Assembly (NCBI GenBank): GCA_037951105.1
Contig: JBAMJV010009070.1
Coordinates: 17,273 to 81,272 of the forward strand
Reading direction: 5' to 3'
Origin: Echinarachnius parma
Taxonomy: Eukaryota > Echinodermata > Echinoidea > Clypeasteroida > Echinarachniidae
Length of the DNA: 64,000 nt
In this document: positions 1-64,000 of the stretch, one piece after another
Position numbering within the stretch: the stretch's first letter is position 1
How the letters are laid out: each line of letters begins with the position of its first letter
The notes under the pieces: generated by a model
Told to the model about the DNA's origin: nothing
What the model saw: only the letters and a program-made list of their open reading frames with translations
The model's database searches: none
Made by a program: the position numbers and the translations under genes

Positions 1-540
1 ACTGCATTTCAACTCATGTTCAACTCGCATGTTTTGCAAAGTTATACGTCGAGTCCATTATAAATGTTCTCATTTGAGTCATTCTTAAGTACAGATACAT
101 ATCCCCTTTTTGAACTGAATAGAACAGAAAAGATGTTTGCATCGATGGAACAAAATAGGTGAGACACCGAACACATTATAGCGAAGGCTATACAAACATA
201 TCTATAGAAACACGACAAAGCATTCCAGCTCAATATTCTGGGACCACTTATTGTTATGCGATCAGCTGTGCATACTGCTGGACGTGTATAGGGGTAACGG
301 GGCGCCCCCTACTCGAATTGAAAGAATCAATGACAGCGGAGAGAGAGAAGAGAACAATTATAAAAAATAGAGAAAGTACAGTTTTGCTGTTTCAGCTGGT
401 TCATTAACATTGTGTGCTCTTTCAAATTTTACACTGAGTTGTGCATTTCCTCACTGGAAAATATTTCTCGAAGCGGTTGAGGTGCTTAGATATGAAATTG
501 TCTACGGGATAATTTCATGCCGTATACAAAATAAGTACAA
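1..540. other. No feature recognised
   Basis: AT-rich sequence with short reading frames only. Confidence 0.4.
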
Positions 541-705
541 TTAGTTAGTGAATATCACTTTGCATTTTTGCTCAAATCTCAGCCAGAAAACATCCAACGT
601 GAAATGTTGACACATTACTTTGTGGACATATCAGATCACTCCAATACACTTTTGTTAATCACTCATCACTTGTTGCACTTGCAAACAAAGTTACTAGATC
701 CCTTT
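541..705 (+). mobile_element. R1 MITE, right half
   Basis: GTGAATATCACTTTGCATTT to GTTACTAGATCCCTTT. The left half is missing. Confidence 0.75.
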
Positions 706-1163
706 CATGCTTTTACATTAATATCCACTTTTGAAATTTTGAAGACGAAATTCTTTTTTAAACATTTTATCATCATCTTTTAGTCATGGGTTAGAGTTCC
801 AATGTTTGAAACCACATGTGGCTCTGTCTTTAACCCATCAAAGACGGTGTCCCACATATTAGTGGGTTGGTAGACCTACACTTCAGCAAGAAGATACAAA
901 GTTATATGAGGTATACCAGAAGAAAGAGCATACATTTCTCTATTTTTAGATCCCTATTTTGTTAGTCCACCTTCTTTAGTTATGGTTTAATGATTTTTAT
1001 TATTGCGTAGATCGCTATAATTTAGGAAAATACTTAAATTGGCAACACATTGTGATATTTTTAAACAGATTTCGGCGTTCAAATTGGCAACTTTGTGGCA
1101 AAGTCACTTCATATTTGTCTTAAATTGTAATTACTAAATATTTTCCACCTATTTTTATGTCAT

Positions 1164-1436
1164 TAAAAGGCCTATCTAGTAACATGGTCCAAATCCTCGA
1201 AACGTAAATATATTGGAACTGTAGCGGTTCTCTCATATCTTGTTATGTTGGTATTACCAATATAGAAACATGGGACAAGTTTCTGTTTTTCGAATTTCCC
1301 TTTCTTTAAAAAGATAGTTACGATTGAAGTGTTCGGATGTTTAACTATCCACTGGATAGTCATACTCGTGTACAAAGTCAGTGCAATGAATTAGTAAACA
1401 TCACTTTGCATTTTTGCTCATTACTCGGCCATTTTT
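1164..1436 (+). mobile_element. R1 MITE, left half
   Basis: AAAGGCCTATCTAGTAACAT start, then AATTTCCCTTTCTTTAAAAA and TTTTGCTCATTACTCGGCC. It stops where the 45-bp minisatellite begins. Confidence 0.75.
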
Positions 1437-1466
1437 ATTGGGTGTGCACACTCTTTGTATTCCTTT

Positions 1467-1655
1467 ATTTTCATGTTTTATTACTTTATTTTCTTATGTT
1501 TTTGTTTGTTTATTTTCATGTGTTATTACTTTATTTTCTTATGTTTTTTTGTTTATTTTCATGTTTTATTACTTTATTTTCTTATGTTTTTTGGGGGGTT
1601 TATTTTCATGTTTTATTACTTTATTTTCTTATGTTTTTTTATGTTTTTTTTTTTA
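1467..1655 (+). repeat. Minisatellite, four units of about 45 bp
   Basis: TTTTCATGTTTTATTACTTT and ATTTTCTTATGTTTTT recur four times with small indels. It creates overlapping artificial Phe/Leu-rich frames. Confidence 0.95.
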
Positions 1656-1997
1656 TTGATTTTGTCAATTTGTTCGGGGGGAGGGAGACGTGCCCCCCCC
1701 CCCTCCCCCTCCTCTCCCTCCATGCCCCCGTAGTTCCCAACTGGTCGGAGCAATCGTCATCGGAGCAAATGTCATGTCGCGGTACCCACATCCGTTCCCT
1801 TTAAAAACGTCATTATGTGATTGTCATGCGTGGGACTGTAGAGGGCGCTGTCGAAGTGATACAATACACCCATCGACACCGCGGTTGGCCATTTGTTACT
1901 ATGCTAGTATACTGTGCGCATTGTGTATTTCGCACCGTGCTCAAGGCGTTCGCAAGATGGCACCGCGCGTCTGATTTCAAAGTCAAACCTACCTTCA

Positions 1998-2312
1998 AAT
2001 GGATCTAGAAAATTTAGTTGACATGTGCAAAAAGTGATGAATATAGTTTGTCAAAATGTGTTTTGTTGTGATTTGATATAATGTCCACTTAGTAATGTGT
2101 GAACATTTCACGTTAAATGTATGTTATATGGCCGAGTAATGAGCGGGAATGGAACGTGATATTTGCTTACTCATTACACTTACGTTGTACACAGTTATTT
2201 AAACTTTCCTGTAGATAATTACAAATCCGAACACTTTAATCGTAAATATCTTTTAAACAAAAAGGGAAAAAAAAAACGAAACCTGTTCCATGCTAAGAAT
2301 GCAACAAGGTTT
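1998..2312 (-). mobile_element. R1 MITE, reverse, cut by R2
   Basis: GGATCTAGAAAATTTAGTTG start to AACCTGTTCCATGC near 2290; an R2 element follows immediately at 2314. Confidence 0.7.
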
Positions 2313-2313
2313 T

Positions 2314-2869
2314 AAAAGGATAGTTGGGTTTTGGTAAAGAGAGTACAGTTTTGGTCAAACTGAATTTTAGTAACCAAAACCTGCACCGTTACATTACAAA
2401 CTAACACTTATAACTCCATCATGCTCGAAAGAAATACAAAATTTAAAATGACTAACTAACAAGTCTGTTATCATTAAAAAAAGAGCCGTTAAAACTCAAG
2501 AGGGCGCTTTCTAAAAACTTATTGGTTCCAACCATTTTTAATAAAATATTGTGATGTTATGCTGAAATTGTGATTAGATAGAGAGATAATCAACAACTAT
2601 TTAAGAACTTCTTTTGTCAATTTTTGAAAAGAGGAAGCATTTAAAACAAATTTGTAACGGCTGGTTCAAAATTATCGAATAATTGTGGGGCCCCACAATT
2701 ATTACAAATGGTTATGTTTATATTTCTGAACCGATTTTGATCAAATCAAGTTTACTCTGTCATTAAAATTGTATATTATGCTCTTTCAAATTTGACACTT
2801 AGTTTTTCATTATCTCCCAAACAAATTATTTTGTGTATCGCCCTCTATACCAAAACACAACTATCCCTT
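2314..2869 (+). mobile_element. R2 MITE copy
   Basis: AAAGGATAGTTGGGTTTTGG to ACACAACTATCCCTT with the central GGGGCCCCAC palindrome. 556 bp, no ORF. Confidence 0.85.
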
Positions 2870-4815
2870 TAATACACCACTAGTCTAGAGTTCTACGAAA
2901 TATTTGTGGATTTGGACAATGTTACTCGGTCCCTTTAAACAAGGCTTGGCGTGCATCTCCTTCGAATTTTAACCATCTGTTGTTGCAAGAATCTAGCTCT
3001 TACCTTATTTGGTAATACTTGCACATAATCATATGGTACATTATAATACAAATGGAGGTAAACACTGTCTTCTGTAATAAATACAGAACTTCGACCCTGG
3101 TTGTGAAAAGAATCATGGCCCCCACCCTTTTCTAAACATGGAGGACGTTATCGCTTGGTTTCTTTGAACGTATGTTATTACGAAATGCATGTAAAAATAG
3201 AAACAGCACTTTGCAGTGTCGTAGCTATAGGTGGGAGGAGGCATCGGGGCATGTGCCCCTCGCCCCCTCCCTTCAATTATTTGACAAAACAATCGACACG
3301 AAATGGTTGAAAATAAACGAATAATTATAATGAAGTATGCCCCAATAGTATGGGTGTGTCCCCCATGATGTTGCGCCCGCACCCCACTCTCCAATCTATG
3401 TACCCCAAACTATAACATGACTATGAAGTGTAAAGCTCACGGTACGCCCTTCCACTTCCAAATATGGTGGTATTGTGATCGCAAATATGAACTACAATAC
3501 AATACAATATGAATAGTTTTGCGCAATTCGTGTGCGTATTTGGTTTTCGGGTATTGCCTGTCTGCCCTGCTGACATTGGGCTGTTGTGAATGTGCACTGA
3601 GGTCTCACGGGCGTGTGCTTCAATTGGAAAAACAACCTACATTCAGACAAAAGATGCTCTTGTTGCTTGAAATACCTTTTTGTTACTAGAGTCCCACTAG
3701 AGCTAGACTTTGGCGGTGAAATGCAAGTTCCATATTGATCGAATACATGCTTTTGAATGCGGAAGGAGAGCAAAAAGTCATGAAATAATGTTCTGCATGA
3801 GCATGACATAGGCAAGGATACATTGGACCTGCGTTTTGATTCAGGTGATTAGGCACATGGATTCACGGGAACACGTATAGTACAAACGTTTGCTATAACT
3901 GTTATAATTAAGGGTTCCCCAAGTTAAATCCTGAAACAATTGGAACAGGACTTGGTAAGTAAACCAAATATTTTGATATACTGTAGCTTTTTTTTAAATG
4001 AATTATTCGATTTTGTAAATGTGATGTAACTTAATGTATACTTTGTACACTCCTGTTGTAAGGCGGGGGATAACCTATAAGTTGATGTTTGTACATGCAT
4101 TTTGTTAATGATTGACTAAAGTATAGTTATAGATGAATATATAAATTACGTTCTCATTCATTTTAGCATGACAAGAATGTTTAAGTTCGTATTATTTTGG
4201 GCTACGAAAGACCCTGTATTGGTCATATGTGCTGGTGTTGTCTATTCATAAATGTACCTTGTAAGTTTAATTGCGGGAATATAGTTGTTTGAAAAGGGAA
4301 CAGTATGAAAATAATGTAAAATATATGACAATTTCCTTTGACTATAGCGTCAGGATTTTTTCTATTTATGTGGTTGGGATAATTTCCCAGCTTTGGTTAT
4401 TTGATACTAGTTTGAATTATTAATTGGATTTGCTTACTTGACTTATCTGATTAGTTCGTGCAAGTATTTAGTTATTATTTTCTAAAATGTGTCTTGAAAT
4501 AATCATAATTATTTACTTGTCGAATAAGGTCAACCACGAAAGTTATAGGGCATCATGATTCTGTCCCATATGTTACAGATTTAAAATGGAAACATATAAT
4601 TTATATAATAGGAACCGCCTGCTAACTAACTATTGGTGTTTTGTTTGTTAACGTAGTTATGACATATAATACATAATAATAATGTCATAATTATGTTGAT
4701 AGATAGTAATAATAATATCATAGTTGTTGCTACCTTTACCATAATTATAAGATAAGACAGGCCTACAAAATGTTTCCTAATTGTTAACATCTAGTGGTAA
4801 TTGTGTGAGAAAAGT
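2870..4815. other. Mostly unassigned
   Basis: 3215-3280 resembles the TAGCTACGCC repeat (GTCGTAGCTATAGG, GCATGTGCCCCTCGCCCCC). Otherwise AT-rich with no gene recognised. Confidence 0.45.
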
Positions 4816-5060
4816 TCAATGTTCAATATTCAATGTTCAAATTTATTTCATTTTCAACAAGAAGGTACATATATTTACAATGAATAAGTCACAACAACAT
4901 TTGTGAAAGTATAAACAATAAATTATAAACATTGGCAATCAAAATTTATGTTGATATAATTATTAATTAAAATACAATGAATTAAGATACAACGAAATTT
5001 TGAAATTTTTAAATAAGGTACAATTAAATTTTGACATTTAGAAATAATCATGTTATAAAA
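4816..5060 (-). repeat. Possible LINE 3' tail, minus strand
   Basis: TTCAATGTTCAAATTTATTT is the complement of a tail-like A-rich end; no RT coding sequence could be read in the following 500 bp, which are otherwise unassigned to 5690. Confidence 0.3.
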
Positions 5061-5689
5061 GCGGAATCAGAAAGTGAACGAATGTTGCTGTATGTTTAAA
5101 TTTCAAGTGAAAATGGAGGGATCCACTAAAAAGCATGGCTTGTAGAATGTAGAATCCCTCAAAAATTAATGTTTTACAAAATAATGAAAGTATCAAATAC
5201 GGGGAAAAATACGAAAAATTATGAATAATAAGAAAAGACAAAAAAAAAAAAAAAATAGATAGCAAATATACAGTGTAGTATTACAAAAAATGTAATTATT
5301 ACAAAACTGATAAGGATTCAAAATAGTGTTGTGCCTACGGAGACTACTGAAGAGAACATGTATGAAAAAATAAGACGCAGTGTGGAAGCATACTTGGACA
5401 AGATGATGCTGTACAAAAGATGATGAAAATATAGAAAGTATGAATGGAATGAGAAGGTATGGAATGAGAAGGTATGGACCTGCAAGACTAAAAGAAAATG
5501 TATAAAATAAAATTAAAACAAAAACTTCATACAAATTAAGAGAATAAGAAATATTATTTCATTAAAATAGCGGCGCAATTTCCAGAATAAGCAACAATAA
5601 TGATGAATGGTTCTTTTACATGATACTATTCTGAATATTATAGAAACTCAATCAGTAATTTAACAAATTGCATACACAGATACAGGAAC

Positions 5690-6240
5690 ATATGGTGGGT
5701 CCTGTTTTAACTCTATGGGGATCGCGAAATCTATATTAGTATAGGGAACAGGTTAATGCAACAATATACTATTACAAACATTGTCGACCTAATTACATTA
5801 ATTATTGTTTTGCTAAAAACGTAACTACCAAAAGTAAATAGAAACAAACACACCAATTATGATTATATAAATATTGTTTTAGTGCATGTACGATGAGGAG
5901 TGGTAAACAAACAAAACACCTAAAAAACGTGATCATTCCAAAATAATTATGACAATATATATCAATCATATGGGGGTTGCAATATCAATATTATTAGAGA
6001 CCAGGTTCACGATATTCACAGGTTACACAAAATCATAACAATTATTGTAATGCTACAAACGTAATTACCCAAGGTTAATCGAAATTGAAACACAATTATG
6101 ATTATATTATTTGTTTTTAAATGCATGTAAGATAAGGAGAGGTAACCAAACCGAACACCTATACAACGTGATGATTCCAAAATAATTCTTACAATCTATA
6201 AAATAGACCAACGTTATGACGTCATGCAAACAAGTTTACA
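5690..6240 (+). repeat. Direct repeat, two units of about 270 bp
   Basis: Each unit contains ATGGGG(A/G)T(C/T)GC, GTAA(C/T)TACC, CACCAATTATGATTATAT-like, CATGTA(C/A)GAT(G/A)AGGAG and CACCTA. A third unit is at 7688-7990, beyond two inserted elements. Confidence 0.75.
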
Positions 6241-6256
6241 CAATGCGCACTTGTTT

Positions 6257-6829
6257 GTGTTAAAGGGCAATGCAACCCAAGCAAAATGTTGATTTCATAG
6301 TCTTGAAGAGATTAAGAAGAATAATCTCTGAAAGTTAGAGCATAATCGGGTAAGAAACAAGAAAACTACGGCTCTTTGAAGTTGTCCATTTATTCCTATG
6401 GGGAACTCAAATTGGCAACGCACTCTGATAAGTGTGTGGACAACTCCCCATATGTTTTGTACACAAATATTCCCATTTTTACAGTTTTCTTCATAGTCAC
6501 ATTTTTCCATTCCCCCAACTCATGATATGTTATGCATAAAAGCATTCTACAAAACATATGTTGAACTCGAACGAAGGGTAAACATAAATTTTGAGAAAAT
6601 TAAACAAAACTGAAATTTTGTGTACAAAATGTATGGGGAGTTGTCCACAACTTTGCCAGAGTGTGTTGCCAATTTGAGTCACTCGAAGAAATACATGGCT
6701 CTTTTCAAAGAGCCATAGTTTTCTTATTTCTTGACCGATTGTGCTCAAATTTTCAGAGACTATTCATTATATTTAGTGTCTTATAGTGCATACAACAATT
6801 TGTCTGGATTTCATTGTCCTTTAATATTA
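6257..6829. mobile_element. R3 MITE, complete, 570 bp
   Basis: Ends TTAAAGGGCAATGCAACCCA and TTTCATTGTCCTTTAA are imperfect complements, and TATGGGGAGTTGTCCACAA lies opposite GTGGACAACTCCCCATATG inside. Two short ORFs are not conserved. Confidence 0.8.
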
Positions 6830-6859
6830 TGGTAACCCACAGTTAACTTTATCCATATA

Positions 6860-7682
6860 CAGTGTGTCCCAGATAAAACGAAACCGGATTTCATGGCAGA
6901 AATTTTCTGTCATGATGAATAATTTATTTGATGAGATATACATGAATGAACAGCTCTGTTTCTCTTCTTTCAGTTGATGTACAACTTATGGCAGATAATT
7001 CACGCATGACTGATTTAGAACAATGGAAATTCCATTTGCACGCAGAAATTGCAGATTTTGGTGAGTTTTTTAGGGTAGTTAACGTACTTATTTTGAAAAA
7101 GGACAAACACCGCATACAAATTCAATTTTTTTCTTTTATATGACACCTCATGATTAAAAAATAAATAATTTATGCCAGAGAAGGAGTACAATGAAAACAT
7201 GCTTGATTTCAGCCCAAATGAGTAACTTTCCTGATCTAGCATGTTTCCCATGTTTTCCCTGATCCCCATGTTTGTGTAAATTCACTCATGCATCTAAGTC
7301 CATTGTCAGCTGCTAAGTCAGGAAAGCTGAGCGACTTCTTACTCAACTATCTACTCATTTGGGCAAATCAGGCATGTTTTCATTGTACTTGTTTTCTGGC
7401 ATACATTCTTCTTTTTTGTGTGCATGAGGTGTCATATAAAAGATACAAATATGAATTTGTTTGGAGTGTTTGTCCTTTTTCAAAGTAAGTACGTTTACTA
7501 CCCTAAAAACTCACCCAAAAAACTCACCCAAACTTGCAATTTCTGCGTGCAAATGGAATTTTGGTAACACCAATTTCCATTGTCTTAATTCAGCCATGCA
7601 TGAAGTATGTGCCATAAATTGTACAAATTGTAAAATTTCTGCCATGAAATCCGGTTTCGTTTTTTCTGGGACGCTCTGTATA
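6860..7682. mobile_element. R4 palindromic element, 820 bp
   Basis: Ends CAGTGTGTCCCAGATAAAAC and GTTTTTTCTGGGACGCTCTG; long arms include GGATTTCATGGCAGAAATTT and its complement, and the ATGACACCTCATG region with its complement. It resembles a non-autonomous mariner-type element by its ends only. Confidence 0.8.
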
Positions 7683-7687
7683 GCCTA

Positions 7688-7990
7688 TAGGAACCAGGTG
7701 GATCCTGTATTAATTATATGGGGATTGCAAGATCTATATTATTAGAGAACAGGTTCACAATATACACAGTTTAACCAAAATCATTATCAACTAGTGTTAT
7801 ACTACCAACGTAATTACCAAAAGTAAATATAAACAAACACACCAATTATGATTCTAATATTTAAAGAAGAAGAACAAACATGTAAGATTAGGAGAGGTAA
7901 ACAAACAGAAACCCTATAAAACGTGATGATTGTTTAGAACAATTCTGAAATCTACAAAAATAGACCGACGTTTTGACGTCATGTTATACA
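7688..7990 (+). repeat. Third unit of the 5690 direct repeat
   Basis: GGGATTGCAAGATCTATATT, AATATAAACAAACACACCAA and ATAGACCGACGTTTTGACGT match the units at 5690 and 5968. Confidence 0.75.
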
Positions 7991-8000
7991 AACAGTTCCC

Positions 8001-8649
8001 AAAGTTTGCATATTGGTAAATATCAAGGTCTTTTGCTAAATATTTGCCATAACTACCTTACAGACTCGGGTGGTTGAATGACCACGCTTTCTTTGTGACA
8101 ATCTAACCAAAACCGCCTTCTCATGGTTTGGTACTTTTTGTCAAAATGCTAATACTCAAAGGTATTTAGGAAGGATCCCGCTTACAAAAAACATTGTTAT
8201 TGCTTATAATTACTTATGGTATTCGGAGAAAAAGGCATGCATTTAATCTATTATTGGCTTTCTAAGGTTAGGACTTATGAATGTTTCTTCTTCAAAATCA
8301 TAATTCGCAAACGCCACCAGCAGACTTAAACAGAGTTTGGAAAGATTCACATTTTTAGGTGAGAAGTTTTAGGTGAGAAGTTTTAGGCCGGCTTGTGTAT
8401 ACATTTTAATATGGACGTAAACGTCATTAATTTGCGTTTGTGAATTGTGATTTTCTGTGAAATTGTGGTTGGTTAAAATATATGTATTGGTATGTATGTT
8501 TGTTTTGAATTATGAACAATTGTTTTGCATGAATTTATAAACATGAGTTATTATTTTTCTGTATAATATTGGTTTCTAAATATTTCACTTGACATGCGTT
8601 CACAATTCTACGGCGACCAGGCGATTCGCGACCGAGATCTAAAACTAGC
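8001..8649. other. No feature recognised
   Basis: AT-rich sequence upstream of gene 1. Confidence 0.4.
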
Positions 8650-8654
8650 TATAA

Positions 8655-8841
8655 CCCCCAAACCTGCAATTTCTGTGTGCAAATGGAATGTTGGTAACAC
8701 CAATTTCCATTGTTGTAATTAAGTCATGCGTGAATTATGTGAGCTTTTCATTCATGTATATCTCATCAAAGAAATGATTCATTATGACAGAAAATTTCTG
8801 CCATGAAATCCGGTTTCGTTTTATCTGGGACACACTGTATA
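8655..8841. mobile_element. R4 fragment 150 bp upstream of gene 1
   Basis: TGCAATTTCTGTGTGCAAAT to TTATCTGGGACACACTGTAT, the right half of an R4 element. It lies just before the likely 5' UTR acceptor of gene 1 and may contribute upstream sequence. Confidence 0.8.
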
Positions 8842-8992
8842 GACATCCAAACTCTCCAGATATTTTCACATCAGAATTAATTTCACTTTACATTTATCCA
8901 TTTCCTTCTTATGTCCATGCAGATTCTACCGCTGGATACCAAAGGAGAGATCACTTAAGATAACAAAACAATTAATCAAAGAAACAGACGAT

Positions 8993-9145
8993 ATGGCGGA
9001 CTATAGGTTGTTGAGGGACGTCATGTGGTCGGACAGGGTGTACCGACTCCGGGAATTGCCCGAGTACCACGGATTCCCGATGATCATCAAAGTGGTCAGC
9101 AGTGGAAAGGAATCGCAACACACGCCAAAATTTACCGCTGGCGAG
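8993..9145 (+). CDS. Gene 1 exon 1 (CABIT start)
   Basis: Starts with ATG at 8993 and encodes 51 aa ending FTAGE before the donor gtaag at 9146, phase 0. The start is chosen because MADYRLLRDVMWSDR aligns with the gene 2 start MTEIDYRRVREVMWTDK. A pyrimidine-rich tract and CAG at 8920-8922 look like a splice acceptor, so a 5' untranslated exon probably lies further upstream; it was not located. Confidence 0.85.
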
Positions 9146-12100
9146 GTAAGTTTTCTTTACCCGTTTCCTTCATTGATTATTTTGTAAACCCACAATGTTT
9201 CGGTAAAATGATATGATCATAAGAGATTAAACAAAGAGGACAATGTGAGGAGTATCACCATTGATCATAAAGGTAGTTAACAATGGAAATGAATCGCAGC
9301 ACATGCACGTGGACAGGGTTTATAGACACCGGGAATTGCCGGAGTACCACGGATTCCCGATGATCATCAAAGTGGTCAGTAGTGGAAAGGAATCGCAACA
9401 CACGCCAAAATTTACCGCTGGCGAGGTGAGTTTCTTTGCCCCCTTCCTTCTCGATTATATAATCATAGAAACCTTTGTTAACATATTTATATAAAATAAA
9501 TTACAACAGAGATGACAAGGTGTTCAGACTCCGGGAATTGCCGAAGAGTACCACGGATTCCCGATATGGAAAGGAATCGCAGTACACGCGTAAATTCAAT
9601 GCGGGAGAGGTGAATTTAATTACCCCGCTTTCTTATTTGATTAATAAACCTAAAAAGGTTTCAAGGTTTCATATAATGTTCAAAATATATTTTTTTCAAA
9701 AAGATCGGAGAGTGTTTATAGAGTTCGGGAATTGCTCGGATTCCAGATGATTATCAAAGTCGTTAGCAGTAGAAAAGAATCGCAGCATTCCGCAGGAGAG
9801 ATAAGTTTCTTTACACTTTTCCTTCTCGATTACTATATACATGTAATCCCAAAATGTTTCGGTAACATATACGACCAAAAATAGATTAATAAGAGAGGTC
9901 AAGGTGTACAGACTCCGGGAATTACTGGAGAGTACCACGGATTCCCGATGGTCAAGGTTGTTAGCAGTGGAAAGGAATCGCAGCACACTCCCAGGAGATG
10001 ACTGCAGGAGATGAACATGTAATCTTGTCTAGTGGTCAGATACATACTGAAATAGATAAATTAAAAGTAATAATAATAATCAAACATGCAATAATCACAA
10101 CATTTTACGAAAAGAAAGTGCGGGTACTGGTTACTTCGGAGCATCATGACGTGGTCGGACAGGGTATACCGACTTCGGGAATTGCAGGACAGACGGAGTA
10201 CCACGAATTCCCGGTGATCACCAAGTCTGTAAGCAGTGACAATCAATCGCTGCAGCACACGCCTAAATTGTCCACCAATGTCAAATCACGACAATTCTGT
10301 CAGGTTTTAAAAAATCATTTCACTTACTTACCAACCACCACCTCCCGCAGCACACGCCTAAATTGTCCACCAATGTCAAAACACCACAATTATGTCAGGT
10401 TTTAAAAAATCATTTCACTTACCAACCACCACCCACACCATCTCCCGCATCTTATCGTTTCAGATGTTGCGTCTCGATGGGGTTGAGAGACAAAGGCGCA
10501 TCATCGCCGTGGACTCGAGGAGCAGGCATTGGAGCTTCCCCGTTCACATCGGAGCCAAGTTCGATATCAAGGATAAGAAAGGTAAGATTTGATTTAGTAT
10601 TTATTTCTAACCAGTTTTCTTCATAGTCACACTTTTCCATTCCCCCAATTCATGATATATTGTATAAATGTATTCTACAAAACATTGAACTCAAACGAAG
10701 GGTAAACATACATTTTGAGAAAATTGAACAAAATTGAAATTTTGCGTACAAAACGTATGGGGAGTTAGTGTAGTCCACAACTGTTCCAGAGTGCGTTGTC
10801 AATTTGAGCCACTCGTAGAAATAAATGGCTCTTTTCAAAGAGCCATAGTTTTCTTATTTCTGGACCAATTGTGCTCAAATCTTCAGGGACTATTCATCCC
10901 ATTGAGTGTCTTATAGTCCATACAACAATTTGTCTGGATTTCATTGTCCTTTAATTGAATTACAAATTATTATACAACCACACGGGAAATGAAGAGGGTA
11001 GTTAACTATTCTGCTAGTTGGGTATAAAGCTTTAACGGAAAAATCTTGACGAGGTAGATAAAAGCGTTTTTTTTTTTTTTTGGGGGGGGGGGGGGGGTTT
11101 GCTTTGTCTTGATATAAGATATGAGTGGTTGCTACAAAAAATCTGATGATGGGATAAAGTCCAAAATGGCGGCCATCTTCGATTTTTAAGTCAATACACG
11201 GTTTAACCCCGCCAAAATCTTATACAAAACATGTTAAAAGTGTTTGTTTTTTCTACGGTTTGTGGTAAGATGTAATATCATGAGATGTATAACTAAAAAT
11301 GATGAAAATCTCAATTCTGGGAAATTGATTACTTTTCAAAATGGGGTCCAATATGGCCACCATTATCTTAAAAGTGCAATTGATCTGTTATTGTACATTC
11401 CACAGTTGTAATGTTTGTGTCTACCCCCACGTTTTGAGGATCAATCAGTTCATTGAAAATGGTGATAGCGTAATTCAGTAATTCGAAGCCCCAAAAAACA
11501 AGATGGTGGCCGATATTTATATACAAGAAGATATATATATCATTTAATGTTTATACTAAATGTATATGTTATTACCTACCCCTTGATTTTAAGTGGCTCG
11601 GGAATCTGTAAAAGGGATCTAGTATTAACTTTGTTGACGTGTGCAAAAAGTGATGAATGGTTGATACATTGTGTATTGTTGTGATCTGATTATGTCCATT
11701 GAATAATGTGTGAAAAATTCGCGTTAGTAAATTGATGTTATTTGGACGAGTGATGACCGAAAATGGCAAATGATATTTATTTACTTATTGCACTGACTCT
11801 GTACATGGATACGTCTATCCAGTGGATAGTTTAATATCTTAACACTTCAATCGTAAATATCTATTTAACGAAAGGGAAATTCGAAAAACCTAAACATGTT
11901 CCATGCTTCTATTGTTAATAGAAATACAACGAGGTATGAGAGAACCGCTAGGAGATCCAAGTCAGTTTTGAGGATTTTGACAATGTTACTAGATCCCTTT
12001 AATGACATTAATAAAGGACATTAATAAATGAGCACAATCCAAAGTTAACGTTGTTAAAAGCAAGTTGTAGATATAATTCAACTTTCTATTTAGACAGGAA

Positions 12101-15100
12101 ATGAGAAGACCGCAAACCGCTCTTTCAAAGTACGCAATGGAATCTTGCTTGTTTAGCTGATTTTCCTGTTTTACAATTTTTTACTCGTTATTGATTTAAT
12201 AACGAGTAAAAAATACCTTATGTATGCGTAATAACAATAGTAGCATGGGACAGGTTTCGTTTTTTCGAATTTCCCTTTCGTCAAAAAGATATTTACGATT
12301 TAAATGTTCTGACTTTTTATTATCCACTGGGTAATCATAACTGTGTACAATGTCAGTGCAATGATTAAGTGAATATCACTTTGCATTTTCGCTCATTACT
12401 CGGCCATCATACATTCATTTAACGTAAAACACATTACTCAGTGGACATATGTCCATTGAGTAATGTGTGAACAATTCGCGTTAGTAAATTGATGTTATTT
12501 GGACGAGTGATGAGCGAAAATGGAAAATGATATTTACCTACTTATTGCATTGACTTTGTACACGGATACGATCGTAAATATCTATTTAACGAAAGGGAAA
12601 TTCGAAAAACCGAAACATGTTCCATGCTTCTATTGTTAATAGGAATACAACGAGGTATGAGAGACCCGCTAGAGATCCAAGTCAGTTTTGAGGATTTTGA
12701 CAATGTTACTAGATCCCTTTAATGAATACAAATGTGACAGAGGAATAGCAAAAGTAAAAACAAATCCATGATGGCGTCCAAGATCATTTCATTGAACGTG
12801 CTGTAAATTTGTTGATATATATCCTACAGTTTTAATGTATGTGTATATCCCCACACTTTAAGGGTCGAGCAATCTATGAAACCTATAGCGTCATTGTTAT
12901 TTAGTTATTCAAAACTTTACAATCCAAAATGGTGTCCAAAATGACCGCCATTTACTTAAAACTTCCCACATATTATTATTTTGATATCTATATCCAATGT
13001 TTCTAAATCCAGATTGCGCTCTAAATCACAATCCCGGGAAAATTGTTCGATGGGTCAATTACGCATATGTTTGTAGGCACTGTGTGCGACGCTTATTTAT
13101 GCGATGATTCGCTCATCAAACAGATTCAGAGCGCAAGCAATTACTGTATACATGATCATTATGCGCTCACGCACGGCGGCGAGGATTGGTGCTTGGCCAC
13201 GAGTCTATATTATAGTTGTAATATTAAAGGGACTTGAGAGTCGTATACAGCCTAGCTTTCGATCCTAGCAGAATCTTCGTCATGGCACAAATGACAGTTA
13301 CTACAGAAAAAAACACAGAATATATACCAACATAAACACATGTATGGAAGGGGGGCTGGAAAGAGGAAAGGAGGCGGAGACACAAAACAATGAAAGCAAC
13401 TGTGAAATGTCCCATTTCCATATTAAAGGGACTTAGTAACATTGTCCAAATCCTCAAAATAATTTTTTTATTCTAGCGGTTCCCTCATACCTTGTTGTAT
13501 TCGTATTAACAATAAAATCATGGGACCGGTTTCGGTTTTTCAAATTTTCCTTTCGTTACAAAGATATGTACGATTAAAGTATTCAGATAAGAAAAACTCA
13601 GGTGGAGTTTTGAAACCGTGTACAAAGTGCATGAGTGCAGTGAGTTAGTGAATATCACTTTGCATTTTCGCTCATTACTTGGCCATGCAATGTCCATTTG
13701 ACTTGAAATGTTCACACAATACCCTGTGGACATATGAGATAACAACAATATACATTGCATCAACCCTTCATCACTTTTTGCACATGTCAACAAAGTTACT
13801 AGATCCCTTTAATGTCCAACGCCCGGTTAAAGTGTATGATGATATCTTTTTTAAATATATGAAAGTGTAACCACATAGAAGTTAAAACATTCCAAGATGA
13901 CGTCTTAGGTAGTTATCACATCAAGTCGAAGTTCGCACAATAGGGAAATTAATAAATGAGAACAATCCAAGGTTAACTTTGTTATAAGCAAGTTGTAAAT
14001 ATAATTCAACTTTCTATTTAGACAGGAAATGAGAATACCGCAAACCGCTCTTTCAACTTTCTATTTAAAATCCAAAGTACGCAATGGAATCTTGCTTGTT
14101 TATCTGGTTTTCCTGTTTGCATTTTGTACTCGCTATTGATTTAATAACGAGTAAAAAATGCTATGTGTATGCGTAAAAACAATAGTAGCATGGGACAGGT
14201 TTCGTTTTTTTCGAATTTCCCTTTCGTTAAAAAGATATTTACGATTGAAATGTTCTGACTTTTTTTAATTATCCACTGGGTAGTCATAACCATGTACAAA
14301 GTCAGTGCAATGATTAAGTGAATATCACTTTGCATTTTCGCTCATAACTCGGCCATATAACATTCATTTAACGTAAAACACATTACTCAGTGGACATATC
14401 AGATTACAACAATACACATCGTATCGACCATTCATCATTTTGTTTTACATGTCAACAAAGTTACTAGTCGATCCCTATAATTGCAAGTCAGAAAATATGC
14501 GCATTTGCACCAATCAGATTTGCGCATTTTATAGTCACATGGTCTGACTTCCAATTTTGTGTAACTTTACAGTAGATTTTATCTCTTTCAGCCACAGTGC
14601 CTAGATCTTTCTGTCTGTGTTTTATGAAAATGACGCGTTACTTACGACGTTTCCACATAATTTGTATACATTCTTGCCACGGTAGGACGGCGATCGTCGA
14701 TGTACATGAGTGAGATGGTTGGAGACAGCAAGCTTCCCAAGAATCTGAAGAAGTTCCGGTTCGCTGAGAAGGATGTCATGCAGCTGAAGATCAACGGTGA
14801 AGATCACAAGACATCGAGCGGCCCGATCATCGAGGGTGACTTCCAGTGCAAAGACGTCATAAGAATTGGCATCTTCAAGGCGAATCGAATTACCGAAGGT
14901 ATGTCTTCATATTGCGTGTTCCATGTAGGTTGTTGTTTATCGGGGTGTGGGTGTGTATTCACACTTATGGTGCCATGTAGTTGAGAATCAATGGAGTGGA
15001 TCACAAGACATCGAGTGGACCTATCATCGAAGGTAAAGACGTAATTTGATTTGGCATCTTCAAGACTAATCGTATTACTGAAGGTAAGCAGAACTGTTGT

Positions 15101-18100
15101 TTGTGTGTAGAAGGTATTTGAACAAGTGTTTATGCCCAGGAAGGATGCCATTTAGCTGAAGATCAACGGTGAAGATCACAAGACATCTTTAACAGAAAGT
15201 TACTTCCAGTGCAAAGATGTCATCCCCGTTGGCATCTTCAATGTCAAACCGAATAACAGAAATGTCTATTTTGCGATGCTTTTTGCAGGAAAGTTCATTT
15301 GCGTATCTCTATCATTTTGTAAAATAATATGCATGATTATAATGTACTCGAAGTAAATAATTTTATTTGTTATCAAGATCGTCTCTTACACACGTTCAAA
15401 TGGTTTCATTTAGGTGGAATGGACACTTACAGTTATTTGTGTTGTCTAATTTATCATATATAATCCATACTTCTCATTCTTAATAATTCATGCTAATTCT
15501 CTCCTTACAGTGGAGGTAAACCCTCATGTCGTGTTCCTCCCCGCCTACATGGACATGGAGGTTACCGTGGCAACGATGATATCTGGCGAGCCCGGTGCAT
15601 TCTGGGAAGAATACATGGACGCCATGACGAGTGACATCAAGACCAAGATCAATCTGGACATGTACAGGGGGAAATCAGGTACGGTTATTATCGTTCGGGT
15701 TGTGTCAGGTTCACATAGGCGTACCCAGGGGGGGGGGGGGGGGGGGGGGGGGGGTTAGGGTTGGCAATGAGGTAACGAGAAAATGTTGAAAATTGTCGGT
15801 CTCGGCTGCAAAATTTTTCTACGGAACCCCCCTCGAAAATTTTCTACGGACACCCCCGCTTACAGGATTCTCAACCAATGGTCTTGGTCTCGGCCTCGAA
15901 ATTTGTTGACCGGACCTGGTCTCGGCCTCTAAAATTTTGAAGGTACTTGTTCTCGGAAATTTTCTACGGACATCCCCCCCCCCCCCCCCCCCCCCCCCCC
16001 GCGTACAGGAATCTCAACCAACCAATGGTCTTGGTCTCGGCCTCGAAAATTTTTGGCTGGTCCTGGTCTCGGCCTCGAAGAAATGTTTTACGGTACTTGG
16101 TCTCAGCTATGAACAATTTTCTACGGTGATTGAGTTTGAGTTATGTTTATGTTTAGAATCATTATAAGGGTTGGTTTATGATTTATAGGGATTTGGTTAG
16201 GGTTAGACATCTCTATTTGTTTATGGATAGCAGGGCATTTATAACCAGAACATGCCATGTTACCATTTTAACAGCAGAAACGTTTCCCTCTGTGGGGAAT
16301 ATAGAAATATGAAAGGCAGAAGAGATACATAATATTTAATGATGTATATAATAACAAAACAAACATATATCAATTCCACACATCAACTAATTATGGCTTT
16401 CCATCATTTTAACTGTACTTGTTGGTGAAACACCTACTTACTTGTATGCTCCGTTTTTCCTTTTTGTTTTCCTTGCCAGAAATCCTGATCTACGAGTTCC
16501 CAAAGAAGAGAAGCCGACCCAAGAGCGTGTCGTGTTTGTACGAGGCCCAGGTCCCGACAATGATCGTCACCATCGGGGGGATCATGAAGAAACGTCCTGT
16601 TAGCAGAGTTCCTCCCGTCAGTACCACGGTATGTTCTATATAGTTGTGTGGGGACATTTTGTAGAATATTTGATTACGGAAAGTCTTTAAATCGTCAGCG
16701 TTAGAAGGTTTCAAGTATCCATAATATTCGTTGGGTCGTCGGTTTAATACAAAGGAGTCGACTACGGTGTGACCCTCACCATCGGGGGAATCATGAAGAA
16801 GCAACCAGTCAGTGCAGTTCCTCCCTTCAGGGCTATGTTACGTTCTAGTTATGGTTTTCCCTTTCATAGATCATTTTACAATTACCGTTAGAAAGTTTAC
16901 GATATTCATGATATTCAGAGGTTCATACGCTTTGCTTTGAGGAGCTGATTATGACCTGGTGACAGTCACCATCGGGGGATCAGGAGGAAGTGTCCTGTTA
17001 GCAGAGTTCTTCCCGTCAGGGCAATGGAGCCCTCTAGTTGTGCTAGTCCCTGTCATATGTTATTTTACCATAACGGTTTGAAAATGTCCAATATACCTGA
17101 TATTCAGAGGTTCATACGCTTAAAACCAAGCAGACTATGATCGTCACCATCAGGGGGTGTTTCACAAAGATTCTAAGTTGAACTTAACTCTAAGTTGTAC
17201 CTAACTATTATCGAAAGCCATTTGTTGCCTAGGAATAAAAACAAAACAAAGGAATATTCAAAAGCAAGAATGCACGTATAAATTGCATACATTTTAAATC
17301 AAAAACATGGAATCACCTTGATAATAGAAAATATTACCATAATTTGAATAAACATTTTATGTCTTAAAAAAAACCTTTTTCATTTTGTTACTAAGAAACT
17401 AACGGCTTTCCATAATATTTAAGTCCAACTTAGAGTAAAGTTCAACTTAAGATCTTTGTGAAACAACCCCAAGGTGATCATGAAGTCCCTCCCGTCAGGT
17501 ATGTTCTAGTTGTGGTAGTACATTTCGTAGGTTATTATACAATTAACCTTGATCAAACCATTACAGTTTCCAATATCCATGATATTCGGAGGTTCTTACG
17601 CTTTACACCCAGGAGATGACTACGGACCTGATGACCGTCACCATCGGGGAGAACATAAACAAGCACCCGGTCAGCAAGATTCGTGCCGTCAGAGCGTATG
17701 TCTCCATAAAAGAACTTCTTTCGTTTGTTGGTGAATGCACCATATATATATACATGAGAAATGTCTTAATTCCCGATGATTTGCTATGGAATTATTCTTA
17801 TTCTATATATCTATTTACTACTCCTTTTCTGCAGGCAACACCTGACCAAGTACAGGACGTCACGGAGACCGAGAGAGCAGAGGAGGAGGAGCAGAATGAA
17901 CCCAAGGAAACTCCCATGGAGACCCTCCGGAACTCTCTGTACATCGACGACGAGGGGTTAACAGATGATGAACTCCGCGTTGCTAAGCACCGCAGGATGC
18001 TGCTGATGATGCTGGAACAAGAAGAGGAACGGGAGACGGATGGCATCCCGCAACCATGGCAACAGAGGGAGGCGGGAGGTGTGGACTCCCGTGTGGAAAC

Positions 18101-19421
18101 AGCAGAACAAGCAGAAGGAGGGGGAGGTGACGAAGATGGGGACTATTACGATGAAGGAGAAGAGGATGATCTCGATGCTGACAGCAGTAGATATTATAAC
18201 GAGTTCATTCGTGACAGTGAATATAGTGAAAAGGTTGAGGATGGAAATGATGAAGGTAGTTATTCTGGCAGTTATACTAACAGCGATGACTTGTTTGGTG
18301 AAGCCGAAACGGCGTCACCAGCAAGAGGAGAAGGAGATGGTCTTGGTGTGGATAATTCTGCAGATTCTGACCTTCCCATCGATGCCGAACAAGCGGCCGC
18401 ATCGACGTCACTTCCAACGTCCTCATCATCATTCTCAATCAGTGATGCCCAAGAACAAGATCCAGAGGTCAATCTCGATGTGCCAAAAGATGAGGGCACG
18501 TTGAACGTTAAAGACGGGTCAGCAGATACAGACAATTCAACCGTCGTGCCAACAGTTGAATCGGCGACAAAAGATGAACTGACGTCTGAATATGTAGACG
18601 CGTCAAAGGCTACAGACGCATCAGCGTTAGACAGAGGGCCACTAATTCTGAACACAGCGAATGTTGATAAAGCACCTGCACTGCTTCAGGAAACATCGGA
18701 GGCTAAAATGATCTCCACACCAAGTCAGAAAACGCAGAAAGTTGATGAAGTGTCTATATCGAGTCAACCTTTGTCGATGGAAGAAATCGCCAAAAAACCG
18801 CGTTCACCTGGAGACGGCTCGCCAGTACCTTCGTTTGCTCCCGAATCCAACGTCACCACCGGCGCCCAAAATTCACCACAGAGGCGCGTGCCACCAAGAA
18901 TCCCACTGCGGGTAGATTCCAGGCTAAGTTTGGGCATTATCAATCCCGTGATGCCGGTCTCTAGATCAGTTAGTGTTGACGTCAGCGACTCAATAAACCA
19001 GTGTCCGGTTCAACCGCGCCAACGCGCTAGCACGGCAACGAACATGTCGAAGCCGCAGCCAAAACCACGAAAGAACGTGTCGATGGCGCCCAGACCCGCT
19101 CCGCGCGCGCGCGCTAATACGTACGGAAGTCGTGGTAAAGCGCACACAACCATGACAACGGACACCCGTCACGCATCAATGCGCTTCGAGCGCATCACGG
19201 ATTTCCCGGAGGACCTGGTCGGCTTGACCATAGACGACATGTGCGCGGCTCTGTGCCTGCTGAACCTGGGAGAGTATGAGGGAAGCATCCAGGAGCAGAA
19301 CATTGACGGAGAGATGGCTAAAGAACTGTCTGAGGACATGATGAAGGCTGACCTTGGCATGAGTGGACTGGCAGCCAAGAAGTGGATGAGATTCATCCAT
19401 CATAACTGGAGGCCGATGTAG
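8993..19421 (+). CDS. Gene 1: GAREM-like CABIT-SAM adaptor, 6 coding exons
   Basis: Coding exons are 8993-9145, 10464-10581, 14686-14898, 15511-15678, 16480-16628 and 17835-19421, all with GT-AG borders and compatible phases (0,1,1,1,0), giving 2388 nt or 795 aa. Residues 1-267 (exons 1-5) are beta-rich with CABIT-like signatures: RELPEYHGFP, then a hydrophobic-basic stretch, then HWSFPVHIGAKFDI, which resembles the first half of the GAREM CABIT module. Residues 268-720 are acidic, Ser/Thr-rich and proline-rich (VPPRIPLR, KPQPKPRK, MAPRPAPRAR), so probably disordered with SH3-type ligands. Residues of about 718-795 are a SAM domain ending NWRPM, like the GAREM C-terminus. Y-x-N motifs at Tyr387 and Tyr414 fit GRB2 SH2 binding. 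By family it should act as a cytoplasmic adaptor in receptor tyrosine kinase/ERK signalling; this is inferred. Exons 1, 3 and 5 have decayed copies in the neighbouring introns. Confidence 0.85.
9303..9425 (+). CDS. Exon-1 copy b, possible alternative first exon
   Basis: Near-identical copy of the 3' two thirds of exon 1; I count about two mismatches over the roughly 96 bases from GGGAATTGCC to the donor. It has an in-frame ATG at 9303, encodes 41 aa ending FTAGE, and keeps a usable donor gtgag at 9426 in phase 0. Just upstream (9261-9302) is another scrap of the exon's 3' half. It could be an alternative first exon or simply a recent duplicate; no transcript evidence is available here. Confidence 0.5.
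9511..9609 (+). pseudogene. Exon-1 copy c, decayed
   Basis: Matches exon 1 from the VYRLRELP region to the donor (here KVFRLRELP then ESQYTRKFNAGE), with an internal deletion that shifts frame after RELP. Donor gtgaa is retained at 9610. Confidence 0.7.
9703..9800 (+). pseudogene. Exon-1 copy d, decayed
   Basis: Shorter copy with the CGGGAATTGC core and the ATGATTATCAAAGTCGTTAG stretch. Internal deletions break the frame and the donor has mutated from gt to at. Confidence 0.65.
9898..10010 (+). pseudogene. Exon-1 copy e, decayed
   Basis: Copy containing KVYRLRELLE, then frameshifted through the CACGGATTCCCGATGG region. The end resembles the FTAGE codons but no clean donor is kept. Confidence 0.65.
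10141..10269 (+). pseudogene. Exon-1 copy f, decayed
   Basis: Copy that retains the CATGACGTGGTCGGACAGGG start, so it extends further 5' than copies c-e. A short insertion after GGAATTGC shifts the frame. It ends in ACACGCCTAAATTG without a donor. Confidence 0.65.
10257..10437 (+). repeat. Two-copy tandem repeat of about 90 bp
   Basis: The stretch CACACGCCTAAATTGTCCAC through TCACTTACCAACCACCACC occurs twice in a row with few differences. The unit begins with the last bases of an exon-1 copy, so it belongs to the same duplication activity. Confidence 0.8.
10464..10581 (+). CDS. Gene 1 exon 2 (CABIT core)
   Basis: 118 nt between the acceptor cag at 10461-10463 and donor gtaag at 10582, phases 0 and 1. 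Encodes MLRLDGVERQRRIIAVDS followed by HWSFPVHIGAKFDI, the best CABIT-like signature in the protein. The same exon length is found in gene 2. Confidence 0.85.
10611..10958 (+). repeat. Partial copy of family R3 (570-bp MITE)
   Basis: Matches 6479-6830, including CAAAGAGCCATAGTTTTCTT and the terminal TTTCATTGTCCTTTAATT. Only the right half is present, in gene 1 intron 2. Confidence 0.8.
11067..11097 (+). repeat. T15-G16 homopolymer junction
   Basis: A run of about 15 T is followed directly by about 16 G. Such runs in this window mark ends of mobile elements and are also where assemblies are least reliable. Confidence 0.85.
11340..11515 (+). repeat. Dispersed repeat related to 12760-12960
   Basis: Shares ordered blocks with 12760-12960: a TCCA-ATGG start, then ACAGTT(G/T)TAATGT, then TATCCCCAC/TACCCCCACG with GGGTC/GGATC downstream. 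No coding potential was seen. Confidence 0.55.
11611..12001 (-). mobile_element. R1 MITE, complete copy, reverse orientation
   Basis: About 390 bp bounded by AAAGGGATCTAGTA and GTTACTAGATCCCTTT, an inverted pair of termini. Inside are the family landmarks: the GTGCAAAAAGTGATGAATGG block and the AAAGGGAAATTCGAAAAAC block. No ORF, so it would depend on a transposase elsewhere. Confidence 0.85.
12012..12437 (+). repeat. Intronic direct duplication, copy 1
   Basis: Matches 13953-14400 in the same order: AATAAATGAG(C/A)ACAATCCAA, GACAGGAAATGAGAA, TTTAATAACGAGTAAAAAAT, then the R1 start. The copies are about 1.94 kb apart and diverged by substitutions and an indel. Confidence 0.8.
12238..12720. 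mobile_element. Two R1 MITE fragments in inverted arrangement
   Basis: 12238-12440 reads forward (CATGGGACAGGTTTCG to CATTACTCAGTGGAC) and 12440-12720 reads in reverse to GTTACTAGATCCCTTT. The pair looks like a head-on fusion or nested insertion of two R1 copies. Confidence 0.7.
12760..12960 (+). repeat. Dispersed repeat related to 11340-11515
   Basis: Second copy of the AT-rich block, with TCCAAAATGGTGTCC and ACCGCCATTTACTTAAAAC at its right end. Confidence 0.55.
13424..13812 (+). mobile_element. R1 MITE, complete copy, forward
   Basis: Bounded by TAAAGGGACTTAGTAAC and GTTACTAGATCCCTTTAA. Very similar to the copy at 53922-54307, including GATAAGAAAAACTC and CACACAATACCCTGTGGACA. Confidence 0.85.
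13953..14400 (+). repeat. Intronic direct duplication, copy 2
   Basis: Second copy of 12012-12437. It contains an extra stretch of about 25 bases after CGCTCTTTCAA in which CTTTCTATTTA is repeated. Confidence 0.8.
14180..14480 (+). mobile_element. R1 MITE, partial, forward
   Basis: Runs from CATGGGACAGGTTTCG to CAACAAAGTTACTAGTCGATCCCT and lacks the left terminus. It overlaps the end of the intronic duplication. Confidence 0.75.
14686..14898 (+). CDS. Gene 1 exon 3 (CABIT middle)
   Basis: 213 nt between GGTAG ending at 14685 and donor gtatg at 14899, phases 1 and 1. Encodes GRRSSMYMSEM, KKFRFAEKDVMQLKI and DVIRIGIFKANRITE. The YMSEM start and the KANRI end are shared with gene 2, and gene 3 has SVYMRDI and FATNRV. 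Confidence 0.85.
14981..15085 (+). pseudogene. Exon-3 copy b, decayed
   Basis: Contains TTGAGAATCAATGGAGTGG, GATCACAAGACATCGAGTGG and GGCATCTTCAAGACTAATCG, matching the 3' half of exon 3. A deletion removes the DFQCKD codons; a donor-like gtaag follows at 15083. Confidence 0.7.
15133..15265 (+). pseudogene. Exon-3 copy c, decayed
   Basis: Contains GAAGGATGCCATTTAGCTGA, CAACGGTGAAGATCACAAGA and CTTCCAGTGCAAAGATGTCA. The CAG of the original CATGCAGCTG has become TTTAGCTG, creating an in-frame stop. Confidence 0.7.
15511..15678 (+). CDS. Gene 1 exon 4 (CABIT third block)
   Basis: 168 nt between acceptor ttacag and donor gtacg at 15679, phases 1 and 1. Encodes VEVNPHVVFLPAYMDMEVTV, EEYMDAMTSDIKTK and ends YRGKSG. 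Gene 3 exon 4 has the same length. Confidence 0.85.
15679..16479 (+). other. Gene 1 intron 4 with G27 and C27 tracts
   Basis: 801-bp intron. It contains a run of about 27 G (15728-15754), a run of about 27 C (15974-16000) and two tandem units of about 160 bp built on GGTCTCGGCCTCGAAAATTT. The remainder, 16140-16479, is AT-rich with nothing recognised. Confidence 0.75.
15815..16130 (+). repeat. Tandem repeat, two units of about 160 bp
   Basis: Each unit has TTTTCTACGGACA, a C-rich stretch, TACAGGA(A/T)TCTCAACCAA, GGTCTTGGTCTCGGCCTCG and a second CTGGTCTCGGCCTC. The C27 tract lies in the second unit at the place of ACACCCCCGC in the first. Confidence 0.75.
16480..16628 (+). CDS. Gene 1 exon 5 (CABIT end)
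   Basis: 149 nt between acceptor ttgccag and donor gtatg at 16629, phases 1 and 0. Encodes EILIYEFPKKRSRPKSV, then TMIVTIGGIMKKRPVSRV and ends PPVSTT. The basic IMKKR segment is shared with gene 2 (IMKRRKG). Confidence 0.85.
16756..16850 (+). pseudogene. Exon-5 copy b, decayed
   Basis: CACCATCGGGGGAATCATGA and CAGTTCCTCCC match exon 5. Frame of the VTIGGIMKK codons is kept, but the donor is replaced (AGGGCTATGTTACG). Confidence 0.75.
16947..17040 (+). pseudogene. Exon-5 copy c, decayed
   Basis: CAGTCACCATCGGGGGATCA then TGTCCTGTTAGCAGAGTTCT, closer to the parent at the 3' end. The ATCATGAAG codons are deleted and no donor remains. Confidence 0.75.
17139..17515 (+). pseudogene. Exon-5 copy d, split by a MITE
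   Basis: The left part GATCGTCACCATCAGGGGGT ends near 17155 and the right part resumes as GTGATCATGAAGTCCCTCC near 17474, ending with a donor-like GTATGTTCTAG. The intervening 320 bp is an inverted-repeat element. Confidence 0.75.
17155..17474. mobile_element. MITE inside exon-5 copy d
   Basis: About 320 bp with terminal inverted repeats of about 30 bp: left GTTTCACAAAGATTCTAAGT, right ACTTAAGATCTTTGTGAAAC. The inside is AT-rich without an ORF. Its position inside a duplicate dates the insertion after that duplication. Confidence 0.85.
17611..17705 (+). pseudogene. Exon-5 copy e, decayed
   Basis: GATGACCGTCACCATCGGGG, ATAAACAAGCACCCGGTCAG and GTGCCGTCAGAGC match exon 5. It is open in frame but has no acceptor or obvious donor; it lies 130 bp before exon 6. 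Confidence 0.7.
17835..19421 (+). CDS. Gene 1 exon 6: disordered tail and SAM domain
   Basis: Acceptor tctgcag at 17834, phase 0, 528 codons to TAG at 19419-19421. It starts ATPDQVQDVTE, not at the upstream in-frame ATGs, which lie in the intron and in an exon-5 copy. Exon residues 51-55 are KHRRM, 120-122 YYN and 147-149 YTN. Acidic and Ser/Thr-rich stretches follow, then proline-rich motifs at about 18890-19110, then the SAM domain (19185-19418) with DFPEDLVGLTIDDMC, MAKELSEDMM and NWRPM. Confidence 0.9.
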   Translation, partial: ATPDQVQDVTETERAEEEEQNEPKETPMETLRNSLYIDDEGLTDDELRVAKHRRMLLMMLEQEEERETDGIPQPWQQREAGGVDSRVETAEQAEGGGGDEDGDYYDEGEEDDLDADSSRYYNEFIRDSEYSEKVEDGNDEGSYSGSYTNSDDLFGEAETASPARGEGDGLGVDNSADSDLPIDAEQAAASTSLPTSSSSFSISDAQEQDPEVNLDVPKDEGTLNVKDGSADTDNSTVVPTVESATKDELTSEYVDASKATDASALDRGPLILNTANVDKAPALLQETSEAKMISTPSQKTQKVDEVSISSQPLSMEEIAKKPRSPGDGSPVPSFAPESNVTTGAQNSPQRRVPPRIPLRVDSRLSLGIINPVMPVSRSVSVDVSDSINQCPVQPRQRASTATNMSKPQPKPRKNVSMAPRPAPRARANTYGSRGKAHTTMTTDTRHASMRFERITDFPEDLVGLTIDDMCAALCLLNLGEYEGSIQEQNIDGEMAKELSEDMMKADLGMSGLAAKKWMRFIHHNWRPM

Positions 19422-19423
19422 GA

Positions 19424-19610
19424 TTCAACCGAATAATAATAGCCGAAACAATGCCGAACTTAACCGAACAATCTAGGTCTTGACCGAATAAAACAGCTCT
19501 TATCTGTACAATCCAGGTCTTAACCGACCCATGTCGTTTTTAACCGAATAACCTATTGGTATTAACCGGACAGTGTAGGTCTTATCTGAGCAATGTCGTA
19601 CATCTTTTAC
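19424..19610 (+). repeat. 3' UTR array of TTAACCGAA-type units
   Basis: Starting just after the stop codon, AACCGAA, TAACCGAACAAT, GACCGAATAA, TAACCGACCC and TAACCGGACAGTG recur with a spacing near 30 bases, alternating with TAGGTCTT. It overlaps the expected 3' UTR. Confidence 0.75.
19487..19492 (+). other. Candidate poly(A) signal of gene 1
   Basis: AATAAA 66 bases after the stop codon, inside the AACCGAA repeat array. Position is plausible but not tested. Confidence 0.45.
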
Positions 19611-20392
19611 CAACGCCCCTCGTATATCTTTATCAATGCGTGAAGGTCTGAACCGAACCACTGTATCTTTATGTAATAATTAAAAGGTCTCACATAACCG
19701 CCGCAATTCTCGCACTCTTCAGGACGGTGTAGGCATCAAAGAAACAAACTCGCACCCAACAGCCAAAGTAGTAGGCAGTATAATCGGACAGTTTCCAGAG
19801 ACTTTAAAGGTAGTTCAGATTCGTCAAATCAGATGCGCGGCGCCATCTTGCGTACGCGTTACGCACGGTGCGTGATACACGTTAGCTCAGTGTCATGCGG
19901 TGCGCGCAAACTAGCCTAGTTCAAAATGGCGACCCGCTGTGTAGCATCCCCACGCTTGATGCTCTTTAAGATACATATCACGCATGCTCTCTTCAAACGT
20001 CATGATGGCAGATTTAGGAATGAATGGACTCGCCGTTATCACGACAGTACTGGAGCCCTGATGTATGTCTACTAGCAGTTCTTGAACCACTGCAGAAACC
20101 GCTGCGATGAGAATTTGTACTAATATAAACTTGTGGTGTATGATTATTGCACATATACTTGAAACATTAAATGATTGTCAACTATTCAATGATTGAAACA
20201 TGAGAAAGAAATTCTTTTTTTTTTAACTTTCAGATATCATCAAAACTTCTGCACAAAATGATAAGCTTTTATGTCATACAAAATTTCCCCTCCATTTTTA
20301 GGAAAATGAATCAAAGAATGAACACAAATTTGTTTATTTTGAAATGTTTTACTGTTGTATATCATTGTCTCACGCGACTAGTGTAGGTCTAA
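19611..20392. other. Gene 1 downstream region
   Basis: No gene seen. 19806-19960 carries a GC-rich dispersed repeat (CAGATGCGCGGCGCCATCTT) also seen at 1810-1990 and 35900-35970. Confidence 0.5.
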
Positions 20393-20594
20393 AACCCGGC
20401 GCAGACAGAGCCGACTCGACCCGATCTGACTGGTTTTCAGTCGCATCGGCTCGGTGTGCGTTGCCTCAAGACTCCGATTATGCCAGTCGGAAGCCAATAG
20501 GGCCCGATTCAAAATGTTGAATCGGCCGCGTCTGAATCGGACCGACTATGGCTTTCAGTCTGGTCGGGTCGTGTCGGCTCTCCTGCGCCGGGCT
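20393..20594. mobile_element. R5 MITE, complete
   Basis: About 200 bp with terminal inverted repeats AAACCCGGCGCAGACAGAGC and its complement, and an inside dominated by GACTCGACCCGAT and CAGTCGG words. Other copies are at 23848, 40476 and 43529. The 3.37-kb duplication starts within it. Confidence 0.8.
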
Positions 20595-22199
20595 TAAAGC
20601 AACCTGACTTTTACTACAGTAGATAGTAGACAATTATTTCAAAGAATTAAGATTATTATGATTCCATGCGGACTGCGTGTAAGTAGCACAAGATGTAAAT
20701 GTTTTCAACGATGAGGGCAGACAATTTCAGACGGACCTTTCCATGTGAGGACTGGCCGTCATCACAACCGTAGACCAATTGAGGACTAGGTCTCAAACTG
20801 CTCAAAATACTAATGAATCTGGTAAATTGTCATGTTGTTGCCATCTTTTTCTTGATTTATTACCGTCGTTTGTCATGTTCGTGGGTCAAATTGTCATATT
20901 CCAACTACATACATGCACTTTATTCGGCTTGAAATTACAAGTATAACAATACAATACAAATGTATTTTTTTCAATCATGCTGCATCAGTCATGTGTATGA
21001 TTCATAGAATCGATAGTAGGTGTATAGAGATTGTCCTAGTAATCTCATTTATACACAACAATTGTTTGTAGACAATACTTGCTGAAACCCGCTGAAGTAG
21101 AATCTAATAACATGTAATAGGGATGAGTCCGAATAGAAACTTATCCACTGCAATAATTGTATATAATAATCTTGAAAGCATTTTTTTTATTTTTATTTTT
21201 TTTATTTTATACTTATACTTATCTATTCAATTAGCCTGTTCCATATAAATACAATGGTATACTATGAATCCACTTTGCAAACATTACATGTTCCCATGTC
21301 GGGCAAGCCTCTTGGAACATCTACGGTTGCTAAGAACACATTTATATATTGAAAATGTTAGAAAATTAGTCTACCTTGGCAATGTTTGCTGTATTTATTC
21401 TTAACTTGCATCCTAATTTACCAAAAAGGCGGATCCCTCAGATTTTTTAACAAATATTTATTCAGACATGTATGACTAGATCTATATCATTGTATATCAT
21501 GGCGCGTTCGTAAATGCATGAACAATGTTTACTCACAACAAATATGTACTGCATGAAAATATTTACTATATTTTGCATAATGTAAAGTATGTCAAAGTCA
21601 AGAGGCTGCACACCTGGGGTGTTGCAACAAATATCTATTTCAAGACATAAATATGAAAGTCTCTCTAAAGTATAATGATGGTTTTGAGAATTGTGTGTAG
21701 AAATAGCTCTTGTTGAAACCCCTTGGCTTTATATTCATAAGAGCGCACTGTCTATTTGTAAAAAATTGAGCTAAATTAGCAAGACCGGGTTTTCTTAGTC
21801 TCCAACTACGGTTATCTACAAAAGCATGTATTCCTAGTTGACATCTAACATAATCTCTAGTTGCACACTTAACCCAGGCATATAAAAATAGACTATGAAG
21901 GGAACCAAGCGAGTGTGGTTTTATGAGTGTGGGCCCAGGCGCCCCAGACAAAGAGACCGCTGGAAAGGGCGGGGAATCATGACTGTTGGATTGAAAGTCA
22001 TAATTAAAGTCGAGTCAAAATATAAATACTCTGAACGACTGAGTTGACCTCAGTTTGACATAATTATAATAAAATGATGAATCCATTCCTGGATATAATT
22101 ATTTGTGATTCTGCTCGTTTGTTTGTTAGTGGGAAACAAAAGGGAGTGGAGTGGAGAAAAATAATAGGATATGATGATGATGCTTTGGATGATGTTGTT

Positions 22200-22201
22200 G
22201 T

Positions 22202-22249
<48 letters not shown>

Positions 22250-22340
22250 CGATGATGATGATGGAGATAATGATGATGATGATGATGATGATCATCATGA
22301 TGATGATCATGATCATGATCATGATCATGATCATGATCCT
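22200..22340 (+). repeat. GAT microsatellite, unit 1
   Basis: Long (GAT)n run with GATCAT variants, ending in an AGG run. It produces artificial poly-Asp and poly-Ile reading frames. Confidence 0.95.
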
Positions 22341-22867
22341 TAGGAGGAGGAGGAGGAGGAGGAGAAAATGATAGAGCTGGTGATGATGATAGTTAGGAGG
22401 AGACAATGATACAATATTTGTATCAATTTAAATATATAGTTTGCTGTTACGAATTAATTGTTCAATATTTGAGAATCCATTTAAGGGAAAACGATTAAAG
22501 GTAATAAAGAAAATAAATCTGACACTTTTATAAAGCATTTATCAAATAATGAAGGGAATGATTTAACTAGGTTGACCAGCAACCCTTCATCCTTCATTAC
22601 TGTTTACAAAAACCTCAAACTCTCCTATTTGACAACCTGTTTACATTATGTTATGTCCTTTGTACTAACGTTTCCTCGAAATAGTATTTCCAATGTCTCA
22701 CCTCCGTTGTGGTATTCCAATGAAATATATTTGTTTTCGTAAATAATATAATTATAAACCGATCATAATCAATGAATCATCCATTTCACACTATTTGTAT
22801 GCATATCTGTAGATTTCCCACGTTCTATCTGAACCTCCTAACAACAATTTGAAATAGAGTTCATGAT

Positions 22868-23055
22868 ATACAGTCAAACCTGTCTTAGTGGCCACCTGTC
22901 TATATCAGCCAACCTGCCTATAGTGGCCACTAAACATGATCCCCTGCAGAGAAAAACAATGGAATGAACCTGTCTATAGAGGTCACCTGTCTACATTGGC
23001 CACTTGTCTTACTTCCCTTCGGAGGTCACTATACACACTGTTTGACTGCACTGTT
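22868..23055. mobile_element. MITE with CAGTCAAAC ends
   Basis: Starts ACAGTCAAACCTGTCTTAGT and ends TGTTTGACTGCA, with internal GTGGCCAC palindromes. Present again at about 26238-26425 in unit 2, and a diverged relative is at 63624-63810. Confidence 0.7.
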
Positions 23056-23334
23056 AAATGAATACAGAGTGAGTCACATCCGTTTACGAAGGATAACTGT
23101 TATTTATAATTTTAGGGAAACTATAACAAATTACCCAATATTCACACCATTCTTTAACTCTCAAAAGCATTGGATATCAAACGTGTTCTATTGACCACAT
23201 CGACACGTTATTTCAAGCATGTTGAACATGCACAGTTTGTCGTGGCCATGATTACGATCGAGTTTATTTTTGTCATCTTGTGAACGCATAGCGCACAGTG
23301 CGTAATACACACTGGTTCAGACAGCATTTTTCAT

Positions 23335-23489
23335 TTCATTTCCATTTTTATTTCACTCGTAAAAATGCAAAAAATACAATTGAAACACAAATAACGACTG
23401 AACACATACTAAAATAATTTATATACATAATGAGAAGTATAAAAGGGGTACATTTTTGAGTGGGTAAGGGAACATGTATGTCAAAGTTA
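23335..23489 (-). repeat. Probable LINE 3' tail, minus strand
   Basis: TTTCATTTCATTTCCATTTT is the complement of a short A-rich tail of a non-LTR element; no coding part is left. A second copy is at 26705-26859. Confidence 0.4.
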
Positions 23490-23847
23490 AAGGGATAGTT
23501 GAGTTTTGGTAGAGAGGGCGCTACACAAAATAAATTTGTGTGAGATACTGAAAAACTGAGTTTAAAATTGAAAGAGCATACAATTTTAATGGCAGAACAA
23601 ACTTTTTTGATCAAAATCGGTTCAGAAACGGCTGAAATATCTATAAACATAACCATTTGTAATAAATGTGGGGCCCCACAAGTATTCGAGAATTTTGAAC
23701 CAGCCGTTAACATTCGTTTTAAAATGCTTCCTCTTTTCAGAAGTTTTCAATAAGGTTTTTAGATAGTTGTTGATTATCTCTCTATCTAATCACTATTTCA
23801 ACAAAACATCACATGCACAATATTTTATTTTAAATGGTTTAAACAAG
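23490..23847 (+). mobile_element. R2 MITE, left part, truncated by the duplication
   Basis: Starts AAAGGGATAGTTGAGTTTTG and stops at AAACAAG where unit 2 begins. The intact copy is at 26860-27424. Confidence 0.85.
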
Positions 23848-25568
23848 TGCCAGTCGGAAGCCAATAGGGCCCGATTCAAAATGTTGAATCGGCCGCGTCT
23901 GAATCGGACCGACTATGGCTTTCAGTCTGGTCGGGTCGTGTCGGCTCTCCTGCGCCGGGCTTAAAGCAACCTGACTTTTACTACAGTAGATAGTAGACAA
24001 TTATTTCAAAGAATTAAGATTATTATGATTCCATGCGGACTGCGTGTAAGTAGCACAAGATGTAAATGTTTTCAACGATGAGGGCAGACAATTTCAGACG
24101 GACCTTTCCATGTGAGGACTGGCCGTCATCACAACCGTAGACCAATTGAGGACTAGGTCTCAAACTGCTCAAAATACTAATGAATCTGGTAAATTGTCAT
24201 GTTGTTGCCATCTTTTTCTTGATTTATTACCGTCGTTTGTCATGTTCGTGGGTCAAATTGTCATATTCCAACTACATACATGCACTTTATTCGGCTTGAA
24301 ATTACAAGTATAACAATACAATACAAATGTATTTTTTTCAATCATGCTGCATCAGTCATGTGTATGATTCATAGAATCGATAGTAGGTGTATAGAGATTG
24401 TCCTAGTAATCTCATTTATACACAACAATTGTTTGTAGACAATACTTGCTGAAACCCGCTGAAGTAGAATCTAATAACATGTAATAGGGATGAGTCCGAA
24501 TAGAAACTTATCCACTGCAATAATTGTATATAATAATCTTGAAAGCATTTTTTTTATTTTTATTTTTTTTATTTTATACTTATACTTATCTATTCAATTA
24601 GCCTGTTCCATATAAATACAATGGTATACTATGAATCCACTTTGCAAACATTACATGTTCCCATGTCGGGCAAGCCTCTTGGAACATCTACGGTTGCTAA
24701 GAACACATTTATATATTGAAAATGTTAGAAAATTAGTCTACCTTGGCAATGTTTGCTGTATTTATTCTTAACTTGCATCCTAATTTACCAAAAAGGCGGA
24801 TCCCTCAGATTTTTTAACAAATATTTATTCAGACATGTATGACTAGATCTATATCATTGTATATCATGGCGCGTTCGTAAATGCATGAACAATGTTTACT
24901 CACAACAAATATGTACTGCATGAAAATATTTACTATATTTTGCATAATGTAAAGTATGTCAAAGTCAAGAGGCTGCACACCTGGGGTGTTGCAACAAATA
25001 TCTATTTCAAGACATAAATATGAAAGTCTCTCTAAAGTATAATGATGGTTTTGAGAATTGTGTGTAGAAATAGCTCTTGTTGAAACCCCTTGGCTTTATA
25101 TTCATAAGAGCGCACTGTCTATTTGTAAAAAATTGAGCTAAATTAGCAAGACCGGGTTTTCTTAGTCTCCAACTACGGTTATCTACAAAAGCATGTATTC
25201 CTAGTTGACATCTAACATAATCTCTAGTTGCACACTTAACCCAGGCATATAAAAATAGACTATGAAGGGAACCAAGCGAGTGTGGTTTTATGAGTGTGGG
25301 CCCAGGCGCCCCAGACAAAGAGACCGCTGGAAAGGGCGGGGAATCATGACTGTTGGATTGAAAGTCATAATTAAAGTCGAGTCAAAATATAAATACTCTG
25401 AACGACTGAGTTGACCTCAGTTTGACATAATTATAATAAAATGATGAATCCATTCCTGGATATAATTATTTGTGATTCTGCTCGTTTGTTTGTTAGTGGG
25501 AAACAAAAGGGAGTGGAGTGGAGAAAAATAATAGGATATGATGATGATGCTTTGGATGATGTTGTTGT

Positions 25569-25619
<51 letters not shown>

Positions 25620-27217
25620 CGATGATGATGATGGAGATAATGATGATGATGATGATGATGATCATCATGATGATGATCATGATCATGATCATGATCATGA
25701 TCATGATCCTTAGGAGGAGGAGGAGGAGGAGGAGAAAATGATAGAGCTGGTGATGATGATAGTTAGGAGGAGACAATGATACAATATTTGTATCAATTTA
25801 AATATATAGTTTGCTGTTACGAATTAATTGTTCAATATTTGAGAATCCATTTAAGGGAAAACGATTAAAGGTAATAAAGAAAATAAATCTGACACTTTTA
25901 TAAAGCATTTATCAAATAATGAAGGGAATGATTTAACTAGGTTGACCAGCAACCCTTCATCCTTCATTACTGTTTACAAAAACCTCAAACTCTCCTATTT
26001 GACAACCTGTTTACATTATGTTATGTCCTTTGTACTAACGTTTCCTCGAAATAGTATTTCCAATGTCTCACCTCCGTTGTGGTATTCCAATGAAATATAT
26101 TTGTTTTCGTAAATAATATAATTATAAACCGATCATAATCAATGAATCATCCATTTCACACTATTTGTATGCATATCTGTAGATTTCCCACGTTCTATCT
26201 GAACCTCCTAACAACAATTTGAAATAGAGTTCATGATATACAGTCAAACCTGTCTTAGTGGCCACCTGTCTATATCAGCCAACCTGCCTATAGTGGCCAC
26301 TAAACATGATCCCCTGCAGAGAAAAACAATGGAATGAACCTGTCTATAGAGGTCACCTGTCTACATTGGCCACTTGTCTTACTTCCCTTCGGAGGTCACT
26401 ATACACACTGTTTGACTGCACTGTTAAATGAATACAGAGTGAGTCACATCCGTTTACGAAGGATAACTGTTATTTATAATTTTAGGGAAACTATAACAAA
26501 TTACCCAATATTCACACCATTCTTTAACTCTCAAAAGCATTGGATATCAAACGTGTTCTATTGACCACATCGACACGTTATTTCAAGCATGTTGAACATG
26601 CACAGTTTGTCGTGGCCATGATTACGATCGAGTTTATTTTTGTCATCTTGTGAACGCATAGCGCACAGTGCGTAATACACACTGGTTCAGACAGCATTTT
26701 TCATTTCATTTCCATTTTTATTTCACTCGTAAAAATGCAAAAAATACAATTGAAACACAAATAACGACTGAACACATACTAAAATAATTTATATACATAA
26801 TGAGAAGTATAAAAGGGGTACATTTTTGAGTGGGTAAGGGAACATGTATGTCAAAGTTAAAGGGATAGTTGAGTTTTGGTAGAGAGGGCGCTACACAAAA
26901 TAAATTTGTGTGAGATACTGAAAAACTGAGTTTAAAATTGAAAGAGCATACAATTTTAATGGCAGAACAAACTTTTTTGATCAAAATCGGTTCAGAAACG
27001 GCTGAAATATCTATAAACATAACCATTTGTAATAAATGTGGGGCCCCACAAGTATTCGAGAATTTTGAACCAGCCGTTAACATTCGTTTTAAAATGCTTC
27101 CTCTTTTCAGAAGTTTTCAAAAAGGTTTTTAGATAGTTGTTGATTATCTCTCTATCTAATCACTATTTCAACAAAACATCACATGCACAATATTTTATTT
27201 TAAATGGTTTAAACAAG
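23848..27217 (+). repeat. 3.37-kb tandem duplication, unit 2
   Basis: Second unit of 3370 bp. The shared bases at the ends are only TGC (20481-20483, 23848-23850, 27218-27220), so the event looks like microhomology joining, not recombination between long repeats. Confidence 0.95.
25567..25710 (+). repeat. GAT microsatellite, unit 2
   Basis: Same array as 22200-22340 with one more triplet. Confidence 0.95.
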
Positions 27218-27424
27218 TGCATTTTTTGAAAGCGCCCTCTTTAGTTTAAACAGCTCTTTTTGAATGATAACAGGCTTTTTACTTAGTCGTTTGTAATTTT
27301 TGTTATTCCTTTTGAGCATGGTGGAGTTATAACTATTAGTTTGTAATATAATGGTGCAGGTTTTGGATACTAAAATTCAGTTTGACTAAAACTGTACTCT
27401 CTTTACCAGAACTCAACTATCCCT
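26860..27424 (+). mobile_element. R2 MITE, complete
   Basis: 565 bp with inverted ends AGGGATAGTTGAGTTTTGGT and CCAGAACTCAACTATCCCT. A central GGGGCCCCAC palindrome is typical of the family. Other copies are at 2314, 45137 and 61457. Confidence 0.85.
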
Positions 27425-27425
27425 A

Positions 27426-27660
27426 TTATACAAGAGAAGGCATTGTAAGATATTGTTTTAAGTTACGTTTAAAAGAATTCAATGAACACAATTTGTATAT
27501 ATATTCAGGAAGCGAATTCCAAAGTATTGGACCATTAAAGAAAAATGGATATATGAGATAGAGTAGTTCGTATTTGAGGTAAATCAAAATTTGCGTCATT
27601 TCTAGTGGCATAATTATATGAGTATTACAATATTTGTATAGAAATAGTAACATGTTCGTA
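27426..27660 (-). pseudogene. LINE reverse transcriptase C-terminus
   Basis: Minus-strand frame with GPILWNSLPEYIYKL and SLNSFKRNLKQYL, the usual end of CR1/L2-type non-LTR reverse transcriptases, followed by a stop. The 5' part is lost; the upstream side joins a microsatellite. Confidence 0.75.
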
Positions 27661-27674
27661 AACTTGTATAATAA

Positions 27675-27692
27675 TAATAAATTAATAATAAC

Positions 27693-27775
<83 letters not shown>

Positions 27776-27838
27776 TAATAATAATAATAATAATAATAGT
27801 AATACATGTAATAATAATAATAATAATAATAATAATGG
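27675..27838 (+). repeat. (ATA)n microsatellite
   Basis: About 160 bp of ATA/AAT triplets with a few GTAATG interruptions. On the minus strand it is the (ATT)n tail of the adjacent SINE-like element. Confidence 0.9.
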
Positions 27839-28075
27839 TGGCTACTATAGCGCACGTTCCGTCTTTGGACGCTCGCGGGGCATCACTATTATTACCACGG
27901 TCGTCGGATACATACTGCACTCAATCCAGCACACAAAGTGAACATTTTCCACTCCCTGGGGAGCATTCCAGCTAGGCAACCTCGTAAGTGCACACAGTGC
28001 TAAGTAACTCCGTTCCATCCTTCCGGGTACCCATTAATACACCTGGGTCGAGAGCAGCAAATCGCGATGGGCATA
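27839..28075 (-). mobile_element. SINE-like element with (ATT)n tail
   Basis: On the minus strand it ends TGCGCTATAGTAGCCACC before the ATT tail, as other elements here end in GCGCTATA-(ATT)n. It is GC-richer than its surroundings and contains no ORF worth calling. Confidence 0.5.
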
Positions 28076-30480
28076 CTAAGGGGAGGGCCAAAGTCGTAAA
28101 AAGTGACTTTAGGTTGCCAGATCTCCACAACAAGTTTAAACCGATTTTAATTGCAAGTATTTGTAATGAGACAACATAATTCAGAGGTCTACCTCAAAAA
28201 ATTTGTTGCGAACACCTCCAAATCCAAGATGGCGTCCAAAAAAGCAGCCGTTTTGCATTGTTATAGATAATTGGCGAGATTTCCCAAACGACACCTCATA
28301 TCAACATTATTCTGCAGTCATATTAAAGGCAATAACATTTCCTACAATGTGATACCAAACACCGTGGAGTTCAGGATATGTAACACGGTCATTTTTAGCC
28401 CCAAACTCAAAATTTAGGCATTTTTTCCCAAAAATATGAAATTATTGATTTACATTATTACGCATAATTCAATTATTCTATTAGCAGTTGAATTCATACT
28501 TTTCAGAAAACTGTCCAATTATGGCACCTATACTCTCTGAAAATTTCAAGTATGTACCGTATCTGAACAAAAAGTTATAGTTCTTGGAAGTCAGCATTGA
28601 TATCGACAAAACGGGTAGTTTTGCATGAATTCTTATGCTATACATGGTGTCTCAAAAATGTGTAATCTTAATTATGGGATTTGTATTTCAAAATGATTGC
28701 GTCAATCTCGGGACACCTTCAATTCCATTTATGAACAAATAAAAACAATCAACATTTCTTGTAATATGATGAATATTCCACCATCATTATGTAGTCCGTA
28801 TAGATGTCGTGTCCCCTCGTGTCGTGTCTGTCTTGTATTTGTTTTACTGCATTTATCATAAATCAAGCGCTAAAAATGAACTTAATTCCACTCCACATGG
28901 AGCATTCCAGTCAGCTGCATACTGACGCGCATGCCATGCATATTGCGAATTCGAATCATATTGGGTGTCCATGATGTGTTTAAAACATTGTCAAGATCAT
29001 GTTCATTATCTTGAATAAGTGTCTTACTGAAGTACACAATATGCGGGACATACTGTAATATGTGCAGAGCGTATCTAGATTCGAACACGATCTTGATCGC
29101 AAGGTATGCACCCTTCATACCCTTCATATCTTATTACATGTAACTGGAGACCATACATGTCTATACAAATTATCTGACTCAGTATTAAAACAAAACAAAC
29201 TCAATTGCTAAACTAATATGTACAACACCGAAAAGCCTCAGCAAGCCGAATGTTAGTTTTTTGTGCACTACACTGTACTCGTGTAACCATGGTAACAACA
29301 GCCGATTATGGATAAAAATATACCAAATCAACCAATATTCATTTAAAAAACTTAAAAATAGCAGGTGAAGGGTGTTATTTCACATGTGATTTGCTTTCCT
29401 CCATGTTCACGCGAAAATTAGTGTGTATAATGCGGCTTGTACTAACCAGATATATGATTTATTGTATTTCTATTGTTGTTGTTACTATGGTTACAAATGT
29501 ACACGGTGGTACAAAAAGTTATTCTACGATAAACATAATAGCCTATTCAAAGTCTTCATCGAACCCTTAAAAAGTCTAGCTAACTGTGGTGTTCCAAATA
29601 ATAATCATGTTATAAACATAATTATCCAGATATGGTCGATCCGACTGTAAAGGACGAGCGCCTCCCATTCGAATATTGCACTAAATAGTGCACTTTGCAT
29701 GATGGATTTATTATTGCAGTGACATTTCCGATACTCTATTTTCGTGTATTGCAAACCAATGGCGGCATATTTAAGACATAAAAGAAGAAAACTGAAGTTT
29801 TTTCTAAAAAAGGGATAAACAATATGTCATTATTTAAGAGCATTTTTAAATTAAGTCCGTAAACAAGAATTACATTTTATTGGGGCACCCTGTATAGTGT
29901 TCGAAATCGTACAAATTTGCTGTATTTGTCGATATCAAATGCTGACTTCCAGTTATTATAACTTTTTGTTCAGATATGGTAAACACTTGAAATTTTCACA
30001 GCGTATTGCTGATATAACTGGACAGTTTTTTGAAAAGTATTAATTCAACACCCAGTGCAATTATTGATATATGCTGAATTATGTAAATCAATAATTTCAT
30101 ATTTTTTGGGGAAAAGGCCTAAAATTTGAGTTTGGTGCTAAAAATGAACGTGTTACATATCCTGAAACCCATTGTGTTTGGTATCAGATTATAGGAAATG
30201 TTATTGTCTTTAATATGACTGCACAATCATGCTTATTTCAGGTGTTGTTTGGGAAATCTCGCCAATTGTCTATAGTAAGTCAAAACAGCTACTTCTTTGG
30301 ACGCCATCTTGGATTTGGAGGTGTTCGCAACAAATTTTTTGAGGTAGACCTCTGAATTAATTTGTCTCATTAAAAATGCTTGCAAATAAAGTTGGTTTAA
30401 ACTTGTTGTGGAGATCTGGCAACCTAAGTCCTTAAGGAAGCCACTTTTTCGATGTTGGCCCTCCCCTTATACCTTGGTTT
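28070..30480. mobile_element. 2.4-kb foldback structure with arms of about 550 bp
   Basis: 28080-28640 and 29910-30475 are inverted copies: TCTCCACAACAAGTTTAAAC against its complement at about 30400, AACACCTCCAAATCCAAGAT against ATCTTGGATTTGGAGGTGTT, and TGGCGAGATTTCCCAAAC against its complement. The arms are diverged, so not a recent inversion. The interior (28640-29910) has mariner-like fragments (GGGACACC, GGGGCACCCTGTATAGTG) and no transposase. Confidence 0.8.
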
Positions 30481-30540
30481 GAACTCGGGACCTCACGATT
30501 GGAAGGCACGCGCTCTACCAATCTTGCCACACCACGTCCA
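30470..30540 (-). repeat. tRNA-like SINE head
   Basis: Minus strand reads GGCAAGATTGGTAGAGCGCG, a box-A-like stretch, then GTCCCGAGTTCAAACC, a box-B-like stretch, about 30 bases apart. No good cloverleaf, so probably a tRNA-derived SINE attached to the foldback's right end. Confidence 0.5.
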
Positions 30541-31342
30541 CTATAGTAATCAGTGACTTACAAAAATGATATAAAATGAATTGAAAGATTTTACTCGAAA
30601 GACGCAACAACCTAATCATTTGTCTGAGAAAATAAAATATATAATTGATCATTATTCTTGAATGTATACACTTTTATTTTTAAAACGAACTCATATTATA
30701 GCATCGAATTAGACGGTGTCACTTAGAGCTAAATAGGCGAAATATATATAGTATACTTAGTATTGTTATTACGATGATTATTGAATACATGTAAAATATT
30801 TACTGACTATGTATAGATCAAAAATGTATGATTGTATATCATGTATGCTTTATGTGGATTTTTCAGTTTTAGACAATAACTTTAATAAATCTAAAACTAG
30901 ATAGAGAAACGGAAAAGGAGAATAAAAAATAATAATTAGGAGTCAAATAAGCTGGACCTTTGTACCCAATTATATCAAATCGTCACGGTTCGATCAGTCT
31001 AAAAAAGGAACCATGTTACGCTGCTTTTCAGACCGATCTTTACCACTAAGATCAGTGCCTTTCAAAGTCCATGCAACCATAGTAGTGATAATGGTGGCTC
31101 ATTTTTCAATCACAGGTTACAAAAACCACAGAGCCGAGGTGAGCCCACTGAAGTAGGAATGTGTAGAAAGAACGTGTGCAGTTGTTGCTATAGCTATAAG
31201 TCGGTAACAACATGATAAACATGTTAAAATGGTGTTCATAAAAGTTTAATAACTAAGCGAACCGGCCTGGTGTCCCCTGGTGTATGCCCCTCTACAATAA
31301 GAAAGAACAAAACAAGAGGTAAAGCATAACAGCAATAGCCTA
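30541..31342. other. No feature recognised
   Basis: AT-rich sequence; both strands read and no exon, repeat structure or RNA gene seen. Confidence 0.5.
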
Positions 31343-31587
31343 GGCCAAAACAAATAAATTGTTGGATTGGAGTAACGGGCAACCAAACATTAGGGTAGGT
31401 AGGTAGGTTTTTTTTTCAGGATTCGCACAAATACACAATAACACACAAATAACACATATCGCAAAATTTTGGATTTTTAATTTTTTTAAATTTATTTATT
31501 TTTTAAATCAGAAAAAACCTTTAGGGTCGGCGGTATTTTAAAGGTCGGGCGGGTTACGCCAATCCAACAATTTATTTGTTTTGGCCC
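31343..31587. mobile_element. MITE with long TIRs
   Basis: Left end GGCCAAAACAAATAAATTGT and right end ACAATTTATTTGTTTTGGCC are exact complements, extending through GGATTGG. 245 bp, no ORF. Confidence 0.85.
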
Positions 31588-32254
31588 TATATCTCATGCA
31601 TGAGTTACCTTACCACTGTACGAATGTGCGCGCTATGCAGCCTTCTAGATTTGTTTAGTTCAGTGGTTCGAGCCACCACCACTTGTTGATAACAAAGCTT
31701 CGTTCCACATGCAGTGATCACCGCTGCGCACAGAAGCATGCTAATAAGATTTTACCTGTATAAGAATGATAGCACACGCCAGTTTTTAGCGCTTGTAATC
31801 CCTACACAGTGTCAGTGTGCTATACATTACGTAAGATCCCTACTATTCAAACTTATTAGGTAGTTTTCAACTCTCTTTATAATATAGGGCTTCAATCTTT
31901 TCTTTGAAAGACTTCAAAACATTTCTATTCTGACGCACACGGAAGTACATGTACAACTTTTGGGCGGATCACGAACGCCTGTTATGTTTATCTCATTCTC
32001 CATATAGGCTACGCCACCTGACATGGGTTATTCTATACACACTCCGTATTCTGTGCAATAATGGACCTATAACTGTTTTTGAGGTAAGTTAAATATTGTT
32101 TGTAATACATGTATATGATAATCTCTGTTTGTTGTGTTTTGTTTGAGTGCTTATGAATGCATTTGTTTTGTTTGTTTGTTTATGTATGTGTTTATTTTCT
32201 TATTTGTGTGCATCTTGTGGTTTGAGGAAAATATATAGGTGAAACTTCCCAATA
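31588..32254. other. No feature recognised
   Basis: AT-rich intergenic sequence with no clear gene or repeat. Confidence 0.5.
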
Positions 32255-32435
32255 TTATGTTATACAGTGTATAAATAATACTACTAATATCATTTATAGA
32301 GCGCCATGTATCTACATGTATAGGTGCCCTATTCAGAGGCGCATTACTACCCTTGGTCATCAGGTACAGTTCAAACCCGCTCAACTATCTTGTGCACCAT
32401 CTCAACTCCCAGGGGAACATACTAGCCCAAGCTAC
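32255..32435 (-). mobile_element. SINE-like element, minus copy
   Basis: Complement of 62175-62345: ATTACTACCCTTGGTCATCA, CAGTTCAAACCCG and CATCTCAACTCCCAGGGG all match. It ends at a degraded ATA-rich tail near 32265. Confidence 0.75.
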
Positions 32436-33654
32436 CCTATACACAACATTTAGTTTGTCACTTCGTATACAGCGTGACTGTGGATTATAACGTTAAGTAT
32501 GTTAAGGGTGTCTGTTTGTTTTACTGTCTGTTTGTGTGTTTGTGTTTGTTGTGTTAGGGGTTGCATGGGCACCGTCTCATTGTAACTAAATTTAGCTTTA
32601 CTAAATGTAGTTTAAGTTTATAAACCATCATAAAACATAATGTCGAGTACATACTTCCTCACATGAGTGTTTATCCATGAATTATACCTCAAAGCAAATA
32701 AATACATACATGTAACCGTGATCAGTGACTATAATAGTAGTTTTGATTATATCGTGTTCTTGTATCACGGCCTCTCTAACAAAAAACCAGGCTATTTGGC
32801 TGATCAAGGGCTTTTTACCGTGTTGAAATGAAATAAAACAAAACAAACCAAACAAACAAATATGACTGGTCCTGCGGCTTATTCGAGCCCTCGCCTCCCT
32901 GAATGCCAACACACACATACTGACATTTTGTTTCATTACTATCTCATTTGAAGGACGAAATATAATTTACGTGCAAGAACAAAGTCCAAAGATCGGCTTA
33001 TCTAGGTGGAATTCCAAATTAAGTTTGAACCCCGTGTGTTGTATGGTCTTCACAAATCTGCCCACTTCTATAACCCATATAATTTACCAGTTGACTCATT
33101 CTGTGCCGAAATATTTCATCACTCAATATGCTGTATGATTTATATGTAATGTGCAATATGATTTATTACACAATGTCATGCGACTTTGGGATTTCCCCTA
33201 TTCGTTCGTAATTTTGTCGTTTGTACCAAATTATTATGATGTCATTGCGATCTTCCTTTTAATAGTTGAAAGGCTTGACAAACTTATTGTTTTATAAAAT
33301 GCAGATGTGTCGCTCGTAGAATAATGACAAACTTTGGATTGAGAAGCTTTATTGGCGATTTTAATTGCAAAATATTTTTCAACTCAATAATACGTACGCT
33401 CATGTTCTGAATTAGCTTTCGTTTTGCACTCATTCTGAATATATATAGTTTTGTAACATAATACAACTATTAACCATTGTGTGATTTGAATATACATCAA
33501 ATAGTTACCTATATATAACATGGCTGATATTTATGGATGTCATAATGTTATTTGTGACATTGATTAAGTCATAGGTATGACATTCAGTTATCTATTCAAC
33601 TTAAGAATAATTTATCGTATCTTTAATAGGAGTCTTTGCTTTGCTAAATTATTT
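32436..33654. other. No feature recognised
   Basis: AT-rich intergenic sequence; short reading frames only. Confidence 0.5.
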
Positions 33655-34330
33655 CAAGTTTCAAGTTTTAAGTTTATTTCCACATCTGAATAAAAACAGT
33701 GTAAGTAGAGGATACAATGTAAAATATACAAAGAATACCATATAAATATTTGAGAAAAACATCAATAAAATGAAGAGGAAGCAGTTTACAAAATTCAAAA
33801 TGTGGGGGAAAAAACAAAGGCTGTTAGACCTATCAAAGGTTTTTTTTTTCCCCGCTTCAGTGTCAATACAAAGTCCACACACAGTAACAAAACAGGACAT
33901 GGCTAAACTACTACAATAAAAAACAAAACACATAAGGCAAGTTGAAACACTATACATGTATATTAATGGCCTTAAAAATTCTGTGAGTTTAACAAATGAT
34001 CTTTACATTTCCGTTTAAAGGTTGCGAGTGATGGGCATCGCTTTTTAGCAGCGCTCTCCATTTCCAACCACTAGTTTTATAAATTATTTTCTCATATTTT
34101 GATTTAAATTGTAAAATTATATATTTTTTGTTCTATGCGACTGTAAATGTATTATGTTGGAAATGAAAAATAAATAAATGAAATGAAATTGTTTTACTTC
34201 ATTTGATAATACATTCCAAATTTTTGGTCCAGCATAAGTAATCGTTGAACGTAAAAATTCGTTCATAAAATGTGGCATATACGAGTTATTAAATTGTCGA
34301 GTTTCATATGTAATAATACTTCTATTTATT
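33655..34330. mobile_element. Nested LINE 3' ends
   Basis: 34195-34320 on the minus strand encodes YAGPKIWNVLSNEVK, a CR1/L2-type reverse transcriptase C-terminus. 34020-34190 on the plus strand ends AATAAATAAATGAAATGAAA, a LINE tail, and 33655-33690 is the complement of another tail. Two elements in opposite directions appear nested. Confidence 0.65.
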
Positions 34331-35268
34331 ATAAAACAGTCATCTAAACATTTTGGTAAGAGATTATGTCAGTCAAGCAACATAAAAAATAGGTATCTGC
34401 TGTGTATACTGTATTAGTGTATGTATATTAAATATTGTTAAACAATAAGTTTCTTAAAATAGAGAGCAGTATGTCATAAAGGCTGTAAATTAAAAATTAT
34501 TCTTATTGCACGTTTCTGGAGCACCAGAATCCTATTTTAAGTGTTTTTGCATTTTTTGTTGATGATTTATAAAAATTCTATAATATTTTTAAAAATATAT
34601 GAATAATGAATTAATAGAAAAATAATTGGCAACAATAGTCACATTTTACTGATTGCCACCAAACAACAGCAACAACAACAACAATTCCCTAGACAATACT
34701 GCAGTTACTGAGGTGGGGCAAGATCATACAAATTAACAATGACATTGAAAGGGAAATTTGTTTTGATTCTATTTATTGCTCCTATAGCCTTTGCTATTTT
34801 ACATGACACATGACACATTCATTAGTTTATCAAGATGACATAATTATGCTGTATAAACTTCCTTTTGTGGCTATACTTGAATTATATGTTAAATGTTGTG
34901 TCCTTTCCTCGGCTATACTATGCCTATGTTATTTGAGTAAAGGCCCTTTTCACATTGTATGCATATGAGTGAGTTTCATTATGTTATGATGCATTGCAAA
35001 ATGAAGGGAAAAAAATGTTTTCTCTTTAGACTCCATTTTGATTAATAACACGCATTGATAAAGTTGAGTGGTTTTTTGGCACTTATACCTAAAAGGTTTC
35101 ATCTTGAGTCGTCAAGTAATGTTATAGACCGATAAAATCAGTCTCTCTATTCCGTTTGCTGTTTCACTCACCACTTCATACATACATGTATGACGTCATT
35201 TTAAAGAGAAACCCATAGTGAGTTGGTAATTTATGACTAGTACTGTTCATAAATAGATCATAGTGGCC
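34331..35268. other. No feature recognised
   Basis: AT-rich intergenic sequence with no gene or clear repeat. Confidence 0.5.
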
Positions 35269-35595
35269 ATCCCTGCCGGAAAGAACACACTCATCCACAG
35301 TGTGAACACAGTGTGAACACACTGTGTTTCCACAGTGTGGACCATAGTGTTAAATTCGGTCGTTTTCACAGTGTGAAAGCCAATTCACACTGTTAACACA
35401 CTGTGAGGGCACTATCGCCACAGTGCGTAAAAAGGTGCGTCACACTGTGTATCTCAGCAAATTCACAGTGTGTTCACAGTGTGAATTGTCTTTTACACTG
35501 AGAAAACGACAGAATGTAACATTGTGGGCCACACTATGAAACACAGTGTGTTCACACTGTTCACACTGTGGATGAGTGTGTTCTTTCTGGCAGGG
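35269..35595. mobile_element. Palindromic MITE built of CACAGTGTG words
   Basis: Ends CCCTGCCGGAAAGAACACAC and GTGTGTTCTTTCTGGCAGGG are near-complements. Inside, CACAGTGTG and CACACTGTG recur many times on both strands. 327 bp, no ORF. Confidence 0.9.
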
Positions 35596-36565
35596 TAAAT
35601 ACTAATAATAGCTTTCCCAATTCTGATTAAACCATTCTCTGCGAGAACCTGATTTTCCGTGTTTGTAAAATCAATGTGAATTACACTTTATAGGAGGGAA
35701 TCGGCTATATAATGAGTAAGGTAAGACATGCAATAATCAAACTGATGGTCAATGGATATTGATCTCCGGAGGGTATATATTTATACGCGAACATATACTA
35801 AGCATATACTATCATTATTCTCATGGTAATCATGGTTATCATAATGATCTTCAATACTAGTAACTGGACTTAAATGGAAGGTAATTAATAGTGGTATTAA
35901 AGGTGGTTCGGACTCCTATATCAGACGCGCGGTGCCATCTTGCTCACGCATTGCATGCGTTGCGTAATGCCAAAGACTATATAATTAAAGGGGACCACCA
36001 GGCAAAGAACAACACATACTTATAAGTGTTGGTACCCTTTTGTGATATCAAATAGATACCCAACATTTTGCAAAGGGCTGTGTAATTCATAAACAATGCA
36101 ACTCATTACCACCATACGGAACCACTATTTTGTCCTGGTTCCGTACTCGCCAATTCTATTCACGCGTACGTTTGGAGACAATATAATTCTGGACGATTCG
36201 TTCGCTCTGGACAAAGGTCGTCTTCGTACATGCAGACCCATATACAAGTGTTGTAGTATGGTGATGCGTTTTTCAATTATATATTTTTTCTGGAAACATA
36301 TTTTTCTGAACTTATTGATGGAATGGACTACTAAAGATGTTACCTTTCATTTATAAGAATATTATTTTTAGGTGATGGTACCCTTTAAGCGTCTTTCGTA
36401 ATGCACAGTGGCTCATTGGTATGTAAAGCCCATAAAACAGCCTATAGACTGCTCGAAAAGTGCGATCCGCGGTGCAGATATTACGATAGTCACCTACTTA
36501 ATGCAATATCTACGTTCCAATCTTTGATTACTAGGTATCCGAGATTCACACAACCGACCTTCACG
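35596..36565. other. Gene 2 upstream region
   Basis: 35895-35975 is the GCGCGGTGCCATCTTGC dispersed repeat. No TATA box or 5' exon could be assigned. An in-frame ATG at 36401 precedes the chosen start but its extension has no match in genes 1 or 3. Confidence 0.45.
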
Positions 36566-36727
36566 ATGACGGAGATCGACTACCGCAGGGTCCGGGAGGT
36601 CATGTGGACGGACAAGCGCTATGGACTCCGGGAGTTGCCGGACTTCTACGGATATCCGCTACTCATCAAACTGATGAAGAAGTGTACGAGTGATCCGGAC
36701 AAGGACAGGTCGCTAGATAAGGGTGAT
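36566..36727 (+). CDS. Gene 2 exon 1
   Basis: 54 codons, ATG at 36566, donor gtaag at 36728, phase 0. RELPDFYGYPLLIKLM matches gene 1 RELPEYHGFPMIIKVV; the C-terminal part is more charged. Confidence 0.85.
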
Positions 36728-39345
36728 GTAAGTCAGTGATACATATTAAATAATAGTGAAGGTGGTAACGAAATTCTGGGGTTAAATGTTACGGCGCAAC
36801 GGATCCAGGTATTTGCCGGAATTATACCAATGAACCGGTGTGATGTAAATTGACGGAAAGGGGGTGGGGTCACGGTTCAAATAAAACAAAAATGGCGGGT
36901 GACTTGGCGTAATCTAGAAAAGTATCATTTGCTGACTAAATAGACTCAAATGGTTAATTTTAAGTTTTAAAATGGATAGGGGTATATAAGGGGGTTCGTG
37001 AAGATAAGGTAACTCCAGAAGTTTCTTCAATGAGATCGGAGATATGGACCATTCGATAACAGGATAATGAAGAACCATGATTGTAGTTGGAGGTCGATGT
37101 CCTATCGTGAATTATAATGTTTCATTGTAGAAGGACAATTAAGGAACGTGGATTGATAACTATGAATATTGTCTGATTGTCTGAGGCGGTCCGGATCCCG
37201 CTTGATAGCACGCGATGGCAAAGGGAATCAATGGAGCTTCCCGATTCATCTGGGAATGAAGAGGGATTGTAGAGGTCTTTAGTATAGATGTCGTATAATT
37301 TATTATCACTATTAGTGACGAGAATGGGACGGTGTAAGGTCAACATGGCAAGATGGGGCTTTGCCCCTGAAGGAGACACTAAATGCGAATGCGGAGAGAC
37401 TCAGACGATGGACCACATCCTGCAGTGCGGCGGGACGGCTTGCACGGATAACGACCCGTCCCTCGTTAATGAGACGGCCATCGCAGCCCATCAAGAGATG
37501 GACAAACTTTATCTTGATTTAATTAAGGAGACACGAACGAACGAATATTAATGTGTTAATGCAGAACGACTTTAACACATGTTTGAGGGCTAATAACTGA
37601 TTAATATTTTCTGTTTTATATTATGTCAGGTACTTCGCATCCACGCTGAGGAGGTCCAGACCAGGTTGATAGCACGCGATGACAAAGGGAATCACTGGAG
37701 CTTCCCGATTCATCTAGGAGCTAAGCTAGAGGTCGCCGACAAGAAAGGTATGTCAGGGTTATTTGTAATAGAGTTAGGGTTAGGGACAACAGATATCAAC
37801 TTCGCACACATCGTCTTTCTTACCATCAACCGATGTGTCGAGTTGACTGTTACCTGTACAGTTTTCTACACAAGATCCATTCGACTTTGGAACATGCTCC
37901 CCTTACCATCTTACCTATATAAGTTATGCTACCAAACGCCCAGAGTTTCAGGGATGCAGCCATGCCCAACATCATACAGATGGCGGCGCCTCCCACTCTG
38001 CGGACACTTTAAACACAACCAACAGAAAATGCACCTGCAAAGTAGCCCCAAACACCTGTAAATAGAACATCACATCCACGCACTTCACTGGCACTGCACT
38101 GCCTCTCCAGGACAGCACCGAATGGCGCTTTTTAAAGAGATATTTTCTTCCAAGTATCACGTATGAACATGAAGGAGGACTATGAACTACATGGACTGCA
38201 TTGGCTGTTATAGTGATGGACTGCATCAATGCTAAGGTGGTCTGGACCCGTTTGATAGCACGCAATGGCAAAAGGAATCACTGGAGCTTTCCTATCCACA
38301 TGGGTGCAAAGCTAGAGCCTCATTCGCGCAGAAATGAGATAAAGAAATTCGAAAGTAAACGTACGTTCTCTCTGATATTCCTGCATCTTCTTGAAAGTTC
38401 TTCCTAGTTATGGGATTATCTGTCTCTTGATCTATCTATGAATGAAAAAGAGCAAGGAAAATTGGATTCCAACGGGATTCGAACCCGAGACCTCCGGATT
38501 GCTAGACCGGTGCTCTTACCGACTGAGCTATAGAAAACCCTAGTACGGTGTTCGTCCCTGAAAACCCCTTAATTTACATTGCTCGTGTGGGTCAGAAGCT
38601 ATTGTAAACCTGACAAAGGATAGAAATCAACTTGGGGATATATGCGAGGGATCATCGATATGCGAGGGATCAGCAAAAGCTGCATCACTCCGGTGATCCC
38701 TCGCATATATCCCCAAGTTGATTTCTATCCTTCGGGTTTATTTCTTCTCTCTTTATTTCTTGTAGGCAAAAAAACTACGATGTACATGAGCGAGATGGCA
38801 GCGAGATGGCAACGTTCACGTGGAAGTTTTTCCCCGTTAACCTTCTCTGCATCTTTAAACTTCTTAGTGTTTTATATTTTTCATTCATCATGTTCATCAA
38901 TATTCAGGCAACAAGACTACGATGTTATTATGAGTGAGATGGCAGAGATGCGCAAGTTCCCCAAGAGGTTCTCGTTCGTGCAGGAGGGGGATAAGAAAGG
39001 AAGTTTTCCCCGTTAATTTTCTCTGCATCTTTAATCTTCTAAGTGTTTTATATTTTTCATTCATCATGTTCATCAATATTCAGGCAACAAGACTACGATG
39101 TATATGAGTGAGATGGCAGAGATGCGCAAGTTCCCCAAAAGGTTCTCGTTCGCGCAGAAGGAGCGGAGATGCAGGTGAAGATCAGGCGGGGAGGACCGGG
39201 CAAGCGCGGCGCACATCGTCGCTGGTGAATACAAGCCCTTGGAGATCATCAAGCTACGCATGTACAAGGCCAACAGAATAGAGAATGGTATGCAATTGCT
39301 CTAGAATAATGATGAATACGGTGGTGGTGGTCGTCGTCGTCGTCG

Positions 39346-39386
<41 letters not shown>

Positions 39387-42300
39387 TCAGTTATAATTGG
39401 GTATACAATTTTATTTATTTCACAAGGCGCAGGCTATCGTTAGCGTTAACGATCTTAGGATATAAATTGACTAAAAGTAAGAATCTCTCACCGTAAGAAT
39501 TGGTGGTATTCTTGATCCATGTTTCTCTAGTTTACCAAAATAGTATAATATTGAGATGGATAATCCATATCAGTGAATACGTACATTTAAACTCATGTTT
39601 AAAAGATGCATCAGATGTAAAGGATCAACATACATTTTTAACACAAGCAGTTAGTGAACATGAACAATTGTCATACGTGGCCTTTTTGCAGATGAAATCG
39701 ACGCTCGAGTGACATTCCTGCCCGCCCTACCTCGACCTAGAGTTTACCATAGCATCCAAGATAGCCTGCGAAACAGGATGAATTCTGGGAGGACTACATG
39801 GCCAGCATGTCACAGGACATTATGACCAAGGTCAACTTAAACATGCACAGAGGAAAATCAGGTAATGTAAAAAACCAATGATGCAACAAAATGCTTTAAA
39901 AATGCCTTTAATATTCCTCTTCAAATAACGCCTGTTTAATAAAAAAAAAATGAGTTAAATAGGGGCCTAAATGTTCGGTCCTAGCAGAATCTTCTTCAGA
40001 GGCTAAACGCGACGAATGGTACCCAGGTCGAAAAAACAGTTGAAACCAGTTGGAAATTCAACTGGTTTGTACTGTTTTAACTGGCATCAAACGGTAGCAT
40101 TTAAAAATTCCCGGTTCCCAGTAAACATAAATGGACAGATGCATCAGACCAGTTAAAACCAATAGAAATACCAGTTGAAACCAATTCAAAATACCAGTTG
40201 AAACCAATTACTTTAACTGGTCCTCATGTACTGGTTAATCCCACTACTGGTTTGTTAATGGTTTCAACTGGTTTCTTACTGTTCAGCCTAACTGGGTTCT
40301 TACTGGATTCTTACTGGTTGTCCCAGTAGATTCCATTTGATTTCAGTTGATTCCAGTGTACCAATTTCCATATTGAAACCAATTGGCCAACAACTGGTAT
40401 CAACTGGTACCGATTGGCAACTAATTTTCAACTGTTTTTTCGACCTGGGTACGTAGATCATACATAACTTATGTAAAGCCAAACACGCACTGAGCCGACT
40501 CAATCCGATCCGAATGGGTTTCAGTCGAATCGGGTCGGTGTGCGTTGCCTCACGACTACGATTTTACCAGTCGGGGCCGATTCAGTCGTGTATAATTATA
40601 ATCGGCTTCGACTGATCGGTCCCGACTCTAGCCTGACTGAAAACCAGTCGGATCACGTTGAGTATGCGCCGTGCCCTTTGAGTCTATTACGCCATGTATG
40701 CAGTTATCCATAACGTAGTTACCACAATTAATGTCTGTGGTTTGTTGAGGCACAGAAGGTAGTGGAAAGCCTCACTTCACTTAAGTAAAATCATTGTAAA
40801 AGTTGCTTATCTATTACTTCCTTTTCCCCTAAATTGTAATTATTTGGAGTACTAAAACGTTGGCATTGACATAATGTGCATTATTTTCTTGTTTCAACTG
40901 TTCATATGTTTGAATAGAATTTGACATTTAATATCCCCTCACTTTTATCATTCAAATTTGTTATGTGTGTGGATTAATCTAATTTATAGTTCTTTTTTAC
41001 CCGTTGTGAATTGTGATACTGTTAATAACTAGTTTTGTTTAACAGGCTTAACAAAGTGATCGTTTTATGCAATCAAAATAAATCAAATTAATTTTGTTTG
41101 TATACTCTCTGCAGACATCCAGGTCTACTATTTCATAGAGAAAACCAAGTCGAAGTCGAAACGGTCGCCGAGCATCTACGAGGAGCAGGCGCCCACGGTC
41201 TCGGTGACCATTGGCAGTCGCAGCATCATGAAGAGGCGCAAGGGCAGCAAGGCAAAACGGTCTACGGATGAGAAGTCGTTATCCATCGGGTCTTATCCAT
41301 CGAACGCATCGTTTGGCTTGCTGGTAAGTCGAACAAAAATAAAAAGCCTTCCTCCAACCATTAATAAGGAATATTTCATAATTTGGGACGCTACAATGCC
41401 GAATCAATTGGTTACTTGAAGAGACGATATTGTGGCAGCATTGATGAGAGGTCGTTATCAATCGGGTCTTTTTCATCGAACTCATCGTTTGGTGTCCTGG
41501 TAATTAAAAGCATAACGAAGACAAGACATTATTACGTTCATTATGTGGGAGGCTACAATAAGAGATAAACACAAAATAAATGTTGAATCCATTAGTTACT
41601 AGAAGACGCGAAATAGTAGCAGTAAGGGCTCTAAGGGGAGAATGTCTACTTATGAGACATGAGACTGATGAGAATGCTGGTAAGACATCGAAGCTTAAAG
41701 AAAATAAGCCTTCTCCTAATCTTATTTTGCTACAGGCTGCCATTTATACAAGTATTGTTCTCAACGTACGTTCGCACCTAAAGACATTCAGGTTGACGAA
41801 GAACCCTAGAACAGGTTCCTAGAGATACTATCCGAATTCGCAGGAAAGAATGCTAGCCAAAGGACTCTCCATAAATTTGTATATTAAAACCCCTTAAACA
41901 TAATTTTGTCTGTTATTTCAACGATATATCTACATTTATAAGCTACGTAGCTATCTAGGAATACACATTTCACGACAAATTATACTCACTCAAAATTTAA
42001 AAAAATAAAGAAAGTTAAATTTACATATTCCCATAGGCACGTGTACAAATTTGGGCAAAGAAACCCTTTTTCCTCGAAAATTGATAAAGTGGATATAGCG
42101 CCTTTTGGAAGAAAGTTCTTCAATTAATCTTTTTTTAATAATTTATATTTCAGACTACGTTCGCTCCTGAAGACAACGCGGCTGACGAAGGGCCATCATA
42201 TAAGTCGGTCATTGAGATACTATCCGAGGGAGCAGGAAAAGAAAAGATAGAGATTTTGTTATACCCCATGTAAACCCTATAAACTTGCCTGCCTTGTGAA

Positions 42301-43504
42301 CAATAACAGTTTTCATGTCCTTTTTATATTTCAGACTACTACGTTCGCTCCTGAAGACAGCGCGGTTGACGAAGGCCCAAAGAAGTCGGTCTTTGAGATA
42401 TTGACCGAGCGAGCAGGAAAAGATGAGACCCAGATGACGGAGGAGGAGATCCGCCAGGAAAAGCATCGGAGGATGATGCTCGCATTCCTGTCCCAGGAGG
42501 AGAACGAGGAGCGAGGTGAACCTCAGAGGGAAGACGATGATGACGACGACGATGATGATGACGGTAGAAGAGACAGTACAGACGGAGCAAGCGCGAGATA
42601 TGTGAACGATGAAGGAGGTGTTGTCCAAGACGAAAGCGAGAGTAGTAGTCTATCATCTGAAATATATTCAGAGAGTGAAAAGTCATCGCAAAGTAGTGCA
42701 TCAGTATCAAGACATTCATCATTAAAAAGCGAGTCAACATCCATCGGGGATGCCCCGAGTACGGTTCGCTCCCCATCAGGTGAGGACACTTCGCTCTCAA
42801 TGAATGACTCTGCCGCAGGTGATGGTGAGGCATCAGCAACCACTCCGATGCGAACGCCACCGCGCATCCCCACCAGGCGTACGCCGGGTATCCCGTCATC
42901 ATCACCCGCTTCTAATGGCACCGTCCACATACCCATCGGTGGCAGTGAGGGTGGTATCACTAGCCCGAGCCATCATAAATTACCACCAGGACCTCCACTA
43001 AAACCGAAGCCAAGTCCCAAACCAAATGTTTTGGGGCCTAAGCCAGTTGGGCCCAAACCAGCCGGGCCCAAACCAGTTGGGCCCAAACCAGTTGGACTCA
43101 AACTAGTTGGACCCAAGCCAGTCATGCCAGTCGGACCTAAGCCTTCAGGTCCGAAGCCTCCAGCCCGACCACCGCCAGTTAGTCCCCATATCAACTCACC
43201 GGGTGGAAGCACATCTCAAATCGCTGCAACCATGGCAACAGACTCATCAGATACCGCATCATCTAGATTCTCAAACGTTCGGGACTTTCCCCCGGATCTC
43301 GCGGGGCTGTCTATCGATGACATATGCACCGCTATGCGTCTCCTGAACCTTAGCAAGTACGAGCAACAAATACGCGAACACAGTATAGATGGGGACATGG
43401 CGAAAGAACTAACGGAAGATATGATCAAGGAAGACGTTGGAATGAGCGGTCTCGATTCGAAAAGGTTCTTCAAATTTATACACAACAACTGGAGACCGAC
43501 GTGA
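36566..43504 (+). CDS. Gene 2: GAREM-like CABIT-SAM paralogue with frame breaks
   Basis: Exons 36566-36727, 37630-37747, 39084-39287, 39692-39861, 41115-41323 and 42335-43504, same order and phases as gene 1, about 676 codons if uninterrupted. Exon 1 encodes MTEIDYRRVREVMWTDK, exon 2 HWSFPIHLGAKLEV, exon 5 IQVYYFIEKTKSKS and a basic IMKRRKGSK run. Exon 6 has KHRRM, Asp10, a YVN motif, GPKP repeats and a SAM domain ending NWRPT. Exon 3 contains a TGA at 39176-39178 in a roughly 20-bp out-of-frame window, and exon 4 has two extra bases. Either it is a young pseudogene or the assembly carries local indel errors; the open 389-codon last exon with an intact SAM argues that constraint was recent. 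Confidence 0.75.
37181..37258 (+). pseudogene. Exon-2 copy upstream, decayed
   Basis: TTGATAGCACGCGATGGCAA and GGAGCTTCCCGATTCATCTG match exon 2, then GGGAATGA ends the similarity. No donor. Confidence 0.8.
37290..37551 (+). pseudogene. Non-LTR retrotransposon C-terminal fragment
   Basis: Encodes RMGRCKVNMARWGF, CECGETQTMDHILQC and a stop at 37549-37551, the Cys-rich RT C-terminus typical of RTE/Jockey-like LINEs. The rest of the element is missing. Confidence 0.75.
37630..37747 (+). CDS. Gene 2 exon 2
   Basis: 118 nt, acceptor tgtcag, donor gtatg at 37748. VLRIHAEEVQTRLIARDD and HWSFPIHLGAKLEV. Same length and phase as gene 1 exon 2. Confidence 0.85.
37790..38190 (+). pseudogene. LINE 3' end, frameshifted
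   Basis: One frame gives TRSIRLWNMLPL and a second SFRDAAMPNIIQM and a stop near 38010, the usual pair at the C-terminus of Jockey-type reverse transcriptases. The frame changes between them, so it is dead. Confidence 0.65.
38231..38317 (+). pseudogene. Exon-2 copy downstream, decayed
   Basis: GCTAAGGTGGTCTGGACCCG, TTGATAGCACGCAATGGCAA and CACATGGGTGCAAAGCTAGA match exon 2. It lacks acceptor and donor. Confidence 0.8.
38464..38540 (-). tRNA. tRNA-like sequence, Ala (AGC) position, probably a pseudogene
   Basis: Minus strand has TAGCTCAGTCGG (box A), CTAGCAA as the anticodon loop (AGC) and GGTTCGAATCC (box B). About 12 bases precede GCTC instead of 9, and the anticodon and T stems each contain a U-U mismatch, so a working tRNA is doubtful; a SINE head or tRNA pseudogene is more likely. 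Confidence 0.4.
38616..38732. repeat. Perfect 39-bp inverted repeat, 39-nt loop
   Basis: Arms 38616-38654 and 38694-38732 are exact complements, containing ATCAACTTGGGGATATATGC. The loop carries another ATGCGAGGGATCA copy. The arms would form a stable hairpin in RNA or a cruciform in DNA. Confidence 0.95.
38766..38811 (+). pseudogene. Exon-3 copy a of gene 2, truncated
   Basis: After the acceptor ttgtag it reads in phase as GKKTTMYMSEMA, then GCGAGATGGCAACG and runs into intron-like sequence shared with the next copy (TTTTTCCCCGTTAA). Confidence 0.7.
38907..38997 (+). pseudogene. Exon-3 copy b of gene 2, truncated
   Basis: Acceptor attcag, then a TTATTATGAGTGAG variant of the YMSEM codons and GCAAGTTCCCCAAGAGGTTC. 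It ends in GATAAGAAAGGAAG and continues into the intron-like block before the true exon. Confidence 0.75.
39084..39287 (+). CDS. Gene 2 exon 3, with premature TGA
   Basis: 204 nt, acceptor attcag, donor gtatg at 39288, phases 1 and 1. Reads TTMYMSEMAEMRKFPKRF and FAQKE, then goes out of frame for about 20 bp (MQVKI is in another frame), giving TGA at 39176, and resumes as GGEDRASAAHIVAGEYK to YKANRIEN in the original frame. Two compensating indels explain this. Confidence 0.7.
39288..39691 (+). other. Gene 2 intron 3
   Basis: 404-bp intron with a GTG/GTC/GAT microsatellite at 39321-39387; nothing else recognised. Confidence 0.7.
39692..39861 (+). CDS. Gene 2 exon 4, with two +1 insertions
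   Basis: 170 nt against 168 in genes 1 and 3. The frame shows DEIDARVTFLPA, then an extra C near 39722, YLDLEFTIASKIA in the next frame, an extra T near 39778 and FWEDYMASMSQDI in the third. Uncorrected, the frame is lost. Confidence 0.7.
40017..40454. mobile_element. Palindromic MITE built of AACTGGT words
   Basis: Ends GTACCCAGGTCGAAAAAACA and TGTTTTTTCGACCTGGGTAC are exact complements. The inside repeats AACTGGT and ACCAGTT about two dozen times. No ORF. Confidence 0.9.
40476..40677. mobile_element. R5 MITE copy
   Basis: GAGCCGACTCAATCCGATCC at the left and GGATCACGTTGAG near the right, with CAGTCGG words between; more diverged than the 43529 copy. Confidence 0.75.
41115..41323 (+). CDS. 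Gene 2 exon 5
   Basis: 209 nt, acceptor ctgcag, donor gtaag at 41324, phases 1 and 0. IQVYYFIEKTKSKSKRS, TVSVTIGSRSIMKRRKG, then a Ser-rich end SFGLL absent from gene 1. Confidence 0.8.
41417..41499 (+). pseudogene. Exon-5 3' copy, donor kept
   Basis: GATGAGAGGTCGTTATCAAT, TCGGGTCTTTTTCATCGAAC and CATCGTTTGGTGTCCTG, then gtaatt. Open in frame but lacking the exon's 5' half and acceptor. Confidence 0.7.
41597..41673 (+). pseudogene. Exon-5 3' copy, strongly decayed
   Basis: ATTAGTTACTAGAAGACG and GGGCTCTAAGGGG recall the exon with its flanking intron. It ends GAATGCTGGTAAGA. Confidence 0.45.
41736..41851 (+). pseudogene. Exon-6 start copy a, decayed
   Basis: Follows an acceptor-like GCTACAG. 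ACGTTCGCACCTAAAGACAT, GTTGACGAAG and GAGATACTATCCGAATTCGC correspond to exon 6 codons, with an in-frame stop. Confidence 0.65.
41856..42110. mobile_element. R7 MITE copy
   Basis: Matches 62545-62770: CCCATAGGCACGTGTACAAA, TTGGGCAAAGAAACC, and the end GTGGATATAGCGCCTTTTGG. The left terminus is degraded here. Confidence 0.75.
42154..42273 (+). CDS. Exon-6 start copy b, possible alternative last exon
   Basis: Acceptor tatttcag, phase 0, then TTFAPEDNAADEGP and KSVIEILSEGAGKEK in frame, ending with TAA at 42271-42273 after 39 codons. If used, gene 2 would make a short form without KHRRM, YVN and SAM. Equally it may be an unused relic. Confidence 0.4.
   Translation, partial: TTFAPEDNAADEGPSYKSVIEILSEGAGKEKIEILLYPM
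42335..43504 (+). CDS. Gene 2 exon 6: acidic/proline-rich tail and SAM
   Basis: Acceptor tatttcag, phase 0, 389 codons to TGA at 43502-43504. TTTFAPEDSAVDEGP start, KHRRM at exon residues 43-47, Asp10 at 67-76, YVN at 89-91. GPKPVGPKP-type repeats span 42985-43185. SAM from about 43260: DFPPDLAGLSIDDIC, MAKELTEDMIK, NWRPT. Confidence 0.9.
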   Translation, partial: TTTFAPEDSAVDEGPKKSVFEILTERAGKDETQMTEEEIRQEKHRRMMLAFLSQEENEERGEPQREDDDDDDDDDDGRRDSTDGASARYVNDEGGVVQDESESSSLSSEIYSESEKSSQSSASVSRHSSLKSESTSIGDAPSTVRSPSGEDTSLSMNDSAAGDGEASATTPMRTPPRIPTRRTPGIPSSSPASNGTVHIPIGGSEGGITSPSHHKLPPGPPLKPKPSPKPNVLGPKPVGPKPAGPKPVGPKPVGLKLVGPKPVMPVGPKPSGPKPPARPPPVSPHINSPGGSTSQIAATMATDSSDTASSRFSNVRDFPPDLAGLSIDDICTAMRLLNLSKYEQQIREHSIDGDMAKELTEDMIKEDVGMSGLDSKRFFKFIHNNWRPT

Positions 43505-43528
43505 TGAAAATACGCGATTACTACTGTT

Positions 43529-43755
43529 AAGCCCTCCGCACACAGAGCCGACTCGACCCGATCCGACTGGTTTTCAGTCAGGCTAGAGTCGGTTTCGCTC
43601 TGCAGTCGTAGCCAATTCAACATGTTCAATTAGCCTCGAATGATCTCCGACTGGCTCTTGACCGGCAAAACAGGAGTCCTGAAGCAACGTATGCTGAGCT
43701 GAACCGTCTGAAAACCAGTCGGATCAGATCGAGTCAGCTCGGTGTGCGGAGGCCT
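43529..43755. mobile_element. R5 MITE in the gene 2 3' region
   Basis: Starts 25 bases after the stop codon. GCCCTCCGCACACAGAGCCG and CTCGGTGTGCGGAGGCC are inverted ends. If the gene is transcribed it would lie in the 3' UTR. Confidence 0.85.
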
Positions 43756-44120
43756 TTACTCATTCAATACTCATTCAATATGTTATGGTAGATACTTTTA
43801 AAACTTTGATGCTTTGTCTCTGTCTCTGATGAGTATCATTTTCACGAAAGTCACTTTACCTTAGATGAAGATAATTGTTGTATTGAAAAATTGTCCCTTA
43901 TTGACTCTGCGTTATGATAATTACTATGTTAACAAACATTATGGAAACTGACCAAAAATATATATGTTCTGTTACAACAGTTATGAAATTGTCTAGCCCT
44001 ATTACCGAAGTATCTATTTTCTTTATAAAATCCTCATTTTAAAATTTGGAGATAATTGTAATATTTTGCCCATTCGTAATTATGTCCCCATACGTTAAGG
44101 CTGAGCTACTTGTGATTATA
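43756..44120. other. No feature recognised
   Basis: AT-rich; an ATAAAA at about 44027 is the only weak poly(A)-like word seen downstream of gene 2. Confidence 0.4.
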
Positions 44121-44450
44121 AGTACCTGGCCCCGTCGCACAAAGAGATACAATCGATTGTAAATTACAGTTAATTGTAAGTCAGACAATTTGCGCGTTTC
44201 AACCAATCAGGTTTGCGAATTTAGAACACATGGGCCCCGTTGCAGAAAGAGATACAATCGATTGTATAAAGTTGCAATTAATTGTAAGTCAGATCATGTG
44301 TTCTACATGCGCGAATCTGATTGGTTGAAACGCGCATGGTTTCTGACTTACAATCGCTTGTATCTCTTTCTGCAACGGGACCATGATCTGACTTGCAATC
44401 AATTGTAACTTACAATCGATTGTATCTCGTTCTGCATCGGGGCTCCGGCC
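44121..44450. mobile_element. Nested palindromic MITEs (ACAATCGATTGT)
   Basis: AGAGATACAATCGATTGTA occurs at both ends and again in the middle, together with GCAGAAAGAGATACAATC and its complement TGTATCTCTTTCTGCAACGG. The pattern is one copy inserted in another. 14480-14600 is a distant relative. Confidence 0.8.
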
Positions 44451-45136
44451 AGGTTGAGCCTACACATACAAAGGAATTGCGGTGCACCTGAAGATTGAAG
44501 ACCAACGTGCTAGAAATACGGTGATTGACTATAAGGACTCATTTTTATATTCTACGGTAGAGATATTGCATATATTTATGATTTTGTTCGCCTCTAAAGA
44601 TCATCATTTTCATATTTTTGGCTCAGATTTAGAGTCTGCTTGAATCAAAACGTCATTTCCTCATTGGTTCCATGTTATTTGGTTTGTATATGACAGTTGT
44701 GCTATTATCTAGCCTTATTACTGAACTATTTATTTCGAATTTTGTATTATTTTGTTAAATTGTCATTTTGCAAGTTGGTGATAATTATGACCCATTCTTT
44801 AACTTACTTGAAATTATAATCATCAAGGTCATGTTTATATTAAAGCAAAACAAAAAATATCTCCATTTAGAGCAATCAAATATGCTGCTTTTGCAACTCA
44901 GTTGAACTTCGTAATATAAAAGACAGTAATTGTTCGATTTAATATATGTATCCAAAAGGCGATTTTCTTTTTCTTCGGAATAGGGGGCTGGACATTGCAA
45001 TTACGAAAATCCGGAACTACTTCTAATTCCTTAAATACGAGCCAGGTCTTCATAAATCCATACGGTCTTTCAATCATTGTTTTTAATTAGAATTTGGATA
45101 TATATTTATACGTGGATAGCATTAATTTCAATATTT

Positions 45137-45677
45137 AAAGGGATAGTTGAGTTTTGGTATAGAGAGTACAGTTTTGGTCAAAGTGAATTTTAGTAACCAA
45201 AACCTGCACCATTGCATTACAAACATAGTTATTACTCCTCCATGCTCGAAAGGTGTACAAAATTACAAACGACTAAGTAAAATGCCTGTTATTAAAAAAA
45301 GGGCCGTTAAAACTTCATTGGTTTCAACCATTTTTAATTTTGAAATTGTGCATGTGATGTTTTGTTAAAATATTGATAAAAAAGAGAAATCATCAACACC
45401 TATTTAAAAACATATTTTGTACATTTTGAAAAGTCTAAGCATTTGTCTTCTTTTTTGTTTACGGCTGGTTCAAAATTATTGAATTATTGTGGGACAATAA
45501 TTACAAATGGTTATATTTATGGATATTTCAGCCGTCTCTGAACCAATTGTGATAAAATAAAGTTTATTCTGTCATTAAAATTGTATACTCTTTCAAATGT
45601 GACACTCAGTTTTTCATTTCCTCACAAGAAAATTATTTCGTGCAGCGCCCTATATACCAAAACCTCGACTATCCCTT
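45137..45677 (+). mobile_element. R2 MITE copy
   Basis: AAAGGGATAGTTGAGTTTTG at left and CGACTATCCCTTT at right; close to 2314-2869 in the segment GAATTTTAGTAACCAAAACC. Confidence 0.85.
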
Positions 45678-46256
45678 TATCTAGAGTGGAACCGCTTTAT
45701 AACGAGGTCTTTGGGACCATAATTATTACAAACGGTTTTTTTTTATCACAACTTTTTATAACGAAGGTCCACTAAAATAATTGTTGTATAGATTTTATCT
45801 TGATTTTAACTAAATTGTTTAATCATGTGTTCAATCGTATTCTTCACAATAAAGGTTCAAATTTTATGACGGGATATAATAAAAGTGTTGTGCCAATATA
45901 TCCGTTGTGAAAATATGGCGATACAAGATAACTTTTTGTGTCTCACTTTGTCTCACTTGTTTGTGACTCACTTTGAGTTTGTGTCATAGGGCGAAGGTTG
46001 CGACATAAACTGATATTGTTACCATGCATGAATCGTCATCAAGAACATTGTTATCAGTCACTTTTTTTCACTTTCAAAATACCATTATTCATTTCCATTA
46101 GTCTAAATAACAAAATACATATAGGTTACTCAGATGTGTACGATAGTACAGTAACGTATTTGCAACGTAGTTGGGGTAATTTGCCCCTCCCCCTATTTCT
46201 CCACAAAAGGTCATGTTGTCCACATTCTCCCACTATTGAACCACCCACTCCCTTAA

Positions 46257-47354
46257 TAGTCCAGTCAATATATGGTCTTGACCTCGGCAAAATTGCAACA
46301 CGGGATTTTTTTTCGGAATTCTGTTCAAGAAACTCCCCTTAACAACCAAAAAAAAGTCCCAAGAAATCGAAGTTGCGGAAAGTGGTTTAATTTGCATAAT
46401 ATGCAAATTAGGTATTGTTTGAATGTAAAAATATTAAATTAATTATTTAAAAATATTTGTATAGTATATTGGCGCCAGAAAAGTATGGCAACCCAATATT
46501 AGGATCATAAAGTACACGATGAACTTATACCCGTACTAGTAATTACTACATAATTTGCATAATATGCAAATTAGGTATTGTTTGAATGTAAAAATATTAA
46601 ATTAATTGTTTAAAAATATTTATAACCTATATTGACGCCAGAAAAGTATGGCAACCCAATATTAGGATCATAAAGTACACGATGAACGCATACCCGTACT
46701 AGTAATTATTACATAATTTGCATAATATGCAAATTAGGTTTCCCCCAAAAATCAAATATTCCATATTGTTGAACGACTTGATCGAGTGGATGCAAATGAT
46801 AAAGCCTTTATATTTTTAAGGTCAGATATGAAACAGGTTAGGGTGGCACTCAATCGAAACGTTAGCATGAAAGTACTTTGCATAATATGCAAATGAGCTA
46901 TATAGTTTGATTGGATCAATATGAAGTTATGTATTGCTTAAAATCTAGATGCACTATCATAGCCAGAAGAGTGTGCACATCTAGTATCAAAAGCCAATAT
47001 ACCATAACACACGGTGACACGTACATCAGTTCAACATAATTTGCATATAATTTGCATAATATGTAAATTAATGTCCACAAAAATAGTAAAATATTTCACA
47101 TTTTTATTAAAAAACGGACTTGTTGAGTGAATACAAACGATAAAACCTATATTTTTTCAGGTCAGTAGTACCAAGTATTTTTTGTTAGACATCCTACCAA
47201 AACAGAAGGCCTGTAATTAAAGTGATTTGCATAATATGCAAATGAGCTATTGAAACGGTTGCTGATAATTTTAGTTTTTATGTAACTTTGCATTTACAAA
47301 TGAATGAAAACTATAGGCTACAGAATGGTAATCAATTTGTACCAAGTTCAACGA
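46257..47354. mobile_element. Foldback family R6, partial copy with 163-bp tandem units
   Basis: 46257-46390 matches the left arm end of 47355-48893 (GTCTTGACCTCGGCAAAATT). It runs into tandem units of exactly 163 bp starting at 46391, 46554 and 46717, each opening TTTGCATAATATGCAAATTA. 46740-47300 carries three further TTTGCATAATATGCAAAT-type palindromes. Confidence 0.8.
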
Positions 47355-48893
47355 ACACATCTATAGTCCAGTCAATATCAATATAGGGTCTTGACCTCGG
47401 CAAAATTGCAACATGGGAATTTTCTTCGGAATTCTGTTCAGGAAACTCCCCTGAACAACGTAATAAAAGTCCTAAGAAATTGAAGCTACGGAAAGTGGTT
47501 AAATTTGCATTATAAATATAAGCTAATTTGCATATTTCTGAAATGCGGTGAGGGGTCATTTTCTATCTAGGAATAGCACAATATTGATAAAAACGATTAT
47601 ACTAGGGTAATTTAGGGCAAGGCATCCATTAACGGTGCTCATTTGCATGTGTCATATAGGCAACGCCCTAAAAGCCAAGATGGCTGCCCCTAATTTGCAT
47701 ATTTATGAATATTATTGGTATTAAGTGGTTACAGCCTCTAATGAGCAATCATTCCGGATTATTATTTTTCATTCATGTTCTAAATATGTAGTGAAGCTAT
47801 TTCAGATTAGTTGCCACCTTGGAAACCTCTATCAATGCATATAATTTGCATAATTGGGTTATTTACCTAATTTGCATATTCCCCCAAATTGAGTTTATTG
47901 GGAGCCCGAAACTAAAAATTTCAAGTTATACCACTTTTCCAAGGTTTTGGGGGGCAACAAGTCCATTTTTTATACTTATTTTCCATATAGCACCATGGCA
48001 ACCTTCTTAAATCCAAGATGGCTGCTCCCCACATTTTCACATGTAATGATACACAACTTCATTCTTTTGGTTGTATTAGAACAATATTATAATGTTTGGA
48101 CTCTCAATTATTCGAATTAGCAATAGGAATACTTAAATTGCAATGTGCTAACAGTGAACAAATTATGCTCTGAAAAAATGCCGTTAAAGTGGCAAATAGC
48201 ATTATCTCCTTTAAAATGCCAAAGACGGCCATCTTGGATTTATGTGGGTTGCCAAGGTGATACGTCGAATTAAGTATCATAAATGGATTTCCTGCCCCAA
48301 AAAACCTTGGAAAAGTGGTATTTCACGTCATTTTTACTTTCCGGGTTCCCAATATACTCAATTTGGGGGAATATGCAAATTAGGTAAATAATAAAATTAT
48401 GCTAATTATATGCATTGCAAGAGGTTGCAAAGGCGGCAACCAAGCTGAAGTATCTTTGATATACATTTAGAACATGATTAAAGAAAAAACACTATAATTA
48501 TTGCTTATTAGAGGCTGTAGCCAATGAAAACCAATAATATTCATAAATATGCAAATTAGGAAGCAGCCATCTTGGATTTCAGGGTTTTCTCCATATGGCA
48601 CTCGCAAACGAGCACCGGAAATGGATTCCTTGCCCCCAAAATACCTTATAATATTTGTTTTAATTACTAGCGTACTATTCCTAGATAGAAAATGACCCCT
48701 GACCATATTTCATAATTATGCAAATTTGCTAATTATCTTTATAATGCAAATTAAACCACTTTCCGCAACTCCGATTTCTTGGGACTTTTTTGTGGTTGTT
48801 AAGGGGAGTTTCCTGAACAGAATTCCGAAAAAAAATCCCGTGTTGCAATTTTGCCGAGGTTACCCCCTTATATATGCTAGATTGACTGGACTA
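47355..48893. mobile_element. R6: 1.5-kb palindromic foldback element
   Basis: Left arm (47355 to about 48040) and right arm (about 48205-48893) are diverged inverted copies: AGTCCAGTCAAT against ATTGACTGGACT at the tips, AAACTCCCCTGAACAA, TCATTTTCTATCTAGGAATA against TATTCCTAGATAGAAAATGA, and CCTAATTTGCATATTCCCCC with its complement. ATTTGCAT-type octamers occur throughout. No ORF of interest. Confidence 0.9.
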
Positions 48894-49267
48894 TAAAGGG
48901 ATCTAGTAACTTTGTTGACATGTGCAAAAAGTGATGAATGGTTGATGCAATGTATATTATTGTTATCTCAGATGTCCACAGGGTATTGTGTGAAAATTTG
49001 AAGTCAAATGGACATTGCATGGCCAAGCAATGAGCAAAAATGCAAAGTGATATTCAATAACTCATTGCACTCACTTTGTACACAGAAGAAAAACTCGCCC
49101 GGAGTTTTTCTTATCTGAATACTTCGATCGCACATATCTTTGTAACGAAAGGGAAATTTGACAAACCGAAACCTGTCCCATGATTTTATTGTTAATACGA
49201 ATACAACAAGGTATGAGGGAACCGCTAGAGTGAAAACATTATTTTGAGGATTTGGACAATGTTACTA
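48894..49267 (-). mobile_element. R1 MITE abutting R6
   Basis: Starts TAAAGGGATCTAGTAACTTT and ends GGACAATGTTACTAA. The closest relatives are 13424 and 53922 (GAAAAACTC, CACAGGGTATTGTGTG). Confidence 0.8.
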
Positions 49268-50003
49268 ACCTGACCAGCAAACAAATTCTTAATTGCCTTT
49301 AGTTAGCTAAAATGATAAGCGGATGCTCCCGAATTCCAGAATCACCAGAGTGTACTAAACAAATAGGATAGCATGTACAAGTAACACACCGAGACTGTAA
49401 TACAATCAGCATCTGATACCATTTTATATTCTGATATGTGCAGGGGATCGTTTGTTCCTTTATTCTCTTGTATTTTTTAAAGGAACTTAAAAGGTACGAG
49501 TGCCCAATTTTTGCAGCAACAACAACAACACCTGTTATGTAACATTAATATTCAGGCATGTCTGAGTGTCATTTTCTTCTTTATCTTTTTGTTCGTTCAA
49601 TTAATGTTTAGAATTCTCTGTAAAAACCAAATGTAATGCACTGTACATGCAAAAGACAAAGAGATCAAAAGACATGTCGTTACATCGAAATAACAATAGA
49701 TTTTGATACAGCAAAGGCCGAAATGTTCGGAAGGAGTGTAAGACTTTTGTTGTAAGTAAGTAAAGGCCGAAATGTAGTATCTTATGCATTTAATTTTAAC
49801 AATGCAAAATAAAATATCAATGGAGCTTAGGGGCAAAAGCCTTGGCTTATTTGATGTTGACCCCACCGTCAATAAGACTGTTCTGCCTCTCTTCAAATCA
49901 ACCTTGCATCGGTCCATTTTATTCGATTAAAAACATTTATGAAAAAGCTGTGACGCCCACATGGTGAGTTCTTTGTGTTTCTCACATTATTATGTTTGAA
50001 CAA
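49268..50003. other. No feature recognised
   Basis: AT-rich, short reading frames only. Confidence 0.45.
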
Positions 50004-50680
50004 TAACATTAGGATATTGGCGTATTTGTATTAAACTCTCATAATGTAATAGCAATTTTGCACGCGTAGCTGTTCTTTCTCAAATAAACTTTGAATTCCG
50101 ATGTTGTCATGATTCACTCAGTAAAGTTCATGGTGTCTTCTGAAAGTACACTTGATATTAGCACTATACGCAGCGCTTTCTTTTATTTATTTTGTTTTAC
50201 CTCGGACATAACTATGTGAACAATTTTCGTCATTGTAACTCTCATAATAGAATAACAATTATTCATGCATATATGATTTCTATAAGACTAGCTTAGAATT
50301 CTGAAATGATGAATCACTCAGTATAGTTCGTGGTGTATCTTGATAGTGCATACGACCACATCAGTACTAACGCAGCGCTTTCTTCTTTACCTCAGACATA
50401 ACTATTTGAATAATTAAAAAAAAGTGTGATATTGGCGTCTTTGTAACTCTGATAGACGTATGATAACAATAATGCATGCATATCCATGATAACCTTTTCT
50501 CTATAAAAAAAAAAACTAGCTTTGAATTCCGCTTTCATGATTTTCACTTGACAGTGCGTTACTTTAGTATTAACGCAGCGATTCCTTTTTTGTTTGTCCT
50601 CAGACATAACTATTTGAACAATAAAAAAGTTCATAACATAATGGCGTCTTTGTATAACTCTGGAAAATATCATGACAACA
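50004..50680 (+). repeat. Tandem array, three and a half units of about 200 bp
   Basis: Each unit has CTCATAAT or CTGATAG, TAACAAT, CTAGCTT(T/A)GAATTC, a CATGATT(C/T)ACT stretch, (A/T)ACGCAGCG and CTC(G/A)GACATAACTAT. Units start near 50004, 50216, 50405 and 50600 (partial). No coding frame is shared across units. Confidence 0.8.
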
Positions 50681-53402
50681 ATGGTCCGTTCCGTGGCACC
50701 GCTCTCATGTCGCGCTATAGAGGTATAGAGAGGTGGGGCGTCAACCGCAGCGGCATAGTTATGAAACGATAGCCATGATAGCGGTGCGTAGTCTGGTCTG
50801 CTTGGGGGCACAGTACCTCATGTACTTTTTTTTCTCACCGGGATGTTCTCCTTATGATTGTCAATGTTTTTTTCAAATAATTGGCGGATACGCTTATAAT
50901 TATAAATGTATTTCTGTATTTGTTTCAATGATTTTCTCATTTTGTTCTTGGTTTGTCCTTAAAATGATTGGGGGCACGTGCCCCGATGCCCCCCGCCCCA
51001 CCCCTCCCCCTCCCCCCCCCCCTCTTCCCGTAGCTACGCCATTGATTATGAACGCTGTACATCGATAATGTTGCATGATACAATCAAATTATATATTATC
51101 ATTGCTAGATTACTAGGATTTGTCATATAATATTAAATCCTATAATTATGGTTTTAATTTCATTTACGTTTGTATAACGTGGTGTATCTATTTGTAAAAA
51201 TTAGCACTGTTTAATAAAACCACTTTTTCCGAGATGTATTCACATTATCCGTATGATTATTTTGTTCATACTTTGCCATATGTATGCAAATGTAATGATA
51301 CATGTGAATTACAAAACAAAACAAATCTTGTTATAATAATATATAATGGTATTTATTCAACAAAAATGTCACATTCACAGCTAAAAGCTGAATTGCAGCG
51401 TCATTTGCAACACTATTTACAAACATGGAAATAACATTAATGAACTCACGATATAAAGAACGTTGATATATTATATACAATAATTAATGAAATAAATCAT
51501 AAAATACCTGAATAGTATCACGAATTATGCATGAATACTAACGAAAGACAGTAAATTATATTGTTGTTTTATATATCAATTAACAAATTAAGTGATCACA
51601 AAAGTCAATAGGCATCATGTCTAAATTTATATTTCCTAATGCAAATTTTATATTTTAAGATAACATTAAAATCATTATGATTGATATAACAATTACTGGG
51701 ATAATTAAAGATTTACGAAAATTACATAAACAAGCTGCAATGCATGAAAGTAAGTAAGAATTATTTTTTTCAAGGTTGTATACTACATAAAATATGAATC
51801 ATTATAGTGTCATGTGCAGCGATATTTACAAACATCAAACTAACTTGAACGACTCACGAGGTATAAGGAGATCTGAATATATATAATATTTAGAGAAAGA
51901 CATAATAATCACAAATGAATAGCATTACGAATTTAATTTGTATAGGAATTTAGAATGTCAAATTCAAGAGAAAACAGGCTGGAACTGTGCATGACTTAAT
52001 TGCGCGGGAGTGATGACTTTCCCAAATTGTATAAGTCATTAATCATCGGGAATACCCCTTTAAGGACATTGGCAGTGTCCTTAATTCAAACTGTGTTAAA
52101 CCAGTTGCAGGATATCGCCTTTTCTTCTTAGAAATCACCAAACCATGATAAAGAAATCAGCAAAATCATCACGGTTAATTCTGACTCACGCCATAGACGG
52201 GTCACCCAAACTGTAATATCATAATCAGTCAAAGCAAGTTACCGCACAATTATATAAATAGTAACATAGAATGCGTTTGTAGCCGCGCAACTGTATGGAC
52301 GAATAGGTAAACGAACAACAAATATAAATAAAAACCGAAACAACAACATAACAAGCTCCTGTGAGTTGAGGCAGTACATGTACGTACGTAGCATTATAAT
52401 CTTTCTTTTGTTGAAAGAAAGGAAAAAACCCGGTATGGTATATTTGTTCGCCACTTGACAAAAAACAGTTAAAACATTGTATACCACTGCAAGTGCATAT
52501 GAGCTGGAGCACACACACGAGGATATTGTATTATTGACGGTTAGTTTTTATTCATCGTGCCGCTATACGTATAGGTATAGTCAATTATTAAAGATCGTTG
52601 ATATACCAACCATTTTGGTATCTATACCATCTCATATACTCGTGTATAGTGAATTTAGTTAAATTTGATCAGAGACAGCCGCAATTCAAGCAATTATTAG
52701 TGCATTCATTTTGTATTACTAAGAGATGGACAAGATGACATGGTGACATCTGCATAAGAGGCTTACATGGGTGTGTACAACTTATCTATTGGAGGTAAAC
52801 GGTGTGTATTTTGACCAGTTCGGACATACGTTGCACATAGGCTGTTATGGTCACTCCACTTATCTACAGTGCATGCATATGTAAGTATGTAATGTAAAGT
52901 TGCCATTTAATGTTAAATCATGCACTAGCTAGATTTAGCTCGATACAATTAGTTGGGTAGATATTTAAAATGGTGTGTGAAATAATATAATTTTCTTGTT
53001 TTGGGTCTTTTTGATTAAGTCCCATACACATTTCCTTCAGATAACTGGTGAATAAATGTTGACCATGTATGCTTTAACTAGGACTAAAATATTACTTAAT
53101 ATTTGAAGAGCAACAATTTAACCTTGACATTTTAGAGTATCAATGTATTAGCTCAGTCAATCTTGACAATCAAAATTGTGCTCATGTTCATTATTTGTTC
53201 TTCATATTTTATATAGGTAGGGGGAGGTATAATGACATTAATCATTTTCTTCGACAATAAACCTGTTTTATTGCGCACTTGAAGTGATTCATGATGATTG
53301 TTGAAAACCGGAATGTGCAATTATGGCTGTGAACATTAAATATACACTTCACAAACATAGACGTATAAGATACATATTATTAGTTTTTAGCAAATATCGT
53401 TC
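50681..53402. other. Intergenic, mostly unassigned
   Basis: 50955-51050 is a G/C-run repeat ending CGTAGCTACGCCATTGA. 51375-51550 and 51810-51950 are distant copies of each other (TTTACAAACAT, GACTCACGA). Nothing else recognised. Confidence 0.45.
50955..51050 (-). mobile_element. TAGCTACGCC repeat with C run
   Basis: GGGGGCACGTGCCCCGATGC, a C-rich run and GTAGCTACGCCATTGA. The same ends occur at 60325-60398 (TAGCTACGCCACTGA) and 3215-3280. CAGTGGCGTAGCTACG-type ends are known from hAT-like elements in other animals. Confidence 0.55.
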
Positions 53403-53780
53403 AGGGATCTAGCAACATCGTCAAAATCTACTAAACTTACTTATAGATATAATTTATAATGGATATCTCATACCTTGCTGTATTCTTATTACAAATAGAA
53501 GTATGGAACAGGTTTTGGTTTTTCGAATTTCCCTCTTGTTAAAAAGATATTTACGATTAAATTGTTCGGATTTCCAATTAGCCTAATTACTGGAAAGTTA
53601 TACCGGGTGCAAAGTAAGTGCGATGAGTTTAATAGTGAATATCACTTTGCATTTTTGCTCATTACTCGGCCATATGACATCCATTTAAAGTGATGTGTTC
53701 ACACATTACTCTGTGGACTTATCAGATCACAACAATAAACATTGTACATGTATATACCAACCATATGAACCATTCATCAT
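53403..53780 (+). mobile_element. R1 MITE, diverged copy
   Basis: CAGGGATCTAGCAACATCG start, GGTTTTTCGAATTTCCCTC and CATATGACATCCATTTAAAG inside. The right end is degraded. Confidence 0.7.
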
Positions 53781-53921
53781 TTTGTGCATACTTAATCGAC
53801 CAAGTATAATCAAATGTTACCTAATAATAATATATACTTATTGGATGATTAACAATACGTGGAAAACTGGAGTCAGGCTGAACACGTAGCAGGTTGCAAT
53901 CATATAATAAGACAGTAACGC

Positions 53922-54307
53922 TTAAAGGGACTTAGTAACATTGTCCAAATCCTCTAAATAAAATTTTAATTCTAGCGGTTCCTTCATACCTTGTTGTATT
54001 TGTATTACCAATAAAATCATGGGACAGGTTTCGGTTTTTCAAATTTCCCTTTCGTTACAAAGATATGTACGATTGAAGTATTCAGATAAGAAAAACTCTG
54101 GTGGAGTTTTTCTTACCGTGTACAAAGTGAGTGCAGTGAGTTAGTGACTATCACTTTGCATTTTCGCTCATTACTTGGCCATGCAATGTCCTTTTGACTT
54201 GAAATTTTCACACAATACCCTGTGGACATATAATATAACAACAATATACATTGCATCAACCATTCATCACCTTTTGCATATGTCAACAAAGTTACTAGAT
54301 CCCTTTA
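53922..54307 (+). mobile_element. R1 MITE, complete copy
   Basis: TTAAAGGGACTTAGTAACAT to GTTACTAGATCCCTTTAA, 386 bp, near-identical in structure to 13424-13812. Confidence 0.85.
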
Positions 54308-54357
54308 AGTCAATGAGCAATATATGCCAAATATTTACACAGGACCACCCGATCGAT

Positions 54358-54621
54358 CTTAAAGGCTCGGTCACATATCACCGTATGACGTAAACGGATG
54401 CCTGACGGAGTGTAACATTTTCAATCCGTTCGTCTCCGTTCGTATGCGTTTCTTGTCCGTCCCTTGTCAGGTGATGTACGTTGTTCTATCCGGCGGAATG
54501 GTTTGTGCATAAAGCAATGAAGACGACTTGCACCACTGGATAAGTTGATTTCGCAAATTGTCTATTCCAATTCGTCGGGCATCCGTTTACGCTATCCGGT
54601 GAAATGTGACTGGGTCTTAAG
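54358..54621. mobile_element. MITE with CTTAA-GGCTCGGTCACAT ends
   Basis: CTTAAAGGCTCGGTCACATA and AATGTGACTGGGTCTTAAG are near-complements, with GTAAACGGATGCC/GGCATCCGTTTAC inside. 264 bp, no ORF. Confidence 0.85.
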
Positions 54622-56388
54622 GGTGTGAGGCAAGATGGATATCAAATTTTGTGTGCTCTTTTTTTCCAAGTAGAAATAACTGTATCACATGGCGTGCAGT
54701 ACATTGGTACAATTATTTTGTACATGAATATGCGTATACATTATAATTTTCGATTCGAGCAGAAACGATTGGATATATGATTACATGAATATATTATTTT
54801 CTCAGTTGTCAGTTGAAGTACCTATTATGTTTGTTTATTTCATTCAATACCTGATATAAGTGTACAATTATATTATTATCTATATTTTCTAAGTAAATGT
54901 ATATGTACGTATTTTAAATTGCATTTATAGTTTATGGGTCATTGTTAGTGAATGCATAAGGATGTTTTAGTGTCATTATGAGAAGTGTTTTTACAAAGCA
55001 CACATGTTATTTCGTAGCTGATTTAAAACAATCAACAACTAACTTATAATAGACTTGCAAGCTTAATCACGTAAGTTGCATGTATGGGTTTTTAATTTAT
55101 GAGTATTTCCAACCAGATAAACATAAATGGGGGTGTTTTTTTCTAGTAAAAATACAATACTTATACAGTTGTCAATTTCTATATTAAGGGTAACTATACA
55201 AGAGCCCTGGCAACGCATACACTTTAATTCTTACGGTACTTGTTTTCGTTTTTGTTACGTACAATAATATACAATGAACACTATAACTATAAAACTGACA
55301 TATTTACAGAGCATTTTATAAACTGCAGTTTCACCAGGGCATAAAAAACGATAAAGAGCTTGCCCGCCAAATCGGATACAATTAATTAACTAGTAATTTG
55401 CATTACCAAATACCAATTATACGGTATAGACCTATATAAGTATATTAATTATCATCAATTAAAAAGGATTAATAATGGGCACCCTGCTTATTTATTTTAT
55501 CTGCTAATTTATATCCATTAAGTATTACTGTACGTAGCATGTATGTGTGGGTGGTGTAAGCGAGTTAGTATGGTATAAGAATAATATGTTAGTGTCCATA
55601 GTGTGTGATTATTTGCTTTTGTTTATTTGTTTATTTGTTTATTTGTCTATTAAGCGCTATATATATAAATGTTGTATATTATGATTATTATAATCATTAT
55701 TTGCTCGTGTTGGCGTGTACAATAACATGTTTAGCAAGAAATCATATGCGAATCGTTGACCACCAAATGAAGGACAATAGAATAACAACATTTTTGTTTT
55801 CTTTTATTTTGTTCATCTGCAGGTTGAATCTTGACGTACATGTACAGGGTACATAAAGAAGCCCTATATATTTACAAATTAAAGCAGTCGACAGCACAAT
55901 ACAGAGCAGCGTTCTACACTTCTGGACTACATTACCGTTCTACGCAAGAGTCTTCAAACTATTGAAGAACACCTATCGATTATAATTATAGTTTTGAACT
56001 GATGTTACCAATGGTTACAACAAAACACTCACATTAATCATTTAGAAACAAGGAACTGTCACATTCAAGTTGGCGCCAAGTTGGTTTCGCTGAAGTGCTT
56101 TGAGTACCTGGACGACATTGCCATTCGAAGCAAGACCCATCGAAATGAAATTAAAGACATGGTTTCAACTAGATCGCTGAAGTAATTTGAATGACTGGGC
56201 GACATTGCCATTCGCAACAAGGTCCATGCACCTGCATGCATGTATAGTTTAGTACATCCATCGATATGAAATTACAGACACTGCGGTAATTAAGTAAAGG
56301 GAAGCACGACAACGATTCGATTTTTATTTTAAAAAACGGATTGGAACTACATGTATTCGCGAGTTTGACTATTTATTTTGTATCGATC
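54622..56388. other. Gene 3 upstream region
   Basis: AT-rich; no exon, promoter element or repeat assigned. Confidence 0.45.
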
Positions 56389-56430
56389 ATGCTGGATAAA
56401 CTGAGCATTTATGAGAAGTTCAAATTCTAA
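56389..56430 (+). pseudogene. Truncated copy of gene 3 exon 1
   Basis: ATG CTG GAT AAA ... encodes MLDKLSIYEKFKF then TAA, against MMDKLSIYEKFKF in gene 3. It lies 250 bp before the real start and could act as an upstream ORF if included in the transcript. Confidence 0.8.
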
Positions 56431-56530
56431 CGTTTCTAGTACTCAAGAGAAGAACGCCAACAGTCGATTGGTTGAAAACACGTTTCTAGTACTCAAGAGA
56501 AGAACGCCAACAGTCGATTGGTTGAAAACA
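56431..56530 (+). repeat. Tandem repeat, two units of 50 bp
   Basis: CGTTTCTAGTACTCAAGAGA to GATTGGTTGAAAACA appears twice without a visible difference, directly after the truncated exon copy. Confidence 0.95.
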
Positions 56531-56638
56531 CGGATGCATTAACACCAAACTCGCTTTAATATGATATGTACCATAAGATCGTTGAAACTACTGAACAATA
56601 ACTAATCGCTAATTTAACCAATTGAGTCGGTTTCGATC

Positions 56639-56782
56639 ATGATGGATAAGCTGAGTATTTACGAGAAGTTCAAGTTCTCACGGCAGCCGATATCGCTCGA
56701 GCAGATCGGATGCGATCAGTTCCCCTTGATCGTGAGGATCGTCAAGTGTAATATCGAGGGGTGTGAATTCAAGGATAGAGAG
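56639..56782 (+). CDS. Gene 3 exon 1
   Basis: 48 codons from the first of two adjacent ATGs, donor gtaat at 56783, phase 0. QFPLIVRIVKCNIEG is the counterpart of GFPMIIKVVSSGKE. Confidence 0.8.
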
Positions 56783-59700
56783 GTAATGAATATTGTCCCA
56801 TCCGTGGCATGTTTGTTTGTTTCGTATGACATATATGCACATTTATAAATTCAAGTCTAGGTTTCTCAGCCAGGTCAGAGCAGCATCTGTTGTCTGATGA
56901 ATCCCCTCAAAACTATCAGGGAAACATCGGAGAGGGCAGTCGTTTACCACATGCTTCACTGTCTGGTCTGGGTTCCCGCAGTCACATGCAGGGCTGTCTT
57001 TCATTTTCCATCGGTGGAGATGATGGGCTGACCTTGCATGGAGTGTTCTTATCCTGTTCAGAGTCACCCATTGGTAAACTATCCGTGGCATAGCATGGTC
57101 GGACTGATTTTTTTTTTTGGGGGGGGCACAGAAATTATCGGGGAGGGGGGGGGGGGGGGCTTATGTATTTCTTTATTTCGTCAAAATAGTTTACCCTTAT
57201 GTTTGTTAGTATTTGTATCGAATTATGAGAGGGCCAGGTGCAGACCCCCCCCCCCCCCCCCCCCACCCCCACCCTCCGTCCCCCTGGCGCTTTGCCACTG
57301 TGTCCCATGACATTTGCTTCTGCGATAATAAATTGATCCACTAATATTTGTTCATGCATCATCCAACTGTGTACCCCAACCCAAATGTTGATACCTACCC
57401 TTATACCCTAATCATAATCTTTGACTCTTACCAAAACTCGAACCCTTACCCATCCCTTACCCCAAATCTTAAAACTTAACTTTAATCTATTATTATGTAA
57501 TATTTCTATCAAACATAACCGCCCGTGTAAACCGCTGGATTCGCTGTGTCTCCAAACGACTAGTACCAATTGAATATTATTGATTGAATCATTTGGATGA
57601 TTAAAAAGTAATTATTTCGTTGAATTATCCTGAAAACGGCCACGTTTATGAATAATACATTTTCTCTAGAAAAGCTTATAATTTCACTATTACCTCCGAG
57701 ATATAAAAAGATACATTATAATGAAATAGGAACTGAGATACATTCATTCGGCATTAATATCCATTCCATTACGTCACTTTCCTTGTTTTTTCCCTTGTAT
57801 TTTGTATGATTGTATTGTACCCCTTTTCTTCGCAGATTCTGCGCATCAACCATGACGGTCATGAGCGTCGCGTCCTCGCCGTGGACTCGGCCAAGAGGGT
57901 CTGGAGCTTCCCGCTCCATACAGGGGCTAAGTTTGACACGGCAGGAAAGAAAAGTGGTAATTTAATTTTTTAACTCATTAAAATTGTAATTTTTAGCATG
58001 GTAGCTAAATTTCGCCTTCATATAAATGCTCCAGAAAACTTAGTCCTGCAAGTACTACTTTCAATTCCAGAAGTATTGTCTGATATCGTACTGCGCATAT
58101 GTACATCCAATTCAATATAAAATACCATTGTTTTAGTTATATAATAGATTTGATAACTCTTCTATCTTCCTGTCTGTATTAAGATGTTTATTTTAAAAAT
58201 TCTTCAATGTATTTCTGTCAATATAAAACAAAATGTCAGTAAAAAATGACCGAGCTTCAGATCTAGCTGATCCTTCCTCTGGGCGTGAAATGACAACTTT
58301 TGACAAGATTTCCAACCTCATTGCAGATATCCGCCAGTCGGTGTACATGCGAGATATCATCGAGTCATCCGATGGCACCAAGGCAAAGCGACCAAAGAAG
58401 ATCCGGTTCTCACAAAGCGACAAGACTGTTATCCGGATAGCCGGGCAGCTGGAGCCGGATCCGAGTCGGTCATCCGCATTCGTCCAGGAAGACTTCAAGA
58501 TTAAAGAGGTTTCACGTGTTCGGTTCTTCGCCACAAACCGTGTCCTTGATGGTAAGTTACTTTGAAATTTTCGTCCTGTTATAAATTAGGCTAAACAGGC
58601 CCATAATAATATTGTTTCGCAAGAGAGCAAACACCAAACACACTAAGAATAAAGGTTCAAATTTGCAAAACGCTGCAACAATATCAGCACCTTTAAGGGT
58701 GCAGCTGTGCACCCTAATGTTGGGTCTGAACCCTATGGGGTGCACGCATGGACCCTTAGGCTGCCAATACCCCAATTTGAAGCGCAGAATTGCACCCTTA
58801 AAGGTGCTGCTATATTCTAGCAGCGTTTTGCACCCCATGCAACTGTACCCCTTTTTCTCAGTGTGCACCATTATCCTAGTGCATGGTAATAAACTTGAAA
58901 ACAATCGATCATTCGCATTGGTTCAGAATGGCTTCCTGACAAAGCATACCGCGAAAGACATAGGATCTTGGTGATAACATACACGTTTTTTTTTCTTTCA
59001 GATTCAACGAAACCAATCAATAAATTAATACAAATATATATTTAATTAATTTATTCTATTTTTGTTTTCGGTTCAACAATAATATTGATAAAAAAGAGGT
59101 GACCAACCAGTACAAATCAATCGATTTATTTTGTCTTTTGCAACATTAGGAGATGACCAATTGGTAACATCTTCATAGTACCTTCGAACACACAGCCTAA
59201 GTATTTGCCAAAGATTGTCCTGACATAGCAACAACTCATGTATGCAATGTGGATTCCGAGTATTACATTGTTTTTATTAAATAGAAACACGTTGATTAAA
59301 AAGCTTGTCTATGATGTGTCTGGTAGTATAAATGCGCCAAAAAAATTAATGTTAGTGAACCAGACTAGGACATATTTGTTTCTTAACCCGTTCCCCACAA
59401 GATTCTAAAATCCCCATAGACTTTGTACATAATCCACTCGGTTCCCGTAGGCAAGGGGTTAATTCTTGTATGCTTGTCATCCAGACGAAATCGATCCCAA
59501 GGTGTTGGTACTACCCGGCAACCTCAGCATCCTCGTCACCATAGCAACCGGACTGATCGGCATGCCTCCCGCAGCGATGACGTCATACATGGACAAGCTA
59601 ACCGCTGACATCAAGGCCTGGGTGAACTTTGACATGTGTCGCGGCAGTTCCGGTACGAACTTTTATTCGCTTACCTATACATTTAACCCGTTCCCAGCTA

Positions 59701-61318
59701 GATTTTGAAATTCCCACTGAGTTAGTACAGGGTCCACCAGGTTCCCTTTGCAATTCCCACTGAGTTAGTACAGGGTCCACCAGGTTCCCTTTGCAATGCG
59801 TTATTTGCAAAATTGACGAATAACAAACTTTTTTGGATGCTGCCTATAAATTAAAATAAAAAATCATTAATTGGACAGTATACATTCAATGCCAAACTGG
59901 CCGCTGTCCCTCATACATGTCGTAGTGCAGTTGAATACACGCATTGATATGTATACCGATAATATATAGGTGATGAATGGCCTCTGGGAAACAAAAAGGT
60001 AAGACAAGCAAGATGTCACACGATCACGGGCGTAGACATGTCATTGATACCCATTCAACTGGGGGGGGGGGGGTGATCTATTCATTCATCCCCCCTGATG
60101 AATAGGTATTACGTAAGTCGTTACGCCCGTGCACACGATTATTAACCAACATTGTAGGAAGCATGTTGTTATTGATTCGTAGGTAATACGCTAAGTTAAA
60201 AACAAATCCTACTAACTATCCAGTGGTGTAGTTTCGTCGGACCGATAAAGGGCACACACATTATTTTGGTACATTATATGTATTTCTTTAATTTAACAAA
60301 ATATTCCCCCTTATTTGTTTGATGGTCAAATGACTTTGGGGCGCGTGCCCCCCTGTGCCCCCCCCCCCCCCCCCCCCTCGTAGCTACGCCACTGATCACA
60401 TGATAAGATGTAAAAATATGTTTTTACTAAATCACTTCTTGTCACTCCCTGCCAGATGTTATCCTGCACGATACGCCAACCAAGTCAAGAACAATAGGAG
60501 CTAAACCAGGCGATTCCAGCAAGACGCTCCCGTCGCCCAAGATTGTCCGCATCAGCACCGTAACGGGCAATCGACGTCGAGTTCGTAGGGACGCTAAGCC
60601 AGTGACGACAGCGACGAAAGACGGGTCGACATCCGGTAGTGGCGAGTTCATGAAGGGGTCGACATTGGCCTCGATTATGGCTTCATCGAGAGGGGATAGT
60701 TTCCGGCGTAACGAGGACGAAAGGAACCAGAGTACGCTGCAGTGGTTGAAGACGGCCGACATCACGAGCGACACGACGAAATCGAGCTCGACCGCGAAGC
60801 TGGTGACGGGCGAGGAGAGCCTGAGCGAGGATGAGCAAAAGGCTCTCAAACGACATCGTATGCGACTGCTTGCCAGCCTCGATGACTACGGGTACGGGAA
60901 CCGAGGCGATCGCGACGCGAAGGACAGAAATCGCGACGACGAAAGAATAAACGATGACGATAGAAAAGAGGTTGACGAAGCTAGCACGAAAGATGACGAG
61001 TCAATGGAGATCGACATGAAGCACGGATCCCTGGGCGGTGCAACGAGCGGAGAAAGCAGTATGACATCGATGAGCACGGTAGATGATGATGTAACGGAGA
61101 TCGATGGAAATAGTAACTGGATACTTCGCACGGACGAAAGACGGGATCGATCCTCAACGCAACAACAGAACGGCGCGCTATATACCTCATCACGGGGAAA
61201 TGGTCACGTCGATGACAAGGTTAACGAGGATCGTAAGACGACGACGAAGACTGCGACGCAGCCTCGTGCAACGACATCGGGGAGGAAATCGGTCGTGGAT
61301 TTCTTCGCTCTGTCGTAA
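56639..61318 (+). CDS. Gene 3: CABIT-type paralogue without SAM
   Basis: Exons 56639-56782, 57836-57956, 58327-58551, 59485-59652 and 60456-61318, phases 0,1,1,1, 1521 nt or 506 aa. Residues 1-220 match exons 1-4 of genes 1 and 2 (MDKLSIYEKFKFSRQP, VWSFPLHTGAKFDT, SVYMRDIIE, VRFFATNRVLDG, VNFDMCRGSSG). The exon 5/6 intron is absent and the tail is only about 287 aa: basic (NRRRVRRDA), then LSEDEQKALKRHRM at about 342-355, Y366-G-N, a very charged D/R/K-rich stretch and a stop after VVDFFALS. There is no SAM domain or proline-rich block. A shorter adaptor or a regulatory partner of the SAM-containing paralogues is possible; function is unproven. Confidence 0.8.
56846..57091 (-). pseudogene. 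RTE/Jockey-like reverse transcriptase C-terminus
   Basis: Minus frame: TLNRIRTLHARSAHHLHRW, CDCGNPDQTVKHVVNDCPL and ALTWLRNLDLNL before the stop, the standard Cys-His end of this LINE group. Only about 80 codons remain. Confidence 0.85.
57106..57310. mobile_element. Element bounded by G runs and C runs
   Basis: T10-G8, G3AG10-type runs at 57109-57160 and a C run at 57246-57263 followed by CACCCCCACCCTCCGTCCCC. Likely another CGTAGCTACG-type element with lost tips. Confidence 0.4.
57836..57956 (+). CDS. Gene 3 exon 2
   Basis: 121 nt, acceptor ttcgcag, donor gtaat at 57957, phases 0 and 1. ILRINHDGHERRVLAVDS and VWSFPLHTGAKFDT; one codon longer than in genes 1 and 2. Confidence 0.85.
58327..58551 (+). 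CDS. Gene 3 exon 3
   Basis: 225 nt, acceptor cattgcag at 58326, donor gtaag at 58552, phases 1 and 1. DIRQSVYMRDIIE aligns with GRRSSMYMSEM of gene 1, which supports this acceptor. An alternative acceptor at 58235 (tgtcag) keeps the frame and would add about 31 residues. Confidence 0.75.
58552..59484 (+). other. Gene 3 intron 3
   Basis: 933-bp intron with a MITE at 58636-58866 and an AT-rich remainder. 59385-59460 is a distant relative of the tandem repeat at 59709. Confidence 0.65.
58636..58866. mobile_element. MITE with CACACTAAGAATAAAGG ends
   Basis: ACACACTAAGAATAAAGGTT and ACCCCTTTTTCTCAGTGTG are imperfect complements; inside, GCACCTTTAAGGGTGCAGC pairs with TTGCACCCTTAAAGGTGCTG. No ORF. 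Confidence 0.8.
59485..59652 (+). CDS. Gene 3 exon 4
   Basis: 168 nt, acceptor atccag, donor gtacg at 59653, phases 1 and 1. DEIDPKVLVLPGNLS, SYMDKLTADIKAW and MCRGSSG; same length as in gene 1. Confidence 0.85.
59709..59794 (+). repeat. Tandem repeat, two units of 43 bp
   Basis: AATTCCCACTGAGTTAGTAC through CCAGGTTCCCTTTGC occurs twice without visible difference. Confidence 0.95.
60325..60398 (-). mobile_element. TAGCTACGCC repeat with C run
   Basis: TTGGGGCGCGTGCCCCCCTG, a run of about 18 C, then TCGTAGCTACGCCACTGATC. Same family as 50955-51050. Confidence 0.6.
60456..61318 (+). CDS. Gene 3 exon 5: charged tail, no SAM
   Basis: Acceptor ctgccag, phase 1, ends TAA at 61316-61318. It corresponds to exons 5 and 6 of the paralogues fused. 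It has DVILHDTPTKSRT, NRRRVRRDAK, LKRHRMRLLASLDD with YGYGN, and a D/R/E/K-rich stretch to VVDFFALS. Confidence 0.85.
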
Positions 61319-61368
61319 AGCTAATATTCATAGTGGAGAGACAGTATATAGCTCCATATGATGGGAGA

Positions 61369-61374
61369 AATAAA
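61369..61374 (+). other. Candidate poly(A) signal of gene 3
   Basis: AATAAA 51 bases after the stop codon; position fits a short 3' UTR. Confidence 0.5.
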
Positions 61375-61456
61375 TATGATCGCGAATAATGTGAACGACA
61401 TTTTTTTGCATGAGACAGCTGTTATCCCTGTAAAGCCGCTCTCTGTCTTCCTCAGA

Positions 61457-61760
61457 CGGATAGTTTAGGTTTTGGTTATGAGGGCGCTTCAAGAAATTAT
61501 TAATTTCTGAGGTAATGACAAAATAAGTGATCACGTGATTTTAAAGATAAAACAAACTTTATTTGATCAAAATCGGTTCAGAAACAGCAAAAATTTCAAT
61601 GCTTTTTTAATAATAACAGACACCTGACTTAGCTGTTTGTAAGTTTTTTTTCCTTCTACCTTTCGGGCATGGTGGAGTTATAATTATTAGTTTATAATGA
61701 TATGGTGCTAGTTTTGGTAATTAAAATGTATTTTGACCAGAACTGTTCTATTAATTGTTT
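61457..61760. mobile_element. R2 MITE, shortened copy
   Basis: GGATAGTTTAGGTTTTGGTT left end; ATCAAAATCGGTTCAGAAAC and GGGCATGGTGGAGTTATAAT inside. The central part is deleted. Confidence 0.75.
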
Positions 61761-62169
61761 GACAATGTTTGAGGGATAATATTATCAATATAAATTATTA
61801 TTAATTCCTTACTGCTTACAGGTTTTGATGAAGCGAGCAAGATTGTACTTAAAGATGATTCAAGTGTTGAAATATTCCCCAGTGAGTGCTGATTGTGCAC
61901 ACAACGTGTGCGGGTTGATAGCGTATCATATGACCAGGGTAAAGCGCTGTTGCTATTGTACCATTTTCCTCACCATGAGAAAATATAGCAAAGGTTTTAT
62001 TTTTGTATAATTCTTTACTTACTGGATAGGTCGATGTCTTCCATGATGTAGATACGAGTGCACTGATTCAAAAATGCTGTACATGTATATTCTATGTATT
62101 AGTTCTCCCGTATTCAAGAATGAAAATTGGACAATTGGCGAATTATCTTCTCTTTACAGGTCGGGTGTT

Positions 62170-62352
62170 AATTAGCCTTCAGCGCCCGTTGGGCAGCTTG
62201 GGCTAGTATGCTCCCCTGGGAGTTGAGATGGTGCACAGGATAATTGTGCGGGTTTGAACTGTACCTGATGACCAAGGGTAATAATGCGCCTCTGAATAGG
62301 CAACTAGATAGATGGCGCTCTATAAAAGCTATATATTATTATTATTATTACA
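62170..62352 (+). mobile_element. SINE-like element with (ATT)n tail
   Basis: GCAGCTTGGGCTAGTATGCT to GATGGCGCTCTATAAAAGCT and (ATT)5. The minus copy is at 32255-32435. No pol III box pair could be placed with certainty. Confidence 0.7.
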
Positions 62353-62544
62353 TGGACATCCTATACTAACTTATATAATTTCCCCCACCTAAATCCATGG
62401 AAGGAGTTTTATGACAATCAAATTGTAATAACACTGCTTATGCGTCATTATGTGCTTGTATGTAACATTGTTAATGTATTAGCATTTTCGTGTGTTCAAC
62501 ATTGTTAATAATGGATATTATTATAATCTTATATTAGAGCTCAG

Positions 62545-62770
62545 TTCCAAAAGGCGCTAAATCCACTTTCCATAATCCATAACAATTGATTTAACGATAT
62601 ATCTACTAAGCTACGTAGCTATCGTGGAATCCACATTTTACGACAAATTACTCTCAAAATCAGAATATAGAAAGTTCAATTTTCATTTTCCCATAGGCAC
62701 GTGTACAAAGTTGGGCAAAGAAACCTTTTTTCCTCGAAAGTTGAAAAAGTGGATATAGCGCCTTTTGGAA
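62545..62770. mobile_element. R7 MITE, complete copy
   Basis: TTCCAAAAGGCGCTAAATCC and GGATATAGCGCCTTTTGGAA are near-complements; 226 bp. Confidence 0.85.
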
Positions 62771-63199
62771 GAAAGCTCTTCATTTATACTCGCGGCTGGC
62801 CCGTATGTTAATTGTTGTATTTTTTTTGCATTCTTGTTTCATGTACATATCCTTGGATGAATATATTATTATTTCATTTATTATTTTACCAATACTATAA
62901 ATGTCAATGTATGGTTACATTTATTATGATTTTTAGCAAATGTGTTCATCACGGCTGGTCCGTCTAAATGTAATAATAAATTCATGACTCTATTTATAGA
63001 TAACTGAAATGATCCGTGTCATAAATGTTTGTGTTTTTTTGCTACTTTTATTTGATTGATTATTATGTATGAAGTGACAACCGTATATTCGCGACTATTG
63101 ATTATTCATCTATGAATATCATTCAAAGATAATCTAAAAAGTATATCTTCAATCAACATTATCAGCCATAGCTCGAACCCCTCTCTATTTATATATTAT

Positions 63200-63260
63200 G
63201 TATCTCCTTTTCTAAAGCCGATAGAGGCTTGTTTGCATTAAGCGCTTCATAAATTTGTCA

Positions 63261-63297
<37 letters not shown>
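63200..63297 (+). mobile_element. SINE tail with (ATT)n
   Basis: TTAAGCGCTTCATAAATTTG followed by about 11 ATT triplets, the same tail design as the 62170 element. The 5' body is not recognised. Confidence 0.55.
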
Positions 63298-63539
63298 CAT
63301 TAAATGGGTGTACGGAACCCACGGTTCTGTAGACACATGTCTGAGCGCGCCATCTACCGGTCAGGTACAACACAACTTGTACGGAAGAACATCTTTTCGA
63401 AGATTGTCCAAGTCTTAAATGTATTTTATGTATGTATTACTACGCCCCACGTTGGTCAATTTATGGTTATGCTGCTGATATGCAGACATTAACGAGCATC
63501 ACTTCAATGAAGAGGCATTTTACAGGACACCCACCCCTG

Positions 63540-63820
63540 CCCACCCCCCCCCCCCCCCCAAACAAAAAAAATGTCCACGTGCCCCTCCATGTTCCAATAA
63601 ATATGAATCGATGTTAAGATTACAGTAAAACCTGACTACCTAAGGGAGGCAGAAAATGTTTATCAGCAGGAGGTCTCCATAGATAGGTTCCATTTACATT
63701 GGAATCGCTCGAAAGGAAATACTAAAAAAGTGGTCCTTAATAAAGACAGGTGATATTTATATACAGGTGATATTTATACACAGGTGGTCTCTAGAGCAGG
63801 TTTGAGTGATGTTAGCATAA
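63540..63820. other. C run and diverged CAGTCAAAC-type repeat
   Basis: A C15 run at 63545-63559, then 63624-63810 starting ACAGTAAAACCTGACTACC with GGTGGTCTCTAGAGCAGG near the end, a relative of 22868-23055. 63820-64000 shows nothing. Confidence 0.45.
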
Positions 63821-64000
63821 CCTCAATAATGAACACAAAAAAAACCTAATAATATAAACGACACTCAACTAAATGAAATTCATATTTCGATAGTTCGCAA
63901 TGATTTATTTAGCAGAGGAAGAACGGTAATAACATATGACATCATAGTACTGGATTGATATTCTGCTTATTAATATACCAGATATATGTATTTACAAAAT

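Follow-up and report, generated by a model that had tools for sequence, protein, structure and literature searches.

Tandem exon duplication is a described class of gene change that includes unannotated copies (PMC9013439, in the available part of that source). In the Drosophila gene Gr39a tandem exon copies occur, some of them degraded to pseudo-exons and some recently duplicated and/or converted, according to the portion of the report at hand (PMC2204066). For the variable-first-exon clusters Pcdh and Ugt1 the accessible text describes conversion in Pcdh and in dog Ugt1, and a two-exon ancestral unit in zebrafish Ugt1 (PMC1885805). Dscam carries tandem duplicated exons of 130-160 bp with introns of about 100-200 bp between them, as given in the part of the source available (PMC3236188).

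Here we present an array of six partial copies of a first coding exon, named E1 below, in the first intron of a gene of Echinarachnius parma. As in the tandem exon duplications of PMC9013439, in its available part, the exon copies lie within their own gene and some of them outside annotated exons; the copies of E1 differ in being 5'-truncated, mostly damaged and arranged as six short units in an array. Gr39a resembles the E1 array in having one exon in several tandem copies of which some are degraded; its copies in the portion at hand are large exons with donors, several of them intact, whereas in the E1 array frame and a good donor are present only in the copy C1 (PMC2204066). Tandem first-exon copies upstream of shared exons recall Pcdh and Ugt1, as far as the accessible text describes them (PMC1885805), and tandem exon-sized copies with short spacers recall Dscam; the Dscam exons are alternatively spliced with no conversion among them, in the available part of the source, whereas in the E1 array no acceptor was copied along and a conversion patch is likely (PMC3236188). 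Pseudo-exons, exon conversion, and tandem as well as two-exon block duplication are already described in the available parts of these sources (PMC9013439, PMC2204066, PMC3236188, PMC1885805), and the E1 case adds a small array of mostly decayed, 5'-truncated copies. General work on tandem exons was present among the literature matches listed, and no title among them concerns this locus. We consider it likely that the array consists of dead partial tandem copies of E1 which have decayed, with a probable conversion patch in C1.

The host gene and its paralogues

The window, i.e. the whole 64-kb stretch of E. parma DNA that was analysed, contains three paralogous genes in one common orientation. 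Their models are based on splice signals and paralogue similarity only.

8993-19421, + strand, gene 1: splice-signal model with six coding exons and 796 codons including the stop
8993..9145, + strand, E1: first coding exon of the gene 1 model, encoding MADYRLL...TAGE, with the phase-0 donor GAG/GTAAGT; source of the copies
10464..10581, + strand, exon 2 of gene 1: next exon downstream of the array in the model
36566-43504, gene 2: exons 1, 2, 5 and 6 open
56639-61318, gene 3: five exons, reads through

Every junction of the gene 1 model has a GT donor and an AG acceptor, and the incoming phases of exons 2-6 are 0, 1, 1, 1 and 0. E1 is "first" in the sense of the first coding exon in the model; a possible acceptor was noted by eye at 8922. 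The gene 1 protein matches that of gene 3 with 31% over 336 aa (E 4e-43), starting at residue 28, is 44% identical over 89 aa to the product of gene 2 exons 1-2 (E 1e-25), and matches the product of gene 2 exon 6 with 57% over 98 aa. Exons 3 (39084-39287) and 4 (39692-39861) of gene 2 are closed in every single frame, and a long open frame makes up the last exon of this gene; the disruption reflects either a decaying gene or sequence errors.

A CABIT-SAM (GAREM/THEMIS-like) family was considered for the host gene. A CABIT identity is not supported by the Pfam result for the exon 1-2 peptide, a match with E 0.093 and 12.6 bits against a cut-off of 24, placed third after two unrelated weak matches. 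The spliced first 267 aa of gene 1 gave no Pfam match to CABIT, and a sequence search of solved structures with these residues gave 0 matches up to E 10. SAM_1 matches near the C-terminus of gene 1 (E 0.0008, 20.1 bits) and gene 2 (E 0.0003, 21.6 bits) fall slightly short of the curated Pfam cut-off of 23 bits, and Pfam found no SAM domain in the last exon of gene 3.

Further features of the window include a 3.37-kb tandem duplication (20481-23850 and 23848-27220, span 20481-27220) with 99.88% identity, which is either very recent or a haplotype/assembly artefact. A tRNA-Ala (AGC) gene or tRNA-like element is located on the minus strand at 38463-38539 in intron 2 of gene 2 (ARAGORN; Rfam tRNA 50.7 bits). 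A dispersed element with many copies, approximately 68-93% alike and in both orientations, occurs at 11611-14480, 48887-49268, 53403-54311 and within 474-2295.

Copies of the first coding exon in intron 1

Intron 1 of gene 1 contains six partial direct copies of E1, all on the + strand and at most 1.2 kb downstream of E1; a further short repeat lies at the far end of the array.

9250..9306, + strand, C0.5: remnant of the middle of E1 (about E1 9062-9125); 9262-9303 scores 44, shuffle maximum 25, z 10
9311..9458, + strand, C1: E1 9031-9145 and the intron start; SW score 229, z 87
9514..9662, + strand, C2: SW score 105, z 36
9705..9889, + strand, C3: SW score 135, z 58
9897..9991, + strand, C4: SW score 111, z 35.5
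10144..10269, + strand, C5: copy of E1 9021-9132; SW score 111, z 38 over 10151-10269
10252..10436, + strand, direct repeat (period 95 bp): duplication of the last part of C5 with the DNA after it; far end of the array

Significance was assessed with 200 dinucleotide shuffles per copy. The scores of C1-C5 lie 35-87 SD above the shuffles, the best of which reached 30 or less, and the margin over the best shuffle is smallest for C0.5. The initial annotation had named five copies in this intron, and direct repeats were found at all five (z 35.5-87 against shuffles); the alignments run through ordinary mixed sequence and not through low-complexity runs. As a complete set the five were too few, since C0.5 at 9250-9306 and the 95-bp repeat at 10252-10436 had been missed.

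The left ends of C1-C5 fall at E1 9021-9032, i.e. 28-39 nt inside the coding exon (all at 9025-9032 in the shuffle-tested local alignments, the value 9021 being that of C5 in a second alignment), and the alignments of C1-C3 extend into the intron. The ATG of E1 (8993) lies outside the alignments of all six copies, with the query extended back to 8923. The array has the layout of a partial tandem exon duplication: direct copies of exon and flanking intron follow one another head to tail within one gene. The earlier description of exon 1 and its intron start as repeatedly duplicated holds for the repetition and for the intron start, and fails for the whole first exon, the ATG being unaligned. 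Among E1 and the copies, the core CCGGGAATTGCC, which the copies had been said to repeat, is present in exact form in E1, C1 and C2 only.

Frame and splice sites differ among the copies: C1 is intact, C2 is partly shifted, C3 has lost its donor, and the frames of C4 and C5 are broken. In C1 the frame is open, the core is almost identical to E1 and the donor is kept (GAG/GTGAGT; 8/9 consensus matches for C1 and E1 each), and an in-frame ATG of its own stands immediately upstream at 9303. The middle of C2 is out of frame through an insertion of 2 nt and a deletion of roughly 20 nt; the indels sum to -18, so that the frame is regained without a stop, and the donor is weaker (GAG/GTGAAT). The deletions of C3 total multiples of three and leave the frame open, and its donor GT is changed to AT. 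The frame of C4 is broken by a 2-nt insertion at the same site as in C2 together with a 3-nt deletion, and there is no GT at the donor position. C5 is broken by an 8-nt insertion and its alignment stops short of the donor. C1, C2 and C3 contain no stop when read in the frame of E1.

Exon divergence from E1 over ungapped columns is 20.4% for C0.5 and 5.3%, 14.9%, 19.4%, 18.0% and 16.8% for C1 to C5; intron divergence is 17.5% for C1 (57 columns), 30.4% for C2 (79 columns) and 15.9% for C3 (82 columns). The decreasing preservation first reported is not borne out, as the values from C1 to C5 form no gradient, and copies that grow steadily older with distance from E1 are rejected because divergence is without order by distance. 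C5, the farthest copy, is 94% identical to E1 over 9025-9059, the others 71-74%, and the others align just from 9029-9032.

C1 and C3 have 9040T and 9043T in common, as well as intron changes at 9151, 9172 and 9174, and C2 and C4 have 9036A, 9061A, 9136T and the 2-nt insertion in common. The regions 9311-9565 and 9707-9949 align as one block with 71% identity. The shared states and the block alignment suggest, from counts on few sites, that C1 and C2 were perhaps copied as a two-unit block to give C3 and C4. The trees, with 45-75% support, contain neither the C1-C3 nor the C2-C4 pair, i.e. no block copy: the exon and full-length trees place C1 with E1 and not with C3, and let C2 join C0.5 before C4; in the intron tree, built from E1, C1, C2 and C3, C2 pairs with C3. 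Several shared states conflict with one another, which makes exchange among the copies likely.

The states exclusive to E1 and C1 are 9097C, 9118A and 9142C. These two sequences differ in 2 of 91 columns of the core and in 11 of 64 columns of the flanks next to it (P 0.002; the tract ends were chosen post hoc, after the data had been seen, and the more distant block 9186-9210, in which 11 of 25 columns differ, was omitted from the flanks). A run test for the patch gave a modest P of 0.018 after 2 of 30 sites matching neither parent had been dropped, a value that is weak or inflated because many of the sites are changes private to C3. An E1-like core of C1 between C3-like changes on both sides leads us to prefer conversion from E1 into C1, probably over about 9056-9146 in E1 coordinates as judged from counts on few sites. 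C1 may instead simply be the youngest copy, with parallel changes, a reading we prefer less than conversion.

Among the changes private to C2-C5, 12 of 36 are synonymous (neutral expectation 0.248, P 0.16). The private changes of C0.5 (4/6 synonymous) bring the count to 16/42, with 20 of the 42 at third positions (P 0.038), slightly above neutral; these counts omit the one private change of E1 and the two of C1. States common to at least two sequences are synonymous in 13 of 16 cases (Fisher P 0.002 against C2-C5, 0.007 with C0.5). Shared states that are mostly synonymous and private changes that are near-neutral suggest that the copies budded from a constrained exon and were then released to decay. 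Of the 6 codon changes between E1 and C1, 5 are synonymous (P 0.04 even with C1 dead and E1 conserved); this count and the private synonymous excess allow for some constraint, past or present, on certain copies. The bias between E1 and C1 would be accounted for by conversion, and also by selection on C1.

Local copies of other exons and background duplication

The initial annotation had stated that other exons of the locus show the same behaviour, which agrees with local matches for 8 of the 17 exons in the three paralogous genes (exons 1, 3 and 5 of gene 1, exons 2, 3, 5 and 6 of gene 2, and exon 1 of gene 3), all of them partial copies.

14971..15275, + strand, gene 1 exon 3: two partial copies containing in-frame stops
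16770..17692, + strand, gene 1 exon 5 (3' part): four partial copies, at about 16770, 16960, 17133 and 17631
37181..37255, + strand, gene 2 exon 2: one partial copy, upstream of the exon
38223-38317, gene 2 exon 2: a further partial copy
38764..38987, + strand, gene 2 exon 3 (5' part): two partial copies, acceptor present, no donor
41443..41492, + strand, gene 2 exon 5 (3' end): one partial copy
41767-41865 and 42154-42242, + strand, gene 2 exon 6 (start): two partial copies
56380..56432, + strand, gene 3 exon 1 (start): one partial copy, upstream of the exon

The ends of the copies vary between exons, reaching the donor side, the acceptor side or neither, and some copies lie upstream of their exon; this variation points to random breakpoints and not to a splicing design. 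At 17631-17835 the last copy of gene 1 exon 5 shares one open frame that continues into exon 6, possibly by chance.

Local direct copies, counted per 150-nt window, occur in 8 of 39 exonic and 42 of 318 non-exonic windows (P 0.22), so that an exon-specific duplication as a special process is not established. Low-complexity windows and those overlapping exons or exon copies had been dropped from the control; among the non-exonic windows inside the three genes 12 of 61 have a local copy. Counting whole exons (8/17 against 42/318) gives P 0.0012 in a comparison that is unfair in favour of long exons. Short exons have local copies in 7 of 14 cases, against 23 of 248 non-exonic windows without dispersed repeats (P 0.00025), and the long last exons in 1 of 25 windows, with the split into short and long made post hoc and the numbers small. 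An earlier, looser control (E 1e-3, both strands, 3 kb) matched 90 of 250 random 150-mers and included inverted matches, short matches and the exon copies themselves.

In a simulation with the exon held constant, pairs of an exon and a dead copy stayed detectable about twice as long as neutral pairs: half were detected near 0.34 per lineage for exon and dead copy against 0.18 for neutral pairs, and at 0.20 detection was 60/60 against 19/60. The excess of local copies at short exons is by this bias partly a detection effect; it exceeds the approximately two-fold bias, and the rest is unexplained. Repeated duplication of this kind had been called uncommon, a rarity that is unsupported, tandem exon duplication being a described class (PMC9013439, in the available part) and the same 42 non-exonic windows carrying local duplications.

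Origin of the array

A segment of about 200 bp, reaching from inside E1 into intron 1, would have been duplicated head to tail more than once, one round perhaps being the two-unit block copy. The near-common left ends of C1-C5 inside E1 fit tandem units with a shared left breakpoint. The copies would then have decayed as dead exon copies: they have no upstream exon end, lie within the intron and would be removed with it, and could therefore decay without much effect. At a later time E1 would have overwritten the core of C1 by gene conversion, which would explain the fresh look of this copy.

The copies might be taken for present or former mutually exclusive alternative exons in an array of the Dscam type, in line with their tandem layout, their similar unit lengths of about 200 bp, the third-position bias among shared differences, and the stop-free reading of C1, C2 and C3. 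We regard this as highly improbable: none of the copies contains the 5' part of the exon, so that no E1-derived acceptor was copied along, the donor GT of C3 is lost, the alignments of C4 and C5 contain no donor, and these two copies are frame-broken. For sites derived from E1, an acceptor, a donor and a phase are not found together in each copy. A role of some copies as short regulatory elements or splicing decoys in the intron, for which they would be retained, is very unlikely, too. Exon-derived GT donors persist in C1 and C2, and the short exons of the cluster exceed the background in local copies, which would favour such a role, but the copies of other exons end differently, which suggests random breakpoints. 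An assembly artefact, with repeats from mis-assembled haplotypes, is the least probable reading; the 99.88% identical 3.37-kb repeat elsewhere in the window could be one, but C1-C5 differ from E1 by 5-19% in the exon and by many indels. The divergence of C2-C5 exceeds what is expected from haplotypes or sequencing error.

Variable first exons in Pcdh and Ugt1 carry their own starts. In the E1 array, by contrast, the start codon and 5' end of E1 are missing from the copies, and none of them reproduces E1 from its ATG to its donor; C1 has its separate ATG at 9303. C1 could be a working alternative first exon, read from a promoter in intron 1 and starting at this ATG with MHV followed by exon 1 sequence, while C2-C5 would be dead remains. 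The frame is open from 9303 and joins exon 2 in phase 0, the donor equals that of E1 in consensus matches, and the changes from E1 are mostly synonymous; the base context of the ATG is weak as judged by eye, and the near-identity to E1 is limited to the patch, which points to conversion. On balance we hold this to be unlikely. A broader version, in which repeated conversion from E1 keeps C1 fit as a living alternative first exon, the other copies record older states of E1, and the whole cluster is prone to new exon variants through random tandem copies, appears still less likely. We retain decayed, presumably functionless copies with a probable patch from E1 in C1 as the preferred reading.

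The E1 array is a compact example of exons seeding decayed copies beside themselves, in which a working exon and a copy at a distance of 280 bp have probably exchanged sequence. The array calls for caution in gene finding against annotating such copies as exons. If C1 were transcribed, it would represent a route from a truncated copy to a new alternative first exon.
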